Below, in pieces: positions 1 through 64,000 of a stretch of DNA of 64,000 bases. The notes beneath the pieces are model-generated. The model was not told the origin of the DNA, searched no databases, and saw only the letters and a list, made by a program, of their open reading frames with translations. The position numbers and the translations under genes were made by a program. Numbering within the stretch: position 1 is the stretch's first letter; each line of letters opens with the position of its first letter. The DNA comes from Roseburia sp. (lineage in GTDB: Bacteria; Bacillota; Clostridia; Lachnospirales; Lachnospiraceae). The DNA lies in assembly GCA_017549185.1 (NCBI GenBank), contig JAFYVJ010000021.1, positions 124,001 through 188,000 on the forward strand. The letters run 5' to 3'.

Positions 1-1
1 T

Positions 2-388
2 GAGGAGCAGGCTGAAAAATTATTTTTACGTCTCAAAGATGGTTCACGGGCAGAAAAAGTGTATCAGGTAGGCATTTTTCTAGATGGTGAAGTAATCGGC
101 TATGCCAATGAAGTAGAGCGTGATGGCGATGCAATCGAACTTGGATATATGATTCATCCGAATCATCATAACAAAGGTTACGGTACGGAAATGTTAAAGG
201 CTATGATTGATGAGATGTTTGCGAGAGGTTTCAAGGAAGTATTGGCAGGCGCTTTTGAGGAAAACCCGGCAAGCATGCGCATTATGGAAAAGAGCGGCAT
301 GATACGCATCGAGAAGACAGACGAGATTGAATACCGCGGTAAGGTGCATAAGTGTATCTATTATGCAAAAGGAAATGAGAATATATAA
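2..388 (+). CDS. GNAT family N-acetyltransferase, 5' end cut by window edge
   Basis: The reading frame is open from base 2 and stops at 388, so the start codon lies outside the window; the in-frame GTG at 59 is probably internal. The visible 128 residues hold the acetyl-CoA binding half of a GNAT fold: a beta strand ending in GYMIHP, then the pyrophosphate loop HHNKGYGTEML, then an alpha helix, and the C-terminal motif NPASMRIMEKSGM. The family transfers acetyl from acetyl-CoA to an amine; substrate cannot be told. The pattern of charged residues resembles the RimJ/RimL-type acetyltransferases that act on proteins or small molecules. It is followed by a degraded methyltransferase and further acetyltransferase genes, so the left edge of the window is an accessory cluster. 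Confidence 0.85.
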   Translation, partial: EEQAEKLFLRLKDGSRAEKVYQVGIFLDGEVIGYANEVERDGDAIELGYMIHPNHHNKGYGTEMLKAMIDEMFARGFKEVLAGAFEENPASMRIMEKSGMIRIEKTDEIEYRGKVHKCIYYAKGNENI

Positions 389-444
389 GAAGCATTGCTT
401 ATAATCAAAATATAGTAACCGAAAAAATAGCATTAGGAGAAGAT

Positions 445-757
445 ATGGAAAAGGGATATACGGAAATTAATTCCAAAACAATTGATAAGTGGTGTGAATT
501 ATATTTTTGATATTGAGACAGAGTCGGTGCTGACTTATAAGTTGCCGTTTAATGCGCTCCGTGATGAGGAGATGTATAAACTTTCGGTGGAGAATGACTG
601 GGGAATTCAGTTCTCGCACACGATTGAAGAGCAGATTGGCGGACAGTTAGCAGCAGGATTCTCGTTGGAAGGGATTTATGAAGATACCAACGGAGTCGGC
701 AAATTGCATGAATATAATGTGCCGACGTTCTGGGCGACGAAGGCAGTGAAACGCTAG
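445..757 (+). pseudogene. Remnant of class I SAM-dependent methyltransferase with internal deletion
   Basis: A ribosome binding site (aggag, 436-440) precedes ATG 445, which opens a 22-residue frame beginning MEKGYTEINSKTIDKW. This is the usual N-terminus of a clostridial SAM methyltransferase. The frame stops at 508-510. In the next frame the sequence from about 485 to 757 reads as the C-terminus of the same family (YIFDIE, VLTYKLPFNAL, GIQFSHTIEEQIGGQLAAGF, GVGKLHEYNVPTFWATKAVK). The whole Rossmann core with the SAM-binding glycine motif is absent, so the ends of one gene have been joined out of frame by a deletion of roughly 450 bp. An ATG at 482 could in principle give a 91-residue peptide, but it would lack a catalytic domain. 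Family recognition is from memory. Confidence 0.8.
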
Positions 758-786
758 TCGGCGAATTGTAAAAAGGAGAATGTGAC

Positions 787-1254
787 ATGGAAAATATAGT
801 GGTTCGATACGCAAAAAACAGTGATTATGATATGGTGGAAGTTTTGATGAAACAGGTGCAGCAGATGCACGTGGAATGGAGACCGGACATTTATAAAATG
901 GGTGCGACCGTTTTGTCGAAAGGTATCTACGAAAAGGCTGTGGCAGAGAAAAATTTTCTTGTGGCAGAAGTGGAAGAAATGGTAGTCGGGCTATTATTTT
1001 TCTATGTGTATCATCGTGAGAATGACAGCTCGGTTACGAGAGATGTGCTTTTTGTGGATTCAATGGCAGTCCATGAGGATTATCGTGGACAAGGGATTGG
1101 ACATGCGCTTTTTGATTATGTGAAGGTGGTGGCAAAAGAGAAACAGATTGCGGCCATTGAACTTAGTGTGAATGCGAAGAATGTAGATGCAATGGCGATG
1201 TACAGAAAGTATGGATTTGGTGAGAAGAGTATTACGATGGAGATGGTGTTATGA
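787..1254 (+). CDS. GNAT family N-acetyltransferase
   Basis: 155 residues, the usual size of a single-domain GNAT enzyme. ATG 787 is preceded by aaaaggag at 771-778. The acetyl-CoA binding loop is DYRGQGIGHALFDYV (about residues 97-111), following the strand DSMAVHE; the C-terminal AxxMYRKYGF motif, where family members contact CoA, is present. The N-terminus (VVRYAKNSDYDMVEVLMKQV) matches the opening of ordinary small-molecule or protein acetyltransferases. The stop overlaps the start of the next acetyltransferase by four bases (ATGA), so the two are translationally coupled. Substrate unknown. Confidence 0.9.
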   Translation: MENIVVRYAKNSDYDMVEVLMKQVQQMHVEWRPDIYKMGATVLSKGIYEKAVAEKNFLVAEVEEMVVGLLFFYVYHRENDSSVTRDVLFVDSMAVHEDYRGQGIGHALFDYVKVVAKEKQIAAIELSVNAKNVDAMAMYRKYGFGEKSITMEMVL

Positions 1255-1796
1255 GTATGAAATTTGTTTTTCCAACATTAGAATACAAAGAAAAAGCAAT
1301 TGATTACATAAGAGAGTTCTACGAGTATAACTCAGAAATCAATGGAAGCGGCAGTTTAGACCGTTTTTTAAGAGAATCAACTTACGAGGCATGGCTGCAG
1401 AAATTAATCGGAGCAATCGACATTGCCAACATCCCGCAGGGTAAAGTGCCGGGGCTGACCTATTTTTACGTCAGAGAAGAAGACGATAAAATTGTGGGAA
1501 TGATTAATATCCGTCTGGCTACAAGTGATGTTGTGCGAACGGAAGTTGGACACATGGGTTACAGTATTCGTCCGACAGAACGCAGAAAACACTATGGGAC
1601 GCAGATGCTTAGAGAGGCACTGGAATTCTGCAAACCACTTAGACTGAGTGAAGTGGTGTTGACTTGTGATAAATCGAATCCGGCATCGGCAGGTGTGATT
1701 AAAAACTGTGGTGGTGTGCTGGAAGCGGAGGTTTACAGCGAGATGTTTGACGAGGTTATTCAGAGATACGTGATATCGAATGATTGCGATATATAA
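1251..1796 (+). CDS. GNAT family N-acetyltransferase
   Basis: 181 residues, overlapping the previous gene by ATGA. It resembles predicted acetyltransferases that open with a long helical N-terminus (EKAIDYIREFYEYNSEINGSG) and then the CoA-binding region GYSIRPTERRKHYGTQML followed by NPASAGVIKNCGG. In most relatives the loop reads RRKGYGT; here a histidine replaces the first glycine, which may weaken pyrophosphate binding or simply be a tolerated variant. Probably cotranscribed with the upstream GNAT gene. Substrate unknown. Downstream lies a palindromic repeat and then another decayed acetyltransferase. Confidence 0.88.
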   Translation: MSMKFVFPTLEYKEKAIDYIREFYEYNSEINGSGSLDRFLRESTYEAWLQKLIGAIDIANIPQGKVPGLTYFYVREEDDKIVGMINIRLATSDVVRTEVGHMGYSIRPTERRKHYGTQMLREALEFCKPLRLSEVVLTCDKSNPASAGVIKNCGGVLEAEVYSEMFDEVIQRYVISNDCDI

Positions 1797-1810
1797 TAAT
1801 GATGGGGAAG

Positions 1811-1840
1811 TTGAACGTTATAACGTTATAACGTGTTCAA
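1811..1840. repeat. Palindrome built from 8-bp tandem repeat
   Basis: Fifteen bases after the stop of the GNAT gene the sequence consists of AACGTTAT repeated twice and a third degenerate copy, framed by TTGAAC at the left and GTTCAA at the right. The block is close to a perfect palindrome over 30 bp. It may be an operator, a protein-binding site or a weak transcription stop; no T-tract follows, so a standard terminator is unlikely. Confidence 0.6.
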
Positions 1841-1905
1841 AGCGCGAATGATTATTAGGCATGATACAGATGGAAAGAAGTATTTATATGATGTAATAAA
1901 TATAA

Positions 1906-1970
1906 AAAAGGAACCGAGTACCCCGCTTAGCTAGATTAAAATCTACATACGGTAAAAACCGGTTCCTTTT
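1906..1970. repeat. Inverted repeat with long loop, terminator-like
   Basis: An 11-bp perfect stem (AAAAGGAACCG at 1906-1916, CGGTTCCTTTT at 1960-1970) encloses a 43-nt loop that itself holds a small hairpin (AGATTAAAATCT, 1934-1945). The run of A before and of T after the stem would make it a bidirectional terminator, but the loop is longer than usual. Purpose not certain. Confidence 0.5.
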
Positions 1971-2055
1971 CTAAAAGTATAATAAAAAAAGTAAGAATAG
2001 CAAGAGATTTTTAAGAAAAGCAAAAAATGATTAATAAAAGGAAGGTAAGTACAAA

Positions 2056-2265
2056 ATGCAATATCTAAAAAAGCTAGAGGAAAAGGACTTTGACCAATAC
2101 ATAGATTTTGCATATTCTTTGGCATTAGATTAGACAAAGTCAGTCTATCCGACGTATACGGATGGCATTAAGACGAAAGAAGATTTCGTTGCCCGGGCTA
2201 GTTGGAACCTGTGAAGATGAGGACTATATGGTGCAACGCTGGTATGGAAAGTAGAGGAGAAAAGA
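2056..2265 (+). pseudogene. Remnant of GNAT acetyltransferase, N-terminal part
   Basis: A ribosome binding site (ggaagg, 2040-2045) precedes ATG 2056, and the frame reads MQYLKKLEEKDFDQYIDFAY then SLALD, a stop (TAG, 2131-2133), then TKSVYPTYTDGIKTKEDFVA. This is the typical N-terminus of a GNAT protein family with the YPTYTDGIKTKEDF block, interrupted by one in-frame stop. After about 2200 the frame is lost through another stop, and traces such as CEDEDYMV appear in another frame. The acetyl-CoA binding half is missing; the next intact gene starts at 2266. I infer a gene disabled by at least one nonsense change and a large 3' deletion. Confidence 0.7.
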
Positions 2266-2760
2266 ATGGAATTACAATTTGCACCGGCAGAAGGATGCGA
2301 CATTAAAAGAATTTATGCTTCAAATAAAGAGCTAATAGACGCTTATGAAGATGTTGAAAACATTGATTACAATAAAGTACTGCAATGGGTTTTAAAGAAA
2401 ATTAAAACCAATATAGATGAGTATGTAGCAGTTTTTCTTGACGGTAGAAAAGTTGGATATTATCATTTTTATCCGTCAGAAGGGAAAATGGAACTTGATG
2501 ATTTATACATTTTTCCGGAGTTTCGAAGTAAGGGTATCGGAAGTGCGATTATTCAAAAATGCATGGAAGAAAGTGACAGCACGATTTTTCTATACGTGTT
2601 TGCAAAAAATGTACATGCTATTGCATTGTATGAAAAACTGGGATTTAAGATTGTGAAGAATATTAGAGATACCCGATATATTATGGAGAGGGAAGCAGGA
2701 ATGCACGGATGCTCCCGAGTGTTACGCGACCAACAAGCTCATGAACATAAAGAGCCGTAA
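2266..2760 (+). CDS. GNAT family N-acetyltransferase with run-on C-terminus
   Basis: 164 residues; ATG 2266 follows gtagaggagaaaag. The GNAT signature is complete: strand MELDDLYIFPEF, loop FRSKGIGSAIIQKC, then FAKNVHAIALYEKLGFKIV. The family-typical protein would end near RYIMERE (residue about 142); the last 21 residues (from AGMHGCSRV) do not look like GNAT sequence. They overlap, in another frame, the remnant gene that follows, so a deletion has probably removed the original stop codon and fused the gene tail with neighbouring DNA. The catalytic domain appears intact. Substrate unknown. Confidence 0.85.
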   Translation: MELQFAPAEGCDIKRIYASNKELIDAYEDVENIDYNKVLQWVLKKIKTNIDEYVAVFLDGRKVGYYHFYPSEGKMELDDLYIFPEFRSKGIGSAIIQKCMEESDSTIFLYVFAKNVHAIALYEKLGFKIVKNIRDTRYIMEREAGMHGCSRVLRDQQAHEHKEP

Positions 2761-2996
2761 AGTTTTTAATGACAAGTTTGTATTGAATGAAGCACATTTG
2801 CCTTATGAACAGAAAATTTGTTCCATGGCAGAATATTTTTTGCCAGATGTTGATAAGATTAGAAGAGAAGTCTTACGCATATGGGTGCCATATTTTAGAG
2901 TAAAAGGTCTTTGTGGATTTATATGAGTCGGCATGGGTAGAAATGACAGCAAAGCCAGTTCTATTTGTGGAAGATATAAATAAAAGAGAATCATAA
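2699..2996 (+). pseudogene. Frameshifted remnant of an unidentified protein
   Basis: In the frame of base 2699 the sequence reads CTDAPECYATNKLMNIKSRK and onward to about 2900, then shifts by one frame and continues as VFVDLYESAWVEMTAKPVLF and VEDINKRES before a stop at 2994-2996. Both parts have ordinary protein composition and join smoothly if one base is added or lost near 2905. There is no start codon with a ribosome binding site at its left end, since that end is fused to the GNAT gene. An ATG at 2741 gives a 61-residue frame but I do not think it is a gene. I do not recognise the family. Confidence 0.55.
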
Positions 2997-3110
2997 GTGT
3001 AAGTTATTATACATATAAAAAATGCAAATGACACAAAGACAGATGTACACTTGCGACGGACAAAACAGTATGGTATGCTAGAGGAAGTTTATGAAAAGAG
3101 GGAAATAGTT

Positions 3111-4493
3111 ATGTTAAAGACGATTGATGACTTGGTATGGGGCATACCGATGATTGTACTGATTTTGGCGGTAGGTGTACTTCTGACAGTTCGATTGAAA
3201 GGACTTCAGGTGTCGAAGCTTCCGTTGGCAATAAAACATATTTTTGCGAATGAAAAGGATGGAAAAGAAGGTGAAGTTTCCAGTTTTGGAGCGTTGTGTA
3301 TGGCACTTTCTGCAACGATTGGAACGGGTAATATTGTCGGTGTAGCTACTGCACTTGTAGCAGGTGGCCCGGGAGCGTTGTTTTGGATGTGGGTAGCCGC
3401 CTTTTTTGGTACAGCAACAAAGTATGCGGAGTGTTTATTGGCGATTAAATATCGTGTAGTGGCAACAGATGGCCATGTTGTTGGCGGTCCATTTTATTAC
3501 ATAGAAAAGGGTATGGGTAAAAACTGGAAGTGGCTCGGCAAAATGTTTGCGATTTTTGGTGCGTTAGCAGGGCTTTTAGGTATCGGTACCTTTACACAGA
3601 TTAATGGTATTACAAGTGCTGTAAATAACTTTTTTGATCCACAGAATTTGAAAACGATTACTTTGTTTGGAAACGAATATTCGTGGTCAGTTGTGCTTGC
3701 AGGATTACTGGTTACAGCATGTGTAGCATTGGTTATCATCGGTGGTGTAAAACGAATTTCAGCAGTTTCTGAATTTATTGTTCCGTTTATGGCACTGCTT
3801 TATATAGCAACAGTTGTTATTATTCTCGTGACACACGCATCTGAGATTCCAGCAGCATTCGTTGAAATTGTAGAGAGTGCGTTTGGAATCAGAGCGGCAG
3901 CAGGTGGTGCATTAGGTGCGATTATGGTTGCAATGCAAAAAGGAATTGCCAGAGGTATCTTTTCAAATGAAGCAGGTTTAGGTAGTGCTCCAATTGCAGC
4001 AGCTTCTGTAAAAACAAATGAACCGGTGGCACAGGGATTGGTTTCTATGACAGGTACCGTTATTGATACATTGATTATTTGTACATTGACTGGTCTTAGC
4101 ATCGTTATTACTGGTACATGGAATGTTGGATTAGAGGGTGTTGCCGTTACAACGAAAGCTTTCCAACTTGGACTTCCATTTTCAGAATCAGTAGCATCGT
4201 TCATTTTGATGATTTGTTTGGTATTCTTCGCATTTACTACGATTTTGGGATGGGACTATTATAGTGAAAAATGTGTGGAATACTTAGTAGGTGATAAACC
4301 ATCTGTTATAAAAGGTTTCCGCTGGTTATATATTTTAGCGGTATTTATTGGACCATATATGACAGTATCTGCGGTTTGGACGATAGCGGATATTTTCAAT
4401 GGCTTGATGGCATTCCCGAACTTGATTGCATTAGTAGCGTTAAGTGGTGTGGTTGTGGCAGAGACAAAGAAGTATTTTGAAAAATATAAATAG
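3111..4493 (+). CDS. Sodium:alanine/glycine symporter (AGCS family)
   Basis: 460 residues, starting at ATG 3111 (after gagggaaat); an in-frame TTG at 3051 would add 20 residues without family resemblance. The protein is hydrophobic throughout with about ten membrane segments. Family hallmarks: SSFGALCMALSATIGTGNIV (residues about 58-77) followed by GVATALVAGGPGALFWMWV, the region that binds sodium and substrate; FYYIEKGMG; and IFSNEAGLGSAPIAAA, a conserved AGCS signature. It imports alanine or glycine with Na+. It stands alone, with a terminator-like hairpin downstream. Confidence 0.95.
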   Translation: MLKTIDDLVWGIPMIVLILAVGVLLTVRLKGLQVSKLPLAIKHIFANEKDGKEGEVSSFGALCMALSATIGTGNIVGVATALVAGGPGALFWMWVAAFFGTATKYAECLLAIKYRVVATDGHVVGGPFYYIEKGMGKNWKWLGKMFAIFGALAGLLGIGTFTQINGITSAVNNFFDPQNLKTITLFGNEYSWSVVLAGLLVTACVALVIIGGVKRISAVSEFIVPFMALLYIATVVIILVTHASEIPAAFVEIVESAFGIRAAAGGALGAIMVAMQKGIARGIFSNEAGLGSAPIAAASVKTNEPVAQGLVSMTGTVIDTLIICTLTGLSIVITGTWNVGLEGVAVTTKAFQLGLPFSESVASFILMICLVFFAFTTILGWDYYSEKCVEYLVGDKPSVIKGFRWLYILAVFIGPYMTVSAVWTIADIFNGLMAFPNLIALVALSGVVVAETKKYFEKYK

Positions 4494-4504
4494 AAAAATA
4501 TAGT

Positions 4505-4571
4505 ACTGTCGTAGGATAGGTTCGTTTAACAGTGGACATTGTTATCGGAAAATCTTATGGCAGTATTTTTT
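4505..4571 (+). terminator. Probable rho-independent terminator of the symporter gene
   Basis: A 13-bp stem with three G-U wobbles (left 4505-4517, right 4552-4564) is followed by a T-tract (4566-4571). The loop of 34 nt is long, so the call is moderate. Confidence 0.5.
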
Positions 4572-4690
4572 GAATTATAACATTGTGACCATAAAAAGTG
4601 AGCTGGAACAGAGAAATGTGTGTTTTATGATTCACATCAGGCAAGGTTCTATGTTAAAATTTTATGGAGTAATAAAAAGGAGTCTGTATT

Positions 4691-5197
4691 ATGGAAAAAT
4701 GGAATGCATATACAAGAGATGGGCAACGTACAGATGAAATCTTAATCAGAGGAGAAGTGATACCGAAAGGGTTGTATTTTATGGCATGTGGCGTATTAGT
4801 ACGTCATGTAGATGGCAGTTTTTTATGCATGAAACGTGCTAAAGAGAAGATAAACTTTGGGGGATATTTTGAGGCCACGGCGCATGGAGCAGCACAGCTG
4901 GGTGAAAACAAATATGAGTGCGTCAAACGAGAACTTGAGGAAGAAACAGGAATACGATGTAATGAGTTTAAAGAACTTGGTACTGACATAGATGACGAAA
5001 GTCAGTGTATTTTTCAAGGCTTTGTCTGTACGGTTGATTGTGACAAAAATTCTATTCGCTTGCAAGAGGGTGAGACGGAAGGTTATGTGTGGATGAGTGA
5101 AGAGGAATTTACTGACTTTGTGAATTCGGGAGAGATGATTCCGATGCAGTATAAGAGATATTATGAGTATTTTAAGCAGCTAGGGTATATTAGATAA
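4691..5197 (+). CDS. Nudix hydrolase
   Basis: 168 residues; ATG 4691 follows aaaaaggag (4674-4682). A complete Nudix box is visible: G, five residues, E, seven residues, then RELEEETGI (about residues 57-79), the Mg2+-binding helix that hydrolyses nucleoside diphosphates linked to a second group. The beginning (MEKWNAYTRDGQRTDEILIR) and the strand YFMACGVLVRH place it among small Nudix proteins of the type often annotated as 8-oxo-dGTP or isopentenyl-diphosphate-like hydrolases. Actual substrate unknown. Ten bases separate it from the next gene, so the two are likely cotranscribed. Confidence 0.9.
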   Translation: MEKWNAYTRDGQRTDEILIRGEVIPKGLYFMACGVLVRHVDGSFLCMKRAKEKINFGGYFEATAHGAAQLGENKYECVKRELEEETGIRCNEFKELGTDIDDESQCIFQGFVCTVDCDKNSIRLQEGETEGYVWMSEEEFTDFVNSGEMIPMQYKRYYEYFKQLGYIR

Positions 5198-5207
5198 GGG
5201 ATAGAAA

Positions 5208-5969
5208 ATGAAACATATATATGCAGTAGAGACAGAAAAAGAATTGATAGAGTATCTAAAATATGTAAAGTCTATTGAACCGAAGCTAAATGGTTACATT
5301 GATTTTTTGAAAAGAGAATATGAGGTAGTTGATTTACCAAAAACAATAGTATGGACAAGCGGAGAAATTGCGACAAATTATATTAGCAATATTCCGATTC
5401 CTGCGTATACAAACGAGCATCGTGTGGTTATGACACCTGTACTTGAAACGTGGCGTGAAATTTACTTAAAGCAGTTGGATAAGTTGGGTGATAGTCAGAA
5501 AATAGGAAACGATGTAAATGCAATCTGTGATTACTATAGAGATGCATTATCAGAAAATCATATGTTGCAGATTTTGGGACATGAACTGGCACATCATAGT
5601 GAATTGTTTTTAGAGGATTTTAATTCAGACTATAGTGACGGTATTTGGTTTGAAGAAGGAATGGTAGAGTATATCAGTCGACAATATTTTTTGACAGAAG
5701 AGGAATTTGAAGCAGAGGTAAGAGTAAACCGTCGGTTGGTGGATTTACTAAAAGAACGATATGGAAATCATTCTTTAGAACAATTTGGGAAAAGTACATA
5801 TGAGGGAGATTACGCAAGTATTTTCTTTGAATATTGGAGAAGCTTTTTGGCTGTAAAACAGATCGTGGAAGATTATAAGGGAGATATAAAAGCTGTTTTT
5901 ACATCTTACCATAGATGGAATGAAGAATGTAACGGACAGACATTGCTGGAATGGTTTGATATAGAGTGA
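5208..5969 (+). CDS. Predicted cytoplasmic zinc metallopeptidase-like protein
   Basis: 253 residues without signal peptide or membrane segment. The zinc motif HELAH is at residues 125-129 and is followed about 25 residues later by WFEEGMVEYIS, whose glutamates could supply the third ligand, as in gluzincin (peptidase MA) folds. The sequence before this motif includes WTSGEIATNYISNIPIPAYT and TPVLETWREIYLKQLD, which I do not assign to any named family. It may be a peptidase or an inactive relative. It follows the Nudix gene by 10 bp and reads in the same direction. Confidence 0.7.
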   Translation: MKHIYAVETEKELIEYLKYVKSIEPKLNGYIDFLKREYEVVDLPKTIVWTSGEIATNYISNIPIPAYTNEHRVVMTPVLETWREIYLKQLDKLGDSQKIGNDVNAICDYYRDALSENHMLQILGHELAHHSELFLEDFNSDYSDGIWFEEGMVEYISRQYFLTEEEFEAEVRVNRRLVDLLKERYGNHSLEQFGKSTYEGDYASIFFEYWRSFLAVKQIVEDYKGDIKAVFTSYHRWNEECNGQTLLEWFDIE

Positions 5970-6013
5970 ACGGAATATGTGTCAGATTTATATAAAAAGA
6001 GTGGAGTAGATAG

Positions 6014-6490
6014 ATGAAGAAACCAGAAAAAACAAATGTCATGCGCATTTTAGACCAAAAGAAAATTTCATATGAGGCACATTTTTATGATAGTGAAGAA
6101 GCAATCAGTGGCATGGAAGTTGCGACCGTCTTGGGGCAGAATCCCAAGCAGGTATTTAAAACGTTGGTAACAATAGGTGCATCAAAACGCAATTATGTAT
6201 TTGTTGTGCCAGTATGGGCAGAATTGAATTTAAAGAAAGCTGCAAAAGCTGTCGGAGAAAAAAGTATCGAAATGATAAAATCGAAAGAACTTTTACCGCT
6301 GACCGGTTACATTCATGGTGGATGTTCGCCAATCGGTATGAAAAAGTTTTTTACAACAACGATTCATGAGACGGCAAGGGAATGGGACACCATTATTTTC
6401 AGTGGTGGAAAAATCGGGTGTCAGGTGGAAGTAGCCTTGGAAGATTTGGCGAAGGTGATTACTTTTGCGGTGCAAGATATTTGCGAGTAA
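6014..6490 (+). CDS. ybaK: Cys-tRNA(Pro)/Cys-tRNA(Cys) deacylase, YbaK/EbsC family
   Basis: 158 residues, the normal length of the family. YbaK-type proteins hydrolyse cysteine wrongly attached to tRNA-Pro. Diagnostic parts: TNVMRILDQKKISYEAHFYD at the N-terminus, VFKTLVTIG, YVFVVPVWAELNLKKAAKAV with the conserved lysines, and GGCSPIGMKK followed by FSGGKIGCQVEV. ATG 6014 follows gagtggagtagatag. The symbol follows the E. coli family name; the precise aminoacyl-tRNA specificity is not proven by sequence. Confidence 0.9.
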   Translation: MKKPEKTNVMRILDQKKISYEAHFYDSEEAISGMEVATVLGQNPKQVFKTLVTIGASKRNYVFVVPVWAELNLKKAAKAVGEKSIEMIKSKELLPLTGYIHGGCSPIGMKKFFTTTIHETAREWDTIIFSGGKIGCQVEVALEDLAKVITFAVQDICE

Positions 6491-6533
6491 CCTGACAGAC
6501 GGTGCAAAGTATAGCGGATATTGGGAGATAATG

Positions 6534-7058
6534 ATGTATTTAATATCAATATATTTTGATGAAAAAACAGACAAGCAAATTCGTAAATTGATGGCACAGA
6601 TAGCAGAAAAAACAGGAAATACGTTTATGCAGATTAATCATGTGCCACCGCATATCACCGTGGCCGCGATTGAAACAAAGCAAGAGGATATGGCAATTGA
6701 AGCACTGGAAGCCTGTGTGCAGCAGTTGCAGCAGGGAAAACTCCGCTTTATCTCGACAGGCGCATTTTTTCCGCAGGTGCTGTATCTAGAACCGGTGTTG
6801 AATGAGTATCTGCATGAGTTGACTTGTGCAGTAAATGTAGCAGTAAAGGATCTGCCAGAGACGATAGTTAGTCCATATTATCAGCCGTTTAGCTGGCTGC
6901 CGCATGTGACTTTGGCAAAGCAGTTAACAGAAGAACAGATGCTAGTTGCGTTTGAAACGATGCAAAAGAGGTTTGTTTCGTTTGAGGGAATCGTGACAAG
7001 GATAGGAATTGCAAAGACGAATCCACATAGAGATATTAGAGTGTGGGAGTTGGTATAA
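6534..7058 (+). CDS. 2'-5' RNA ligase / 2H phosphoesterase family protein
   Basis: 174 residues. The start is chosen at ATG 6534 because gggag (6523-6527) is correctly spaced; ATG 6531 is also possible. The 2H family bears two H-x-T/S motifs on symmetrical lobes, here PHITVA (about residue 40) and PHVTLAK (about residue 125). These histidines cleave or form 2',5' or 2',3'-cyclic phosphodiester bonds in RNA or nucleotides. No signal peptide, so cytoplasmic. It follows the YbaK gene closely, which hints at shared transcription, not at a shared function. Biological substrate unknown. Confidence 0.85.
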   Translation: MYLISIYFDEKTDKQIRKLMAQIAEKTGNTFMQINHVPPHITVAAIETKQEDMAIEALEACVQQLQQGKLRFISTGAFFPQVLYLEPVLNEYLHELTCAVNVAVKDLPETIVSPYYQPFSWLPHVTLAKQLTEEQMLVAFETMQKRFVSFEGIVTRIGIAKTNPHRDIRVWELV

Positions 7059-7087
7059 TAAGCGTATATAAAAAAGAGGTAAATAAA

Positions 7088-8314
7088 ATGACGACATTAG
7101 AAATGAAACAAATTTTTGAAGAGACAGCCTACATCCGTACAGGCGGTAGTGAAGAAGAATTAAAATGTGCAGAATATATAAAGGAAAAATGTGCTATATT
7201 TGGTGCGGAAGCAGTGATAGAGCCTTTCTTGGTTGATATGGCAGAGATTCAGGAAGCAGCTTTAATAATTGACGGAAAAGAAATCCCATGTAAGGGTTAT
7301 TTGGGTACAGTAAGCGGAGAAGTAGAGGCACCTCTTTATTATTTAGATGGAAAAGATGCGTATTCGTTAGCTCAGTGTAAGGGTAAAATAGTAATGATTG
7401 ATGGTTATTTAGGACACTGGGTATATCAGGATATTTTTGAAAATGGTGCAGTTGGTTTTATTACCTATGACGGCAATGCTAATTATGCAGATGAAGATAT
7501 CGACCAGAGAGAATTACGCTCTTATGTAGCAAAAGGTAATTTTATTCCGGGTGTGAATATCAATGCAAAACATGCGATTGAGATGATTAAAAATGATGCA
7601 CAGACAGCAAAAATTGTTTTGAAACAGAGACGCTACAAAGGCGAATCGCATAATGTCGTGCTGGATTTGCCGGGCGAAATAGACGAGTACATCGTGATGA
7701 CAGCTCACTATGACAGCACATCTCTTTCACAAGGTGCATATGATAACATGTCCGGTAGCGTAGGTCTATTGGCGATTGCAGAAGAGTACATGATAAAGCT
7801 GCATCGCTATGGTTTGCGTTTTGTATGGTGTGGTTCGGAAGAGCGCGGTTTGCTGGGTGCAAAGGCTTATGTGAAGAAGCATGAAAAAGAGTTGAAAAAG
7901 ATAGTATTGAATGTCAATTTGGATATGATTGGCTGTATTATGGGAAAATTTTTAGCCTGTTGCACAAGCGAAGAAAAGATGGTACACTACATCAGTTACA
8001 TGGGCTTAGAAACAGGTTTTGGTGTAGACGCATATCAGGGTGTATATTCTAGTGATTCCACTCCGTTTGCGGATAAAGGAATACCGGCAGTATCCTTTGC
8101 GAGAATTGCACCAAATAATACAGCAACGATTCACAATAGTTACGATACGATGGCAGTTATGAAGATGGAACACATGGAAAAAGATGTGGCATTTATCAGT
8201 AAGTTTGTGGAACGTATGGTAAACGCAGCAAAATGTCCGGTAGCCAGAGAAATGCCTGATAATATGAAAGAAAAATTAGACATTTACCTACTTCGCAAAC
8301 GTGACAAGAAATAA
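7088..8314 (+). CDS. M28 family zinc aminopeptidase with inserted PA domain
   Basis: 408 residues from ATG 7088 (agaggt at 7075-7080). The co-catalytic zinc site of clan MH is readable in order: MTAHYDST (H and first D), AYDNMSGSVG (bridging D), WCGSEERGLLGAKAY (catalytic E pair), NLDMIGC (D) and TIHNSYDT (final H). Between residues about 60 and 170 lies a protease-associated (PA) domain with the string DGYLGHWVYQDIFENGAVGF. No signal peptide is evident, so it probably acts on peptides in the cytoplasm. It may be cotranscribed with the LUD gene 23 bp downstream. Confidence 0.9.
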   Translation: MTTLEMKQIFEETAYIRTGGSEEELKCAEYIKEKCAIFGAEAVIEPFLVDMAEIQEAALIIDGKEIPCKGYLGTVSGEVEAPLYYLDGKDAYSLAQCKGKIVMIDGYLGHWVYQDIFENGAVGFITYDGNANYADEDIDQRELRSYVAKGNFIPGVNINAKHAIEMIKNDAQTAKIVLKQRRYKGESHNVVLDLPGEIDEYIVMTAHYDSTSLSQGAYDNMSGSVGLLAIAEEYMIKLHRYGLRFVWCGSEERGLLGAKAYVKKHEKELKKIVLNVNLDMIGCIMGKFLACCTSEEKMVHYISYMGLETGFGVDAYQGVYSSDSTPFADKGIPAVSFARIAPNNTATIHNSYDTMAVMKMEHMEKDVAFISKFVERMVNAAKCPVAREMPDNMKEKLDIYLLRKRDKK

Positions 8315-8337
8315 AGAAGACAAAACAGGAGAATACA

Positions 8338-8970
8338 ATGCCAAAGAAACAGTTTTACAGAAATCAGGCGGAGACCATTATTAAAAAGTTACAGTCCCGT
8401 AATATGGAAGGTTATTACTGTGAAAACAGAGAAGAAGCCAAAGCGAAATTTATGGAATTGGTAGGGACGATACCAAAGAGTATCAGTTATGGTGGTTCCG
8501 TGACAGTGGATGAATTAGGATTAAAAGAAGCATTAGAAGCAGCCGGACATGATGTAATACGCAGAGAGAATTACAAGACACCGGAAGAAGTGAAAGCATG
8601 CTACGCAAAGCAGGCAGTTTCAGATGTATTTATGACAAGTACCAATGCGATTACAATGGATGGTGAGTTAGTGAATGTTGACGGAAGAAGTAATCGTGTA
8701 TCCTTAATTTTATACGGACCGGAAGAAGTTATTGTTGTTGCAGGTATGAATAAGGTGGTAACAGATGTGGAGGCAGGGATTGTGCGTACACGTAATTTTG
8801 CGGCACCACCAAATACAGTTCGGTTAAATTGCGATACTCCATGTGCAAAAACAGGAAAATGTGGTAATTGTCTGAGCAATACCATTTGCTGCAATATCGT
8901 AGTGACCAGAGCATCTAGAGTTCCGGGTAGAATAAAAGTGATTCTTGTTGGTGAGGAACTTGGATTTTAA
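8338..8970 (+). CDS. LUD domain (LutC-like, DUF162) protein
   Basis: 210 residues; ATG 8338 follows acaggaga. It matches the single-domain lactate-utilisation (LUD/DUF162) family: ISYGGSVTVDELGLKEAL, then MTSTNAITMDGELVNVDGRS and ILYGPEEVIVVAGMNKVV. The C-terminal part has a cysteine-rich stretch (CDTPCAKTGKCGNC, then ICC) typical of the clostridial subgroup and possibly metal- or cluster-binding. In lactate-oxidising bacteria LutC works with LutA and LutB; neither partner is near here, so the role is not defined. Confidence 0.88.
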   Translation: MPKKQFYRNQAETIIKKLQSRNMEGYYCENREEAKAKFMELVGTIPKSISYGGSVTVDELGLKEALEAAGHDVIRRENYKTPEEVKACYAKQAVSDVFMTSTNAITMDGELVNVDGRSNRVSLILYGPEEVIVVAGMNKVVTDVEAGIVRTRNFAAPPNTVRLNCDTPCAKTGKCGNCLSNTICCNIVVTRASRVPGRIKVILVGEELGF

Positions 8971-8986
8971 AAAGTAAGAGGGAAAA

Positions 8987-9973
8987 ATGAGGAAGAAAAA
9001 CGGGATATTTATGATATTGGCTGTGACACTGGTAGTATTTGCAGCAGTATTTGCAGTATTTTTGAAGGGCGAAATCGCACAGGCGGATAATGATGTAGCG
9101 TTTGAAGCCATGGAAGAATCCGTTATGACAGAAACGGTTGAAGATACAGAAAAAGTTACAGAAATAGAGGAAGTTACAGAAGTAGAGGAAGTAGAAAAAA
9201 GTTACATAGAATTGTATGGTTTGGAAGAAGTGGACAAACCGGAAAAAAGAACGGAAGAACAGATTTTATTAAAACTCGAAGAATTAGCAGAAGAATATGA
9301 TATGATTCGTGAGATTTACGAGAATGTGGATGCATATTCAATAGTAATGTTAGACCATTTAGCAAACAATCCGGAAATGGCTGCGTATGTTTTAGGAGCA
9401 TTAGAGTCAGATGGAAGCGTGACAGGTGGTTTTACGGATGCAGAATTAGAAGCAGAGTTTCCGTTGCTTTTACAGTTTGATCCGAGATGGGGCTACTTTG
9501 AATATGGTGGAAAAGAAATGGGAATTTCCGGTTGTGGACCGACCTGTCTGGCGATGACGATTTTGGGGTTGACAGATTATAAAGATGTGACGCCGGATAA
9601 AATCGCAGCATATAGTCTGGCAAATGATTATTATGTAAAAGATGTAGGAACAGCATGGGATCTAATCGATGAGTTCCCAACCTTATATGGGCTGACAGTT
9701 TCAATTACGGGAATTAATGAAGAACTTATGAAATCAGAACTTGATAAAGGAAACATGCTGATTTGTTCTGTACGAAAGGGTATCTTTACTGCAGGAGGAC
9801 ATTTTATTGTCATATATGGTTATGATGAAACAGGTTTTAAAGTAAATGATCCGATGTGTGTTGCTAGAAGTAATAAAACATGGACTTATGCACAGTTTGG
9901 CAGGCAGATTAAGCGGATTTGGTCGGTTGGCGTGAAGTATGAAGAACTTTCTGCAAGTGAAATGGTGCGATAA
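8987..9973 (+). CDS. Secreted or membrane-anchored C39-like cysteine peptidase
   Basis: 328 residues. Residues 1-33 form a signal or anchor segment (GIFMILAVTLVVFAAVFAVF). A glutamate/threonine-rich linker (about 35-75) follows and then the peptidase domain. The catalytic set of the papain-like C39_2 fold is visible: Cys183 in GISGCGPTCLAMTILGL, His272 in AGGHFIVIYGY and Asp288 in KVNDPM. It therefore likely acts outside the cell on peptides or wall-linked proteins. It lies between the LUD gene and the trigger factor gene and has no obvious partner. Confidence 0.85.
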   Translation: MRKKNGIFMILAVTLVVFAAVFAVFLKGEIAQADNDVAFEAMEESVMTETVEDTEKVTEIEEVTEVEEVEKSYIELYGLEEVDKPEKRTEEQILLKLEELAEEYDMIREIYENVDAYSIVMLDHLANNPEMAAYVLGALESDGSVTGGFTDAELEAEFPLLLQFDPRWGYFEYGGKEMGISGCGPTCLAMTILGLTDYKDVTPDKIAAYSLANDYYVKDVGTAWDLIDEFPTLYGLTVSITGINEELMKSELDKGNMLICSVRKGIFTAGGHFIVIYGYDETGFKVNDPMCVARSNKTWTYAQFGRQIKRIWSVGVKYEELSASEMVR

Positions 9974-10019
9974 TAGGGAAAATGATATGGAAATTCAACA
10001 TAAATCCGAAAAAATAGGC

Positions 10020-10048
10020 TAGTAATTTGAAAAACCTTATGCTATAAT
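10020..10048 (+). promoter_or_regulatory. Extended -10 promoter before tig
   Basis: TGC followed by TATAAT (10040-10048) forms a good extended -10 element; the -35 region (10020-10025, tagtaa) is weak. It is 95 bp upstream of the trigger factor start and is the first good promoter of the protein quality control cluster. Confidence 0.6.
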
Positions 10049-10072
10049 CTGTAAATGACTGTAATGGTCGCA

Positions 10073-10103
10073 GTATGCCCTTTTCTTAGGCATTGCGGCA
10101 TAC
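10073..10103 (+). promoter_or_regulatory. Hairpin in the tig leader
   Basis: GTATGCC at 10073-10079 pairs with GGCATAC at 10097-10103 around a 17-nt loop. It lies in the predicted 5' untranslated leader, 20 bases before the strong AAGGAGG ribosome binding site (10124-10130). A role in mRNA stability or translation is possible. Confidence 0.5.
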
Positions 10104-10142
10104 GGCTACCTTTTCTATATATTTAAGGAGGAAGATTGTTAA

Positions 10143-11483
10143 ATGAAAGTACAGGTAGAAAATTTAGAAAAAAATATGGCAAAAATCACAGTTGAAGTGC
10201 CAGCAGAAGAAACAGACAAAGCGTTAAACGCAGCTTACTTAAAAGAGAGAAGCAAAATCAGCGTTCCTGGTTTCCGTAAGGGTAAAGTACCTCGTCAGAT
10301 GATTGAAAAAATGTATGGTGCTGCAGTATTCTATGAAGAAGCAGCAAACATTTTAATTCAGGATAACTACATGAAGGCTATGGATGAAAGCGGTTTAGAT
10401 ATCGTTTCACGTCCAACAATCGATGTAGAACAGATTGAAGCTGGTAAAGAGTTCATCTTCACAATTGAAGTTGCAGTTAGACCAGAAGTTAAATTAGGCA
10501 AATACAAAGGTGTAACAGTAACAAAAGTTGATATCGAAGTAACAGATGAAGAAATTGACAACGCATTAGAGACAGAGAGACAGAAAAACTCTAGAATGAT
10601 TACAATTACAGACAGACCAGCAGCAGAAGGCGATACAGCAATGATCGACTACGAAGGTTTCTGTGATGGCGTAGCATTTGATGGTGGTAAAGCTGAGAAC
10701 CACGGTTTAGTATTAGGTTCCCACTCATTCATCGATACATTCGAAGACCAGATTATCGGTCACGTAGCTGGTGATGAATTTGATGTAAATGTTACATTCC
10801 CAGAACAGTATCATTCAGATGATTTAGCTGGCAAACCAGCAGTATTCAAAGTAAAAGTAAATGAAATCAAAGCAAAAGAACTTCCAGAATTAAACGATGA
10901 GTTTGCACAGGATGTTTCTGAATTTGATACATTAGCTGAGTACAAAGAAGATGTAAAAGCACGTCTTGCAAAAGAAAAAGAAGCTGAAGCAAAACGTACA
11001 AAAGAAGACGAAGCTATTGCAAAAATCATTGAGAAATCTGAAATGGATATTCCAGAAGCAATGCTTGAAACACAGTGTGAAAACATGATTAACGATTTTG
11101 CACAGAGAATCGCACAGAGCGGTCTCTCAATGGATCAGTATATGCAGTTCTCAGGTTTAACAATTGATAAATTAAAAGAACAGGTTCGTCCAGAAGCTGA
11201 GACACGTATCAAATCAAGCCTTGTATTAGAGCAGATTGCAAAAGAAGAAAACATCGAAATCACAGACGAAGAAATCGATGCAGAAGTTGCAAGAATGGCA
11301 GCTCAGTACGGTATGGAAGCTGATAAGTTAAAAGAATACATGGGTGAAGCTGAAAAGACATCTATGAAGAGAGATTTAGCTGTAATGAAAGCTGTTGACT
11401 TAATCATGGAAAACGTGAAAGAAAGAGCAAAAGCAAAATCTAAGAAAGAGAAAGACGAAGCAGAAGAAGCAACAGAAGAGTAA
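10143..11483 (+). CDS. tig: Trigger factor (ribosome-associated chaperone and peptidyl-prolyl isomerase)
   Basis: 446 residues, normal for trigger factor. The N-terminal ribosome-binding domain has the signature GFRKGKVPRQMIEKMYG (about residues 43-59). The FKBP-type isomerase domain spans about 155-245 (AEGDTAMIDYEGFCDG, FEDQIIGHVAGDEFDVNVTF). The C-terminal domain is helical and charged and ends in a Lys/Glu-rich tail. The protein binds at the ribosome exit site and shields nascent chains. It is the first gene of tig-clpP-clpX-lon-ysxC, a common clostridial order that groups folding with degradation. Confidence 0.97.
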   Translation: MKVQVENLEKNMAKITVEVPAEETDKALNAAYLKERSKISVPGFRKGKVPRQMIEKMYGAAVFYEEAANILIQDNYMKAMDESGLDIVSRPTIDVEQIEAGKEFIFTIEVAVRPEVKLGKYKGVTVTKVDIEVTDEEIDNALETERQKNSRMITITDRPAAEGDTAMIDYEGFCDGVAFDGGKAENHGLVLGSHSFIDTFEDQIIGHVAGDEFDVNVTFPEQYHSDDLAGKPAVFKVKVNEIKAKELPELNDEFAQDVSEFDTLAEYKEDVKARLAKEKEAEAKRTKEDEAIAKIIEKSEMDIPEAMLETQCENMINDFAQRIAQSGLSMDQYMQFSGLTIDKLKEQVRPEAETRIKSSLVLEQIAKEENIEITDEEIDAEVARMAAQYGMEADKLKEYMGEAEKTSMKRDLAVMKAVDLIMENVKERAKAKSKKEKDEAEEATEE

Positions 11484-11507
11484 GACTTTTTCAAAAAAGT
11501 AAACAGT

Positions 11508-11534
11508 ACAGACTGACTCGTAGAGTCAGTCTGT
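11508..11534 (+). terminator. Strong hairpin after tig
   Basis: A 12-bp perfect stem with a 3-nt loop (ACAGACTGACTC, loop GTA, GAGTCAGTCTGT) sits 24 bases after the tig stop. Only three T residues follow, so it may be a partial terminator or an mRNA-processing structure that sets the ratio of tig to clpP transcript. Confidence 0.6.
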
Positions 11535-11559
11535 TTGAAGTTTGTGCGAATAATGAGGA

Positions 11560-11621
11560 GAATGACCTGCTTGCATGGTCATTCGACGAATATTGTGTCA
11601 GCCGTGATGGTAGTTCACGGC
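11560..11621 (+). promoter_or_regulatory. Tandem hairpins in the clpP leader
   Basis: Two perfect stem-loops follow each other: GAATGACC/GGTCATTC (11560-11584, 9-nt loop) and GCCGTGA/TCACGGC (11601-11621, 7-nt loop). The second ends one base before the clpP ribosome binding site (agaggag), so folding could influence translation. No T-tract is present. Confidence 0.55.
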
Positions 11622-11636
11622 AGAGAGGAGATTTAT

Positions 11637-12218
11637 ATGAGTTTAGTACCTTATGTCGTTGAGCAGACAAGTCGTGGTGAAAGAAACTATGACATTTATT
11701 CAAGATTATTAAAAGACCGTATTATTTTCTTAAGTGACGAGGTGAACGATGTAACAGCAAGTCTTGTTGTTGCACAGCTTTTATTCCTTGAAGCAGAGGA
11801 TCCAAATAAAGACATTCATTTGTATATTAATTCCCCGGGAGGTTCTGTAACTGCAGGTATGGCTATCTATGATACAATGCAGTACATTAAATGTGATGTT
11901 AGTACCATTTGTATTGGTATGGCAGCTTCTATGGGAGCTTTCCTTTTAGCTGGCGGTGCCAAAGGAAAACGTTTTGCATTACCAAATGCAGAGGTAATGA
12001 TTCATCAGCCACTTGGCGGTGCCAAAGGTCAGGCAACAGAGATTCAGATTGCAGCAGAGCATATTTTAAAAACAAGAAAGAAATTAAATGAAGCACTTGC
12101 TGCAAATACAGGTAGAACCTATGAAGAAATCGCACGTGATACAGAACGTGATAACTATATGACTGCTGAAGAAGCAAAGGAATATGGTTTGATCGATAAT
12201 GTAATTGAAAAACGATAA
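11637..12218 (+). CDS. clpP: ATP-dependent Clp protease proteolytic subunit
   Basis: 193 residues, the standard ClpP length, starting at ATG 11637 ([15 protein letters not shown]) behind agagaggag; an upstream in-frame ATG at 11535 would add 34 residues of unrelated sequence. The serine protease triad is Ser98 ([11 protein letters not shown]), His123 (VMIHQPLGG) and Asp172 ([10 protein letters not shown]). ClpP forms a 14-subunit barrel and degrades proteins fed by ClpX, encoded just downstream. The VDNV-like end seen in many relatives reads LIDNVIEKR here. Confidence 0.98.
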
Positions 12219-12303
12219 TCATAAAAAATTAGAGAGGTAATGTTTCGGAATTTCATATAATTAAAAGGTATTGGTTTTGAAACATTGCATGTGGAGAAGT
12301 AAA

Positions 12304-13545
12304 ATGGCAGGAAGAAATGAAGATATGTTCCGTTGTTCTTTTTGTGGAAAACCACAGGGGCAGGTTCGTAAATTGATTGCAGGACCAAACGGTGCATACA
12401 TTTGTGATGAATGTGTAGACATTTGTGCTGAAATCATTGAAGAAGAATTAGAAAATGATGAATATTTCGGTCAGGATGAAAAAGATTTAAAAGAACAGAT
12501 TAATCTTTTGAAACCAAAGGAAATGAAAGCATTTTTAGATGAATATGTAATCGGACAGGAACAGGCAAAAAAAGTATTGTCGGTAGCGGTATATAACCAC
12601 TATAAGAGAATTATGGCTGCGGATACTTTGGATGTGGAATTGCAGAAGAGTAATATTCTTATGCTTGGTCCGACCGGTTCAGGTAAAACATATCTTGCAC
12701 AGACATTAGCTCGTATTTTAAATGTACCATTTGCCATTGCAGATGCTACTACTTTGACCGAAGCAGGTTATGTAGGTGAAGATGTAGAGAATATTCTTCT
12801 CAAATTGATTCAGGCAGCAGATTATGATATTGAACGTGCTCAGCACGGAATTATTTATTTAGATGAAATCGATAAGATTTCTAAAAAATCAGAGAATGTA
12901 TCTATTACCAGAGATGTGTCTGGTGAAGGTGTACAGCAGGCGCTTTTAAAAATCTTAGAAGGAACAGTAGCATCCGTTCCGCCACAGGGAGGTAGAAAGC
13001 ACCCACAGCAGGAGTTGATTCAGATTGATACAACCAATATTCTATTTATCTGCGGTGGTGCGTTTGATGGTTTAGAAAAGATCATTGAACAGCGTTTAGA
13101 CCAGAAAATTATTGGTTTTAATGCAGATGTACACGCAAAAGGCGAATTTAATGTGGGTGAGATTTTAAAACATGCACTTCCACAGGATTTTGTGAAGTTT
13201 GGTTTGATTCCGGAGTTTATCGGACGTGTGCCAATCACAGTATCGTTGGATTTATTAGATAAAGACGCTTTGATTCGCATTTTGAGAGAACCAAAGAATT
13301 CACTGGTAAAACAGTATATAAAACTTTTTGAGTTAGATGGAGTTGCCTTAGAATTTGAAGATGAGGCATTAGAAGCAATTGTAGCGAAAGCAATTGAACG
13401 TAAGACCGGAGCAAGAGGATTACGTGCGATTATGGAAGCAGCTACATTAGATTTGATGTATCAGATTCCTTCTGATGAATCAATTGCAAAATGTGTGATT
13501 ACCCAGGAGATGGTAGAAAATGCACTTGTAATTGACAAAAAATAA
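12304..13545 (+). CDS. clpX: ATP-dependent Clp protease ATP-binding subunit ClpX
   Basis: 413 residues from ATG 12304 ([16 protein letters not shown]) behind gtggagaag. The N-terminal zinc-binding domain has Cys11, Cys14, Cys34 and Cys37. The AAA+ module follows: Walker A GPTGSGKT (122-129), Walker [11 protein letters not shown], sensor regions, and the pore loop GYVGED. The IGF loop that docks on ClpP is present as KIIGFNAD. ClpX unfolds tagged substrates and threads them into ClpP. In the 85-bp gap after clpP an 8-bp inverted repeat (AATGTTTC 12239-12246, GAAACATT 12279-12286) could form a leader hairpin. Confidence 0.98.
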
Positions 13546-13587
13546 CGATTCGATAAGTCGGAGCATTGGAGTAATGACTGATAAAGG

Positions 13588-13616
13588 AAGGAGTCTGCAA
13601 ATGCAGGCTCCTTTTG
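13588..13616 (+). terminator. Hairpin with T-tract between clpX and lon
   Basis: AAGGAGTCTGC pairs with GCAGGCTCCTT (one G-T opposition) around AAAT, followed by TT. It is 43 bases after clpX and likely ends or attenuates transcription before lon. Confidence 0.65.
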
Positions 13617-13656
13617 TACAGGCAAAAGATATGCTATTTTTAGTATAGGAGAAATT

Positions 13657-15972
13657 ATGGACACAATGATAAGAAAATTGCCGGCGATAGCGTTACGTGG
13701 CATGGTAATTTTGCCGGGAATGATTGCTCATTTTGATGTGAGTCGTGAAAAATCTATCCGTGCAGTAGAAGAAAGTATGATGGATGAACAACATATTTTT
13801 CTAGTGGCACAAAAGGATATTGAAAAAGAGAATCCGGATATTTCGGATGTGTATAAAATAGGAACGATAGCAGAGGTAAAACAAGTTATCAAATTACAAA
13901 ATAATATCGTTCGTATTTTAGTAGAAGGAAAAGAACGGGCGGAGTTGTCAGCTTTTTTAGATTGTCCTGAATATCTTTATGCAGAAGTAATCCGTTTTGA
14001 TGAGGAGGAAGAAGAGCTGTATGAGGATGTGCAGCAGGCAATGATAAGGGGATTGCAGGAGACTTTTGGAAGATATTTAGCGGTAAATCCAAAACTTGGT
14101 AAGGACTTACAACGTCATGTAAACGAGATGAAAGATTTGCAAAAGTTAATGGATATGCTCGCTAATAATTTGCCGCTACGTTATGAAGAAAAGCAGAAAA
14201 TTTTAGAAGCAGTTTCTTTGACAGAACGTTACGAAGTATTAACGGCACAACTTTTGATGGAAATCGAAGTGACCGCCATTAAAAATGATTTACAGAAAAA
14301 AGTAAAAGAACGTGTAGATAAGAATCAGAAAGAGTATATTCTTCGTGAGCAGATGAAAGTAATTCGCGAGGAACTTGGTGAAGATAATACGGAATCTGAT
14401 GCGGAAGGTTATTTAGAAGCATTAAAGAAGTTAAAAGCAGATAAAGAAGTAAAAGATAAAATTCGCAAAGAGGTAGAGCGTTTTAAAAATATTTCTCCGA
14501 ACTCTTCAGAGAGTGCAGTGACGAGAGGGTATATTGAGACTTTACTGGAATTGCCTTGGGATAAAACATCAAAAGATAATTGCGATATTAAAAATGCAGA
14601 GTCTGTTTTGGATGAAGACCATTACGGTTTAGAAAAAGTAAAAGAGCGTATGTTAGAATTTTTGGCAGTACGTAATCTGACCAGTAAGGGAGAGAGTCCG
14701 ATTATTTGTCTGGTAGGACCTCCGGGAACAGGTAAAACATCTATTGCACGTTCTGTAGCCAGAGCCTTGGATAAAAAATATGTTCGCATTTGTCTTGGCG
14801 GTGTTCGTGACGAAGCGGAGATTCGAGGCCACAGAAAGACATATGTAGGTGCAATGCCTGGACGTATCGCAAATGGCTTAAAGAGTGCCGGAGTGAAAAA
14901 TCCGCTTATGCTGTTGGATGAAATCGACAAGATGAGTAATGATTATAAGGGAGACCCATCCTCTGCGATGTTAGAGGTATTAGATTCTGAACAGAATAAT
15001 AAATTCAGAGATCATTATGTGGAACTTCCATTGGATTTATCAGAAGTATTGTTTATTGCTACAGCAAATTCGGTACAAAGTATTCCAAAGCCTCTTTTGG
15101 ATCGTATGGAGCTGATTGAGGTTACCAGCTATACGGAAAATGAAAAACTTCATATTGCTAAAAGGCATTTGTTTGATAAGCAGTTAGAGCGTAATGGGTT
15201 AAAAACGGGAGAATTAACGATTAGTGATAAAGCATTATCTGTAATTATTCGTGGTTATACGAGAGAAGCAGGTGTGCGTAACTTAGAACGTAAGATAGGA
15301 GAAATCTGTCGTAAGGCTGCCAGAGAAATTTTTGAAGGTGATAAACAGGCAGTAAAAGTAACAGAACAAAATCTGACTAAATATCTCGGTAAGCAGAAAT
15401 ATGATTTTGACAAACGTAATGAACATGACGAAATTGGTGTAGTACGTGGACTGGCATGGACGAGTGTAGGCGGAGATACGTTAGAAATCGAAGTAAATGT
15501 TATGCCGGGCAAGGGAGAATTTAATCTGACAGGACAGTTAGGCGATGTCATGAAAGAGTCTGCACAGGCAGGTATTAGTTATATTCGTTCTGTGAGTGAA
15601 GAATATCATATTTCAAAAGAATTCTTTAAGGAGCATGATATTCATATTCACATTCCGGAAGGAGCTACACCAAAGGATGGTCCGTCGGCGGGTATTACAA
15701 TGACAACGGCGATGTTGTCTGCAATCACCAAGACACCGGTACGTGCAGATGTTGCCATGACAGGTGAGATTACGCTTCGTGGACGAGTACTTCCAATAGG
15801 AGGACTGAAAGAAAAACTTCTGGCAGCAAAAAATGCTGGTATCAAAACTATTTGTGTTCCAAAGAAAAATGAAAAGGATATAGAAGAAGTGTCAGCCGAA
15901 ATAAAAAAAGGATTAGAGATTGTTTTTGTAGAACAGATTCAGGAAGTTTTGGATGTGGCACTTGTGAAATAG
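13657..15972 (+). CDS. lon: ATP-dependent protease Lon (LonA type)
   Basis: 771 residues, the usual LonA length. Order of domains: N-terminal substrate-binding region (1 to about 200), coiled coil ([18 protein letters not shown]), AAA+ domain with Walker A GPPGTGKT (354-361) and Walker [12 protein letters not shown], and the C-terminal protease with the Ser-Lys dyad Ser677 (PKDGPSAG) and Lys720 (GGLKEK), spaced 43 residues apart as in E. coli. It degrades damaged and short-lived regulatory proteins. ATG 13657 follows taggagaaatt. It lies in its expected place between clpX and ysxC. Confidence 0.98.
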
Positions 15973-16086
15973 CTATAAATAGATTATATTTATATTTAAG
16001 AATCAAGTAATTATTAATATTATTGAATAATTATAACTATGAAGGTACTGAATAGTTATGAATAATTACAGAATCAGGAGTATCCT

Positions 16087-16692
16087 ATGATAATTAAAAA
16101 TGTGAGTTTGGAAACTGTTTGTGGTATTACGAGCAAGATTCCGGACAATATGTATAATGAGGTGGCATTTGCGGGGAAGTCTAATGTGGGAAAATCTTCC
16201 TTGATTAATGCACTTATGAACCGCAAGTCTCTTGCGAGAACTTCATCACAGCCGGGTAAGACACAAACGATTAATTTTTATAATATTAATGATGCAATGT
16301 ATTTGGTAGATTTACCGGGATATGGCTATGCAAAGGTGTCAGAGAGAGAAAAAGAAAAGTGGGGCGAGATGATTGAACGATATCTTAAGACATCAAAAAA
16401 GCTAAAGGCAGTTTTTTTGTTGATTGATATCCGTCATGATCCATCAGCGAATGATAGGCAGATGTATGAATGGATGGTATATCAGGGATATGCACCAATT
16501 ATCATTGCTACAAAACTAGATAAGATTAAGCGTAGCCAGATACAGAAAAATGTGAAGGCAATCAGAGAGGGCTTGAAGGTAGAACCCGGAACGATTATCA
16601 TTCCGTTCTCTGCGGAAACGAAGCAGGGGCGTGATGAAATCTGGGAGTTAATAGATTCATTTGTTTTACAACAGGAGGAAATTGACGTATGA
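16087..16692 (+). CDS. ysxC: Ribosome biogenesis GTP-binding protein YsxC/YihA (EngB)
   Basis: 201 residues. The TrmE-Era-EngA-YihA GTPase motifs are in order: G1 AGKSNVGKSSL, G2 around TSSQPGKTQTINF, G3 LVDLPGYGYA, G4 IIATKLDKI and G5 PFSAETKQG. YsxC helps the late assembly of the 50S ribosomal subunit. ATG 16087 follows aatcaggagtatcct. The 114-bp AT-rich gap before it holds the words GAATAGTTATG and GAATAATTACAG, which resemble a repeat family found elsewhere in the window. It overlaps pncB by four bases. Confidence 0.95.
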   Translation: MIIKNVSLETVCGITSKIPDNMYNEVAFAGKSNVGKSSLINALMNRKSLARTSSQPGKTQTINFYNINDAMYLVDLPGYGYAKVSEREKEKWGEMIERYLKTSKKLKAVFLLIDIRHDPSANDRQMYEWMVYQGYAPIIIATKLDKIKRSQIQKNVKAIREGLKVEPGTIIIPFSAETKQGRDEIWELIDSFVLQQEEIDV

Positions 16693-18158
16693 AGCAGTCA
16701 GAAAAAAGAAATTTAACGATGGTAATGGATTTATATGAACTTACGATGGCGAATGGTTATTTTAACTCGGGTGATAAAGAGAGTCGAGTTGCGTTTGATG
16801 TATTTTATCGTAAGAATCCGGACAAGGGTGGTTTTGCGATTTTTGCAGGCCTAGAGCAGATTATTGAATATATCGAGAGCCTGCGTTTCGAAGAAGAGGA
16901 TATTGCATATTTGCGATCGTTAAATATTTTTACTGATGACTTTTTAGCGTATTTAAAAGATTTTACATTTAGAGGGGATATCTATGCATTTCCGGAAGGT
17001 ACCATTATGTATCCAAATGAACCGATTATAACAGTGGTAGCTCCGCTTATTGATGCACAGTTAGTAGAAACAGCTATTTTAGCACTTGTGAATCATCAGT
17101 CACTGGTAGCTACAAAAACGAGAAGAATTGTACGTGCGGCAGCTGGTAAGGCAGTAGCTGACTTTGGTGCGAGACGTGCACATAATATGGATGCCGCAGT
17201 TTATGGTGCCAGAGCAGCATATATTGGTGGTGCAGTAGGTACGGCCACTGTTTTGGCAGGTCAGATGTTCGATATTCCGGTGAGTGGAACAATGGCACAT
17301 AGTTGGATTATGTATTATCAGGATGAATTCGAAGCATTTAAGACATATGCCGAGAATTATCCGGATAGTACAACACTTTTAGTTGATACTTATGATACTT
17401 TGAATTCCGGTATTCCGAATGCAATACGTACAGCCAAAGAAGTATTAGAACCAATGGGCAAGCGGTTAAAAGGCGTACGTATTGATAGTGGTGATTTAGC
17501 ATATTTGTCAAATAAAGTGCGTGAGATGTTAGACGAAGCCGGATTAGAAGACTGTAAGATTATTGTATCTAATAGTTTGGATGAACATACGATTCGTTCA
17601 CTGAATAACCAGAAAGCCAAAATTGACAGTTATGGTGTAGGTGAACGTTTGATTACAGGTGCGTCTAGTGAGTTTTCCGGGGATAAAATTTCACTACTTG
17701 GGGCAGTATATAAAATTGTAGCAGTTGAAGAGAATGGAGAATTTAAGCCTCGTATTAAGATTTCGGGAAATGTAGAAAAAATTACTAATCCCGGATTGAA
17801 AAAGGTATATCGAATCTATGATGAGAATGGTAAAGCGATAGCGGATTTACTAGCTAAAGCAGAGGAAGACATTGATTTAACAAAGGACTTCCGCTTTGTG
17901 AATCCGGAAATGCCATGGAAGAATCAGTATTTCACTAATTGTACAGCCAAGAATCTGCAACAGAAAATTTTTGAAAATGGAAAACTTGTCTATAAGATTC
18001 CTAGTATTCATGAAATCAGAGATTATGTACGTCAGCAGTTAGAAACTGAAATATGGGAAGAAGAACAGCGTTTCCACAATCCGCATAAGCACTTTATGGA
18101 TATGACACCGGATTATTATGAGATGAAGATGAATCTTCTTTATGACCTACGCGAGTAG
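16689..18158 (+). CDS. pncB: Nicotinate phosphoribosyltransferase
   Basis: 489 residues, the length of the Gram-positive pncB family. The N-terminus LTMVMDLYELTMANGYF is characteristic, as are FDVFYRKNPDKGGFAIFAGL, the catalytic region DFGARRAHNMDAAVYGARAA with its conserved histidine, GTMAHSWIM, and the phosphate site GVRIDSGDLAYLS. It makes nicotinate mononucleotide from nicotinate and PRPP for NAD salvage. The start overlaps the ysxC stop (ATGA type overlap). Confidence 0.96.
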   Translation: MKQSEKRNLTMVMDLYELTMANGYFNSGDKESRVAFDVFYRKNPDKGGFAIFAGLEQIIEYIESLRFEEEDIAYLRSLNIFTDDFLAYLKDFTFRGDIYAFPEGTIMYPNEPIITVVAPLIDAQLVETAILALVNHQSLVATKTRRIVRAAAGKAVADFGARRAHNMDAAVYGARAAYIGGAVGTATVLAGQMFDIPVSGTMAHSWIMYYQDEFEAFKTYAENYPDSTTLLVDTYDTLNSGIPNAIRTAKEVLEPMGKRLKGVRIDSGDLAYLSNKVREMLDEAGLEDCKIIVSNSLDEHTIRSLNNQKAKIDSYGVGERLITGASSEFSGDKISLLGAVYKIVAVEENGEFKPRIKISGNVEKITNPGLKKVYRIYDENGKAIADLLAKAEEDIDLTKDFRFVNPEMPWKNQYFTNCTAKNLQQKIFENGKLVYKIPSIHEIRDYVRQQLETEIWEEEQRFHNPHKHFMDMTPDYYEMKMNLLYDLRE

Positions 18159-18171
18159 CGAGGAAAATTGT

Positions 18172-18239
18172 GTGCAAGCACTTCCCGCATAGGAGAAAAG
18201 TACGGAGTATGTTTTCTCCTATGCGGGAAGTGCTTGTGC
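18172..18239. repeat. Perfect 25-bp inverted repeat after pncB
   Basis: The arm at 18175-18199 is the exact reverse complement of 18212-18236, separated by 12 nt; G-U pairs extend it to 18172-18239. It begins 16 bases after the pncB stop. The run TTTT is inside the stem and not after it, so it may act as a terminator only in part, or be an inserted palindromic repeat. Confidence 0.8.
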
Positions 18240-18302
18240 TAAGATTTGACGAGCACCGCGATATGAGAAACTTGTTTCAAATACGCAAGTAATAAAAATA
18301 AG

Positions 18303-18456
18303 GTAACTATTCAGAGCACCATTCGCAAAACTGCCTTTTCAAGGCTTCCGTTTTGCTCATGTTGGCTTCTCGCCAAAGAAATTTACAAAATAACATTCAT
18401 TCATGCAAGCATGATTCATGTTATTTATGTAAATTGCCTTGGCTCTGAATAGTTAC
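18303..18456. repeat. Palindromic intergenic repeat, copy R1
   Basis: Fifteen-base perfect ends (GTAACTATTCAGAGC at 18303-18317 and GCTCTGAATAGTTAC at 18442-18456) enclose two further hairpins: GCCTT/AAGGC (18333-18345) and an arm of 17-18 nt (18380-18396 with 18418-18435). The left half (about 18303-18379), read on the minus strand, is nearly identical to copy R2 at 34156-34233, with about four mismatches in 78 bases. No coding frame of note. It fills most of the pncB-pyk gap and sits just upstream of pyk. Confidence 0.8.
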
Positions 18457-18494
18457 AAAATAAGATTTAAAAACAGCAGAATGGAGAGACATAA

Positions 18495-20273
18495 ATGATT
18501 AGAAAAACCAAGATTATTTGTACACTTGGACCGTCCACAGAAAAGGGCGATGTATTAAGACAGTTAATTATGGAAGGAATGAACGTTGCACGTTTTAATT
18601 TTTCACATGGTCCTCATGAGGAGCAAAAAGCGAGATTAGATAAACTAGTTGCATTGCGTGAAGAATTAGGGCGACCGGTTGCGACATTGCTTGATACAAA
18701 GGGACCGGAAATTCGTCTATGTGAGTTTGCGGAAGGGAAAGTAGAATTAAAAGCAGGACAGACATTTACACTTACAACAGAGGAAATAAAAGGTGATGCT
18801 AAGCGTGTTTCTGTCACATATAAGAATCTTCCGAATGATGTGAAAGTAGGAAACCGTATTTTGATTGACGATGGTTTGATAGGGATGGAAGTTATTTCCA
18901 TTACACCAGTGGAAGATGCCACACCGAATGAAGATGGTATTCAGCCAATGGATATCAACTGCCGAGTGTTAAATAATGGTTTTGTATCAAATAAAAAGGG
19001 TGTAAATGTTCCGAATGTAGAACTTACAATGCCATATATTAGTGAGAAAGACTACGGTGATATTGTATTTGGTGTGGAGAATGATTTTGACTTTATTGCC
19101 GCATCTTTTGTGCGTACCGCAGATGATGTGCTTGCTATTCGACGTATTTTGAAAGAAAAAGGTGGCACTGACATTAAGATTATTGCTAAAATTGAAAATA
19201 TGCAGGGTGTGCAGAACATTGACGAAATTATTCGTGTATCAGATGGTGTTATGGTTGCACGTGGTGATATGGGTGTTGAAATTCCATTAGAAGATGTTCC
19301 GGTCATGCAGAAAAAGATTATCAAAAAATGTTATGAATCCGGGAAAATTGTAGTTACAGCAACACAGATGCTAGATTCTATGATGAAGAATCCTAGACCA
19401 ACCAGAGCAGAGTCAACAGACGTTGCCAATGCGATTTATGACGGTACAAGTGCAATTATGCTCTCAGGAGAGACTGCGGCAGGTGCATATCCTGTAGAGG
19501 CATTAAAAACGATGGTTAAAATTGCACTCAGAACTGAGCAGGATATTAATTATTGGTATCGTTTCCATTCAAGACCAGCCATTGTAAATCCTGATATTAC
19601 AAATGCGATTTCTCATGCTACATGTACAATGTCAGAAGATTTGAATGCAGCAGCAATTATTACAGTAACCAAATCTGGTCGTACTGCCCGTATGATTTCG
19701 AAATATCGTCCGGCGACACAGATTATCTGTGGATGTTTGACGGAGAAGGTATATCGACAGGTAGGACTTTCTTGGGGAGTTCGTCCTCTTTTATTAGAAG
19801 AGAAAACGACTGCAGAGGAGTTATTTGATCATGCAGTGGACGAAACCGAAAAAGCCGGTTTTATTTCTAAAGGTGATATAGTAATCATTACCGGAGGTGT
19901 TCCGCTTGGTGTATCAGGCACTACAAATTTAATTAAAGTGCAGGTAGCAGGACATATATTGGCAAGAGGCTGTGGTATTAATAAGAAGAAAGTATCCGGC
20001 AGCTTATGTGTATGTCATGACATGAATGATTTAAAAACTTTTAAAAACAAAGATATCATTGTAGCAAAAGATACCAATAATGAAATGATGGAGCAGATTA
20101 AACAGGCAAGTGGTATTATTGTAGAGGCAGAAGATATGAACTGTCATGCTGCAATTGTAGGTTTAAGTTTGGATATTCCTGTATTAATCGGAGTAGAAAA
20201 TGCTCTTGAGTTTTTAAAAACAAGTGCATATGTAGAGTTAGATGCAGAAAATGGTATTATCTCTGCAAATTAA
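18495..20273 (+). CDS. pyk: Pyruvate kinase with C-terminal PEP-utiliser-like domain
   Basis: 592 residues, the long form found in Bacillus and clostridia (about 585) and not the 470-residue form. The N-terminal barrel has KIICTLGPSTEKGD, NFSHG, LLDTKGPEIR and the active-site block GDMGVEIP with KIENMQG. The family signature IIAKIENMQGVQNI is present, as is ATQMLDSMMKNPRPTRAE. The extra C-terminal domain (about 490-592) ends with ASGIIVEAEDMNCHAAIVG, which resembles the phosphohistidine domain of PEP-utilising enzymes. It converts PEP and ADP to pyruvate and ATP. ATG 18495 follows atggagagacata. Confidence 0.97.
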   Translation: MIRKTKIICTLGPSTEKGDVLRQLIMEGMNVARFNFSHGPHEEQKARLDKLVALREELGRPVATLLDTKGPEIRLCEFAEGKVELKAGQTFTLTTEEIKGDAKRVSVTYKNLPNDVKVGNRILIDDGLIGMEVISITPVEDATPNEDGIQPMDINCRVLNNGFVSNKKGVNVPNVELTMPYISEKDYGDIVFGVENDFDFIAASFVRTADDVLAIRRILKEKGGTDIKIIAKIENMQGVQNIDEIIRVSDGVMVARGDMGVEIPLEDVPVMQKKIIKKCYESGKIVVTATQMLDSMMKNPRPTRAESTDVANAIYDGTSAIMLSGETAAGAYPVEALKTMVKIALRTEQDINYWYRFHSRPAIVNPDITNAISHATCTMSEDLNAAAIITVTKSGRTARMISKYRPATQIICGCLTEKVYRQVGLSWGVRPLLLEEKTTAEELFDHAVDETEKAGFISKGDIVIITGGVPLGVSGTTNLIKVQVAGHILARGCGINKKKVSGSLCVCHDMNDLKTFKNKDIIVAKDTNNEMMEQIKQASGIIVEAEDMNCHAAIVGLSLDIPVLIGVENALEFLKTSAYVELDAENGIISAN

Positions 20274-20296
20274 AACTTTTAATGCCAAAAAGAATG

Positions 20297-20305
20297 TGCT
20301 ATACT
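20297..20305 (+). promoter_or_regulatory. Candidate extended -10 promoter for the small membrane peptide
   Basis: TGC TATACT at 20297-20305, with only a weak -35 at about 20277. A 10-bp hairpin (TAGTCATAGG 20355-20364, CCTATGACTA 20379-20388) lies in the leader between this and the start at 20417. Confidence 0.4.
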
Positions 20306-20416
20306 ACTATAGTGTATAGTATTTAAGAGTTGCTTTTGCAGAAACGATAGCGACTAGTCATAGGGTTCGGATGAGCATCCTATGACTAACAGTATAATGA
20401 ATTAGGAGATTATGAT

Positions 20417-20557
20417 ATGACAGAAAGCGGATTACTTATTTTCTTGGCATGTATTATTTTATTATGTATCATTGCAGTAGTAGCAGCGGTAGTATCATCT
20501 GTATCTGGTGCTATGGGAGCGATTGAAGATGTTGAAGAGTCAGCTGCTGAGGAATAA
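20417..20557 (+). CDS. Small membrane protein, 46 residues
   Basis: ATG 20417 is preceded by aggagat (20404-20410). The product is MTESG, then a hydrophobic helix of about 23 residues (LLIFLACIILLCIIAVVAAV), then a short acidic tail ending EDVEESAAEE. It would span the membrane once with an acidic C-terminus. It stands between pyk and the valS T-box with its own leader hairpin and a candidate promoter. I do not recognise a family; it may be a small regulatory membrane peptide or a type I toxin-like peptide. Coding status is likely from the ribosome binding site and composition but is not proven. Confidence 0.6.
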   Translation: MTESGLLIFLACIILLCIIAVVAAVVSSVSGAMGAIEDVEESAAEE

Positions 20558-20562
20558 TTTGC

Positions 20563-20591
20563 TTGACAAATTTTAATGTAAAACGTATCAT
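20563..20591 (+). promoter_or_regulatory. Sigma-A promoter of valS
   Basis: TTGACA (20563-20568), a 17-bp spacer, and TATCAT (20586-20591). It begins 6 bases after the small membrane protein gene and directs transcription through the T-box leader. Confidence 0.8.
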
Positions 20592-20599
20592 ATAGAGAA

Positions 20600-20929
20600 A
20601 TAAGCGTTACATTTTTTTGAAGTGATAACGTAGTGGAAAAGGTTATGAGAAAGAGGAGTACACATATGCTCTTTACAGAGAAGGATATTCGCTGGCTGAA
20701 AGGTATCCTAAAGAATAGGTATGTGGAAGGTAGCTTTTGAACCGCTTCGCCGAACTGTCGGTTTCATGTGACATGCATGGAAATGACATAATAAGAGAAG
20801 ACGTGGGGTTCACGTTATAGAACCACTGACTAACACTAATGTGTTGTTCAGACATAAGAGATAAAAAAAGGTGGTACCGCGTTCATACGCCCTTTGCAAG
20901 GAATGAGTTTCCTTGCAAAGGGCTTTTTT
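20600..20929 (+). ncRNA. T-box leader riboswitch (valine) with terminator
   Basis: The conserved T-box sequence AGGTGGTACCGCG is at 20869-20881. It is followed by a terminator with a 13-bp stem (GCCCTTTGCAAGG 20889-20901, CCTTGCAAAGGGC 20911-20923) and TTTTTT. Stem I conserved parts (AAGAGGAGTA, GGCTGAAAGG) are recognisable at about 20653-20712. A valine codon GTA at 20730-20732, in a purine-rich loop-like context (GAAG-GTA-G), is a plausible specifier. Uncharged tRNA-Val would pair with the specifier and the T-box, forming the antiterminator and allowing valS transcription. Confidence 0.92.
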
Positions 20930-21018
20930 GTGCTTATGAGAGCAAAGAAATGTTTATGAAAGCAAATGAATAGTTACCTATAAAAAGATTATGATTAGGA
21001 TAAGAAGGAGAGAGAATT

Positions 21019-23676
21019 ATGTGCAACGAATGTAAAGAACTTGCAAAAACTTATGATCCTAAAGGGATTGAAGACCGACTTTACAAAAAATGGGAAGACA
21101 ATGGTTACTTTCATGCAGAAGTAGACCGCAGCAAAAAACCATTCACTATCGTGATGCCTCCACCAAATATTACAGGACAGCTTCACATGGGTCATGCATT
21201 AGATAACACCATGCAGGATATTTTAATCCGTTATAAGAGAATGCAGGGTTATAATGCTTTATGGCAGCCTGGTACAGACCATGCTTCTATTGCAACAGAA
21301 GTTAAGGTTATCGAAGCATTAAAAGCACAGGGAATCGACAAGGCTGATTTAGGACGTGACGGTTTCTTGGAAAAATGTTGGGATTGGAAAGAAGAATACG
21401 GTAACAGAATCATCAACCAGTTAAAGAAATTGGGTTCTTCTGCTGACTGGGAGAGAGAACGTTTTACAATGGATCAGGGATGTTCAGATGCTGTATTAGA
21501 AGTATTTATTAAATTATACGAAAAAGGACTTATCTACAAAGGGTCTCGTATTGTAAACTGGTGTCCGGTTTGTCAGACATCTATTTCTGATGCTGAGGTA
21601 GAACATGAAGAACAGGATGGTTTCTTCTGGCATATCAACTATCCAGTAGTTGGTGAAGAAGGTCGATTTGTAGAAATCGCTACCACACGTCCAGAAACAT
21701 TATTTGGTGATACAGCAGTTGCTGTTAATCCAGAGGATGACAGATATAAAGATTTAATTGGCAAAATGCTTGAACTTCCAACAACAGGTCGTCAGATTCC
21801 AGTAATCGCAGACCACTATGTTGATAAGGAATTTGGTACAGGTTGCGTTAAGATTACACCAGCACATGACCCTAACGACTTTGAAGTTGGTAAACGTCAT
21901 GGATTGGAAGAAATCGTTGTTATCGGCGATGATGCTATCATGAACAAGCTTGCTGGCAAATATGAAGGTATGGATCGTTACGAATGTAGAAAAGCATTGG
22001 TAGCAGATTTAGAAGCGGCAGGCCTTTTAGTAAAAGTAGAACCACACTCACACAACGTTGGTACACATGACCGTTGTGGCACAACTGTAGAACCAATGAT
22101 TAAACAGCAGTGGTTCGTTAAAATGGATGAGTTAATCAAACCGGCAGTAGAAGGTGTTAAGAACGGAGACATCCAGCTTCTTCCAAAACGTATGGAAAAA
22201 ACATACTTCAACTGGACAGATAATATTCGTGACTGGTGTATTTCACGTCAGTTATGGTGGGGACACAGAATTCCAGCTTACTACTGTGATGAATGCGGCG
22301 AAATGGTTGTTGCAAAAGAACATCCAGGCAAATGTCCAAAATGTGGATGCGAGCATATGCAGCAGGACCCAGACACATTAGATACATGGTTCTCATCAGC
22401 ATTATGGCCATTCTCAACACTTGGCTGGCCAAACAATACAGAAGATTTGGATTACTTCTATCCAAACGATGTATTAGTAACCGGTTACGATATTATTTTC
22501 TTCTGGGTAATCCGTATGATTTTCTCTGGTTACGAACAGATGGGTAAAAAACCATTCCATACCGTATTATTCCACGGTTTAGTTCGTGACTCACAGGGAC
22601 GCAAGATGAGTAAATCACTTGGTAACGGTATCGACCCACTTGAAGTAATCGATAAATATGGTGCAGACGCACTTCGTTTGACACTTATCACAGGTAATGC
22701 ACCTGGTAACGATATGCGTTTCTACTGGGAAAGAATTGAAAATTCCCGTAACTTCGCAAACAAAGTATGGAATGCTTCTCGTTTCATCATGATGAACTTA
22801 AATGGTGCTGAAATTACAACACCTTCACTTGATGAATTACGTCCAGCAGATAAGTGGATTTTATCAAAAGTAAATACACTTGCCAAAGATGTAACAGAGA
22901 ACATGGACAAATACGAAATGGGTATCGCTGTACAGAAAGTTTACGACTTCATCTGGGATGAATTCTGTGACTGGTACATCGAAATCTCTAAAGTTCGTAC
23001 TTACAAAAAAGATGAAGATCCAGCATCTGCAAACGCAGCATTCTGGACATTAAAGACTGTTTTAACAGAAGCATTAAAATTATTACATCCATTTATGCCA
23101 TTCATCACAGAAGAAATCTTCTGTACATTACATCCAGAAGCAGACACAATCATGCTTGCACAGTGGCCAGAATTCAAGGCTGAGTGGAGCTTTACTGCGG
23201 AAGAAGAAATGATTGAGCACTGTAAAGATTTAGTAAAAGGTGTTCGTAACCTTCGTACAGAAATGGATGTTCCACCATCAAGAAAAGCAAAAATCTTTGT
23301 AGTATCAGATGACGCAGCAATCCGTGAAACATTTGATTTAAACAAAGAAGTATATGTAAATCTTGCAGGTGCAAGTGAAATCGCAGTACAGGCTGATAAA
23401 GCAGGTATTGGCGAAGACGCAGTTGCTGTAGTAATTCCAGCAGCAACACTTTACCTTCCATTAGAAGATTTAGTAGACTTCGAAAAAGAAAAAGAACGTC
23501 TCTTAAAAGAACAGGCTCGTTTAGAGAAAGAATTAGCTCGTTCTAAGGGCATGCTTACCAACGAAAGATTCTTAAGCAAAGCACCAGCAGAGAAAGTTCA
23601 GGAAGAAAAAGATAAACTCGCAAGTTATGAACAGATGATGGCTCAGGTACAGGAACGTCTTGCACAGATGAAATAA
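21019..23676 (+). CDS. valS: Valyl-tRNA synthetase
   Basis: 885 residues, standard for ValS. The class I motifs are present: HIGH equivalent HMGH at residues 56-59 (PPPNITGQLHMGH) and KMSKS at 529-533. The editing domain includes TTRPETLFGDTAVAV and THDRCGTTVEP. The C-terminus (about 810-885) is the coiled-coil arm that holds tRNA (LEDLVDFEKEKERLLKEQAR). Control is by the T-box leader directly upstream, so expression rises when tRNA-Val is uncharged. Confidence 0.98.
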   Translation: MCNECKELAKTYDPKGIEDRLYKKWEDNGYFHAEVDRSKKPFTIVMPPPNITGQLHMGHALDNTMQDILIRYKRMQGYNALWQPGTDHASIATEVKVIEALKAQGIDKADLGRDGFLEKCWDWKEEYGNRIINQLKKLGSSADWERERFTMDQGCSDAVLEVFIKLYEKGLIYKGSRIVNWCPVCQTSISDAEVEHEEQDGFFWHINYPVVGEEGRFVEIATTRPETLFGDTAVAVNPEDDRYKDLIGKMLELPTTGRQIPVIADHYVDKEFGTGCVKITPAHDPNDFEVGKRHGLEEIVVIGDDAIMNKLAGKYEGMDRYECRKALVADLEAAGLLVKVEPHSHNVGTHDRCGTTVEPMIKQQWFVKMDELIKPAVEGVKNGDIQLLPKRMEKTYFNWTDNIRDWCISRQLWWGHRIPAYYCDECGEMVVAKEHPGKCPKCGCEHMQQDPDTLDTWFSSALWPFSTLGWPNNTEDLDYFYPNDVLVTGYDIIFFWVIRMIFSGYEQMGKKPFHTVLFHGLVRDSQGRKMSKSLGNGIDPLEVIDKYGADALRLTLITGNAPGNDMRFYWERIENSRNFANKVWNASRFIMMNLNGAEITTPSLDELRPADKWILSKVNTLAKDVTENMDKYEMGIAVQKVYDFIWDEFCDWYIEISKVRTYKKDEDPASANAAFWTLKTVLTEALKLLHPFMPFITEEIFCTLHPEADTIMLAQWPEFKAEWSFTAEEEMIEHCKDLVKGVRNLRTEMDVPPSRKAKIFVVSDDAAIRETFDLNKEVYVNLAGASEIAVQADKAGIGEDAVAVVIPAATLYLPLEDLVDFEKEKERLLKEQARLEKELARSKGMLTNERFLSKAPAEKVQEEKDKLASYEQMMAQVQERLAQMK

Positions 23677-23716
23677 AGTAAAAAAGGATCTCTTGCAAAG
23701 GAAGTGACACGAGAAA

Positions 23717-23821
23717 CTTTCGTTTGTAGAGCTAAGTAAAAAAACGCACCGACCACAGGATTTTCTCGAACGAGAAAATCCTGCGGTCGGTGCGTTTTCC
23801 ATTCATCCCTACAAACGAAAG
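23717..23821. terminator. Bidirectional terminator within a nested inverted repeat
   Basis: A 28-bp stem (23741-23768 with 23771-23798) with a 2-nt loop and a single mismatch separates the convergent genes valS and the minus-strand acyltransferase. T-tracts follow on both strands; the mismatch is a G-U pair in the minus transcript. Outer 13-bp inverted repeats (CTTTCGTTTGTAG 23717-23729, CTACAAACGAAAG 23809-23821) enclose it. The same words recur in the 51-kb element. Confidence 0.85.
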
Positions 23822-23863
23822 CTTGGTGTGCCAAATGCTTCATTTTGTAACGTATAATTTTGG

Positions 23864-24904
23864 TTAAGAAAGTAGTTTGTCGATTGGAGACAAGTGCTTT
23901 CTGAGATTTAGTTTTGTAAAAATAAATATGCGCAATAAATCAAATAATGAGCAGGCGAGATAAATGGCAAAGGAGGCAATTAAGACACCTGTAATTAATA
24001 AAGGAGTGTTAAATTTTAATAATGGCACTGCAATATCAATGATGTAGTAATTCCAAATGAGTGGGTTTACATGTATGATGTAAACACTTAGTGCAGCCGG
24101 TGCCAGCAGACCGATTATTTTTTTGAGTATGGTATTATTTATAGTTATGTTTGCAAAAATAAGTAGTAACGATACCGCTGCTAAAAAAATAGTAGGCGAA
24201 GCATAGTCAATTAAATGTGGAATACCCTGCATTTTATAAAGCCATGTCAGTAAAATAGAAGCACCGTAGAGTAGGATGCATATTTTTTTTGAAAGAGTAA
24301 CCTGGTATTTTTTAATATAACCGCCTACAAGGTAAAGCATGCAAAGCCAGATGACACTGAATCCGCTGTTTACTGAAAACGTATCTCGTTGCATGACCGT
24401 TGGAATGGTTATAAAAAATATAAAAAATGTAATCAGAACAAAACGTAAATAACGTTGCTCTAATTGTTGTATCGCCAGATTTAAAATAGGTATAAATACA
24501 GACATTCCAAAATAACAGGTTAAATACCAGTATTGGGTATTCATAATCGGAAAGCAGGCGTTTAACCAGTTCTGTGTGGTAAGGTATTCTGGGTGCTTTA
24601 AGGTAAAGAAAAGTGTAAGACCTAACGTATAGAACACGATTTGAATCCACAGCAAAGCAAGTCTAGAGAGCTTGAATTTGGAGTAACAACCTACGTAACC
24701 ACTGATTAGAGCATAACAGTTAACCGCACAGTAAGCAGCGATTTCTAAAAACCAGGCTGCCTGATAAGAAGTAGTGCCGGGAGTTAACTGTACTAAGATA
24801 CCTCCCTGACCTAAGGCATGTAGAATTACAACCATAAACATGGAGAGCATACGAAGAAAATCAATTCCATAATTTCTTGTAGAAATAGTAGTATTTGTAG
24901 ACAT
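23864..24904 (-). CDS. Membrane acyltransferase, acyltransferase family 3
   Basis: 346 residues from the ATG whose complement is at 24902-24904, chosen because aaaggaac lies 5 bases before it; a longer frame from 24955 has no such site. Family 3 acyltransferases have about ten membrane segments and a catalytic histidine near the first, here in NYGIDFLRMLSMFMVVILHA with the conserved R and H. They O-acetylate or O-acylate wall or surface polysaccharides, peptidoglycan or lipids. It is the only minus-strand gene and is divergent from the glycan-modification operon, which suggests a common theme. Its substrate is unknown. Confidence 0.9.
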   Translation of the reverse strand: MSTNTTISTRNYGIDFLRMLSMFMVVILHALGQGGILVQLTPGTTSYQAAWFLEIAAYCAVNCYALISGYVGCYSKFKLSRLALLWIQIVFYTLGLTLFFTLKHPEYLTTQNWLNACFPIMNTQYWYLTCYFGMSVFIPILNLAIQQLEQRYLRFVLITFFIFFITIPTVMQRDTFSVNSGFSVIWLCMLYLVGGYIKKYQVTLSKKICILLYGASILLTWLYKMQGIPHLIDYASPTIFLAAVSLLLIFANITINNTILKKIIGLLAPAALSVYIIHVNPLIWNYYIIDIAVPLLKFNTPLLITGVLIASFAIYLACSLFDLLRIFIFTKLNLRKHLSPIDKLLS

Positions 24905-24937
24905 AGAAGTTCCTTTCGATTTATTAATTAAGTACAT

Positions 24938-24988
24938 ATAACTATTCCGTGACAATGGAGTCTTGCGAATGGTGCATGGAATAGTTAT
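24938..24988. repeat. Palindromic intergenic repeat, copy R3 (short)
   Basis: ATAACTATTCC (24938-24948) is the reverse complement of GGAATAGTTAT (24978-24988), and the interior has TTGCGAATGGTGC as in the R1 repeat read on the minus strand. It lies in the leader of the minus-strand acyltransferase. Shorter and more diverged than R1 and R2. Confidence 0.6.
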
Positions 24989-25001
24989 GCGGAATACAAC
25001 T

Positions 25002-25030
25002 ATTATAGTATTAAAAAAGAGAAGTGTAAA
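25002..25030 (-). promoter_or_regulatory. Sigma-A promoter for the minus-strand acyltransferase
   Basis: Read on the minus strand: TTTACA (complement of 25025-25030), 17-bp spacer, TATAAT (complement of 25002-25007). It places about 95 nt of leader, including repeat R3, before the start codon. Confidence 0.75.
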
Positions 25031-25041
25031 TAGAATGAAAG

Positions 25042-25070
25042 TTGCATTACTTATAAAAATTTAGTATGAT
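25042..25070 (+). promoter_or_regulatory. Sigma-A promoter for the envelope glycan operon
   Basis: TTGCAT (25042-25047), 17-bp spacer, TATGAT (25065-25070), 69 bp upstream of the GtrII-like gene. It is back to back with the minus-strand promoter at 25002-25030. Confidence 0.7.
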
Positions 25071-25138
25071 GGTAATATTGAGAGAACTATCGCCATTTGT
25101 GTATGACAGGTGGTGGGAGATATAGGAGAAGTACATTT

Positions 25139-26635
25139 ATGAGAGCAATAAAACCGGAATGGAAAACCGCGGTATTGGCGACTTGGATTATAGGCTTGTT
25201 TGCACATGCATATCGGTTTTTTAACTTTTTGCCTACTGGCGATACAATGCATAGTTTTTTTGGAACCGGTGCGACATATAGATCAGGAAGATGGTTTTTG
25301 GATTGGGCAAGTCAGTTATCTACGAATTATGAATTGACGTGGATGAATGCAGCATTGTCTATGATATATATTTGTGTGGCGGTAGTCATGCTAATTGAAC
25401 TTCTAGAGATAAAAAATCAGAGTGCTATTATTTTAACGGCAGGTTTAGTAGTGACATTTCCGGCAGTTACATCTACTTTTGCATATATGTTTACAGCAGA
25501 TGGTTATATGATGGCGTTTATGTTGGCGGTAGCAGGTATTTATTTGACAGAAAAGTACAAATGGGGAGTGATACCGGGAATTCTTTGTGTATGTCTTAGT
25601 ATGTCTACCTATCAGGCGTATTTGAGCGTATCGTTGGTGCTTGTGGCAATTCTTTGTATAAAAAAAGTTTTGTTAGATGATTTGAATTTTATTCAGGCGT
25701 TACAGGCAGAGTATACACAGGCGATTACACTAGTCGGTGGTGCAGTATTGAATAAGGTCCTAACGAATCTGATAAATAAGCATATCGGTATGGCTTTAAC
25801 TTCTTATCAGGGAATTAATGATGTGCATATGCTTACCATAGAGGATAATTTAAAAGCGATAGGGGCATCCTGGGATGGTTTTAAATTGTTTTTTGAGATT
25901 GGGGAATGGGCAGGAAAGAATAAGTATTCCCAGCTACATCAATTGTTTTTTATATTATTACTTGGATTCACAGTATATTTTGTAATAAAGAAAAAGGTGT
26001 ACAAGCGCCCGGTGGCGTTATTGTGTGTGGTGGCAGCATATTTGTGTATGCCAATGCTGGTATATGTGATTCGTTTCGTATCTGTAAAGGTGGTATATCA
26101 TGCCCTTATGGTAATGAGTCTGAGTTTGTTGTATGTGTATGTTTTGATGTTGATAGAGCATTTTGATGAGGATAACAAGATAGAAAAGGTAATGAGATAC
26201 ATTACCATGGCAGTAATGTGTGGTATCTGCTATATCAATATTTTGAATGCGAATTATGCATATTATCAGATGAATCTAAGTTATGAAAAGTCCTATGCGA
26301 TTGCAATGGATGTGTTAAGCAGAGTGGAAGAAATAGAAGAGTTTGATGGAACACAGAAAATTGCAGTTTGTGGTTTTTATGATGCAAGTACAGGAATTAT
26401 TAAGCCGAGCAAGCCGGAATTAGTAGGAGTCGGAAATGGGACTGTTTTGGCGGGCCAGGAGCATTACCTTGCGATGTGGGAATATTGTATGGGACGTGTG
26501 TATGCAGGAGCAACGCCGGAGGAGACATATGAGATTTGTCAAACAGATGAGTATCAGGATATGAATGTGTATCCGTATGCCGGCTGTGTGAAATATGTGG
26601 ATGGTGTAGTGGTTGTAAAACTTTCGGAAGAATAG
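25139..26635 (+). CDS. GtrII-like membrane glucosyltransferase domain protein
   Basis: 498 residues from ATG 25139 (ataggagaag at 25121-25130). It has about ten hydrophobic segments and a soluble C-terminal part of about 120 residues. The pattern GRWFLDWASQLSTNYELTWM at about residues 54-73 and TFPAVTSTFAYMFTADGYMM fit the Glucos_trans_II (GtrII) family of polytopic GT-C-like transferases. Such proteins move a sugar from a polyprenol phosphate carrier to a surface polymer outside the membrane. The next gene codes for the GT2 that would load that carrier. It is probably the first gene of the operon. Confidence 0.8.
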   Translation: MRAIKPEWKTAVLATWIIGLFAHAYRFFNFLPTGDTMHSFFGTGATYRSGRWFLDWASQLSTNYELTWMNAALSMIYICVAVVMLIELLEIKNQSAIILTAGLVVTFPAVTSTFAYMFTADGYMMAFMLAVAGIYLTEKYKWGVIPGILCVCLSMSTYQAYLSVSLVLVAILCIKKVLLDDLNFIQALQAEYTQAITLVGGAVLNKVLTNLINKHIGMALTSYQGINDVHMLTIEDNLKAIGASWDGFKLFFEIGEWAGKNKYSQLHQLFFILLLGFTVYFVIKKKVYKRPVALLCVVAAYLCMPMLVYVIRFVSVKVVYHALMVMSLSLLYVYVLMLIEHFDEDNKIEKVMRYITMAVMCGICYINILNANYAYYQMNLSYEKSYAIAMDVLSRVEEIEEFDGTQKIAVCGFYDASTGIIKPSKPELVGVGNGTVLAGQEHYLAMWEYCMGRVYAGATPEETYEICQTDEYQDMNVYPYAGCVKYVDGVVVVKLSEE

Positions 26636-26652
26636 AGTCAGGGGTTATTAAG

Positions 26653-27591
26653 ATGAAATTATCACTAGTGGTGCCTTGTTATAACGAGGCAGAAAATGTT
26701 CGTTTGTTTACGGAGAAAGTCAGAGAGCATTTGGCTGACTTAGATTATGAGATTATATTTGTTAATGATGGTAGTAAAGATGATACCATCAAAGAATTGA
26801 AAAATATTAAAAATGAGAAAAAAGAGAATATCACTATTATAAATTTTTCACGTAATTTTGGGAAAGAGGCTGGAATTTACGCGGGATTTCAGCATGCAAA
26901 AGGAGATTATGTGACGGTAATTGATGCTGATTTGCAACAACCATTAGAAGTGGCACGCGAGATGTACGATTTCTTAGAAGGGCATGAAGAATATGATGCA
27001 GTTGCGGCATATCAGGATGTTCGTAAAGAAGGACGTATCATTACGGCTTTTAAAGATGCATTTTATAAAATTATAAATAAGCTTTGTGATATTGAGTTAT
27101 ATGCAAATGCCAGTGATTTTCGCTGTATGAGAAGAACTGTGGTAGAGGCGATTCTAAGTATGTCAGAGTATCATCGTTTTTCGAAAGGTATTTTTGCATG
27201 GGTGGGCTTTGATACTTATTATCGTCCATACGAAGTACAGGAGAGAAATGCAGGAACATCAAGCTGGTCATTTTGGAGTCTGTTAAAATATGCGATGGAA
27301 GGTGTGATATCTTTTTCTACCAAACCATTAAAAGTCGTGATTTCAGCAGGGGTTTTTACTTCTGTAATGGCAATTTTGTATATGATTGTGGTGATTGTTC
27401 AGAAGTTGGTCTTTGGCATTGAAATACCGGGTTATCCGACCATTATCGTTTTGATTTTGTTGATAGGTGGTATTCAGCTTACTGTTATGGGAATTATAGG
27501 AGAGTATCTGGCAAAGGTACATATTGAGGTGAAAGGCAGACCAATTTATATTGCGAAAGAAGTCTTGCACAGTACGAGAGAAGAAGGATAG
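26653..27591 (+). CDS. GT2 family polyprenol-phosphate glycosyltransferase (GtrB/DPM1-like)
   Basis: 312 residues. The N-terminal GT-A fold begins SLVVPCYNEAENV, has FVNDGSKDDT and the metal-binding motif DADLQQP (about residue 97). Two C-terminal membrane segments (about 230-250 and 263-285) and the end EYLAKVHIEVKGRPIYI are typical of bactoprenol glucosyltransferases. It would move a sugar from a nucleotide donor to undecaprenyl phosphate on the inner face. It is 17 bp after the GtrII-like gene and 3 bp before the acyltransferase, so it is cotranscribed. Confidence 0.92.
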   Translation: MKLSLVVPCYNEAENVRLFTEKVREHLADLDYEIIFVNDGSKDDTIKELKNIKNEKKENITIINFSRNFGKEAGIYAGFQHAKGDYVTVIDADLQQPLEVAREMYDFLEGHEEYDAVAAYQDVRKEGRIITAFKDAFYKIINKLCDIELYANASDFRCMRRTVVEAILSMSEYHRFSKGIFAWVGFDTYYRPYEVQERNAGTSSWSFWSLLKYAMEGVISFSTKPLKVVISAGVFTSVMAILYMIVVIVQKLVFGIEIPGYPTIIVLILLIGGIQLTVMGIIGEYLAKVHIEVKGRPIYIAKEVLHSTREEG

Positions 27592-27594
27592 TAC

Positions 27595-28605
27595 ATGGGT
27601 GAAAAAAAAGAATTTATTGCTGTTGATATCTGTAAGTTGTTCTGGGCACTTGTGGTAGTTGCAGTTCATTTACTTCCAATGGCGGATGTGTGGCCGGAAA
27701 GTTTATTTTGGTTTAATCAGATTTTCGGCAGAATAGCAGTGCCATATTATTTTGTGGCTTCCGGTTATTTTTTGGCAGGAAAATTGAATGATAAGAGAGC
27801 GGTAAGACAACAGGTTTTTCATTTGACTAGTTTATATGGAGTCTACACATTGCTGCACTTGAATTTGATTATAAAAGATTTTAAGATGGCAGGAACCGAT
27901 ATATATAATATTGTTACAGAACTATTGTTTCTTGGAAGCTATGTGCATCTGTGGTATTTGCTTGCATTAATTTTGGGAATTGTCATTTTATACTTTATAG
28001 TGCAGAGATTTAAAGAGGATACTGGGAAAATAGTGCTTATTGCAGTAGTTATATATGTATTTGGTACATTGGGGAATGCATATAGTCCATTGATGGATAA
28101 GGTTCCTGTATATAATGTGATGATGAACGCATACTTGGATTTGTTTAAAACGACACGGAATGGTATTTTTATGGGAGTTCCATTTTTGACGATGGGATAT
28201 ATTATGAAAAAGCGTGAGATTTTGGGTAATGGAAAGCCATACTTGGTGTTACTGGCATTGTTATTAATGACAGTGGAAGTTTATACAGTAAAACATGTCC
28301 TTGGTTTGGAGAGTGCATCTATGTATTTTATACTGCCATTGGTAGTGTATGCATGTTATAGCTGGTCATTATCTATTCGCATACATATAAAATACAAAGA
28401 ATTCGGTGTAGTGTGCAGAAAAGTGTCTTTTTTGGTGTATGCATTGCATATGTTTGTACATAAAAATCTTGGGCATTATGTATATTACAGGGTAAATAGT
28501 TTAGGGTATTACATAATTATTGTGGGTAGTACAATGATTGCTGCATTGGTAATTATCTGGTTGTCAAAATATAAATATTTCAAGTGGTTAAGATATTTAT
28601 ATTAA
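27595..28605 (+). CDS. Membrane acyltransferase, acyltransferase family 3
   Basis: 336 residues, hydrophobic, about ten membrane segments. The opening EFIAVDICKLFWALVVVAVHLL has the histidine and adjacent charged residues found in this family, although the usual arginine after the first Asp (DxxR) reads K. PYYFVASGYFL is the second typical block. The gene is in a run with the ligase and carrier protein, so it may transfer the carrier-bound acyl or aminoacyl group to the glycan. This is inference from context; family 3 proteins can also use acyl-CoA donors. Spacing to the ligase gene is 21 bp. Confidence 0.85.
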   Translation: MGEKKEFIAVDICKLFWALVVVAVHLLPMADVWPESLFWFNQIFGRIAVPYYFVASGYFLAGKLNDKRAVRQQVFHLTSLYGVYTLLHLNLIIKDFKMAGTDIYNIVTELLFLGSYVHLWYLLALILGIVILYFIVQRFKEDTGKIVLIAVVIYVFGTLGNAYSPLMDKVPVYNVMMNAYLDLFKTTRNGIFMGVPFLTMGYIMKKREILGNGKPYLVLLALLLMTVEVYTVKHVLGLESASMYFILPLVVYACYSWSLSIRIHIKYKEFGVVCRKVSFLVYALHMFVHKNLGHYVYYRVNSLGYYIIIVGSTMIAALVIIWLSKYKYFKWLRYLY

Positions 28606-28626
28606 ACGAAGAGGAGAAATAGACGT

Positions 28627-30135
28627 ATGTATAACAATATTTTGGATTTATTAGAAAACTCATGCAAGAACTATCCGGAAAAAATAGCATTTGGTGATGT
28701 AGAACGAGATATCACTTTTGGTGAATTGGTAGCATCGGCGAAATCAGTAGGAACCTTACTGGCAGATAAAATCAGTATTGCAGAACCGGTTGCATTTTAT
28801 ATGGATAAGAGTGTTAACGCAGTATGTGGTATGTTTGGTGCTGTTTATGCGGGCGGTTTTTATTCTTTTTTAGATGTGAAGCAACCACAGGCGAGAACAG
28901 AAAGTGTACTTGGAATTTTAGAGCCGAAAGTTATTTTTACAGATGAGGAAAATTATGAGAGAATTTCATCTTATCATACTGATGCCAAGATTCTTTTGTT
29001 GGACGAATATTTAAATGGGGTAGTTGATGAGGAAAAACTTCTTATTGTTCGTCGCAATTTTCAGGATGTGAATCCATTATATGTTAATTTTACGAGCGGA
29101 AGTACAGGAGTGCCAAAAGGTGTAGTGGTAAGCCACCGTTCAGTGATTGAATTTATCAGTTATTTTGTAGAGATATTTCAAATCAAATCATATGATATTA
29201 TTGCAAATCAGGCACCGTTTGATTTTGATGTGTCAGTAAAAGATATTTACAGTGGGTTGATGACCGGTGCTAAGGTGCAGTTGATTCCAAAGAAATACTT
29301 TAGTGCGCCAACATTATTAATGGATTATTTGGCAGACAAAGAAGTGACTACGTTAATCTGGGCAGTAAGTGCAATGTGTTTCGTGTCAGTTATGAAAGGA
29401 TTCGAATATCGTTTGCCGGATAAGATTCACACGGTTATGTTTAGTGGTGAAGTATTACCGATTAAGCATTATAAAATTTGGAAAAAACATTTGCCAAATG
29501 CAAAATATGTAAATCTCTATGGACCGACAGAGATTACCTGTAATTGTACTTATTATGTGCTAGACAGAGAATTTGAAGATGCAGATGTCATTCCGATGGG
29601 AAAAGCGTTCCCGAATGAAAAGGTATTCCTGTTAGATGAAAATGATGAACTGGTGACAGAGCAGGGGGTGCAGGGAGAGATTTGTGTCGGAGGAACTGCA
29701 CTCGCATTGGGCTATTACAAAGATAGAGAAAAAACAGAACAGGCATTTGTGCAGAATCCGTTGAATAAAGCATATAACGAGATGATTTATCGTACAGGTG
29801 ACATTGGAAGATATGATGAGAATGGCGATTTGATATATGTATCCAGAAAGGATTTTCAGATTAAACACTTAGGTCATCGAATTGAACTAGGGGAAATCGA
29901 AGCAGTTACTATGGCAAGAGATGGCGTTACCAGAACTTGTTGTATCTATGATAAAGAAAAGCAGAGACTGATTCTGTTCTTTACAGGTGATAGAGATAAA
30001 GTGGAATTAATGAAGGAACTTCGCACGGTATTGCCACCATTTATGCTGCCAAATTCACTAGTTCCGGTAGAAGAGATGCCACTTAACAAAAATGGTAAAA
30101 TTGATAGAAATAAATTGATGAGTGACTTTAGGTAA
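28627..30135 (+). CDS. Amino acid adenylation enzyme, DltA-like AMP-forming ligase
   Basis: 502 residues, as DltA (about 500). The ANL superfamily core motifs are in order: FTSGSTGVPKGVVVSHRS (A3, about residue 155), FDFDVSVKD (A4, with the Asp that holds the amino group of alpha-amino acids), YGPTEITCNC (A5), YRTGDIGRYDENGDLIYVSR (A7), KHLGHRIELGEIE (A8) and NKNGKIDR (A10 lysine). It activates an amino acid with ATP and would load it on a carrier protein; a candidate carrier is coded at 31608. It is not certain that D-alanine is the substrate. No dltB or dltD neighbour is present, so this is not a standard teichoic acid D-alanylation operon. Confidence 0.9.
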   Translation: MYNNILDLLENSCKNYPEKIAFGDVERDITFGELVASAKSVGTLLADKISIAEPVAFYMDKSVNAVCGMFGAVYAGGFYSFLDVKQPQARTESVLGILEPKVIFTDEENYERISSYHTDAKILLLDEYLNGVVDEEKLLIVRRNFQDVNPLYVNFTSGSTGVPKGVVVSHRSVIEFISYFVEIFQIKSYDIIANQAPFDFDVSVKDIYSGLMTGAKVQLIPKKYFSAPTLLMDYLADKEVTTLIWAVSAMCFVSVMKGFEYRLPDKIHTVMFSGEVLPIKHYKIWKKHLPNAKYVNLYGPTEITCNCTYYVLDREFEDADVIPMGKAFPNEKVFLLDENDELVTEQGVQGEICVGGTALALGYYKDREKTEQAFVQNPLNKAYNEMIYRTGDIGRYDENGDLIYVSRKDFQIKHLGHRIELGEIEAVTMARDGVTRTCCIYDKEKQRLILFFTGDRDKVELMKELRTVLPPFMLPNSLVPVEEMPLNKNGKIDRNKLMSDFR

Positions 30136-30217
30136 CAGTTCAGCCATAGACAAAATAATAGGTGAATCGTGCTTGCACGAATGAGCATATTATCTTATCT
30201 ATGGGCGAAACTGTTAT
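30133..30217. repeat. Nested inverted repeat between ligase and decarboxylase genes (R4)
   Basis: An imperfect arm of about 28 nt (30133-30160, starting TAACAGTTCAGCCATAGA) pairs with 30188-30216 (ending ACTGTTAT), and a short hairpin TCGTGC/GCACGA (30167-30180) sits in the middle. It starts at the stop codon of the ligase gene. It may be a mobile palindromic repeat or an mRNA processing signal. Confidence 0.65.
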
Positions 30218-30248
30218 ATTAAAAAAGTAAGTAAAAGCGAGAGAAATT

Positions 30249-31478
30249 ATGACAGATATCGAATTGAAGAAAATTATTAAGGAACATGGTACGCCGGCAT
30301 TTTTATTTGATACAGTGGCATTGAAGGAACGCATGAGGGCGATAAAAGAAATTGTTGGTGAGAAGGTGCATTTGTGTTATTCCATCAAGGCAAATCCATT
30401 TTTGATAGACACGATGTTAGAATGTGTGGAAAAGTTAGAAGTATGTAGTCCGGGCGAATTAGATATTTGTAAGATGCAACAGGTGCCGGGCGATAGAATT
30501 ATATATTCCGGTGTGAATAAGACACGTATTAACATTGATGATGCGATAGAATATGATTCGGGTGTGTATACGGCGGAATCTGTCTTGCAGTTAGAACTTT
30601 TAAATGAAAGTGCGATGGAGCACGGAAAAGTGATACCTGTGTTACTGCGTTTGAATGCAGGAAGCCAGTTTGGTATGTCAAAAGAAGATTTGTGTGATGT
30701 GATTGGCCGCAGAGCGGATTATGTGGGTGTGCAAATTGTGGGAATCCATTATTTTGCAGGGACTCAGCGAAAGAAACTATCAGAGCAAAAAGCAGAATTG
30801 GCGATGTTAAGAGATCTGATTGATGAACTGAAAGAAACGTATGGCTATCAGGTGGAGAAGTTAGAATATGGTCCGGGACTTCCGGTTCCTTATTTTACAA
30901 CAGAGGACTTTACAGATACATTGGCTCCGATAAAAGAGATTGCGGCAGATTTACAGGCAATAGGGGATATTGTTCATCTGACTGTGGAAATGGGAAGATT
31001 TTATGTTTCAGAGTGTGGATATTACCTGACAAAAGTAATGGACCAAAAGTCGAATAAAGGTACAAACTATGCCATTGTAGATGGTGGTATGAATCATTTA
31101 AACTATTTAGGACAGATGATGGGAATGAAGGTTCCTGTGATTAAGCATTTTTCAATGGAGCAGTCAGACAGACATAACTTAGGCGTATCGCTGGCGGAGA
31201 ATGTAAGTGGAGAAGAAGTGAATTGGAGTTTGATAGGCAGTCTTTGTACAACAGCAGATGTGATTGTGCGTCAGACTGCGTTTAAAAATTTGTGTCTGGG
31301 AGATGCATTGGTATTTTCAAATATTGGTGCCTATTCCGTGACAGAAGGAATACACTTGTTCTTAAGCAGAATAATGCCGAAGATTTTATTATATCGCGAA
31401 GAAGGTTTAGTACAGGTGGCAAGAGACTTCATGGAGACGAGTCAGTGGAATTGTATTCAGAATGGCTATGATTCATAG
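30249..31478 (+). CDS. Fold-type III PLP-dependent decarboxylase (LysA/BtrK-like)
   Basis: 409 residues. The Schiff-base lysine is Lys47 in CYSIKANPF. Other parts of the diaminopimelate/ornithine decarboxylase class 2 fold: EVCSPGELDI, GIHYFAGTQ, LEYGPGLPVPYF (altered GGGFPV motif), EMGRFYVSECGYYL (altered EPGR phosphate motif), Cys333 in GSLCTTADV, and NIGAYSVTEG. It lacks the sequence details expected of a housekeeping LysA, so another substrate is likely. A close functional precedent is BtrK of butirosin biosynthesis, which decarboxylates glutamyl-ACP. Together with the ligase and carrier genes it suggests decarboxylation of a carrier-bound amino acid. A racemase-like role cannot be excluded. 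Confidence 0.8.
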   Translation: MTDIELKKIIKEHGTPAFLFDTVALKERMRAIKEIVGEKVHLCYSIKANPFLIDTMLECVEKLEVCSPGELDICKMQQVPGDRIIYSGVNKTRINIDDAIEYDSGVYTAESVLQLELLNESAMEHGKVIPVLLRLNAGSQFGMSKEDLCDVIGRRADYVGVQIVGIHYFAGTQRKKLSEQKAELAMLRDLIDELKETYGYQVEKLEYGPGLPVPYFTTEDFTDTLAPIKEIAADLQAIGDIVHLTVEMGRFYVSECGYYLTKVMDQKSNKGTNYAIVDGGMNHLNYLGQMMGMKVPVIKHFSMEQSDRHNLGVSLAENVSGEEVNWSLIGSLCTTADVIVRQTAFKNLCLGDALVFSNIGAYSVTEGIHLFLSRIMPKILLYREEGLVQVARDFMETSQWNCIQNGYDS

Positions 31479-31607
31479 CGCTACGGAACAAGAGTTGTTT
31501 GTTGCTGAAGGTATGGTAATAAATCGTAGAATAAATGGTAGAATACTTTTCGGTTTTATGATACACTGAATGCAAGTGTTTAGATAATAAAGGAGGCTGT
31601 TTTTATA

Positions 31608-31832
31608 ATGGAAAGAATTATTGAATTATTACAGGAAATTAAAGAAGATATTGATTACGAAAACGAGGGAAGTTTGATTGATGATGAATTGTTGGATTCC
31701 TTTGATATTTTACAGTTAATCAGTGCATTGGATGATGAATTTGATATATCTATTCCAGCGGCTATGATTATTCCAGAGAATTTTAACAGTGTAGAAGCAT
31801 TATGGAACATGGTTCAGGAATTGATGGATTAA
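31608..31832 (+). CDS. Stand-alone acyl/peptidyl carrier protein
   Basis: 74 residues, acidic, helical. Ser31 in the motif LLDSFDILQLISALDDEFDI is the site for the 4'-phosphopantetheine arm. The length and the DSFD form resemble DltC and other discrete carriers. ATG 31608 follows aaaggaggctg (31590-31600). It overlaps the next glycosyltransferase gene by one base, so the two are coupled. It is the only carrier in the locus and the natural partner of the ligase at 28627. A 129-bp gap separates it from the decarboxylase gene. Confidence 0.92.
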   Translation: MERIIELLQEIKEDIDYENEGSLIDDELLDSFDILQLISALDDEFDISIPAAMIIPENFNSVEALWNMVQELMD

Positions 31833-32794
31833 TGATGAAGAAAAAATTGGTGAGCATTACCATTCCGTGCTATAACGAAGAGGCGGCACTTCAGGTTATA
31901 TATCCTGCGATTGTGGAAGCGATGGAGCCGTTAGAAGAGAAGTATGAATTTGAATTGTTGTTAGTTAACGATGGTTCAAAGGACGGAACACTTAAGCAAA
32001 TGAAAGCGTTGGCAGAACAGGATTCCAGAGTGAAATACTTTTCTTTTTCCAGAAATTTTGGCAAAGAAGCAGCGATTTATGCAGGACTTAGCAATGCAAA
32101 GGGCGATTATGTAGTTATGATGGATGCAGATATGCAGGATCCACCAGCACTATTGCCGGAGATGATAACGAAGTTAGAGACCGGAGAATGGGATTGTGTA
32201 GCTACTAGGCGTGTTACCCGAACCGGAGAAGGTGCGATTCGTTCTTTTGGAGCACGAATGTTTTATAAAATTATTCGCAAAATGACGAATATCAATATTG
32301 CTGATGGTGCCAGAGATTATCAGATGATGACCAGACAGATGGTGGATAGTGTGTTGGCATTGACGGAATATAACCGTTTTTCGAAAGGGATTTTTGAATG
32401 GGTAGGCTATCGTAAGACCTGGCTGGAGTTTGAGAATGTAGAACGTGCAGCCGGCGAGACAAAATGGAGTTTTTGGAAGCTGGTATTATATTCGCTCGAA
32501 GGAATTATCAATTTTTCGAGTTTCCCTTTGACAGTGTCATCTTATTTGGGATTCATCATGACATTGATATCTTTCGTTGCGATTATTTTCATTATAGTAA
32601 GAAAATTAATGTTTGGTGATCCTGTGGATGGATGGGCATCTACGGTATGTATTGTTACGTTTGTTGGCGGAATTCAACTGTTTTGTATGGGTATTATGGG
32701 ACAGTATATGGCGAAAATGTATTCTGAGGTGAAGAACAGACCTAGATATATTATTCAGGAGACAAACGGTGAAGATGTTATTTATAATAAGTAA
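31832..32794 (+). CDS. GT2 family polyprenol-phosphate glycosyltransferase (second copy)
   Basis: 320 residues from ATG 31832, which shares one base with the carrier stop; ATG 31835 is an alternative. It is similar in design to the GT2 at 26653: SITIPCYNEEAAL, LVNDGSKDGT, FSRNFGKEAAIYAGL, DADMQDP, two C-terminal membrane segments, and GQYMAKMYSEVKNRPRYI at the end. It would load a second sugar onto polyprenol phosphate. Direct coupling to the carrier gene suggests that the sugar it handles is linked to the amino-acid modification, for example as the acceptor. It is the last gene before a terminator. Confidence 0.92.
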   Translation: MMKKKLVSITIPCYNEEAALQVIYPAIVEAMEPLEEKYEFELLLVNDGSKDGTLKQMKALAEQDSRVKYFSFSRNFGKEAAIYAGLSNAKGDYVVMMDADMQDPPALLPEMITKLETGEWDCVATRRVTRTGEGAIRSFGARMFYKIIRKMTNINIADGARDYQMMTRQMVDSVLALTEYNRFSKGIFEWVGYRKTWLEFENVERAAGETKWSFWKLVLYSLEGIINFSSFPLTVSSYLGFIMTLISFVAIIFIIVRKLMFGDPVDGWASTVCIVTFVGGIQLFCMGIMGQYMAKMYSEVKNRPRYIIQETNGEDVIYNK

Positions 32795-32811
32795 TGGTTG
32801 CATAGGGATTG

Positions 32812-32846
32812 AATAAGACTTCTTTTGATTAAGGAAGTCTTATTTT
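32812..32846 (+). terminator. Terminator at the end of the glycan operon
   Basis: An 11-bp perfect stem (AATAAGACTTC 32812-32822 and GAAGTCTTATT 32834-32844) with an 11-nt loop followed by TT and G. It begins 17 bases after the GT2 stop. Confidence 0.75.
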
Positions 32847-32896
32847 GTATAAATATGATGAAAAATATGCTTTGAAGAATGATAGAGGAAAGAAAT

Positions 32897-33868
32897 ATGA
32901 AAACCTATATTGTAAAACATAAGGACATCAATAGTAGGATGAAGTCGCGTTCAGGAGGTGTTTTTGCTGCGGTTTCAGATAAGGTGCTAGACGCTGGTGG
33001 AGTGGTGTATGGCTGTGCCTTGGATGAACAGTTTAATGCGTACCATCGCAGGGCAGTAACGAAGGAGGAGCGTGACTTGTTTCGTGGTTCTAAATATGTA
33101 CAGAGTGATATGAAAGATGCCATGAAAGAGGCTATTGTAGATTTGAAAGAGGGCAGATTTGTGCTTTTTTCCGGAACACCATGTCAGGTGGCAGGAATGA
33201 AAGCAGTGTGTCCTCCTGGAAAAGAAGAGAATTTGCTTACTATAGATATCGTCTGCCATGGAGTACCAAGTCCGGTGGTTTGGAACGCTTATAAATCCTA
33301 TATGGAGAAAAAATATCATGGCAGGATTACAGGGGTGGATTTTCGAAATAAGAGAAACCATGGCTGGTGGGAGCACATTGAGTCAGTAAAAATTCATGGG
33401 TTGGAAGTAGATAGTCAGATATACAAGAATCTTTTTTATGAGCATAATATTTTAAGGGAATGCTGCTATGAATGCCCATACAAGAGTACAGAACGTGTAG
33501 GCGATATCTCGATTGCAGATGCATGGGGAATTGCGCAGGCGGCACCGGATTTTGATGATAATCATGGAGTTTCGCTAGTCTTATGTAGCACAGATAAGGG
33601 ACTGAAATGGTTAGAGCAGGGATTAAAAGACTGCGATTATAGAGAATGTGATTTGAAGGATTACATGCAGGAACCTCTTATTCGAAGTTTTGCAAAACCT
33701 GCTAATTACGAACAGTTCTGGGAAGAATATTTTTCAAAAGATTTTGGAACGGTGATAAGGGAACGCTACGAAGATTCTGTTAAGACACATATGAAGTGGC
33801 GGATAAAAAGAATGGTGAAAGCGGTGGTGCCGCAGACATTGATTAATAGATTAAGAGGGAGAGTATGA
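32897..33868 (+). CDS. FrhB/FdhB-like (coenzyme F420 hydrogenase beta subunit C-terminal domain) protein
   Basis: 323 residues from ATG 32897 (gaggaaag at 32884-32891). The family pattern is clear: SRSGGVFAAVSDKVL, GCALDEQF, FRGSKYVQSD, VLFSGTPCQVAGMKAV, TIDIVCHGVPSPVVW, and the cysteines ECCYECPYKSTERVGDISIADAWG. These proteins bind iron-sulfur and flavin and pass electrons; in Firmicutes they are often found in polysaccharide loci. In many relatives an N-terminal ferredoxin domain is fused to it. Here that part is missing and a ferredoxin gene overlaps the 3' end by four bases. Confidence 0.85.
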   Translation: MKTYIVKHKDINSRMKSRSGGVFAAVSDKVLDAGGVVYGCALDEQFNAYHRRAVTKEERDLFRGSKYVQSDMKDAMKEAIVDLKEGRFVLFSGTPCQVAGMKAVCPPGKEENLLTIDIVCHGVPSPVVWNAYKSYMEKKYHGRITGVDFRNKRNHGWWEHIESVKIHGLEVDSQIYKNLFYEHNILRECCYECPYKSTERVGDISIADAWGIAQAAPDFDDNHGVSLVLCSTDKGLKWLEQGLKDCDYRECDLKDYMQEPLIRSFAKPANYEQFWEEYFSKDFGTVIRERYEDSVKTHMKWRIKRMVKAVVPQTLINRLRGRV

Positions 33869-34071
33869 CAATGAGGGAAAAAAAGATTCCGGATTTGTGT
33901 AGTGTGAAAGCATCCTGTTGTGGCTGTGCAGCTTGTTATTCAGCTTGTCCGGTGGGAGCTATTACTATGATAGCAGATGAAAAGGGATTTCCGTATCCTG
34001 CGATTGATGAGACGATTTGTATCGGTTGCCTGCATTGTCTTGATGTATGTGCATTTAAAAAGGATAAATAA
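33865..34071 (+). CDS. Small 4Fe-4S dicluster ferredoxin
   Basis: 68 residues starting at ATG 33865 (ATGA overlap with the preceding stop); ATG 33871 is also possible. Two cluster motifs: CCGCAACYSACPVGAI and CIGCLHCLDVCAF, in each case CxxCxxC with a distant Cys. Similar sequences form the N-terminus of fused ferredoxin-FrhB proteins; the phrase EKGFPYPAIDETICIGC is the typical link. As a separate downstream gene it probably gives electrons to the FrhB-like protein. Confidence 0.88.
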   Translation: MTMREKKIPDLCSVKASCCGCAACYSACPVGAITMIADEKGFPYPAIDETICIGCLHCLDVCAFKKDK

Positions 34072-34155
34072 GATTAGTTAAAAAATTCTTAAGGAATAAA
34101 ATCTTTTCTTATTTAGTTACCTATGGTATATTGATATTATCTGAGGAGAAGTTCT

Positions 34156-34233
34156 TTCTTTGGCGAGAAGCTAACATGAGCAAAACGTAAGCCTTGAAAA
34201 GGCAGTTTGGCGAATGGGGCTCTGAATAGTTAC
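34156..34233. repeat. Palindromic intergenic repeat, copy R2
   Basis: This 78-base block is nearly identical to the reverse complement of the left half of R1 (18303-18379); I count about four differences. It holds the hairpin GCCTT/AAGGC and ends with GCTCTGAATAGTTAC. It lies in the gap before the DUF3048 lipoprotein gene. Confidence 0.8.
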
Positions 34234-34292
34234 GAAAATTCCAAGAATGAAAAATCCTCCTTAGATAATATTCAATTGAGAGGTATGACAGA

Positions 34293-35423
34293 ATGAAAAA
34301 AAGAAGTTTAGTGATTGGCTTGATGTTGGTGTGTTCCATTGCTTTGGTGGCGTGTGGAGGCGATAACAAACAGACTGCATCTACAAATACAGAAGCTGCA
34401 AATACACAGGTAAATACAGAAGCAACGACAGAGGGAGTTGCAATATCTACTGAAATTACAGAAGAAGAGATTCCTATGGGAAAGGTTGTAAGTGATTTGA
34501 CAGGTGAGTTCATTGATGAAAGCATTGCAAATCAGAGACCTATCGCAGTAATGGTGGATAATGAAAAAAAGGCGTTACCGCACTATGGATTGACAAAAGC
34601 CGATATTATTTATGAAATGATTAATAGTACGGACAACGATCGTGTGACACGTTTGATGGTAATGGTGAAGGATTGGAAAGCAATTGAACAGTTAGGGAAT
34701 GTTCGTAGTGCCAGAGCGACAAACTGTATGATTGCTATGGAGTGGAATGCGATTCTTTGTCATGATGGTGGACCATTCTATATTAATGACTACACTTCAT
34801 TGCCTAGCTTAGATAATCTTAGTGGTGGCTTTAGCCGTATCCCTAACGGAAAAGCACGTGAGTTTACGGAATATATTTCTAAAGGTGAAGTAGAGAAACG
34901 TTTAAATGCTAATAATATCGAGAGTGAGTATAACAATCATTATGAAGGTACACATTTCACATTTGCTAATGGAGTAGAATTGGTAGATGGTGAAGCTGCT
35001 TATAAAGTACAATTGCCATTTCCACATAACTCTTCTGAATTAGAGTATAGTGAAGAGGACAAGGTGTATTATTATTCAGAGTATGGCCAGCCGCACTTAG
35101 ATCCGGGTAATGATAATGCACAGCTTTGCTTTAAGAATGTAATTATTCAGCAAGCAGATATGCTGACACATTCAGTAACAGAAGCAAGCGGTAAAGTGAA
35201 TTATGACCAGAATGGTTATATGTTCTATCAGTTAGAGAACTCATCAGGGAAAGGTTACTACCTTGTGAATGGTAAAATGACAAAGATTACATGGGAAAAG
35301 GGTAGTCTTACAAGTCCGACACGTTATTTTGATGAAAATGGCAAAGAGTTAGTATTAAATGTTGGTAAGACATATATCGCAATTGTTCCATCTGACGCAT
35401 GGAAAGAAGTTGTGATTAAATAA
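34293..35423 (+). CDS. DUF3048 (YerB-like) lipoprotein
   Basis: 376 residues. The signal peptide ends in the lipobox LVAC (Cys21), so the mature protein is a lipoprotein on the outer membrane face; an Asn/Thr/Glu linker follows to about residue 60. DUF3048 features: RPIAVMVDNEKKALPHYGL, KADIIYEMI, RLMVMVKDWKAIEQLGNVRS, RATNCMIAMEWNAILCHDGG. Function in the family is unknown; B. subtilis YerB is a membrane lipoprotein. ATG 34293 follows gagaggtatgacaga. A good terminator follows. Confidence 0.92.
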   Translation: MKKRSLVIGLMLVCSIALVACGGDNKQTASTNTEAANTQVNTEATTEGVAISTEITEEEIPMGKVVSDLTGEFIDESIANQRPIAVMVDNEKKALPHYGLTKADIIYEMINSTDNDRVTRLMVMVKDWKAIEQLGNVRSARATNCMIAMEWNAILCHDGGPFYINDYTSLPSLDNLSGGFSRIPNGKAREFTEYISKGEVEKRLNANNIESEYNNHYEGTHFTFANGVELVDGEAAYKVQLPFPHNSSELEYSEEDKVYYYSEYGQPHLDPGNDNAQLCFKNVIIQQADMLTHSVTEASGKVNYDQNGYMFYQLENSSGKGYYLVNGKMTKITWEKGSLTSPTRYFDENGKELVLNVGKTYIAIVPSDAWKEVVIK

Positions 35424-35439
35424 TATAGTACATAGGTGA

Positions 35440-35480
35440 AGTCTCCAGAACAGGTAAAGCCATTCTGGAGACTTTTTTTG
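35440..35480 (+). terminator. Rho-independent terminator after the lipoprotein gene
   Basis: An 11-bp perfect stem (AGTCTCCAGAA 35440-35450, TTCTGGAGACT 35463-35473) and a run of seven T. Confidence 0.9.
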
Positions 35481-35583
35481 TGCAAAACTGTCATACACAA
35501 AAGTAGAAAGAACGCGTTTTGACACATAATTTTGAAAGATTCTTAGAAACACAGAAAAGTGTGGAAAAAATGCTTGAAAAGTA

Positions 35584-35689
35584 TGATATAATATATGAAT
35601 ATATAGGAAAAAGAATATGCGGACTATTGCAATTGTAGAATAAAAATGGTAAATTATAATTACGTACGTAGAATAATCTGCAATTGTAG
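35584..35689 (+). promoter_or_regulatory. Promoter and candidate BlaI-type operators
   Basis: An extended -10 (TGA TATAAT, 35584-35592) is followed by two identical 11-base words TGCAATTGTAG (35628-35638 and 35679-35689), 51 bases apart, with the palindrome TACGTACGTA (35661-35670) between them. Known BlaI/MecI operators contain TACA/TGTA dyads; the reverse complement CTACAATTGCA resembles these. Autoregulation of the regulator gene at 35741 is likely. Confidence 0.55.
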
Positions 35690-35740
35690 TATGTGAAGAA
35701 CGCGCGTAAACAAACATAGTACTTTGTGGAGGGAATAATT

Positions 35741-36118
35741 ATGGATCCAAATGAAATTTCAGTATGTGAAAGAATGATAATGAAAGTGTTGTGGGATGCG
35801 GATGAGGATTTAGACCTTATGACTGTAACTGCGAAAGTAAAAGAAGAGTTCGGTAAAGACTGGAAGCTCCAGACCGTAGCTACTTTTATGACACGTTTAC
35901 AGAAGAAAGGATATATCAACATTTATCGTATTGGCAGATATTCTCATTATCATCCTTTAGTGGAGAAAGAAGATTTTAAAATGAGTACAGTGTCAGAGAA
36001 TATCAATTTTTTCGATAAGGGAAGCATAAGTGCATTTGTATGTGGCTTATTTGATAAGGTGCAATTAACAGAAGAAGATAAGGAGAAAATTCGTAAGAAG
36101 ATAGATGAATTGGACTAG
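35741..36118 (+). CDS. BlaI/MecI/CopY-family transcriptional repressor
   Basis: 125 residues from ATG 35741 (ggaggga at 35727-35733). The winged helix domain is typical: ISVCERMIMKVLWDADEDL, VTAKVKEEFGKDWKLQTVAT, FMTRLQKKGYI, and GRYSHYHPLV in the wing. The C-terminal helical dimerisation part (about 75-125) is present. In known systems a BlaR1-type membrane protease senses a signal and inactivates this repressor. The partner gene overlaps its 3' end by 14 bases. Confidence 0.93.
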   Translation: MDPNEISVCERMIMKVLWDADEDLDLMTVTAKVKEEFGKDWKLQTVATFMTRLQKKGYINIYRIGRYSHYHPLVEKEDFKMSTVSENINFFDKGSISAFVCGLFDKVQLTEEDKEKIRKKIDELD

Positions 36119-37514
36119 TATCCTTAGTCAGATTTTCTTCGCGGTGTCCGTTACGAGTATAACGGGGACTGCAATGCTCTTTATTTGGTTTCTCTGTCGA
36201 AATGTTCTGCAAAAAATAAATCCAAAGTTGGTGTACTATATGCTTAGATGGGTAGTCGTGATGTTTCTACTACCTGTCACATATGTAGCCATTCAGTTTA
36301 ATTATAATGCTGGTTATGTTCAAAGCACAGAAAGTGTTTGGAAAACGTTGTTTGTAATAAATATGAACAATTTCCTGTTTCAAGGCATAGCAGTTATATG
36401 GCTGATTGTAACGATAGTGATTGGCGGTTTTTATCTGAGGAATGAGATAGCAAAACGCAAGATTTGCAGAAACAATTTTGAGGATGGAATGTCTCTGGCA
36501 CAAACGGAATTTGAACGTATAAAGGAAGTAGTAGGGGTAAAAGGCAAAGTGCTGTTACTGCGTAATGACGATCCGAGAGTGCAATCTCCTTTTGTGACGG
36601 GGATGTTTTGCAGAAAGCTTATTATTCCATATAGAGAGTATACCAAAGAAGAACTTAAGGTGATTCTGTATCATGAATTGAATCACATTAAGAAAAGTGA
36701 TGTGTTCTTTCGTTACTTAACGGTAGTTGCCGTCATTGTAAACAGTATCAATCCATTGTCGTACCTGTCATGGTCGCAGATATTGTTGTGGAGTGAAGCG
36801 GATTGCGATGCGAGAGCTTTAGATGGTTTAGAGGCAGAAGGTATCAGTAAAAGCAGATATTATGATATCATCTGGAAACTTATGGAAAGCGGTCCGGCAG
36901 AAACAGATTTGTTCTATTATCCTATGCTTGCCAGTGCACAAGAGAGTTTGTATAGGAGAATGTTAATTATGGAAAATTATAGAGTAAATATGAGAAAAGT
37001 AGCCAAATCTGTGACTTTTGCATGGGTTATGGTATTTGCAATGCTTAGTACAGTAACTGCACATGCGGCTGGTGTTGGCGTATCAGTTGCAGCGGATAAG
37101 GATTTAATTCAGACACAGAATGTGGCAGAATACGGTGGTTTTGGTGATGAAGCTAGTTGGTCAGAAGAAATATTTGTTCCGGCAAATGATTCAGTGGATA
37201 TTGTATATATTAATGATGGAATTATGACATTAGGTTCCGGTACAATCGATTGGAGTGTGCCGGCAGGAACCAGATATGTGACATCCTCTATTTATATGAC
37301 AAAAGGAACTATAGTATCAATTGCGTGTACTGCACGCCCTAGCACTTGTGTATATTGGTTTGGTATAATGGCAGCAAACAGTGACTGCCATGTGGTAGAA
37401 GGAAGTGGTTCTGGTTCACATGATTTTACAGTTCCTTCAAGTGGATGGTATCGTATTATGGTAGAAAACAGAAGTATACAGTCAATTAATGTTGTTGGTG
37501 GTTATACATATTAA
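36105..37514 (+). CDS. BlaR1-like M56 membrane metallopeptidase with unusual extracellular domain
   Basis: 469 residues. Membrane segments lie near residues 10-30, 40-62, 85-110 and about 305-325. The zinc motif HELNH (190-194) stands in YHELNHIKKSDVFFRYL, as in BlaR1/MecR1; EADCDARAL follows. After the last membrane helix the extracellular part of about 145 residues (from AAGVGVSVAADK to VGGYTY) has alternating beta-type sequence (VDIVYINDGIMTLGSGTIDW, GSHDFTVPSSGWYRIMVEN) and no penicillin-binding SxxK/SxN/KTG motifs. The sensed signal is therefore probably not a beta-lactam. The domain resembles a small jelly-roll or beta-sandwich. Confidence 0.85.
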   Translation: MNWTSILSQIFFAVSVTSITGTAMLFIWFLCRNVLQKINPKLVYYMLRWVVVMFLLPVTYVAIQFNYNAGYVQSTESVWKTLFVINMNNFLFQGIAVIWLIVTIVIGGFYLRNEIAKRKICRNNFEDGMSLAQTEFERIKEVVGVKGKVLLLRNDDPRVQSPFVTGMFCRKLIIPYREYTKEELKVILYHELNHIKKSDVFFRYLTVVAVIVNSINPLSYLSWSQILLWSEADCDARALDGLEAEGISKSRYYDIIWKLMESGPAETDLFYYPMLASAQESLYRRMLIMENYRVNMRKVAKSVTFAWVMVFAMLSTVTAHAAGVGVSVAADKDLIQTQNVAEYGGFGDEASWSEEIFVPANDSVDIVYINDGIMTLGSGTIDWSVPAGTRYVTSSIYMTKGTIVSIACTARPSTCVYWFGIMAANSDCHVVEGSGSGSHDFTVPSSGWYRIMVENRSIQSINVVGGYTY

Positions 37515-37560
37515 TTTCTAAGTAAATCATAAGTAGGAAAATAATATAGTTTACATACAC

Positions 37561-37597
37561 AGCGATTTAAGAGGGTTACTCTTAAATCGCTGTTTTT
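37561..37597 (+). terminator. Terminator after the M56 gene
   Basis: A 12-bp perfect stem (AGCGATTTAAGA 37561-37572, TCTTAAATCGCT 37580-37591) followed by GTTTTT. Confidence 0.9.
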
Positions 37598-37600
37598 CTA

Positions 37601-37681
37601 TGATATAGAAAAATCTGTTGGGATTTCTATATCATAAAAGCATTACTGCATCTGATGCACACTGAAAACGGTTGCATCAGA
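37601..37681. repeat. Two further inverted repeats
   Basis: TGATATAGAAA pairs with TTTCTATATCA (37601-37634), and CATCTGATGCA pairs with TGCATCAGATG (about 37650-37681). Together with the terminator upstream they make three hairpins in a row between the M56 gene and the VTC promoter. Their role is unknown. Confidence 0.6.
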
Positions 37682-37700
37682 TGTGGTACATAGAAAACCA

Positions 37701-37729
37701 TTGAAAAAAAATTATGGATTTGTTATATT
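37701..37729 (+). promoter_or_regulatory. Promoter of the VTC-DUF4956-CotH operon
   Basis: TTGAAA (37701-37706), 17-bp spacer ending in TGT, TATATT (37724-37729), an extended -10. Confidence 0.7.
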
Positions 37730-37780
37730 ATAATAAGGTTTTTCTATCTTTTCAAAAGAGAAGACTCCAGTATACAGGAG

Positions 37781-38488
37781 GTGAGACTTATCAAGCAGTA
37801 TCGAAATGAATGGAAATATCCCTGTACCGAACATGACTTGGCGATATTAGAAGACCGACTGGACGCGGTCTTAGACAGAGATGCCAATAGTGGTGCGACG
37901 GGGATTTATGAAATACATAGTTTGTATTTTGATGATATTTTTGACTCCTGTGCAAAGGAGAACGAGGCGGGCGTATCGGCAAGATTTAAATATCGCATCC
38001 GCTACTATGGAGATAATCCGAACTTTATGAAGCTCGAACGCAAAGAAAAGTTAAATGGCAGATGTCATAAGGATAGCTGTAGATTGACGTTAGAACAATA
38101 CAGGCAGATTATATCCGGTGAGGCAGAAGAATTGTTTTGGGAGACAGAGAATGAGTTACTCAAACAGTTTTGTGTGCATATTATGACAAAGGGATTTGCA
38201 CCGAAAGTAATCGTTGATTATGAACGTGTGGCATTCGTGGAAGAGATTACGAATATCCGTATTACGCTGGATAAGAATATCTCTGTTTCGGATGAGATAG
38301 AACATTTTTTAGATGGTGATTATCTTCGTGTGCCGATTCAGGAAAAACAACGACAGGTGTTAGAAGTGAAGTTTGATTATATCTTACCGGGGCACATCAG
38401 ACATTTGGTGACCAATAAGAATCTGGTTCAGACTTCCTTTTCGAAGTATTATTTAGGAAGAAAAAAATTACAAAGTATAGGTAGGTAA
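37781..38488 (+). CDS. VTC domain protein (polyphosphate polymerase-like)
   Basis: About 235 residues. The VTC tunnel-fold features are YRNEWKYPC (start of the domain), IYEIHSLYFDD, FKYRIRYYG, LERKEKLNGRCHKDSC, VIVDYERVAF, RITLDKNI and VLEVKFDYILP with its conserved basic and acidic residues. Eukaryotic VTC4 makes polyphosphate; bacterial members are less well known. The listed start is GTG 37781, but a very strong ribosome binding site (AGGAGGTGA, 37776-37784) covers that codon, while ATC at 37790 has the proper distance. The true start is therefore doubtful by a few codons. The next gene follows after 2 bp. Confidence 0.85.
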   Translation: MRLIKQYRNEWKYPCTEHDLAILEDRLDAVLDRDANSGATGIYEIHSLYFDDIFDSCAKENEAGVSARFKYRIRYYGDNPNFMKLERKEKLNGRCHKDSCRLTLEQYRQIISGEAEELFWETENELLKQFCVHIMTKGFAPKVIVDYERVAFVEEITNIRITLDKNISVSDEIEHFLDGDYLRVPIQEKQRQVLEVKFDYILPGHIRHLVTNKNLVQTSFSKYYLGRKKLQSIGR

Positions 38489-38490
38489 AA

Positions 38491-39159
38491 ATGGGAGCAT
38501 TAACAAGAACAATAGAGAATATTATCAATTCTTATGAGAATCCACAGCTTGGCACGGCAGTGATATTATCCGTACTTTTGATGGCATTGGTGTTGTGTAT
38601 TTATGAATTTATTGTATACCGTGTTGTTTCGCACAGAGCATTTTATAATAAATCATTTAATATCTGCATCGCAGTATTGCCATTATTTATTGCTACGATT
38701 ATTTTATGCTTACAGTCTAATATTGTCATTACATTAGGTACGATTGGTGCATTGGCGATTATTCGATTCAGAACAGCAATCAAAGATCCGGTGGATATGT
38801 TGTATTTGTTGTGGTCTGTACATATTGGTATTACCTGTGGTTGTCAGTTGTATGAAGTGTCAGTTTTGACATCTCTTTTGGTAACAGTCGTGTTATTGAT
38901 TATGGAGAATTGGGGAATCGGAAAGAAACCGTTTATATTGGTGTTTCATTGCGCAACGGAACAGGAAAATGCGGTATTGGAAACACTGAAAACTGTTACA
39001 AAGAGTTATCGCGTTAAGAGTCGTAACTACACATCAAAAGGCATGAATTGTGTGGTAGAATTATCGGTGAAAAAGACAGAAGAACTTGCGAACAAGTTGA
39101 CAGAAATCGGTGTAGAGAAGTTTTCTGTGATTGAGTACGATAGCGATGATGTGTTATAG
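38491..39159 (+). CDS. DUF4956 membrane protein
   Basis: 222 residues with four membrane segments (about 22-47, 60-78, 85-103 and 120-140) and a soluble C-terminal part of about 80 residues with a ferredoxin-like pattern (VVELSVKKTEELANKL). The diagnostic sequence is ITLGTIGALAIIRFRTAIKD and PVDMLYLLWSVHIG. DUF4956 genes regularly lie beside VTC and CotH genes, as here; function unknown, possibly transport or anchoring for the VTC product. ATG 38491 is 2 bp from the VTC stop. Confidence 0.92.
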   Translation: MGALTRTIENIINSYENPQLGTAVILSVLLMALVLCIYEFIVYRVVSHRAFYNKSFNICIAVLPLFIATIILCLQSNIVITLGTIGALAIIRFRTAIKDPVDMLYLLWSVHIGITCGCQLYEVSVLTSLLVTVVLLIMENWGIGKKPFILVFHCATEQENAVLETLKTVTKSYRVKSRNYTSKGMNCVVELSVKKTEELANKLTEIGVEKFSVIEYDSDDVL

Positions 39160-39174
39160 GATGGAAATGAGAGC

Positions 39175-40887
39175 ATGAGAAAAAATACAGGATTATTGAT
39201 TCTGTGTATATCTGTTCTGGCATTTCTAACATTAATGGATTCCGGTATGTTATCCACTTCTTATGCGGAATGTATTTCTGATGAGAAGGTTTGTCAGGAA
39301 GTGATGGGAACACGTGTGGAATATGAGGACTTGTTGACAAATTTATACTTTGATGAGCAGGATTTGTTATATGAATATCATACAAAAACATTCTATTATT
39401 CATTAGTGGAAGGTAGCTCTAGTGCATATAATCCGCAGATAAAAGCACAAAGTGATACGGAGTCCGTAAAAGTTCTATTTTTAGGAGAGATAACAGGGGC
39501 AGGAATCGAGCAGAATCAGACGATTCAGATACTTGCTTATTCAGATGTATACTATTATATATATAACTTAAAATGTACCACACTGCCTCTAATGAGTATC
39601 AATGTGCAGGAAGATATTTTGAGGGAAGAAATACCGATGGAGATGACCCTGTTTGATAATCAAAAGGGAGCTGCGAATCGTGTGACGAATTCGACCGGTA
39701 CGATAAAGGTGCGAGGAGCATCTTCTAGTCGATTATTAAAAACTTCTTATAAAATGTCTCTTACAATGGAATCGTTAGGAGAAAATACCAGACCGAATCA
39801 CATATCACTGCTTGGCATGCGACAGGATGAGGATTGGATTTTGTATGCACCGTTTAATGATCAGGAAAAAATACGTAATGTATTTAATACAAATCTGTGG
39901 ACGGAAACCTGTGGTACGCATAATAGCGAGGGTATACAGACGGGGATAGAATATAAATATTTAGAATTGTTTATTAATGGCGATTATATGGGGTTATACG
40001 CGCTTGGATATCCAATTGATGGGAAATTAATGGGCGTTAATGCAGCAGAAGGTGAGACATTATATAAAAAAGTAGGATGGGGGAGTGAGACTACTTTTGA
40101 GCCAGGGTATAGTAGTACGGATGGAGCTGTGATTAATGGATTTGAAGTGAAAACGGTTGATGAAATGAAGCCGGACAGTATATATGAGAAGTGGGATACG
40201 CTTTTGTCTTATTATAAGCAGTTTTATGAATACAGATATGACAATGAAAAACTGCTGGAAATGATAGATATTGATAATGCGATTGATACCTACCTGTTTT
40301 TGGGGTTGATACAAGGACATGATAATACCAGAGGTTTCGAGGTACGAAATATGTATTTGTATATGTATAATAAGGCAGGTACGTTAAGTATATTATATGC
40401 TCCGTGGGATATGGATCTGACGTGGGGAAACTTTTTCTCGGAAGACTGGTATGCGAATTATGTGCAGCAGTATCGTCTGACACCGCAGGATAATCTGGTG
40501 ATGAGGGCCGGACCATTAAACCAGTTGATTGTGAATGAAGCGGATGGCGTTAGAGAACAGATTGTTAGAAGATATAGGGAACTAAGAGAAAATGCTTGGT
40601 CAGATGAATCTATCAAAGAATTGTTAGAGAATTACGAGGCTGATATCTATGGTTCCGGTGCATTTCGAAGAGAATTGGTACGATGGCCGGAAGGGACGGC
40701 GAATCATCCGGATGAAAAATTAAATGTTTTTAAGAAATATGTAGCAGAACGTTTTGCGGTATTGGATGCGTATTATGCGGATTTTGAAAGAAACATTAAA
40801 GTCGGGAATGACTATACGTTTTCAGTGACGACAGAAGGATGTGAAGATACGAAACTGTATCAGATTATGAAAAAATATTCAAATTAA
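39175..40887 (+). CDS. CotH family (spore coat kinase-like) secreted protein
   Basis: 570 residues with an N-terminal membrane anchor or signal (LLILCISVLAFLTLMDSGML). The CotH fold is recognisable from about residue 175: KVRGASSSRLLKTSYKMSL, SLLGMRQDEDWILYAPFNDQ, KIRNVFNTNLW, EYKYLELFINGDYMGLYALG, YLFLGLIQGHDNTRGFEVRN and LYAPWDMDLTWGN, in which the Asp of WDMD corresponds to the catalytic metal-binding site of CotH kinases. B. subtilis CotH phosphorylates spore coat proteins; extracytoplasmic members in other bacteria act on surface proteins. Here it directly precedes a giant secreted protein, a possible target. Confidence 0.9.
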   Translation: MRKNTGLLILCISVLAFLTLMDSGMLSTSYAECISDEKVCQEVMGTRVEYEDLLTNLYFDEQDLLYEYHTKTFYYSLVEGSSSAYNPQIKAQSDTESVKVLFLGEITGAGIEQNQTIQILAYSDVYYYIYNLKCTTLPLMSINVQEDILREEIPMEMTLFDNQKGAANRVTNSTGTIKVRGASSSRLLKTSYKMSLTMESLGENTRPNHISLLGMRQDEDWILYAPFNDQEKIRNVFNTNLWTETCGTHNSEGIQTGIEYKYLELFINGDYMGLYALGYPIDGKLMGVNAAEGETLYKKVGWGSETTFEPGYSSTDGAVINGFEVKTVDEMKPDSIYEKWDTLLSYYKQFYEYRYDNEKLLEMIDIDNAIDTYLFLGLIQGHDNTRGFEVRNMYLYMYNKAGTLSILYAPWDMDLTWGNFFSEDWYANYVQQYRLTPQDNLVMRAGPLNQLIVNEADGVREQIVRRYRELRENAWSDESIKELLENYEADIYGSGAFRRELVRWPEGTANHPDEKLNVFKKYVAERFAVLDAYYADFERNIKVGNDYTFSVTTEGCEDTKLYQIMKKYSN

Positions 40888-40898
40888 AGGTGAATTTT

Positions 40899-40939
40899 AT
40901 TACAGGGAGAGTCTCAAATGGGCTCTCCCTGTAATTTTT
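40899..40939 (+). terminator. Terminator after the CotH gene
   Basis: A 13-bp perfect stem (ATTACAGGGAGAG 40899-40911, CTCTCCCTGTAAT 40923-40935) with an 11-nt loop and TTTT. Confidence 0.9.
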
Positions 40940-40961
40940 GAGCTTTTTTAGCTTAATGTTA

Positions 40962-40990
40962 TTGACGTAAATGAGGAAAGGGTGTAGAAT
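40962..40990 (+). promoter_or_regulatory. Promoter of the 2228-residue surface protein gene
   Basis: TTGACG (40962-40967), 17-bp spacer, TAGAAT (40985-40990), 87 bp upstream of the start. Confidence 0.7.
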
Positions 40991-41076
40991 TTTGAAGAAT
41001 GGTATTTTATATTATTCTGCCCTAAATGGGTGGATAAACGATACTGTAAAATAGAAAATAAAGGAGAGAAAAGGGA

Positions 41077-44000
41077 ATGAACAAGTATTTCAAGCACACA
41101 AAGAAGTTACTGTTCTTAGTAGCAACCATGGTTATGATGTTAGCGACAACATTGGTTGTTCTCGGAGCAGTACCATCCTCAGAAGCTGCAGCGAAGTATA
41201 GTCCATTGACTATCTTAAAAGTAGGTACACATACTTTTGATAGCAAGAAGGATCAGTACAAGTACGATGCGTTCGGTAATAAGACCATTGGTACAGCAAA
41301 GCCTGTAATTTATACAAATGGTTATACCGCAGCAGAAGATGACTGGATGGGCAACCAGCCACAGTTTGAGGTGGATTTAAACGGCACAGATGGTTTCGAA
41401 ATGGTAGAATTAGATAATTTTATCAAATTAGAAGTTAGTGCACGTGTTGGATACGACACAAACGCAGATGGTAAAGTTGATGCATACACAAACGGCTTAT
41501 ACAATGTTAAGTCAAGTAATGAAAGTGTTGCAACAGTTATTCAGGGTACAGAGCCAAATTGGGATAATGAAGGTAATGAGTATGAATCTCAGTATATTAT
41601 TATCACAGCTGGCAAGAAGACAGGTACAGCTACTATCAAATTGACAGAAGCTAATCCTGAAAACCCAAAGAAACCAAAAACAGCAACTGTAAAAGTTACA
41701 GTTAAGAAATTGGTTGATGATATCGGATTCGATGCTGATGTAGTGAAAGCAGATGAGAACGATGAATTATATACAGAAGTGGGTGTAAAAGGTAAAGTTA
41801 CTTTAGGAACAACACCTACTGTAGATGCATCTAAGAAGAATATTAAGTATGTTCTTGATGCAACAGCTAAAAAGTACATTTCTGTAAATGCTAAAGGTGT
41901 AATTACTGGTACAAAGAGCACTGCTGATTTAGAAGGCGGTTATGTAACTGTTCGTGTAGTTGCACAGGATATGCAGTATAATTACTATGATAGTAAATGG
42001 CAGGTTAAAAAAGCTACATGGGGAATTAACGAGACGATTAAGGTTTATGTTGCTGACCCAGCAGTTAAGAGTGCTAAGATTCTTAACGTAGCTTTTGCAA
42101 AAGATACAACAGAAGCAAATTATAAAGATGGAAAAGCTGCTCAGGCTTATGCAGCTATCCCAATGGTAACAAACACATCTAGTGATGCACATACCTTCAA
42201 ATTACAGGTAGCTGCATACTCAGGTGCAAAATGGAGTGGAGCAGAGAAAGTAAACGCTGTTAGATTTACAACAAGTAATGCGAAAGTTGCTACAGTTGAT
42301 AAGAACGGTGTAATCACAGCAAATGCAAATGGTAGTGCAACTATCACAGTTGTGCCTGCTGATGGTGTTGCTTTATCTGGTAAAGAAGCTCTTAAAGTAA
42401 CTGTAAAAGTAACAACAGATGTTGAGAAGATTGAAACAGCTAATACAGATGTTGAGACATTTGCAGGTAAAGTATATACAATTAAAGCAAACGTAAATGC
42501 AGGTGTTTCTAATGCAAAAGCAAAAGGCTTGGCATATGAAATTTCAAGTGCTATTCCGGCAGGTTGGACAGGGTCAAAGGATGAAGCTGATGCGTTTAAA
42601 GCCCATGTATTAGCAGTAAGCAAAGAGGCAAATGTTGCAAAAGGTAAAATCCGTAGTGATAAAGAAGGTAAAGTAGTAGTTAGAGTTTACTTAAAAGATG
42701 CTGCAGTTGCAGCTGCATATCCAGGTATCGAGAAGAACATAACAATCAACTTTGTTGATCCAATCAAGACTATTACAGCTACAGTACCTGTATATCAGGA
42801 TATTTACAAAGATCCTAAAAATGAGATTAAATTTGACCATACTCCTATAAAGGATGCTGCAACAACAACATTATATGTTGACAGAAATAGTTTTGACTAT
42901 ACAGACAATTGGGAAATGGTAACTGAGACTGTTAATGATACTTGTGTAATCAAAACAACAGTAGCTAAGCAGTTTACAGGTGCTGCAAACCTTGATGATT
43001 TACTTGTGCCAGGTAAAGAAAAACTGAGCGTTACATCAAGCAACGAGAACGTTGTTAAAGTACTTGGTAAAGTAGAAGGTGGTTTTGAAGTTCAGGCTGT
43101 AGGTAAAGGTACTGCAAAAGTTACAGTTGCAGCTACAGACGGAAGCAAGGTTAAGAAAGTTGTTACAATTAATGTTGTTCAGAAAGTAAATGAAATCAAT
43201 GTTGCAAATGCAGCAGGTGGAGAAATTTACTTAGCACCAGATAATAAAGGTGTTACAAAAACAACATTTAAAGCAACAACAAATGCAGATGCAAATAATA
43301 AGGGTGTAACATATACATTTATACCGAATTACAAGCTTATGCAGGGATTAGGTACTATCTATGGAAAACTTGAAAAGAAGACATCAAGCATTTCTCTTAC
43401 TAAAGCTGATAATGCTATCTTATTCCCAGAAGGTGGTAACACAGAACCTGTATTACTTGGAACATTGAAAGTAACTGCAAAAGATGCTCTTTATTTCGAG
43501 AAGTATGTTGCTCCTGAAGTAAACCATTTAGCACATTCGACAGAAATCAAAGTATATGCTGTTAAACAGGCTGCTTATGTTGATAAGGGATTACTTGATA
43601 CAATCGTATCAGATATGGTAAAAGCAGTTGCTGATGGTGAAGAAGGTATCACACTTTACAAAGGTGATAAACTTGATCTTGCAGCAGCACTTGAGATTCC
43701 GGCATATATTACTGATCGTGCAATCACATGGTCTGTAGGAGAAACAAACAAAGATACAGATAAGAACTACATATCAGTTGCAAATGGTGTAGTAACAGCT
43801 AAGAAAGCAACTCTTCCAGGTGACAATGTAACTGTTAACCTCGTAATGAACACATTAGATGTTGCGGGTAATATTGTTAAAGTTGGAACAGAAGTACAGG
43901 TACGTGTAATTCCTTCACAGGCAGAATTTAATAATGAATTAAATACACAGATTACTTCAGTATTGAAAGAAAATGATTACACATGGCTTGGTGCAAAACC

Positions 44001-47000
44001 AAAATTTGATGCTAAGAAAGCAACACTTACTCTTACAATTTCAGATATTACAATGGGCAGAGATGCTGCTAATGCTGAAATGAAAGAGCAGTTAATCAAT
44101 GTAGTGGACGTGTTAAAAGATGCTACTGATGTAGTTAAAGCAGTAACAGCTACAAAATACTCAAGTATTTCTGTTTACGATGCAGTAGCAGGTAAGACAT
44201 GGACATTACAGCTTGCAGATGATAAGATCGTTGTATTTGAAAATGGTGAAAAAGTTGGTACTTATGCAGCTTTAGCAGATGCAAAAGCAGACGTAGCTTC
44301 ACGCATTACAAATGATATCGACGATATCGTTGAATGGGCTAACAGAAAATTAGTAGTTACATTAAATGCTTATAGTACAGCATCAGTTGCTGGAACAGAC
44401 AGAGCTGAACAGTACAATACTAAGTATTACACAACACAGTACACTGTAGCAGTTGATGTAAGTGATAAAGACATAGAAGCATTTATTGATAGCAAAGTAG
44501 AAAATGCAGTTGCAGCATTTGCAGCTAAGAATGCTGGTAAAGAAGCTAGTACAGGTATTGAATCTGTAAAATATGATGCAAGTAAGAATGCAACAGTAGT
44601 AGAAATCTTCGATGGTGGTTTAGCAATTGAATCTGTATTACCAATCGTAAAAGCAGATGCAGTAGCTTCATTAGAAGACATTTTCGCAAATGCAGTAAAT
44701 GCTAAGGTTGAAATTGTTGATAATGAAAACTTAAGAAGATTTGTAGAGTTTAATCGTCATGAGAATTCAGATGTTGAGAACTTAATTACAAAATTATATA
44801 CAGAACTTACAAAAGAACTTGGCGCAAACGCTACAATGAAAGACTTAGAAGGTATCAGAGTTTATGCAACAGTTGACTTCAACTATGCAGGAAAAGTATA
44901 TGCTAAGTCTTACGAAGTAACATTCAAGAGAACAGTAGTAGCAGTAGACGCAGAAGTTGATGAAAGAATTAATGCATTTATTAATGGTTTGGAAGCAAAT
45001 CCATATGGTACAATCGAGTACTCGGATGTTGACAACATGGCAATCGTAACTGTAACAGATTACGATGCAACACTTCAGGATGCAGCAAGAGCTGTAGTTG
45101 GTAAAGTAGAAGGATTTGTAAATACACTTACAAATGATGCATATGCAGAATCTGCTAAGATTAACAATGTAACAGTAGGTGAGAGCGAAGACGGAATTGG
45201 AAGAATTACAGCAACAGACATCTTACAGATTATCAAGCCAGCTTGGTATACAGAAGGTGGTGTATCAGCAAGACAGTTATCTGAATTAATTGGTACAACA
45301 GCAGTTGTTGAAGTAACATATGATCAGGGTCAGGTTCTTTACTATATCGTTAAGTTCCAGGCTGATTATGACCAGACTAACGCTAAGATTGCAGCAGCAA
45401 TTGATGCTCAGATTAATGAGATTAATTGGACAGAACTTACAGATGAATTAATAATTTTAGAAGCTTCAAGAGAAGATTCTAACACAGTAGTTGTTGCAGT
45501 AAATGAAACAAAAGCAAATGAAGCAATTGACAAATTGAATGGAACTGGTTTATACACAATGATCGAAGCCATCTTAACAGAGGCAGAAGCAAATAGTGGT
45601 AAAACAGTAACATTAACTGCAGGTAAGAAATTTGTATCCGTAGAATTAGCTACAAATACAATGACTGTAAGTGAGATGGTTGCTAAGTTAGCTATTAAGA
45701 ATGTTGGTAGCTTAAGCAAGACTCCATTTAATATTACTATTGAATTAGTAGATGGAAGAACTATTGATTATGTAATTGAGTTTGTAAATGCTAATTGCAA
45801 TGGTGGTATTAAGAGAAATCCAGTAGCTGTGCCAATGTTAGAAGAAGGTGCATCAAGCATAAGCTTCGATGCAACAGTTAAAGCTGGTAAAGTGGTATAC
45901 TACTCTGGAAATATCGGCGAAATGATTATGACAGTAACTGGTAAAGATGCATATGTAGTATATAGAGGAAAAACATATACAGCTGTAGACGGCGTTGTAA
46001 CAGTTGCTATTGGTGAAGCTAATATGTGGAATCCAGCAACTCCTGCAATTGGTAACTTAGGCAAAAAAGATGCTACTTATAAAGTAGAATTTGCATACCC
46101 TGTAGGACACAGCATGAATCCAGAAGCAATCTCTGAATTGAGTGCATTTGAATCTTACTATGAAGGAACTGTTGAAGCAGGAAATTCTCGTGGATATAGT
46201 TACGCATATAAGGCAGTTGAAGATGGAACAGTAACATTATGGTTTGCAGAAGTTCCAGCAGATGTAGAAGCTTATATTGAAGTTAACACAACTGCAAGTT
46301 ATAAGGTATATACACTTGACGAAGATGGTGTAGAAGACTGGAAGGGTGATAAGTTCCTTACAGTACCAGTAAAAGCAGAAGATATCTTAACAATCAGAGT
46401 TGGTGCATGGCCAGATGTAAACTTTGTATATCCAGAAATGCCTTACTCATTAGCTGCAACATTTGCATATCCAGAAGGACATGAATCAAATCCTGTAGAT
46501 TTAGGTACAATTGAAGTTCCTGATTATGGAACATCTGTAAAAGTAACTGTACCAGCAGGAGAAACATTATGGTATCAGGCAAAAGAAATTGGTGGTCTTG
46601 TAATGACAATCAATAATGCAAATGGATGTACAGTATCACATGATGGAGCTACATTTGAAGCTGTAGATGGTGTGGTTGAGTTCACATTAAATATGCCAAT
46701 GATGTATGTAAGACCAGTAGTATTTGCTATTACTAATGGCGGAGAAACTGAGGCAACATATACATTAGAATTAACATATCCATTAGGTTCAGAACAGAAT
46801 CCTATTATGGAAACACCAACACGTACTGCAACAGGTTATGTATTAGTACTTGATGTACCAGCAGGTGAAGAAGTATACTATCAGGCATACAACATTGGTG
46901 GTATGGAATTAACAACTGCAACAGCAGAAGCATGTACTATTATTCATGCAGGTAACGAATTCGAAGCAAAAGATGGTGTTGTTGAATTAGTATTAGAAAC

Positions 47001-47763
47001 TCCAATGCCTCCATATATGCCAGTAAGCTTTGGTGTTAGAAATAATGCTGAAGAAGATATGACATATAGATTGGTATTTGCATTCCCAGAAGGAACACAG
47101 ATGAATCCAATCAAGATTTCTGAACTTTATGAAGATGGTTTCCCATCATATTACGATGGACGTGTTGCTGAAGGTGGTAATGGTATCTACTATACTTACA
47201 CAGCAGAATACACAGGTAATGTATTGTTCTCTTTTGCAGAACACACTGCAAATGTAAATGGTGAGATTGTAGTTCAGAATACCAGAAGTTACAAACAGTT
47301 ACAGTTATCTGTAGATGCAGTAAATGACATTATTTCAATGCCAGTAGAAGAAGGTGATGTGCTTAATATCAGCGTAGGTGTATTACCAGCAGCTGATTGG
47401 TCATATCCTGCAATGGGTTATTCAATGTCAGTAGCATTTGAATATCCACAGGGAAGTGCACAGAATCCAGTTGTATTAGCTGTTAGAGAAATTCCAGGTT
47501 CAATTAATGTAACAGTTCCAGCAGGTGAAACTGTATATTACGGAGCACAGGGAATTGGTGGATATGTAATGACAATTAATGATGCAGCAACATGTTCTGT
47601 ATTACACGATGGAGTTACATATGAAGCAGAAGAAGGCGTTGTTGAGTTAACATTGAATATGCCAATGATGTATATTAGACCAGTAGTGTTTGCTATTACA
47701 AACAGTGGTGATGCAGAGATGACATATACATTAAATTTCTCAATTGCTGAGGTAACAGAATAA
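41077..47763 (+). CDS. Giant secreted protein with Ig-like (Big_2) domains and C-terminal repeats
   Basis: 2228 residues; ATG 41077 follows aaaggagagaaaaggga. Signal peptide at 1-35, cleaved near SEAAA. The N-terminal 950 residues hold at least five Ig-like modules of the bacterial Big_2 type, visible as VKSSNESVATV, FTTSNAKVATVDKNGVITAN with GSATITVVP, VTSSNENVVKVLG with GKGTAKVTV, and KNYISVANGVVTAKKA. A middle part (about 950-1560) has repeated coiled or alpha/beta segments. The end consists of six repeats in the order A-B-A-A-B-A, starting near residues 1581, 1681, 1805, 1908, 2010 and 2130; type A has VPAGETxxY and MPMMY-RPVVFAITN. No LPXTG, SLH or membrane anchor at the C-terminus (SIAEVTE). 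A surface or adhesion role is inferred. Confidence 0.88.
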   Translation: MNKYFKHTKKLLFLVATMVMMLATTLVVLGAVPSSEAAAKYSPLTILKVGTHTFDSKKDQYKYDAFGNKTIGTAKPVIYTNGYTAAEDDWMGNQPQFEVDLNGTDGFEMVELDNFIKLEVSARVGYDTNADGKVDAYTNGLYNVKSSNESVATVIQGTEPNWDNEGNEYESQYIIITAGKKTGTATIKLTEANPENPKKPKTATVKVTVKKLVDDIGFDADVVKADENDELYTEVGVKGKVTLGTTPTVDASKKNIKYVLDATAKKYISVNAKGVITGTKSTADLEGGYVTVRVVAQDMQYNYYDSKWQVKKATWGINETIKVYVADPAVKSAKILNVAFAKDTTEANYKDGKAAQAYAAIPMVTNTSSDAHTFKLQVAAYSGAKWSGAEKVNAVRFTTSNAKVATVDKNGVITANANGSATITVVPADGVALSGKEALKVTVKVTTDVEKIETANTDVETFAGKVYTIKANVNAGVSNAKAKGLAYEISSAIPAGWTGSKDEADAFKAHVLAVSKEANVAKGKIRSDKEGKVVVRVYLKDAAVAAAYPGIEKNITINFVDPIKTITATVPVYQDIYKDPKNEIKFDHTPIKDAATTTLYVDRNSFDYTDNWEMVTETVNDTCVIKTTVAKQFTGAANLDDLLVPGKEKLSVTSSNENVVKVLGKVEGGFEVQAVGKGTAKVTVAATDGSKVKKVVTINVVQKVNEINVANAAGGEIYLAPDNKGVTKTTFKATTNADANNKGVTYTFIPNYKLMQGLGTIYGKLEKKTSSISLTKADNAILFPEGGNTEPVLLGTLKVTAKDALYFEKYVAPEVNHLAHSTEIKVYAVKQAAYVDKGLLDTIVSDMVKAVADGEEGITLYKGDKLDLAAALEIPAYITDRAITWSVGETNKDTDKNYISVANGVVTAKKATLPGDNVTVNLVMNTLDVAGNIVKVGTEVQVRVIPSQAEFNNELNTQITSVLKENDYTWLGAKPKFDAKKATLTLTISDITMGRDAANAEMKEQLINVVDVLKDATDVVKAVTATKYSSISVYDAVAGKTWTLQLADDKIVVFENGEKVGTYAALADAKADVASRITNDIDDIVEWANRKLVVTLNAYSTASVAGTDRAEQYNTKYYTTQYTVAVDVSDKDIEAFIDSKVENAVAAFAAKNAGKEASTGIESVKYDASKNATVVEIFDGGLAIESVLPIVKADAVASLEDIFANAVNAKVEIVDNENLRRFVEFNRHENSDVENLITKLYTELTKELGANATMKDLEGIRVYATVDFNYAGKVYAKSYEVTFKRTVVAVDAEVDERINAFINGLEANPYGTIEYSDVDNMAIVTVTDYDATLQDAARAVVGKVEGFVNTLTNDAYAESAKINNVTVGESEDGIGRITATDILQIIKPAWYTEGGVSARQLSELIGTTAVVEVTYDQGQVLYYIVKFQADYDQTNAKIAAAIDAQINEINWTELTDELIILEASREDSNTVVVAVNETKANEAIDKLNGTGLYTMIEAILTEAEANSGKTVTLTAGKKFVSVELATNTMTVSEMVAKLAIKNVGSLSKTPFNITIELVDGRTIDYVIEFVNANCNGGIKRNPVAVPMLEEGASSISFDATVKAGKVVYYSGNIGEMIMTVTGKDAYVVYRGKTYTAVDGVVTVAIGEANMWNPATPAIGNLGKKDATYKVEFAYPVGHSMNPEAISELSAFESYYEGTVEAGNSRGYSYAYKAVEDGTVTLWFAEVPADVEAYIEVNTTASYKVYTLDEDGVEDWKGDKFLTVPVKAEDILTIRVGAWPDVNFVYPEMPYSLAATFAYPEGHESNPVDLGTIEVPDYGTSVKVTVPAGETLWYQAKEIGGLVMTINNANGCTVSHDGATFEAVDGVVEFTLNMPMMYVRPVVFAITNGGETEATYTLELTYPLGSEQNPIMETPTRTATGYVLVLDVPAGEEVYYQAYNIGGMELTTATAEACTIIHAGNEFEAKDGVVELVLETPMPPYMPVSFGVRNNAEEDMTYRLVFAFPEGTQMNPIKISELYEDGFPSYYDGRVAEGGNGIYYTYTAEYTGNVLFSFAEHTANVNGEIVVQNTRSYKQLQLSVDAVNDIISMPVEEGDVLNISVGVLPAADWSYPAMGYSMSVAFEYPQGSAQNPVVLAVREIPGSINVTVPAGETVYYGAQGIGGYVMTINDAATCSVLHDGVTYEAEEGVVELTLNMPMMYIRPVVFAITNSGDAEMTYTLNFSIAEVTE

Positions 47764-47798
47764 TACGTTGATGTTAGTTAACAAGTAAAGATTCATGT

Positions 47799-47830
47799 AC
47801 TGACTCATCCGCATTGGCGGATGAGTCAGT
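47799..47830 (+). terminator. Hairpin after the giant surface protein gene
   Basis: A 14-bp perfect stem (ACTGACTCATCCGC, loop ATTG, GCGGATGAGTCAGT). Only TT follows, and the next start codon is 26 bases away, so it may be a partial terminator. Confidence 0.7.
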
Positions 47831-47856
47831 TTCATGATAAAAAAGAAAGAAAATTT

Positions 47857-48819
47857 ATGCGAAAAGTAACAAAAGTAGTAACATTTTTAATGATTTTTGC
47901 ATTGTTGGTAATGCCAACAGTCAATGTTATTGCAGGTATTAATGAGAATGAGCAAGAACTGATTAATATTGGTAACGGTGTTTTTACCTATAATGGTGTG
48001 GACTATGTTGCAACACAGGCAGCAAAGGATAGGGTTTACAATTACTTGAATCAGCCGGATGTAAATCTGAGTGCATCACAGGCAGCAGAGGCTCAGGGAG
48101 AATTCTGGGGTAATCTGGCTACTGGTATCGCAGATGGATATTTGGTTCCACTGAATCCACCTTCAGAAGGAAATAATTCTGGAAATACATCGGGTGGAAG
48201 TGGCTCTAATTCAGGAAATACAACCGGAGGAGGCAATTCTAGTTCTGGAAATGTAACTGATATTCCGAATAATACGACACCTGAAGCAGAGGTAACATAT
48301 ACTTACAAAGATATGGCCAATATTATGTATGCAAAGCAGGCTGTTAATGTAAGAAGTTTACCTAGTACTGATGGTGAACGTATTGGTTCATTATCTGCGG
48401 ATCAGGAAGTGAAAGTAATTGGTCAGTGTATTGAGACAGGTTGGTATCGCATTTTGTATAATGGTGTTGTAGCATATGTTTCTGACAATTACTTAATTGA
48501 TGATATTCCGGTAGTAGAAACAGAAGAGACTGAGGTGACAACAGAGGATTCGACCGAGATATTAGAGACAGAGCAGACAACAGAGGGAGAAATGACTGAA
48601 TCTGTGAATGAGACAGATGGAGTGGAAGAGACAGAAGTAGCCACAGATATCGAGTCTGAAATAACTGAGACTGAAGTAGAAACCGAGACAGAAACTGTTC
48701 TGCGAGAAAAGAATTTTAATAAAGGTCTTAATATGACCACAGTGGCAATAATTACCGGTGGTATTGTATTAGTTGCAGCTGTTATTATAGTAATTAGTCA
48801 CAAAAATAGAAGATTTTAA
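47857..48819 (+). CDS. SH3-domain surface protein with C-terminal membrane anchor
   Basis: 320 residues from ATG 47857 (aaagaaagaaaattt upstream, weak site; longer in-frame start at 47821 lies in the hairpin). Signal peptide at 1-28. A Gly/Ser/Asn-rich linker (about 108-145) leads to an SH3b domain at about 165-215 (AVNVRSLPSTDGERIGSLSA, CIETGWYRILYNGVVAYVSD). A Glu/Thr stalk of about 70 residues follows, then a membrane helix (VAIITGGIVLVAAVIIVI) and the basic tail SHKNRRF. The SH3b domain suggests cell wall binding, so it may bridge membrane and wall. It lies between a giant secreted protein and the CpsBCD module. Confidence 0.82.
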   Translation: MRKVTKVVTFLMIFALLVMPTVNVIAGINENEQELINIGNGVFTYNGVDYVATQAAKDRVYNYLNQPDVNLSASQAAEAQGEFWGNLATGIADGYLVPLNPPSEGNNSGNTSGGSGSNSGNTTGGGNSSSGNVTDIPNNTTPEAEVTYTYKDMANIMYAKQAVNVRSLPSTDGERIGSLSADQEVKVIGQCIETGWYRILYNGVVAYVSDNYLIDDIPVVETEETEVTTEDSTEILETEQTTEGEMTESVNETDGVEETEVATDIESEITETEVETETETVLREKNFNKGLNMTTVAIITGGIVLVAAVIIVISHKNRRF

Positions 48820-48843
48820 AAATAGATGGTGTAGGTAGGTGTC

Positions 48844-49566
48844 ATGAAGTATACAGATATACATAGCCATATCTTACCTGGAGTAGATGATGGCGCTGCT
48901 GATATGGAGGAAACTTTGGAGATGCTTAAAGAGGCATATGAGCAGGGGGTCCGTACAATTTTTGCTACACCTCATTATATTCCAGGAAGAAAAAAGAAGA
49001 GTGCAGAAGAACTCCGCCAGATACATGCAGAAGTGTGTGTAGCAGCGAAGGAAAGTATGCCAGATTTAAAGATACTTCTAGGCAATGAGATATATTGCAG
49101 AGAGGGTGTTTTGAGTAGTATCACAGAGGGGAGAGCTCTTACTCTGGCAGATACTGCGTATGTATTGTTAGAATTTTCAACACATATATCCTACAAAGAA
49201 TTGTTTGGATATATTAAAGCTATATCGGGGAAACATTATAGACCGATTATCGCCCATGTAGAGCGATATGGATGTTTGTACCGGAAAGAAGAATTGATAC
49301 GCGAACTTATCGGTGCAGGAGCGTATATTCAGATGAACACAGAAAGCCTTCCGGGAGGAAGTTTTAACAGACAGGCAGCGTATTGCCGGTCACTATTGGA
49401 AAAAGGATATGTGCATTTTTTAGGAACTGACTGCCACAATATGCAGGCAAGAAAGCCGCAGATGCAGACAGACTTATTCAAAATAAAATATGCACGTTAT
49501 GAAGAACAGATAAACAAAATTATGTTGCATAATGTTGATTGTCTTTTGACAAACAAATGGATATAG
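48844..49566 (+). CDS. CpsB/CapC-type PHP-domain tyrosine phosphatase
   Basis: 240 residues, the typical length. PHP-domain metal ligands are visible in DIHSHILPGVDDGA, FATPHYIP, GNEIYC, IAHVERYG and GTDCHN. CpsB-type phosphatases remove phosphate from the tyrosine tail of the kinase coded two genes downstream. The three genes form the sequence phosphatase, modulator, kinase, as at the start of many capsule operons. ATG 48844 follows gtgtaggtaggtgtc. Confidence 0.93.
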   Translation: MKYTDIHSHILPGVDDGAADMEETLEMLKEAYEQGVRTIFATPHYIPGRKKKSAEELRQIHAEVCVAAKESMPDLKILLGNEIYCREGVLSSITEGRALTLADTAYVLLEFSTHISYKELFGYIKAISGKHYRPIIAHVERYGCLYRKEELIRELIGAGAYIQMNTESLPGGSFNRQAAYCRSLLEKGYVHFLGTDCHNMQARKPQMQTDLFKIKYARYEEQINKIMLHNVDCLLTNKWI

Positions 49567-49591
49567 TTTAAGAGAGAAAGGTTTAATTGAT

Positions 49592-50320
49592 ATGAATCCA
49601 GCAACAGATGAAATTGAAATTGATTTACTTGAGATATTTTATGTAATAAAAAGCAAGATGTTAATCATTCTTGCAAGCATGATTGCTTTCGGTGGAATCA
49701 TGTTTGGATATAGTACACTGCTTGCACAGCCGGTGTACCAGTCAACAGCAAGAATGTATATATTGTCACAATCGACCTCATTAACTTCATTGGCAGATAT
49801 TCAGGTGGGTACATCCCTGACACATGACTATAAAGTAATGATTACAAGTAGAACTGTGGTAGAGCAGGTTATTGAAAACTTGCAATTGGATTGTACTTAT
49901 GGTCAGATGCTTGAACAGATATCGATAAACAATCCAAGTAATACACGTATTATCGAGATTACGATTCAGGATAATGTTCCGGAAGATGCTAAGCTTATCG
50001 TGGATGAATTTGTAGAAGTTTCCAGAGAGAAAATTTCTTCCATCATGGTAACGGATGCTCCAAGTGTAGTGGATTATGGTAATATGCCAATCGGCCCAGT
50101 GAGTCCTAATGTTATGAAAAATACTGCAATCGGTGCAATCTTAGGTGCATTTTTAGCAATAGCAATTGTAATTGTAATCTTCCTCATGGATGATACAGTT
50201 AAGAATGCGGATGATGTAGAGAAATACTTAGGACTTAACACATTGACAAGTGTTCCTTTAAAAGAAGGAGAGAAAAAGGCTAAGAAGAAATTCTTGCCTA
50301 GAATGGGAGGTAAGCGCTAA
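49592..50320 (+). CDS. Wzz/CpsC-type chain length determinant, tyrosine kinase modulator
   Basis: 242 residues. Two membrane segments (about 26-47 and 175-200) enclose an extracellular loop. The opening EIEIDLLEIFYVIKSKMLII is the Wzz domain start; GNMPIGPVSPN is the proline-rich segment before the second helix. Its cytoplasmic tail (DTVKNADDVEKYLGLNTLTS, basic end) activates the BY-kinase in known systems. It overlaps the kinase gene by one base. In capsule operons it controls polymer length. Confidence 0.93.
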   Translation: MNPATDEIEIDLLEIFYVIKSKMLIILASMIAFGGIMFGYSTLLAQPVYQSTARMYILSQSTSLTSLADIQVGTSLTHDYKVMITSRTVVEQVIENLQLDCTYGQMLEQISINNPSNTRIIEITIQDNVPEDAKLIVDEFVEVSREKISSIMVTDAPSVVDYGNMPIGPVSPNVMKNTAIGAILGAFLAIAIVIVIFLMDDTVKNADDVEKYLGLNTLTSVPLKEGEKKAKKKFLPRMGGKR

Positions 50321-51069
50321 TGAAGAGACAGTTAGTATTTGAAAAACTGGAAAAGCTGGATTACGCCACAAGAGAAGCGTTTAACTCTCTTAGAACAAAT
50401 TTACAATTTTGTGGTGACGATGTAAAAGTAGTTATGTTCACCAGCTGTACACCAAATGAAGGTAAGAGTACAGTAACTACAGAATTATGTCGTTCTCTTG
50501 GTGAAGATAATAAAAAAGTTATCTTAATCGATGCTGACTTGAGAAAATCCGTAATGGTTGGTCATTATGGAATTCGTTCTGAAAGTGAAATCTTTGGATT
50601 GTCTCATTATTTATCAGGACAGAAGAAGAAATCGGATGTTATTTATCCAACAAATCTTGATAATGTAGATATGATTTTAGCTGGTCCGGTTGTACCAAAT
50701 CCGACAGAACTTTTGGGAAATCATTATTTTTCAGAACTTATTGATGAATTGAGACAGGAATACGATATGGTGTTAGTAGACTGTCCACCTATTGGATGGG
50801 TTATCGATGCGGCAGTTATTGGACCAAAAGTAGACGGTGCTATTATTGTAATTGAAAGTGGAGCCATCAGTTATCGCTTCTTACAGGATATTAAGAAACA
50901 GATTGAGCTTACAGGTTGCCGTATTTTAGGCGCTGTAGTGAATAAAGTAGAACGAGGCAAAGGTGGCTATTATAATCGTTATTATGGCGGTAAATATGGT
51001 AAGTATGGCAAATACAGCAAATATGGAAGTAAATACGGTCAGTACGAGAAGTATGGCGAAGAAGATTAA
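50320..51069 (+). CDS. CpsD/CapB-type bacterial tyrosine kinase
   Basis: 249 residues. The BY-kinase P-loop motifs are in order: Walker A CTPNEGKSTVTTEL (about residues 45-58), Walker A' VILIDADLRKS, Walker B MVLVDCPPIG. The C-terminus from about residue 217 has eleven tyrosines among Gly and Lys (YYNRYYGGKYGKYGKYSKYG and on), the autophosphorylation cluster, longer than in many relatives. The CpsC product activates it and CpsB reverses it. No polysaccharide synthesis gene follows within the window. Confidence 0.95.
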   Translation: MKRQLVFEKLEKLDYATREAFNSLRTNLQFCGDDVKVVMFTSCTPNEGKSTVTTELCRSLGEDNKKVILIDADLRKSVMVGHYGIRSESEIFGLSHYLSGQKKKSDVIYPTNLDNVDMILAGPVVPNPTELLGNHYFSELIDELRQEYDMVLVDCPPIGWVIDAAVIGPKVDGAIIVIESGAISYRFLQDIKKQIELTGCRILGAVVNKVERGKGGYYNRYYGGKYGKYGKYSKYGSKYGQYEKYGEED

Positions 51070-51335
51070 ATAGCTATCTTCTAGAATGTATAACGTGTAG
51101 AAAATGGAATGTTATAAAATCAACCATTTACTACAACAAACTTTCGTTTGGCAACATTAAAAAACGCAACGACCTTAGGAATATCTCGTATGGGAATCTC
51201 TAGAAAGTGCAAATATTTTAAAACAGTAAATTTAGTTGTGTTAGAGAAAAGTTTAGAAATTCTTTTCGCAGAATGCCGGAATAACGTTTTGTATCCACCA
51301 ACGAGTTGGACAAACGAACCGAAATGACTGCATAT

Positions 51336-51391
51336 AAGGGACTTGACTCATAGGTATTAGAATCATCAAATATCTATAGGTCGAGTCCCTT
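51336..51391 (+). ncRNA. Long imperfect hairpin inside the 815-bp element
   Basis: A 23-bp stem with one mismatch and several G-U pairs (51336-51358 with 51369-51391) around a 10-nt loop. It starts AAGGGACT and ends AGTCCCTT. The presence of G-U pairs suggests that the structure matters at RNA level on the plus strand. Confidence 0.5.
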
Positions 51392-51580
51392 TGAATTTTA
51401 ATGATAAGTAGAATATCCTATTTCATACCTTGATGAAGCGAAAATATCAGCATATTATTGAATTTTATTTCAAAAAAATCTCTTTAAAAGAATGATTTTT
51501 TTGATATGATAAGAGGATTTTTTGTATAACACAAATATAAGCAGCATTATAACTATAACTTCAAGAAGTTATTATGCACA

Positions 51581-51751
51581 TTGGGTATTAGCATTTCTTT
51601 TTTCTATATAATACCCAAGTTTTTTTGAAAATTGGGTATAGAAAATTGCCTGTTATATTCAGTATCCAATTTTGTTGAAAAAAGAGCTATTTTTATCTGT
51701 TTTTCTGAGATTTTTGGGTATAAAAACCAATTCGAGTTCTACGATACCCAA
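51581..51751 (+). repeat. Three successive TTGGGTAT/ATACCCAA hairpins
   Basis: Hairpin 1: TTGGGTATTA (51581-51590) with TAATACCCAA (51609-51618), followed by GTTTTTTT, terminator-like. Hairpin 2: about 51631-51670, imperfect. Hairpin 3: TTGGGTAT (51714-51721) with ATACCCAA (51744-51751). The same word thus opens three consecutive stems. Confidence 0.6.
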
Positions 51752-51933
51752 CTACTAAAATTTAAAATCACAAATAGTTTGAAATACCAAAGAATCTTCT
51801 ATAAATAAGGTGCGCAGGGTTCTCCTATGTCTGCATTCTGCTAAACGAAAGTTTGTTAAAACAGATAATTGATTTTGTAACATTCCATTTTCTACACGTT
51901 ATAAATTTTATTATGAGTTTGGAGAAGGGTGTA

Positions 51934-51963
51934 TTGTACAAATACAATATAGCGTGATACAAT
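51934..51963 (+). promoter_or_regulatory. Candidate promoter of the 1858-residue protein gene
   Basis: TTGTAC (51934-51939), 18-bp spacer, TACAAT (51958-51963), just outside the right end of the 815-bp element and 83 bp before the start codon. Confidence 0.5.
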
Positions 51964-52045
51964 ACTGAGATATAATAAAGAGATATTTACACCAAGATGT
52001 GTTCGGATATACATTCAAGTTCTAAGATGAGGGGAGTATCAGGAT

Positions 52046-55000
52046 ATGAAAAAACATATGGTAAAGAGAATTTTAGCAGGATGTCTTGCAATGCTGTTAT
52101 TGTTTTCAGATGTAGCAGGTGTTTTTGCAGCAGAAGCGAGTGAGATACTAGAGAATATGGAATTCATCGCAGATATAGAAATGACAGAGGGAGCAGAAAC
52201 TATAGAAAATATAGCGTATGCTGAGATGGTAGAGGAAATAGAAGTAGTAGAAAGTACAGATAACATAGAGAGTACGAAGAACGTAGGAAATTTAGAAATC
52301 TTAGAGGATACGGGATTTTCTGAGAGTACGGAAAATACTGAACTTGGCGAGGAAAATATTGAACCTACAGAATCTATACAAAGTACAGAATCGACAGAAG
52401 ATGTAGAATCCATAGAAGATACAGAATCAATGGAAGATGCAGAATCCGTAGAAGATGCAGAATCTGTAGAAAATACAGAATCAATGGAAGATGCAGAATA
52501 CGTAGAAGATACAGAATCAATGGAAGATGCAGAATACGTAGAAGATACAGAATCAATGGAAGATGCAGAATCTGTAAAAGATACAGAATCAATGGAAGAT
52601 GCAGAATCCGTAAAAGATACAGAATCAATGGAAGGTATAGAATCAACAAAAGATACTGAGTTTACAGAAAACGAGATTATAGATACGGGTGAACTGACAG
52701 TGATGCAGCCTTGTGAAGATGAAGGTCGGATGACACAAGTTGCAGTGTTAACTTATGTGGATGAAGCCGGTGTTTTGTGTACATACGAGTCAGAAAATTT
52801 GCTCTCAGCAGTAGTAAAAATCAATGAACTGGCTGTGAAGCGAGATTATAAGATTAGCCTTAATTCTAATAGGGCAGAAGAATATGATTTTGTTTTGCCA
52901 AATGCTAAATGTGTAGATACCTTAACGATGGAAGGAATAGGGGACGGAGTGACTCTGGGTTGTGATGGAAAAATAGCATTAACTTCGTCAATAATTTTAA
53001 AGAATCTTTCCTTAAAGAATGAGGCGGCATATACGATATCTCTTGGTAATTTTAAACTGACTATTGATGAAAATGTGAATTTTAATACAAGAGTAAATAT
53101 AACCAGTGATAAAAAGGGAAGTCTGGCTGTGACAGAGTCTGGGGTACTTAGCAATGTAGATAGTCTAAATGTCGCAATATTGGTTAACAAAGGTGAGATA
53201 ACAGCAGATACTGTGAAAATTACAAACGCCCAGCTGAATAATGGGCATTTATATTCGAATGGAACCATTCAGATTGCGGATATGACTTTGGAAGGGAAAG
53301 TTGTAGTTTCAGCAGAAAAAGATTTTAAGGTGACAGGGAAAGTACATAGTGCAACAGATGATGCAACCTTTTATACGAGGAAAAATGCAAAGGGGGCTCC
53401 ATATTTAACCATCAATGGGACTGTAACGAAAGAAAACTTAAAGGATAGAATCAAAGTAGGGGTATTCGAACCAGATCTAGACATGTTGGTAAAGTTAGAA
53501 GGCGGAAGCCTGCTACTTAATGCGAAGACAGCAACCGCAGATCTATTTGAACCGGTACAGGAAAATGTTGGTAATCTAAGTGCGTATCCAAAAGAGGGTG
53601 GTTATTTTTTACAAAAAAATAAAACTGGTATTTATGTATTTTATGAGGATGAGGCAAAAATTGCACTTTGTGCAGGATATAACGATAATGGTGATTTGGA
53701 GAACACAGAAGTACTGGGGTATTTTTCGACGTTAGCGAAGGCCGTTGCCGAGATAGAAGCACGCAAAGATTCAAAAGCAGTATATACGATTGTTTTATTG
53801 AGCGATGTAAATACAATAGAAACACCATCTGCTTTGAATTTGCCATCTAAAGCAGCAAGTGTGTCGATTACAAGTTATAAAAATAAGCAGTTTAATATTT
53901 TTTATACAGGGAACATTACTTTGAAAACACATACAGAGTTTAGGAATGTGTGTTTTAGTCCGATGAATGCGAAGAAACAGGGAATAGCATCGAATATTGT
54001 GGCAGGAAAATTTAATTTGTACTTACGGAATGTTACTGTTACTGATATGCAAGGGATGGATATAAAAGATATTTCCGGAAGTAATGTGCAAAGTACTACG
54101 ATAGAATCCTGTGAAATGGAAGTATTGGGAAATATTTCGGGTTCAAAGGAGCTTGTAATAAAGGACTCGTTGACTGTAAAAGGAAATGTAAAAGCAGGAA
54201 CGATTATTATTGAGAATGGTTTTTGGGACGATCAAGAGGGCGAAAACGTTCTGCATGTGGGCGGAACATTTTCTGCAACGAAACTCATAATGCGAGGGCA
54301 GGCAGTGCTAGATGTAGCTGGTGCAGTCACTGTTACGGATATCAGCAATGATAAGACTGAGAATATTGCAGATTCGCAAGTGAATGTAATATCTTACGGA
54401 AAAAATAGCAAAGGTCTGTCAAATCTTAATATAAAAGGAGTGATAGGGGGAAATAATGATATTCCGCTGGAACTTCGTTACGGTTTGGGTGCGGTGAAGA
54501 AGGCAGATTATCAAATTGCCGTGAATCAAAATAAGATTACATTGAATAGTAAAAAGTCGTTGGCTACAATGCCAAAGGTAGCACTATCAGAGGTGGCGTT
54601 TTATTTAGGAGAGATAAAACTTGGTAATAAAGAAGTTGTGAAAGCCAATAAAGGGGTGTACATTACAGATATTTCAGCAAATCCAAACGTAGTTTTGCTG
54701 ACGGAAAAGGTGAATGATACAGAGACATCAAGTTACTGTCTGGACTTTTCACAGGCAATAAATGAGATTAATAATATTGGGGAAGTGGATGCGGATTACA
54801 CCATACGAATAGGGCTTTTAGCAAAAGAGAGTCTTGCTTCAAATCTTGTGGATACGAATACGACAGATACGAAAAAAGTTAGTGCTGTTACGATGCCAAA
54901 GAAGGGAATGGCGGCAACGCTTACTATTATTTCAGATGAAGGCGAAAGTCTGTCATACAGTGGAAACGTGGCTTATTCGGGCAAGCTGGTTGTTTCAAAT

Positions 55001-57622
55001 GTTATGTTAAAACCTACGGGAGCAAGTAATATTACCGGTACAAAGAATAGTTCAGAAGTTAGTCTGATAAATGCAGAAGCAACATTTAATAATATCTCAA
55101 ATGTGAAGAAACTGGTATTGGATAATTCATATGTGAAAACTACAGGTACTGTGACAGTGACAGAGGCAACTGTGAAGGGTGCGTTTAAGTGGGAGACACT
55201 GGGGAAAACAACTGTGACTAATATGGATGCTTCAGCTATTGCTACGGGAGGTTATATAGCGACAAAGCAAGCAGCAAAAATACTGACACCAATGTTTGTG
55301 ATTAGCGGTTGCGTAACTTTGAATGAAGCTAAGACACCAGTGCCATTTAAACTTTATGCTTCTAATGCAACATCTGATAATTTGTGTGAAGTCTCAGAAT
55401 ACAGTGGTATTGCATTTGTAGTGGCACCGAAGGAAGCTGCTGACCGATTCGTAGCATATCCATTTGTAGATGAAGATGCCGACAATAATGAAGGGGTTAC
55501 AACGTCAAATCTGATTGCTTATAAAACTATAAAAAATGAAGTGGCAAATGGAAATAAGGATGAGATGGCAGTACGTTTACTTCAGACGCATGAGGGTGTA
55601 TCCGGTGAAGCAGAGACCTATGCGAAATCTTTTGATGAGGCAGTAATGATTATTGATAATCTAGGCGATAAGACTGCATTTTATCGCATGGAATTGCTAG
55701 GAAAAAGTTCGGAAAGTGTCAGCGTTTTGACAACAAAAAATGGTACGAAGTTAGGAAAGATGACTCTGCCATCAAAAGCAGCAGAGATTACGATTGCTAG
55801 TGAGGATAATGAGAAACCGGTTACGATTATGTATCAGGGAAGTATAGCCGTTAATTGTAATACCGTTTTTGATAATATTGTATTAAGTGAAGCAACTACG
55901 CCGGGCTGTCTTGCTGTGTCCTATAAAGGAGCTTATGAACTTGTATTTACGAAGAATGTAAGAACCAATGCCAAAGAAGAGTTAATGCAGATTAGCAGTG
56001 TCAACATTCCGAAAGGTACGTTGATTTTAGATAATGTGCAGGCGAATGTGAATGGCACTATGCTGGTAAATAATCTGATATCAATCGGGGAAAGTTCATT
56101 AATAGCAAAGGGAAAAACGACGATTACAAATGTTTTAGGTGATGAAACAAAAGAGAATAAATCAGTATTGAATGTGTCATCTTATTTTACGAAAAAGAAT
56201 GTTTCTCAAATGGCTATTAATGGAAATATTACAAATGTAGACATAGCACTTATGGTTTATCCGTATGATGCAAATAAGGGAACACATAAGGATACTTCTG
56301 CGCGAAGTGACGAGATGAAAGATGTATTGCTTATAAAGATGCCGAAGGCGGCATCAAGCCGTGTTTGGCTGATTTGTTCTGATGAAAACGAACTGCAAGG
56401 TAATCTGTACAAACAAAACGGTGGGTTATATTATACGACAGAACCAATATCAGTAGAGGTTGTGGCAAAGGATTCGGAAGCAAAGGAAGTGTATAAGAGC
56501 CGGTTTTTAAGCTGGGAAGAGGCGGTTAAGGAAGTAGATAAGCGTGCAGATTCCACTTTGAGTTATGATATGATTTTAAAGGAAAATATTGGTGGCATTC
56601 CGGGAGCGGAAGTGCCGATAAAATCATTGACATTGCCGACTAAGGCAAAAGAAGTTGTTGTGACTTCAGAGGTGGGAGAAGAGAATCATATTTTCTTTAC
56701 TGGAACAAGGGTCACATTAAAAGCAAACACAACTTTTGAAAAGGTAGGCTTGTATGCATTGAAAAAAGGACCTTTGTTACTTGGCGGTGTGTATAGTTCT
56801 GTGCCTTGTAACTTTTCGGCGGGAAAATATCATTTGAACTTAAAAGACTTGCAATACAAGGAATCAGAGCATATTTGGAATAAACTTGGAACTCTTTCTG
56901 GTACAGCAAAGGGAATGCTTACGGTATGTATTGGAACAGAAGAAAAGAATACTGTTTTTGCAGCGGATAAGATTACCGGCTTTGGAACGGTGAATATCTA
57001 TAACTTAGAGCAAGATGATGTAGTAGTGGAGAATCAGGTAGTGGCATCAGGACTCGTTGAAAAAGGAATGAGTAGTATCGGAACACTTAATCTGTATCCA
57101 GGTACAATAGTATCCTGTGAGAAAGGAAATGTTGTAGCTAAGTATGCAAATATTCGAGGTGGGATTCTTTCAGCGAAAAATATTACAGTTTCACAAAAGG
57201 CAGTATTAGAAAGTGCAAGTCTAAAGGCTGGAAGAGGAGACAAAGCTGACGGGAAATTAAATCTGGCTAATATTGTAGTGGAAGATAGAAACAATTATCT
57301 GGAAGCAAAACTGGATAAAAAAGGTAAAACGCAGATGAATATAAGCGGTACAGTGTCAACTTCAAAGTATTATACCGGTGCAGAAAATGAGCCTGCAATA
57401 ACAGTGGCACTCCGGACGAATGACGGAAGTGCTTATGCAACACTTTCGGAAAACATGATAGTGATGAATGCAGCAAAAGCAGCAGCTTTCTGGTTTGTGC
57501 CGTTCTACTCCTATTATGATGAAAAGACTGATACAACAATAAATGGTATGGGCATTTTGGTAGATGGATGTGGTCTATACAAATCAGGAAAAACAATTAA
57601 ATATGGTAGTATAGGAGTATAG
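52046..57622 (+). CDS. Giant secreted repeat protein with Glu-rich tandem repeat region
   Basis: 1858 residues; ATG 52046 follows gatgaggggagtatcagga. Signal peptide at 1-30 (LAGCLAMLLLFSDVAGVFAA). Residues about 35-215 are a highly acidic stalk with 12-residue tandem repeats of the type SVEDTESMEDAE. After it come five modules of about 300 residues starting near 249, 559, 895, 1192 and 1487; each opens with a helix of the type FSTLAKAVAEIEAR, then LPSKAA-type strand, an xYxGNIxL strand and FxNVxL, followed by beta-rich repeats that suggest a solenoid. The C-terminus (GLYKSGKTIKYGSIGV) has no known anchor. Same design and signal peptide as the next gene, so the two are paralogues. Confidence 0.85.
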   Translation: MKKHMVKRILAGCLAMLLLFSDVAGVFAAEASEILENMEFIADIEMTEGAETIENIAYAEMVEEIEVVESTDNIESTKNVGNLEILEDTGFSESTENTELGEENIEPTESIQSTESTEDVESIEDTESMEDAESVEDAESVENTESMEDAEYVEDTESMEDAEYVEDTESMEDAESVKDTESMEDAESVKDTESMEGIESTKDTEFTENEIIDTGELTVMQPCEDEGRMTQVAVLTYVDEAGVLCTYESENLLSAVVKINELAVKRDYKISLNSNRAEEYDFVLPNAKCVDTLTMEGIGDGVTLGCDGKIALTSSIILKNLSLKNEAAYTISLGNFKLTIDENVNFNTRVNITSDKKGSLAVTESGVLSNVDSLNVAILVNKGEITADTVKITNAQLNNGHLYSNGTIQIADMTLEGKVVVSAEKDFKVTGKVHSATDDATFYTRKNAKGAPYLTINGTVTKENLKDRIKVGVFEPDLDMLVKLEGGSLLLNAKTATADLFEPVQENVGNLSAYPKEGGYFLQKNKTGIYVFYEDEAKIALCAGYNDNGDLENTEVLGYFSTLAKAVAEIEARKDSKAVYTIVLLSDVNTIETPSALNLPSKAASVSITSYKNKQFNIFYTGNITLKTHTEFRNVCFSPMNAKKQGIASNIVAGKFNLYLRNVTVTDMQGMDIKDISGSNVQSTTIESCEMEVLGNISGSKELVIKDSLTVKGNVKAGTIIIENGFWDDQEGENVLHVGGTFSATKLIMRGQAVLDVAGAVTVTDISNDKTENIADSQVNVISYGKNSKGLSNLNIKGVIGGNNDIPLELRYGLGAVKKADYQIAVNQNKITLNSKKSLATMPKVALSEVAFYLGEIKLGNKEVVKANKGVYITDISANPNVVLLTEKVNDTETSSYCLDFSQAINEINNIGEVDADYTIRIGLLAKESLASNLVDTNTTDTKKVSAVTMPKKGMAATLTIISDEGESLSYSGNVAYSGKLVVSNVMLKPTGASNITGTKNSSEVSLINAEATFNNISNVKKLVLDNSYVKTTGTVTVTEATVKGAFKWETLGKTTVTNMDASAIATGGYIATKQAAKILTPMFVISGCVTLNEAKTPVPFKLYASNATSDNLCEVSEYSGIAFVVAPKEAADRFVAYPFVDEDADNNEGVTTSNLIAYKTIKNEVANGNKDEMAVRLLQTHEGVSGEAETYAKSFDEAVMIIDNLGDKTAFYRMELLGKSSESVSVLTTKNGTKLGKMTLPSKAAEITIASEDNEKPVTIMYQGSIAVNCNTVFDNIVLSEATTPGCLAVSYKGAYELVFTKNVRTNAKEELMQISSVNIPKGTLILDNVQANVNGTMLVNNLISIGESSLIAKGKTTITNVLGDETKENKSVLNVSSYFTKKNVSQMAINGNITNVDIALMVYPYDANKGTHKDTSARSDEMKDVLLIKMPKAASSRVWLICSDENELQGNLYKQNGGLYYTTEPISVEVVAKDSEAKEVYKSRFLSWEEAVKEVDKRADSTLSYDMILKENIGGIPGAEVPIKSLTLPTKAKEVVVTSEVGEENHIFFTGTRVTLKANTTFEKVGLYALKKGPLLLGGVYSSVPCNFSAGKYHLNLKDLQYKESEHIWNKLGTLSGTAKGMLTVCIGTEEKNTVFAADKITGFGTVNIYNLEQDDVVVENQVVASGLVEKGMSSIGTLNLYPGTIVSCEKGNVVAKYANIRGGILSAKNITVSQKAVLESASLKAGRGDKADGKLNLANIVVEDRNNYLEAKLDKKGKTQMNISGTVSTSKYYTGAENEPAITVALRTNDGSAYATLSENMIVMNAAKAAAFWFVPFYSYYDEKTDTTINGMGILVDGCGLYKSGKTIKYGSIGV
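52402..52650 (+). repeat. 36-bp in-frame tandem repeat (minisatellite)
   Basis: About seven copies of a 36-bp unit coding for SVEDTESMEDAE, itself two 18-bp halves (SVEDTE and SMEDAE). Third positions are highly conserved between copies, which points to recent expansion. Copy number changes would lengthen or shorten the protein stalk without changing frame. Confidence 0.85.
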
Positions 57623-57634
57623 CTGTATAGGAGG

Positions 57635-57681
57635 ACGTCGCCGTTCTATGCCATTTTGGGGCATGGGACGGCGACGTTTTT
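57635..57681 (+). terminator. Terminator after the 1858-residue protein gene
   Basis: ACGTCGCCGT (57635-57644) pairs with ACGGCGACGT (57668-57677), with further pairing ATGCC/GGCAT inside, followed by TTTT. It starts 13 bases after the stop. Confidence 0.88.
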
Positions 57682-57778
57682 ATGGAACGAGAATGTGTAA
57701 AATACATTTTTGCATATTTTGTTAGGGGCTTGAATTGTTAAAAAATATGTAAAAAGAGTGTTCTTTGGGGGTGGGGAA

Positions 57779-57787
57779 TGGTATAAT
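57779..57787 (+). promoter_or_regulatory. Extended -10 promoter of the last gene
   Basis: TGG TATAAT at 57779-57787, 90 bp before the start codon at 57878; the -35 region is poor. Confidence 0.55.
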
Positions 57788-57877
57788 AAAATATAGTACT
57801 TTCGGCAAAATGACTGAAAATAATGGGCAAGGTAAAACGGTAGAAAGCACGAAAATTTTATTTAGGAGGGAAAGTGT

Positions 57878-60800
57878 ATGAAGACACGAAGATTGCTTGC
57901 ACTTGTATTGTGTTTTGTAATGCTTTTTAGCGACGCAACCAGTACACTTGCATCAACGAACTCGGGTGAGCCGATTGCTATCACAGACAGTTCAGAATTA
58001 CTGAATTCAGAAGTGATTGACACGGAAGTACCGGAGGCAAACGTGACAAGTACGGAGGAAACCAGTGAGGAAACTGTGTCTACAGAGAGCACGAAAGTGG
58101 TTGTTCCAGAAGGAACAGAAGAACCGGTGGAGAAACCGGAGACTGCTACAGAAGTTGTAGAATCAACAGAGGTGGTAGAAGATACGGAGGAGATAATAAC
58201 AGGAGAAGTCGAGAATATAAAGGCTGCGTCAACTGCTATTATGGTAGGTTACTCAGATGGTGAGAACTGGGAGAATATCGGAGAAACTCCGTATACCAGT
58301 ATTGCAGAAGCTGTGACTGCTATTGAGGCATATATAGTGGCAAATCCAGGATTTAATTATAATGTCGATATGTTTATGCAGCAGGATGCAGAGCTTACCG
58401 GAGATCTGAAATTAAGTACACCGGATGTAAAGTTAGGATTGGCATTGAATGGACATACATTGACAGTTACAAAAGATGCAACGATTTATGCGGATGTCAG
58501 TACAGGTATGGATATGACTGCAGGTATTATTGACGTCGGTGCAGGTGTTACATTATCAATCATGTCATTTGATCCATGTGGTACAGGAAATTCTTTTGAT
58601 GAACCATGGGAAAGTGGAGAGGAGTATATTAACTGGCAGAATGTGGATATTAATTTTGACAGTACCAATCCGGGAGATTTGATTGTTGGTCAGACACATT
58701 ATAATGGAGTATTAACAAATACTCATATTCGTTTGAATGATATTCGAATTAATAATGCTAAGAATATTACATTTGCAGGTAATGTTGGATATGATTGCAT
58801 CAATATGGATCCAGCTACAGTACAGCTTAATGTAGCGGATACAATTACCGTTATTAACCAAAACGATGATCAAAATCAAATCTGGCAGAATACAGAATTA
58901 TTAGTAAAAACCACATGTAATAATTTGGTTTGGAATGCTCAAGGTGAGGTTGATAACCTTACAGTAAACAATAAATTGATTGCTAGTGGTAGAGCTAGTT
59001 TGAAAGCTTTGACATTTTTGAGTGTAAATGATATTGAAGTGTCAGTCGGTCCAGAAAGTTATGACACATTTGCATTACGTAACGGATATCTTTACGATTT
59101 AAATGGTACTTATTTATCAAAAGCGAATATTGAGATTCATGGAACGATTACAAAAGATCCAACTATGGAATATGCCATAAATTTTGCGAAAGTTTATGAT
59201 GAAATGCAAAATGAGGGATGGCGTTGGGATCATGGAGAAATTCCGTTCGAGATAGGTGAAGTAATTGCGAAAGCACCAAATGTTGATGCGAAATTGACAA
59301 AAATAAATTCGCAAGACAGTGATATGTTATTGGTTGCTAAGAATGATAATGGAGAGTTTGTAGCAAAGGAAGTGATTGTTCAAGTTTGTGTTTGGGACGA
59401 TATGAACAATTGTGCAGTAAAAGAAGCAAATTATGGTTCTTGGGATGCAGCAATTACAGGATTATATACTGATTTTGCAGGTGTGGAAGGTCGTTACAAT
59501 TTTACAATTTATGATGATATTACACTTACGGAGGATGCAATATTCCCAGATTATGTTCAACATATCTGTATCAATGCCCCATGGTTTGGAGAGCCGATTT
59601 TTGATGCAAATGATATGTGGATAGGAGAACATAGATGGATTGTTTGCCCGGCAGTAGACTTAAATGGTTACTCTATTACTATAAATGGTGATGTGGAATG
59701 GGCAGAAGTAATTCAGATTAAAAATAGTTCTGCGAATGCGAGTGAGATTTATATTAAAGCAGAAGCAAATCCGGGACCAGATGGTTATTGGCCAAGTTTT
59801 AGAGGTAATTGGTTTGAAGAGGGTGTCGAATTAGTAGATACGGATGGTAAAGGATTTGCGTTTGGAAACGAATATACATTTATTGATAATGTAACCATTC
59901 GTGTGCCAAATGGCAGAGTAGAACTTAATACAGTAGCAGACGGCACACACGTTGTAAAGGGTGAATTGATTGTTTCTTCGTTTAAGGCTTTCCAGAGTAA
60001 ATGGGAACTTTCCGATGTGACAATTGTAGGTTCTACAGATGGTTCCTTTATCGGAGAAGAAGCAGAAGTAACCGTTACAGGCAAAACCGTATGGCTTGGT
60101 GGTGCAGGTGTGGAAGTACGTGGTACTTTGACATTTGGTGATATCGTTATAAATGCCAATGAGGAAGAGCCATATGCAAGTGTGTGGATGGAAATCGTAG
60201 AAGTTTTTGATAGAGATGCAGAAGGTACAGACGATTACTTTGTTGGAAAAGGTAAATTGACGTTTGAAGGCTCTATTGAAACCGCGGAGGATTTTAAAGC
60301 CGGTAAGGCAGTACATATTAGTAAAAAAGAGGTTTATTACTATCAGGCAAGAGATGAGCAGGGAAATCCACTTTTTAACGATCCGGATGGAAATGATCCT
60401 ATGATTTGGGAAGACCAGTATTGGGATCTGCCATTTGAAAGTGGCGAGACGGTTGCCTATGTAACAGATGGTAGTATAAAAGAAAGCCTGTTCGGCACAA
60501 ACGGCAACGGTATTTCTTTTGAAATTACCGGACAGGAATTAAAGGCATATAAATCGGCTGTCTGTGTAGAATACTATATCGAGAAAGAAGACAGAGGTAT
60601 CAGTTTTGGCTACAAGACATTAGAAGAAGCTTTAGATAATATTGAGCGTGATTTTGAAGGTCGTGAAGGTAGTTATACATTCATTATTTTAGAAGATACT
60701 GAATTATCAGAAGATATCGTTCTTCCTGATTTTGTAAGAAATCTTCGTTTACAGTCTGAGTGGATATGGTATGAACATTATGATGAGAACGGCAATCCGA

Positions 60801-63800
60801 TTGAAATTTACGATGAAGAAGGTAACTTTATGGGTACCGAAGGTCATCATGATGTATATGAGGCTACATTAGATTTGAATGGTCACAGTATTAGCCTTGC
60901 AGGACATATGGAAGTATTTGAAGGTCTCCATGTTATAAGTGATACAGCAACGAAAGGTGAACTTATTTCAACATCGCAGAATGGTGGTGTAGCAATTCGT
61001 CAGATTGACAATGGTGGTTTGGTTTCAGCAACAGGCGGGGCAATCGAAGTAAGTATGGATAAGCCATTTGTAATCTTAGATAATGTCGATGTTGTTGCGG
61101 AAAAAGCAGGTGTAGACCTTTGGTCATTATGGGGAGCTTATACAGTAAATGGTGACATTACTGCAAGATTCATGAACGTCAGAGGTACCTGGACAGTAGA
61201 AGATGTAAAGATTACTACAGATCTTTACATAGAATCCGGATGGTATGATGAAGAAAATGATTACGGCGAACCGGACGGCTATCTGACAGCAGATAATGTG
61301 AGCATTTACAATGGTCATATGTGTAATAATGGACGTTTGGTGGTAAAGGATACTTTTACAGCGAAGAATTCGGGGATTGAAAACTATGGAACATTAATAG
61401 CAGATAAACTGATAGTTCCATCGGGTGAATTCCACAACTTTGAGCAGGTATCTGTAGGCGATGCCGAAATCGAATGGTTCTATAACCATACGGATGTGAT
61501 GTGTTTTGAAGATAACCCGGAAACACCGGATGAAAATGAAGAACATGTGGAAGAATGGGGAGCTATCTTCATTTGTGATACATTTAAGCAGTCAGACAAG
61601 GCATCTTCTTTCATGGATGGAAGTTCAGAATTCATAGTGAATGTAGATGCAGTGATTAATGATCTTTGTACGGGTGGATTTAATCAGGAAGCAATGAACC
61701 CGGCAAATATTACACGTATGCCTGGTGCAAATCTTCAGATTAATGAAGATATCTATCCTGGTGATGAAAGAAATATTCCGGTATGTATCGGTATCTTTAA
61801 TAAGGCAAATGATAAAGTTGCCGGTATGGGAATGGTAGAAGTCTTTGATAGAGATGAGCAGACCGGAACAATTTATGGTTCGTGGTTTGAGCAGGCATTC
61901 GTTGATGCAGAAGGTGAAAAAGTACATGACATAGGCGGAAACGGCTGGTATATGTATAAAGGTAAATTAGAACGTGGAGAAGTTCTGTTTACAACGGATA
62001 TTCCAAATGTTCGCTCTGAATTAGTAGGAATTTCCCAGTATGTAGAAGAAGGAAAAGAAGACGAAGCTATCTGGGAGACAAGTCAGGATGGTAACAAGGT
62101 AGTTGCAGGTGGTTATACTATTTTTGTTTATTCAATGGCAGATGGCGATTGGAAGTGGTTGAGAGATTTTAAAGACTGGTCAGAGGCAGTTGCTTACATT
62201 GATAGTCTTGCGAATCCAAACATCGGTTATGCGATTGAATTGACTGAGAATTTCAGTATTGACGGTCCTCTTACACTTCCTAAGAAAGCGGCAGAAGTAT
62301 TAATTCGTGGATTAGGTGATAAGCAGATTGAACTGACCTGTACAGGAGATATTTCCTTATCTTCACTTGTTGCAGTTACTAATATTAAGTTGAATGCATC
62401 AAATAGTACAGTGAAATTAAATGGCTTTAACTTAATTTTTGATGAGGGCTCTATTGCATACATTGGAAAAGCGGTGGGTACAAAAGAAAGTATTTTGGCT
62501 GCTTTCAATAATTCTGCGATTATGATCGGAAAAGAGGTAACCGGTTTAGCAGGTCTCGAAGTAATGTGGGGTTCTAGGATAGAACTCGGTATGGATAATA
62601 CAGCAGATGCTTCTGTTGCGAAGAAGTTACAGTTGTATAGCAGTATATTAGTTCTTCATGATAGTCTTACCGTAGAAGAAGTTGCTTCCTGGGATGATCT
62701 GAATACAGTTGTGGTAAAAGATGGAAATAGTTTTACGATTACCGGCACTGTTTACGGACCGGATGTTACCTGGGATGAAGCTTGCAGACAGTATGTAGGT
62801 GATAAAGAAGTAGGTATGGATAATACATTTGCTATTACAGAGAATAATCCTGTAAAAGCGAAGATTCGTATCTCCGCAATGAATATTGAAAAATTTGATA
62901 GAAATAGTAATTTTGCAGAGGGTGATGTACTTGTAAATGCACCAAATGTATCAGCAGCTTGGTTTGTTACGGGAAGTATTTACGAAGATCGCATCATTAA
63001 TGAAGAAACAGGTGAATCCATTAAAGTAAGAACCAAGATTGGAAGTCTTACGCATAAAAACGGTGATACAATCTGTTATGGTGAAGGTGATACAACTCCA
63101 AAGGCTGTAGAACTTCGTATACATGATGATGCGATGGGTGATTTTATTCCATATGATACCTATGCAACATTAGCAGAAGCATTTGCAACAATCGACAGTA
63201 TTGGTGATGCAGAAGGATTCTATCGTATCGTGTTGATGGATGATGTGGAAATTGCAACAATGACCACTCCTTCAAAAGCACAGGCTGTACAGATTTGGGT
63301 TGAAAGTGAAGACGCTAAGACGATTACTTATGGCGGCGACATGAAGTTGAACTGTCGCTTGATTATCGCAAATGCAATATTAGCACCACAGTCAGAGAAT
63401 AGTAAGATTCTTGTAGGAAATTATGCGATTAACTTGCTTTACGGAACCAAATTGGCAGATGGTTGTAAGATTACAGATATTACCGGTTCCGGTGTAGCAA
63501 AGGGATCTGAAATCAATTTACATGATAATGAGATTACCATTTCCGGTGATATCAAAAATGTAGGTGTACTTTGCATTCAGAATTCCGTATTGAAGGTAGA
63601 GGGTACAGTAAACGTAGGTGATGTCATTAGTTTTGAAGACGATGCTATTCCTGTAGAAAGACGTTTACAGTCTACTTTGATTGGTACTGCAAAAGTAACC
63701 AGAAAAGAAGGTAAAGTCACTAAAGTAGAACCGCAGATTACGTTTGCCGGTGATACATGGTATGAACAGAGCGAAGTATATATTGCATTACAGGAAAAAC

Positions 63801-64000
63801 AGGTAGATGGTTCTTATAAGTTATTAGACTTCACAGCTGCAGAAATGACAGATGTTTTAGCAGCAGGTATTCCGCTTGTGAAAGCACCGAAGATTTCTTC
63901 TATGATGTTATTAGCTTCAAAGGAGAATAAAGCAGCAAGTTATATTACTGCTAAGGATAATGGATATGTTGTGGCTCGCAAAGATATAAACGCAGTAGGT
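57878..64000 (+). CDS. Giant secreted repeat protein, 3' end beyond window
   Basis: The frame from ATG 57878 (taggaggg upstream) is open for 2041 codons to the window end, so the gene is truncated by the window. Signal peptide MKTRRLLALVLCFVMLFSDA, cleaved near TLAST. A Glu/Thr/Val-rich stalk extends to about residue 120. It then has modules related to the preceding gene: TPYTSIAEAVTAIEAYIVAN, GYKTLEEALDNIERDFEGRE, DWSEAVAYIDSLANP with LPKKAAEVLIRGLGDKQIEL and CTGDISLSSL, and TYATLAEAFATIDSIGD with TTPSKAQAVQIWVESED. Beta-rich repeats between modules suggest a solenoid. Probably a cell-surface protein; function unknown. It continues past 64000 in the same frame (KDINAVG). Confidence 0.85.
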   Translation, partial: MKTRRLLALVLCFVMLFSDATSTLASTNSGEPIAITDSSELLNSEVIDTEVPEANVTSTEETSEETVSTESTKVVVPEGTEEPVEKPETATEVVESTEVVEDTEEIITGEVENIKAASTAIMVGYSDGENWENIGETPYTSIAEAVTAIEAYIVANPGFNYNVDMFMQQDAELTGDLKLSTPDVKLGLALNGHTLTVTKDATIYADVSTGMDMTAGIIDVGAGVTLSIMSFDPCGTGNSFDEPWESGEEYINWQNVDINFDSTNPGDLIVGQTHYNGVLTNTHIRLNDIRINNAKNITFAGNVGYDCINMDPATVQLNVADTITVINQNDDQNQIWQNTELLVKTTCNNLVWNAQGEVDNLTVNNKLIASGRASLKALTFLSVNDIEVSVGPESYDTFALRNGYLYDLNGTYLSKANIEIHGTITKDPTMEYAINFAKVYDEMQNEGWRWDHGEIPFEIGEVIAKAPNVDAKLTKINSQDSDMLLVAKNDNGEFVAKEVIVQVCVWDDMNNCAVKEANYGSWDAAITGLYTDFAGVEGRYNFTIYDDITLTEDAIFPDYVQHICINAPWFGEPIFDANDMWIGEHRWIVCPAVDLNGYSITINGDVEWAEVIQIKNSSANASEIYIKAEANPGPDGYWPSFRGNWFEEGVELVDTDGKGFAFGNEYTFIDNVTIRVPNGRVELNTVADGTHVVKGELIVSSFKAFQSKWELSDVTIVGSTDGSFIGEEAEVTVTGKTVWLGGAGVEVRGTLTFGDIVINANEEEPYASVWMEIVEVFDRDAEGTDDYFVGKGKLTFEGSIETAEDFKAGKAVHISKKEVYYYQARDEQGNPLFNDPDGNDPMIWEDQYWDLPFESGETVAYVTDGSIKESLFGTNGNGISFEITGQELKAYKSAVCVEYYIEKEDRGISFGYKTLEEALDNIERDFEGREGSYTFIILEDTELSEDIVLPDFVRNLRLQSEWIWYEHYDENGNPIEIYDEEGNFMGTEGHHDVYEATLDLNGHSISLAGHMEVFEGLHVISDTATKGELISTSQNGGVAIRQIDNGGLVSATGGAIEVSMDKPFVILDNVDVVAEKAGVDLWSLWGAYTVNGDITARFMNVRGTWTVEDVKITTDLYIESGWYDEENDYGEPDGYLTADNVSIYNGHMCNNGRLVVKDTFTAKNSGIENYGTLIADKLIVPSGEFHNFEQVSVGDAEIEWFYNHTDVMCFEDNPETPDENEEHVEEWGAIFICDTFKQSDKASSFMDGSSEFIVNVDAVINDLCTGGFNQEAMNPANITRMPGANLQINEDIYPGDERNIPVCIGIFNKANDKVAGMGMVEVFDRDEQTGTIYGSWFEQAFVDAEGEKVHDIGGNGWYMYKGKLERGEVLFTTDIPNVRSELVGISQYVEEGKEDEAIWETSQDGNKVVAGGYTIFVYSMADGDWKWLRDFKDWSEAVAYIDSLANPNIGYAIELTENFSIDGPLTLPKKAAEVLIRGLGDKQIELTCTGDISLSSLVAVTNIKLNASNSTVKLNGFNLIFDEGSIAYIGKAVGTKESILAAFNNSAIMIGKEVTGLAGLEVMWGSRIELGMDNTADASVAKKLQLYSSILVLHDSLTVEEVASWDDLNTVVVKDGNSFTITGTVYGPDVTWDEACRQYVGDKEVGMDNTFAITENNPVKAKIRISAMNIEKFDRNSNFAEGDVLVNAPNVSAAWFVTGSIYEDRIINEETGESIKVRTKIGSLTHKNGDTICYGEGDTTPKAVELRIHDDAMGDFIPYDTYATLAEAFATIDSIGDAEGFYRIVLMDDVEIATMTTPSKAQAVQIWVESEDAKTITYGGDMKLNCRLIIANAILAPQSENSKILVGNYAINLLYGTKLADGCKITDITGSGVAKGSEINLHDNEITISGDIKNVGVLCIQNSVLKVEGTVNVGDVISFEDDAIPVERRLQSTLIGTAKVTRKEGKVTKVEPQITFAGDTWYEQSEVYIALQEKQVDGSYKLLDFTAAEMTDVLAAGIPLVKAPKISSMMLLASKENKAASYITAKDNGYVVARKDINAVG

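Follow-up and report, generated by a model that had tools for sequence, protein, structure and literature searches.

D-Alanylation of teichoic acids by the Dlt proteins (DltA-D) is the textbook Gram-positive route for tuning surface charge. An AMP-forming ligase is paired with a PLP decarboxylase in the exosortase-A-associated pair (TIGR03098/TIGR03099), which sits in proteobacterial exopolysaccharide loci. In fluvirucin-type routes, aspartate is adenylated, loaded onto a carrier and decarboxylated by a PLP enzyme to give a beta-alanyl-carrier. In the butirosin pathway, the ligase BtrJ is an ATP-grasp enzyme. The decarboxylase BtrK of that pathway converts Glu-S-BtrI to GABA-S-BtrI (PMC7857480); the same source gives the substrate of SbnH.

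Here, we analyze a locus within a stretch of 64,000 nucleotides (the window) from Roseburia sp. (GCA_017549185.1, contig JAFYVJ010000021.1, positions 124,001 to 188,000). The system resembles Dlt in having an AMP-forming ligase, a free carrier with a serine attachment site, a two-histidine MBOAT and an SGNH partner that may be DltD-like, the parts often lying in a single operon among its relatives. Unlike Dlt, it adds an enzyme of the PLP decarboxylase lineage, its ligase pocket is not that of DltA, its ligase and MBOAT fall far short of the equivalog cut-offs for DltA and DltB, its parts are split over two loci in this genome, and systems of this type are found also in Treponema and Slackia. 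With butirosin BtrI/BtrJ/BtrK, it shares a carrier and a PLP decarboxylase alike in fold and lineage, whereas its ligase is an AMP-forming adenylation enzyme rather than an ATP-grasp ligase and its partners are membrane acyltransferases rather than aminoglycoside enzymes. The pairing of ligase and decarboxylase recalls the exosortase-A-associated pair, whose models both window proteins match, though at scores far below cut-off (190.3 bits for TIGR03098, cut-off 592.35; 165.2 bits for TIGR03099, cut-off 478.45). The likeness to fluvirucin-type routes is one of chemistry, in which aspartate is adenylated, loaded on a carrier and decarboxylated by a PLP enzyme; there, however, the beta-alanyl group is a polyketide starter unit.

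Gene content of the locus

Profile searches bear out the gene inventory of an initial annotation of this DNA, which had listed a GtrII-like transferase, two polyprenol-phosphate GT2 enzymes, two membrane acyltransferases (one of them divergent), a DltA-like adenylating enzyme, a LysA/BtrK-type PLP decarboxylase and a discrete carrier. The features are as follows.

23864..24955, minus strand: divergent Acyl_transf_3 membrane protein, in the neighborhood but outside the conserved core (profile match)
25139..26635, plus strand: GtrII-like membrane glycosyltransferase (PF14264, E 1.7e-47)
26653..27591, plus strand: polyprenol-phosphate GT2, PgfS/ArnC-like (PgfS model 291 bits, below the cut-off of 500)
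27595..28605, plus strand: Acyl_transf_3 membrane protein resembling the membrane portion of VanT (118.6 bits against the VanT model across 314 residues, cut-off 900)
28627..30135, plus strand: AMP-forming amino-acid ligase, a DltA-like adenylation enzyme (profile matches, pocket residues)
30133..30213, no strand: palindromic dispersed repeat of about 80 bp between the ligase and PLP genes (strong hairpin, genome matches)
30249..31478, plus strand: PLP enzyme of fold-type III, from the LysA/BtrK decarboxylase lineage (profiles, alignment, model)
31608..31832, plus strand: discrete 74-aa carrier protein with phosphopantetheine site Ser31 in DSFD (PP-binding match, alignment)
31832..32794, plus strand: second polyprenol-phosphate GT2, PgfS/ArnC-like (open reading frame listed from 31802)
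32879..33868, plus strand: FrhB/FdhB-C-type protein (profile; counterpart in the L002 cassette, 631 bits)
L055, 6601-8139: DltB-type MBOAT elsewhere in the genome (TIGR04091 166.9 bits, below the cut-off of 375)

An ATG start at 25139 and a final stop at 32794 confirm the ends of the run from the GtrII-like gene to the second GT2 gene, and the operon extends past 32794 into the FrhB-like gene. The start of the second GT2 is most likely 31832, overlapping the carrier stop codon, rather than 31802. Upstream of the GtrII-like gene, there is an in-frame TTG at 25097. The palindromic repeat has 11 matching stretches in the genome, this copy included.

By profile search, the window operon itself has no MBOAT. 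A matching MBOAT/SGNH pair lies about 53 kb from the operon on the same contig, within a sugar-biosynthesis cluster. The MBOAT has the two invariant histidines; for the SGNH partner, the top VIA match is a protein other than DltD, and many SGNH hydrolases score similarly. The absence of dltB and dltD had been put forward as a contrast with the dlt operon, and because the genome carries this pair on the same contig, the contrast holds only for the operon and fails for the genome, as it does for most relatives. The system therefore lies nearer to Dlt, as a variant of it, than to a wholly new logic. We read it as Dlt-type machinery for carrier-to-surface acylation that is split in two and supplemented by a decarboxylase-family enzyme.

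Conservation of the neighborhood

Neighbors were counted within 10 kb on either side of the PLP gene in 45 other PLP loci (phmmer, E<=1e-4), a set that includes a few near-copies (e.g., L007/L008, L017/L018 and L028/L029). The ligase is found in 42 of the 45 loci and the carrier in 41, followed by a DltB-like MBOAT (37) and an SGNH/DltD-like protein (35); after five recurrent families, the next cluster is present in only 6 loci. The co-occurrence of ligase and carrier with the PLP gene exceeds chance. In 8 of the 45 loci, several of them short contigs, no MBOAT is seen in the DNA covered, which we count against our preferred explanation. A separate comparison of MBOAT sequences used those of at least 400 aa. 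Relatives free of the PLP gene keep the same four-gene frame (MBOAT in 35/45, SGNH in 33/45). Among cultured relatives, Eubacterium ramulus and a Butyrivibrio strain are examples that carry all parts of the cassette.

FrhB occurs beside the PLP gene in 1 of the 45 loci. We reject GtrII, GT2 and Acyl_transf_3 as defining partners, with counts of 1, 6 and 1 of 45. The initial annotation had treated the whole run as one unit and had held that a lack of conserved neighbors would speak against it. Such a lack is what we observe for the GtrII, GT2 and Acyl_transf_3 genes and not for the core of ligase, PLP enzyme and carrier. What stands is that the ligase, the carrier and a BtrK-lineage PLP enzyme form a conserved unit, associated with surface-glycan and membrane acyltransfer genes.

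Ligase, carrier and predicted cargo

The ligase scores 318.1 bits against the AA-adenyl-dom model (cut-off 317.4) and 268.3 bits against the DltA equivalog, far under the cut-off of 559.85. No other strong match of this kind is found in its own genome, where the next best reaches 56.7 bits. Its pocket residues are D199, V202, K205, A246, S273, C305 and N306, and at all seven the canonical DltA proteins of this family have other residues; the positions were chosen once the columns distinguishing the groups were known. In a FastTree tree with local support only, the ligase branches apart from 7 DltA sequences. Score, pocket and tree placement together lead us to reject its identity as a canonical DltA. 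The carrier narrowly passes the PP-binding model (21.5 bits, cut-off 20.8) and reaches only 19.2 bits against the DltC model (cut-off 52.35); its attachment Ser31 is retained in 42 of 42 aligned carriers.

The residue equivalent to position 239 is Lys or Arg in all 71 ligases accompanied by a PLP gene; we count against our preferred explanation that Lys likewise occupies the K205 position in 27 of 45 relatives without the PLP gene. By the pocket code of adenylation enzymes, the Lys at the 239 equivalent is the only pocket residue that hints at the identity of the amino acid. In the family draw, this pocket occurs in 25 of 28 loci with the PLP gene and in 9 of 45 without it, a correlation in the raw table (Fisher p 5e-9) that we do not count as independent support because the pocket arose once on the tree (FastTree, local support only), and independent pairs lend it none. 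Also counted against the preferred explanation are four ligases with a PLP gene and a different pocket (L040, L112, L119 and L136). Against tight coupling, of the 34 family-drawn ligases sharing this pocket, 9 lie in fetched loci devoid of a PLP gene. Three of those nine genomes have one elsewhere, while searches of the other six found the family PLP gene absent, with only LysA-type matches of 30-60 bits.

On balance, we favor the reading that the cluster provides the cytoplasmic part of a surface acylation system of the Dlt type, with a predicted cargo that is an amino acid loaded by its side-chain carboxyl and decarboxylated on the carrier. The ligase would adenylate an acidic amino acid, with glutamate favored and aspartate possible, and the side-chain carboxyl would form the link to the carrier. 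With the residue still carrier-bound, the PLP enzyme would then strip its free alpha-carboxylate in the manner of BtrK, so that a thioester of the GABA-like or beta-alanyl kind remains. Support for a decarboxylation on the carrier comes from the linkage of the PLP gene with the ligase and carrier genes. From the carrier, the acyl group would be transferred by the MBOAT and SGNH proteins to a membrane-linked glycan, at one of its hydroxyls; the GT2 and GtrII products would build or decorate this acceptor. The predicted outcome is a surface that bears a free amine but no accompanying carboxylate, and thus an altered cell-surface charge.

A less probable alternative, though one to be taken seriously, is that the PLP enzyme decarboxylates a free amino acid, giving, for example, GABA or beta-alanine, which the ligase then loads, with the surface product unchanged. 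The six genomes with the same pocket and no family PLP gene are easily understood if the product comes from elsewhere, and the relatives LysA, ODC and SbnH act on free small molecules. On the other side, the invariant Lys/Arg at the 239 equivalent would suit a second carboxylate still on the substrate, and BtrK, the best structural match, acts on a carrier (PMC7857480).

Lineage of the PLP enzyme

In an alignment of the PLP family, from which the second PLP paralogue of L040 and a fused ORF of L112 were left out, K47 and R250 are present in 73 of 73 sequences and C333 in 72 (one gap). The enzyme reads CT where LysA has CE, 72 of 73 family members having Thr or Ser at this position, whereas the Glu is present in 16 of 16 LysA-type paralogues; BtrK also reads CT in the alignment. 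The features of a BtrK-type enzyme are present: the decarboxylase fold of type III, the catalytic Lys and Cys, and no Glu of the LysA kind. The best PDB match of the predicted model (pLDDT 89.4) is BtrK, closely followed by SbnH in Foldseek, while a plain sequence search places BtrK (99.4 bits) about level with a LysA-annotated protein (99.6 bits).

The named result that could have undone the initial annotation, identity with LysA, is unlikely: the enzyme is probably not LysA because 12 of 12 relatives checked have a separate, better LysA match (these also slightly below the lysA cut-off), Cys-Thr replaces Cys-Glu, and the best match in structure is BtrK. The lysA score (TIGR01048) of 184 bits, against a cut-off of 297.9, also weighs against this assignment, and we set it aside as unlikely, together with that of alanine racemase (TIGR00492, 18.3 bits, cut-off 168).

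The same evidence makes improbable a role of the PLP enzyme as amino-acid racemase or alternative LysA within an ordinary D-amino-acid Dlt system. Such a reading would agree with the public names of the family genes ("alanine racemase" and "diaminopimelate decarboxylase"), with the use of a D-amino acid by Dlt itself and with the own assembly (70% complete), in which no second LysA match was found. It is opposed by both model scores, by the retained decarboxylase Cys and lost LysA Glu, by the separate LysA-type genes of the relatives and by a ligase pocket unlike that of DltA. Very improbable is a butirosin-like soluble small molecule made by ligase, PLP enzyme and carrier, with the membrane genes nearby only incidentally: BtrI/BtrK chemistry is part of an antibiotic pathway (PMC7857480) and the window operon lacks an MBOAT, but MBOAT and SGNH genes recur across the 45 loci, their frame persists in PLP-free relatives, and no further biosynthetic core gene recurs among these loci.

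Distribution and significance

Searches of an open-access full-text collection, part of them aimed at other subjects, listed no description of such a Dlt-like system with a decarboxylase. Tentatively, the favored on-carrier decarboxylation may characterize a widespread Dlt-like branch in gut bacteria that decorates surface glycans with an acyl group, GABA-like or beta-alanyl, bearing a free amine, in some cases near phosphonate or CDP-alcohol polymer genes, and that forms part of a larger ligase-carrier-MBOAT-SGNH family with other cargos. If confirmed, this would represent a new surface substituent, account for genes labeled "alanine racemase" or "diaminopimelate decarboxylase", and open the surface charge and host-peptide resistance of gut commensals to experimental test. 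In many Lachnospiraceae, and in loci from Erysipelotrichaceae, Gemmiger, Slackia and Treponema, our results indicate machinery of the Dlt kind whose ligase is neither by score nor by pocket a DltA. Among the 149 other genomes of the family draw, 62 have the ligase, and in 28 of these the PLP gene adjoins it.

The PLP gene in a conserved unit

With the PLP protein (fold type III, LysA/BtrK decarboxylase lineage) as the query against genome contigs, we recovered 45 loci from Lachnospiraceae, Erysipelotrichaceae, Gemmiger, Slackia, and Treponema, and these show that an AMP-forming amino-acid ligase, the PLP enzyme, and a discrete carrier form a conserved unit linked with a DltB-like MBOAT and an SGNH protein. 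The ligase is found in 42/45 loci and the carrier in 41/45, with the order ligase-PLP-carrier on a single strand in 33; the ligase is absent from L004 and from L021 and L035, both truncated by a contig end. After these two, the commonest families are the MBOAT (37/45, 36 being closer to the cassette type and 36 within 2.5 kb of the core) and a protein of 300-500 aa that matches no Pfam family (35/45, 33 within 2.5 kb). The cassette MBOAT scores 176 bits against the DltB model, which is below the model cut-off. In the 300-500 aa protein, GxS and DxxH are invariant or near-invariant, and the top Foldseek matches of its predicted structure (pLDDT 87.2) are four DltD chains, while VIA-align of the same structure places DltD in a tie with other SGNH hydrolases. 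The initial annotation had grouped the core with a GtrII-like transferase, GT2 enzymes, and a membrane acyltransferase; conservation holds for the ligase and carrier but not for GtrII or AT3 (Acyl_transf_3) homologs (one locus each of 45) or GT2 (six), and FrhB likewise occurs in one.

Ligase family and pocket

In a family draw of 150 genomes, including the window's own, a ligase of this family was found at ≥294.9 bits in 62 of the 149 others, with NRPS and DltA matches reaching at most 211.7 bits. From this draw, 73 ligase loci and seven DltA-like loci were fetched. The PLP gene lies within the fetched stretch in 28 of the 73 (PLP+) and not in 45 (PLP-). Counted in stretches some of which end at contig ends, the carrier occurs in 26/28 PLP+ versus 41/45 PLP- loci, the MBOAT in 22/28 versus 35/45, and the SGNH protein in 21/28 versus 33/45. 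The ligase-carrier-MBOAT-SGNH frame is therefore often found without the PLP gene, which is the mark of one branch. One PLP-free cassette (L148) has a formyltransferase-domain gene between carrier and ligase (4422-5303, minus strand), a hint of other cargo chemistry. In L112 (7213-10557, minus strand), a single reading frame of 1114 aa joins the PLP enzyme to surface-protein and transglutaminase-like domains, through either an assembly error or a true fusion.

Six or seven of the pocket residues D199, V202, K205, A246, S273, C305, and N306 are present in 67/71 PLP+ ligases, the other four PLP+ loci carrying a different pocket; canonical DltA has 0/7 in six cases and 1/7 in the seventh. The tree shows a single origin of the pocket and 7 changes in PLP presence. 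In nine loci that have the pocket, no PLP gene lies nearby: in three, it is elsewhere in the genome (G103, G105, G106), and in the other six genomes (G040, G085, G143, G164, G173, G186), it was not found anywhere.

The system is a variant of the Dlt (D-alanylation) kind. An acidic amino acid would be loaded through its side-chain carboxyl, α-decarboxylated while on the carrier, and transferred across the membrane, with ester formation on a glycan to follow. The main alternative is that the free amino acid is decarboxylated prior to loading.

A split cassette in the window's genome

Every gene listed in the initial annotation was found in its place in the window. The features discussed here are:

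28627-30135, AMP-forming ligase
30133-30213, palindrome of ~80 bp, a dispersed repeat between ligase and PLP gene
30249-31478, PLP enzyme
31608-31832, carrier
48844-51069, CpsB/CapC phosphatase, Wzz chain-length protein, and CpsD-like ATPase, consecutive (capsule-type polysaccharide control genes)

The carrier is followed 3' by a GT2 gene, most likely starting at 31832 and overlapping the carrier stop codon, and then by an FrhB-like gene. The palindrome, with 11 matching stretches in its own genome, several of them partial, is a MITE- or REP-like dispersed repeat. The acyltransferase at 27595-28605 is similar to the membrane part of the serine racemase VanT (118.6 bits) and could be an extra transferase or an exporter for the cargo.

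The source assembly (G000; 2.31 Mb, 70% complete; window at C14:124001-188000) has five MBOAT genes. That at C14:96600-98138 scores 794 bits against the cassette MBOAT of L002, the nearest relative, clustering with it and next with 24 further rows, one of them PLP-. An SGNH gene comes next on the contig (98110-99228; 401 bits against L002 SGNH). Around this MBOAT are genes for an NDP-hexose 2,3-dehydratase, a Gfo/Idh oxidoreductase, an NDP-sugar epimerase, a DegT aminotransferase, a PgfS-like GT2, and an ATP-grasp protein. No second close relative of the ligase was found in this 70% complete assembly, the next matches scoring 56.7 and 40.4 bits. Because L002 has ligase, PLP, carrier, MBOAT, two SGNH, FrhB, and GT2 genes in a single run, we regard the window as a split form of the L002 set.

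The polymer predicted to be decorated

L027, L030, and L031 have gene clusters in common adjoining the cassette. In L030 (1394-9977), these encode a PEP mutase, TPP decarboxylase, class V aminotransferase, NTP transferase, and CDP-glycerol-type phosphotransferase, a gene set of the 2-aminoethylphosphonate type. The CDP-glycerol-type phosphotransferase cluster occurs in six loci (Pfam check in L002, L030, and L041). Together with the CpsB/Wzz/CpsD-type genes of the window, these phosphonate and CDP-glycerol-type genes near cassettes point to a membrane-linked surface polysaccharide as the polymer that would be decorated.

Elsewhere in the window, genes for a VTC-domain protein, a DUF4956 protein, and a CotH kinase-like protein are consecutive (37781-40887). 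Two very large ORFs of 2228 aa (41077-47763) and 1858 aa (52046-57622), with just weak Big_2 and LED-repeat matches, are probable surface proteins.
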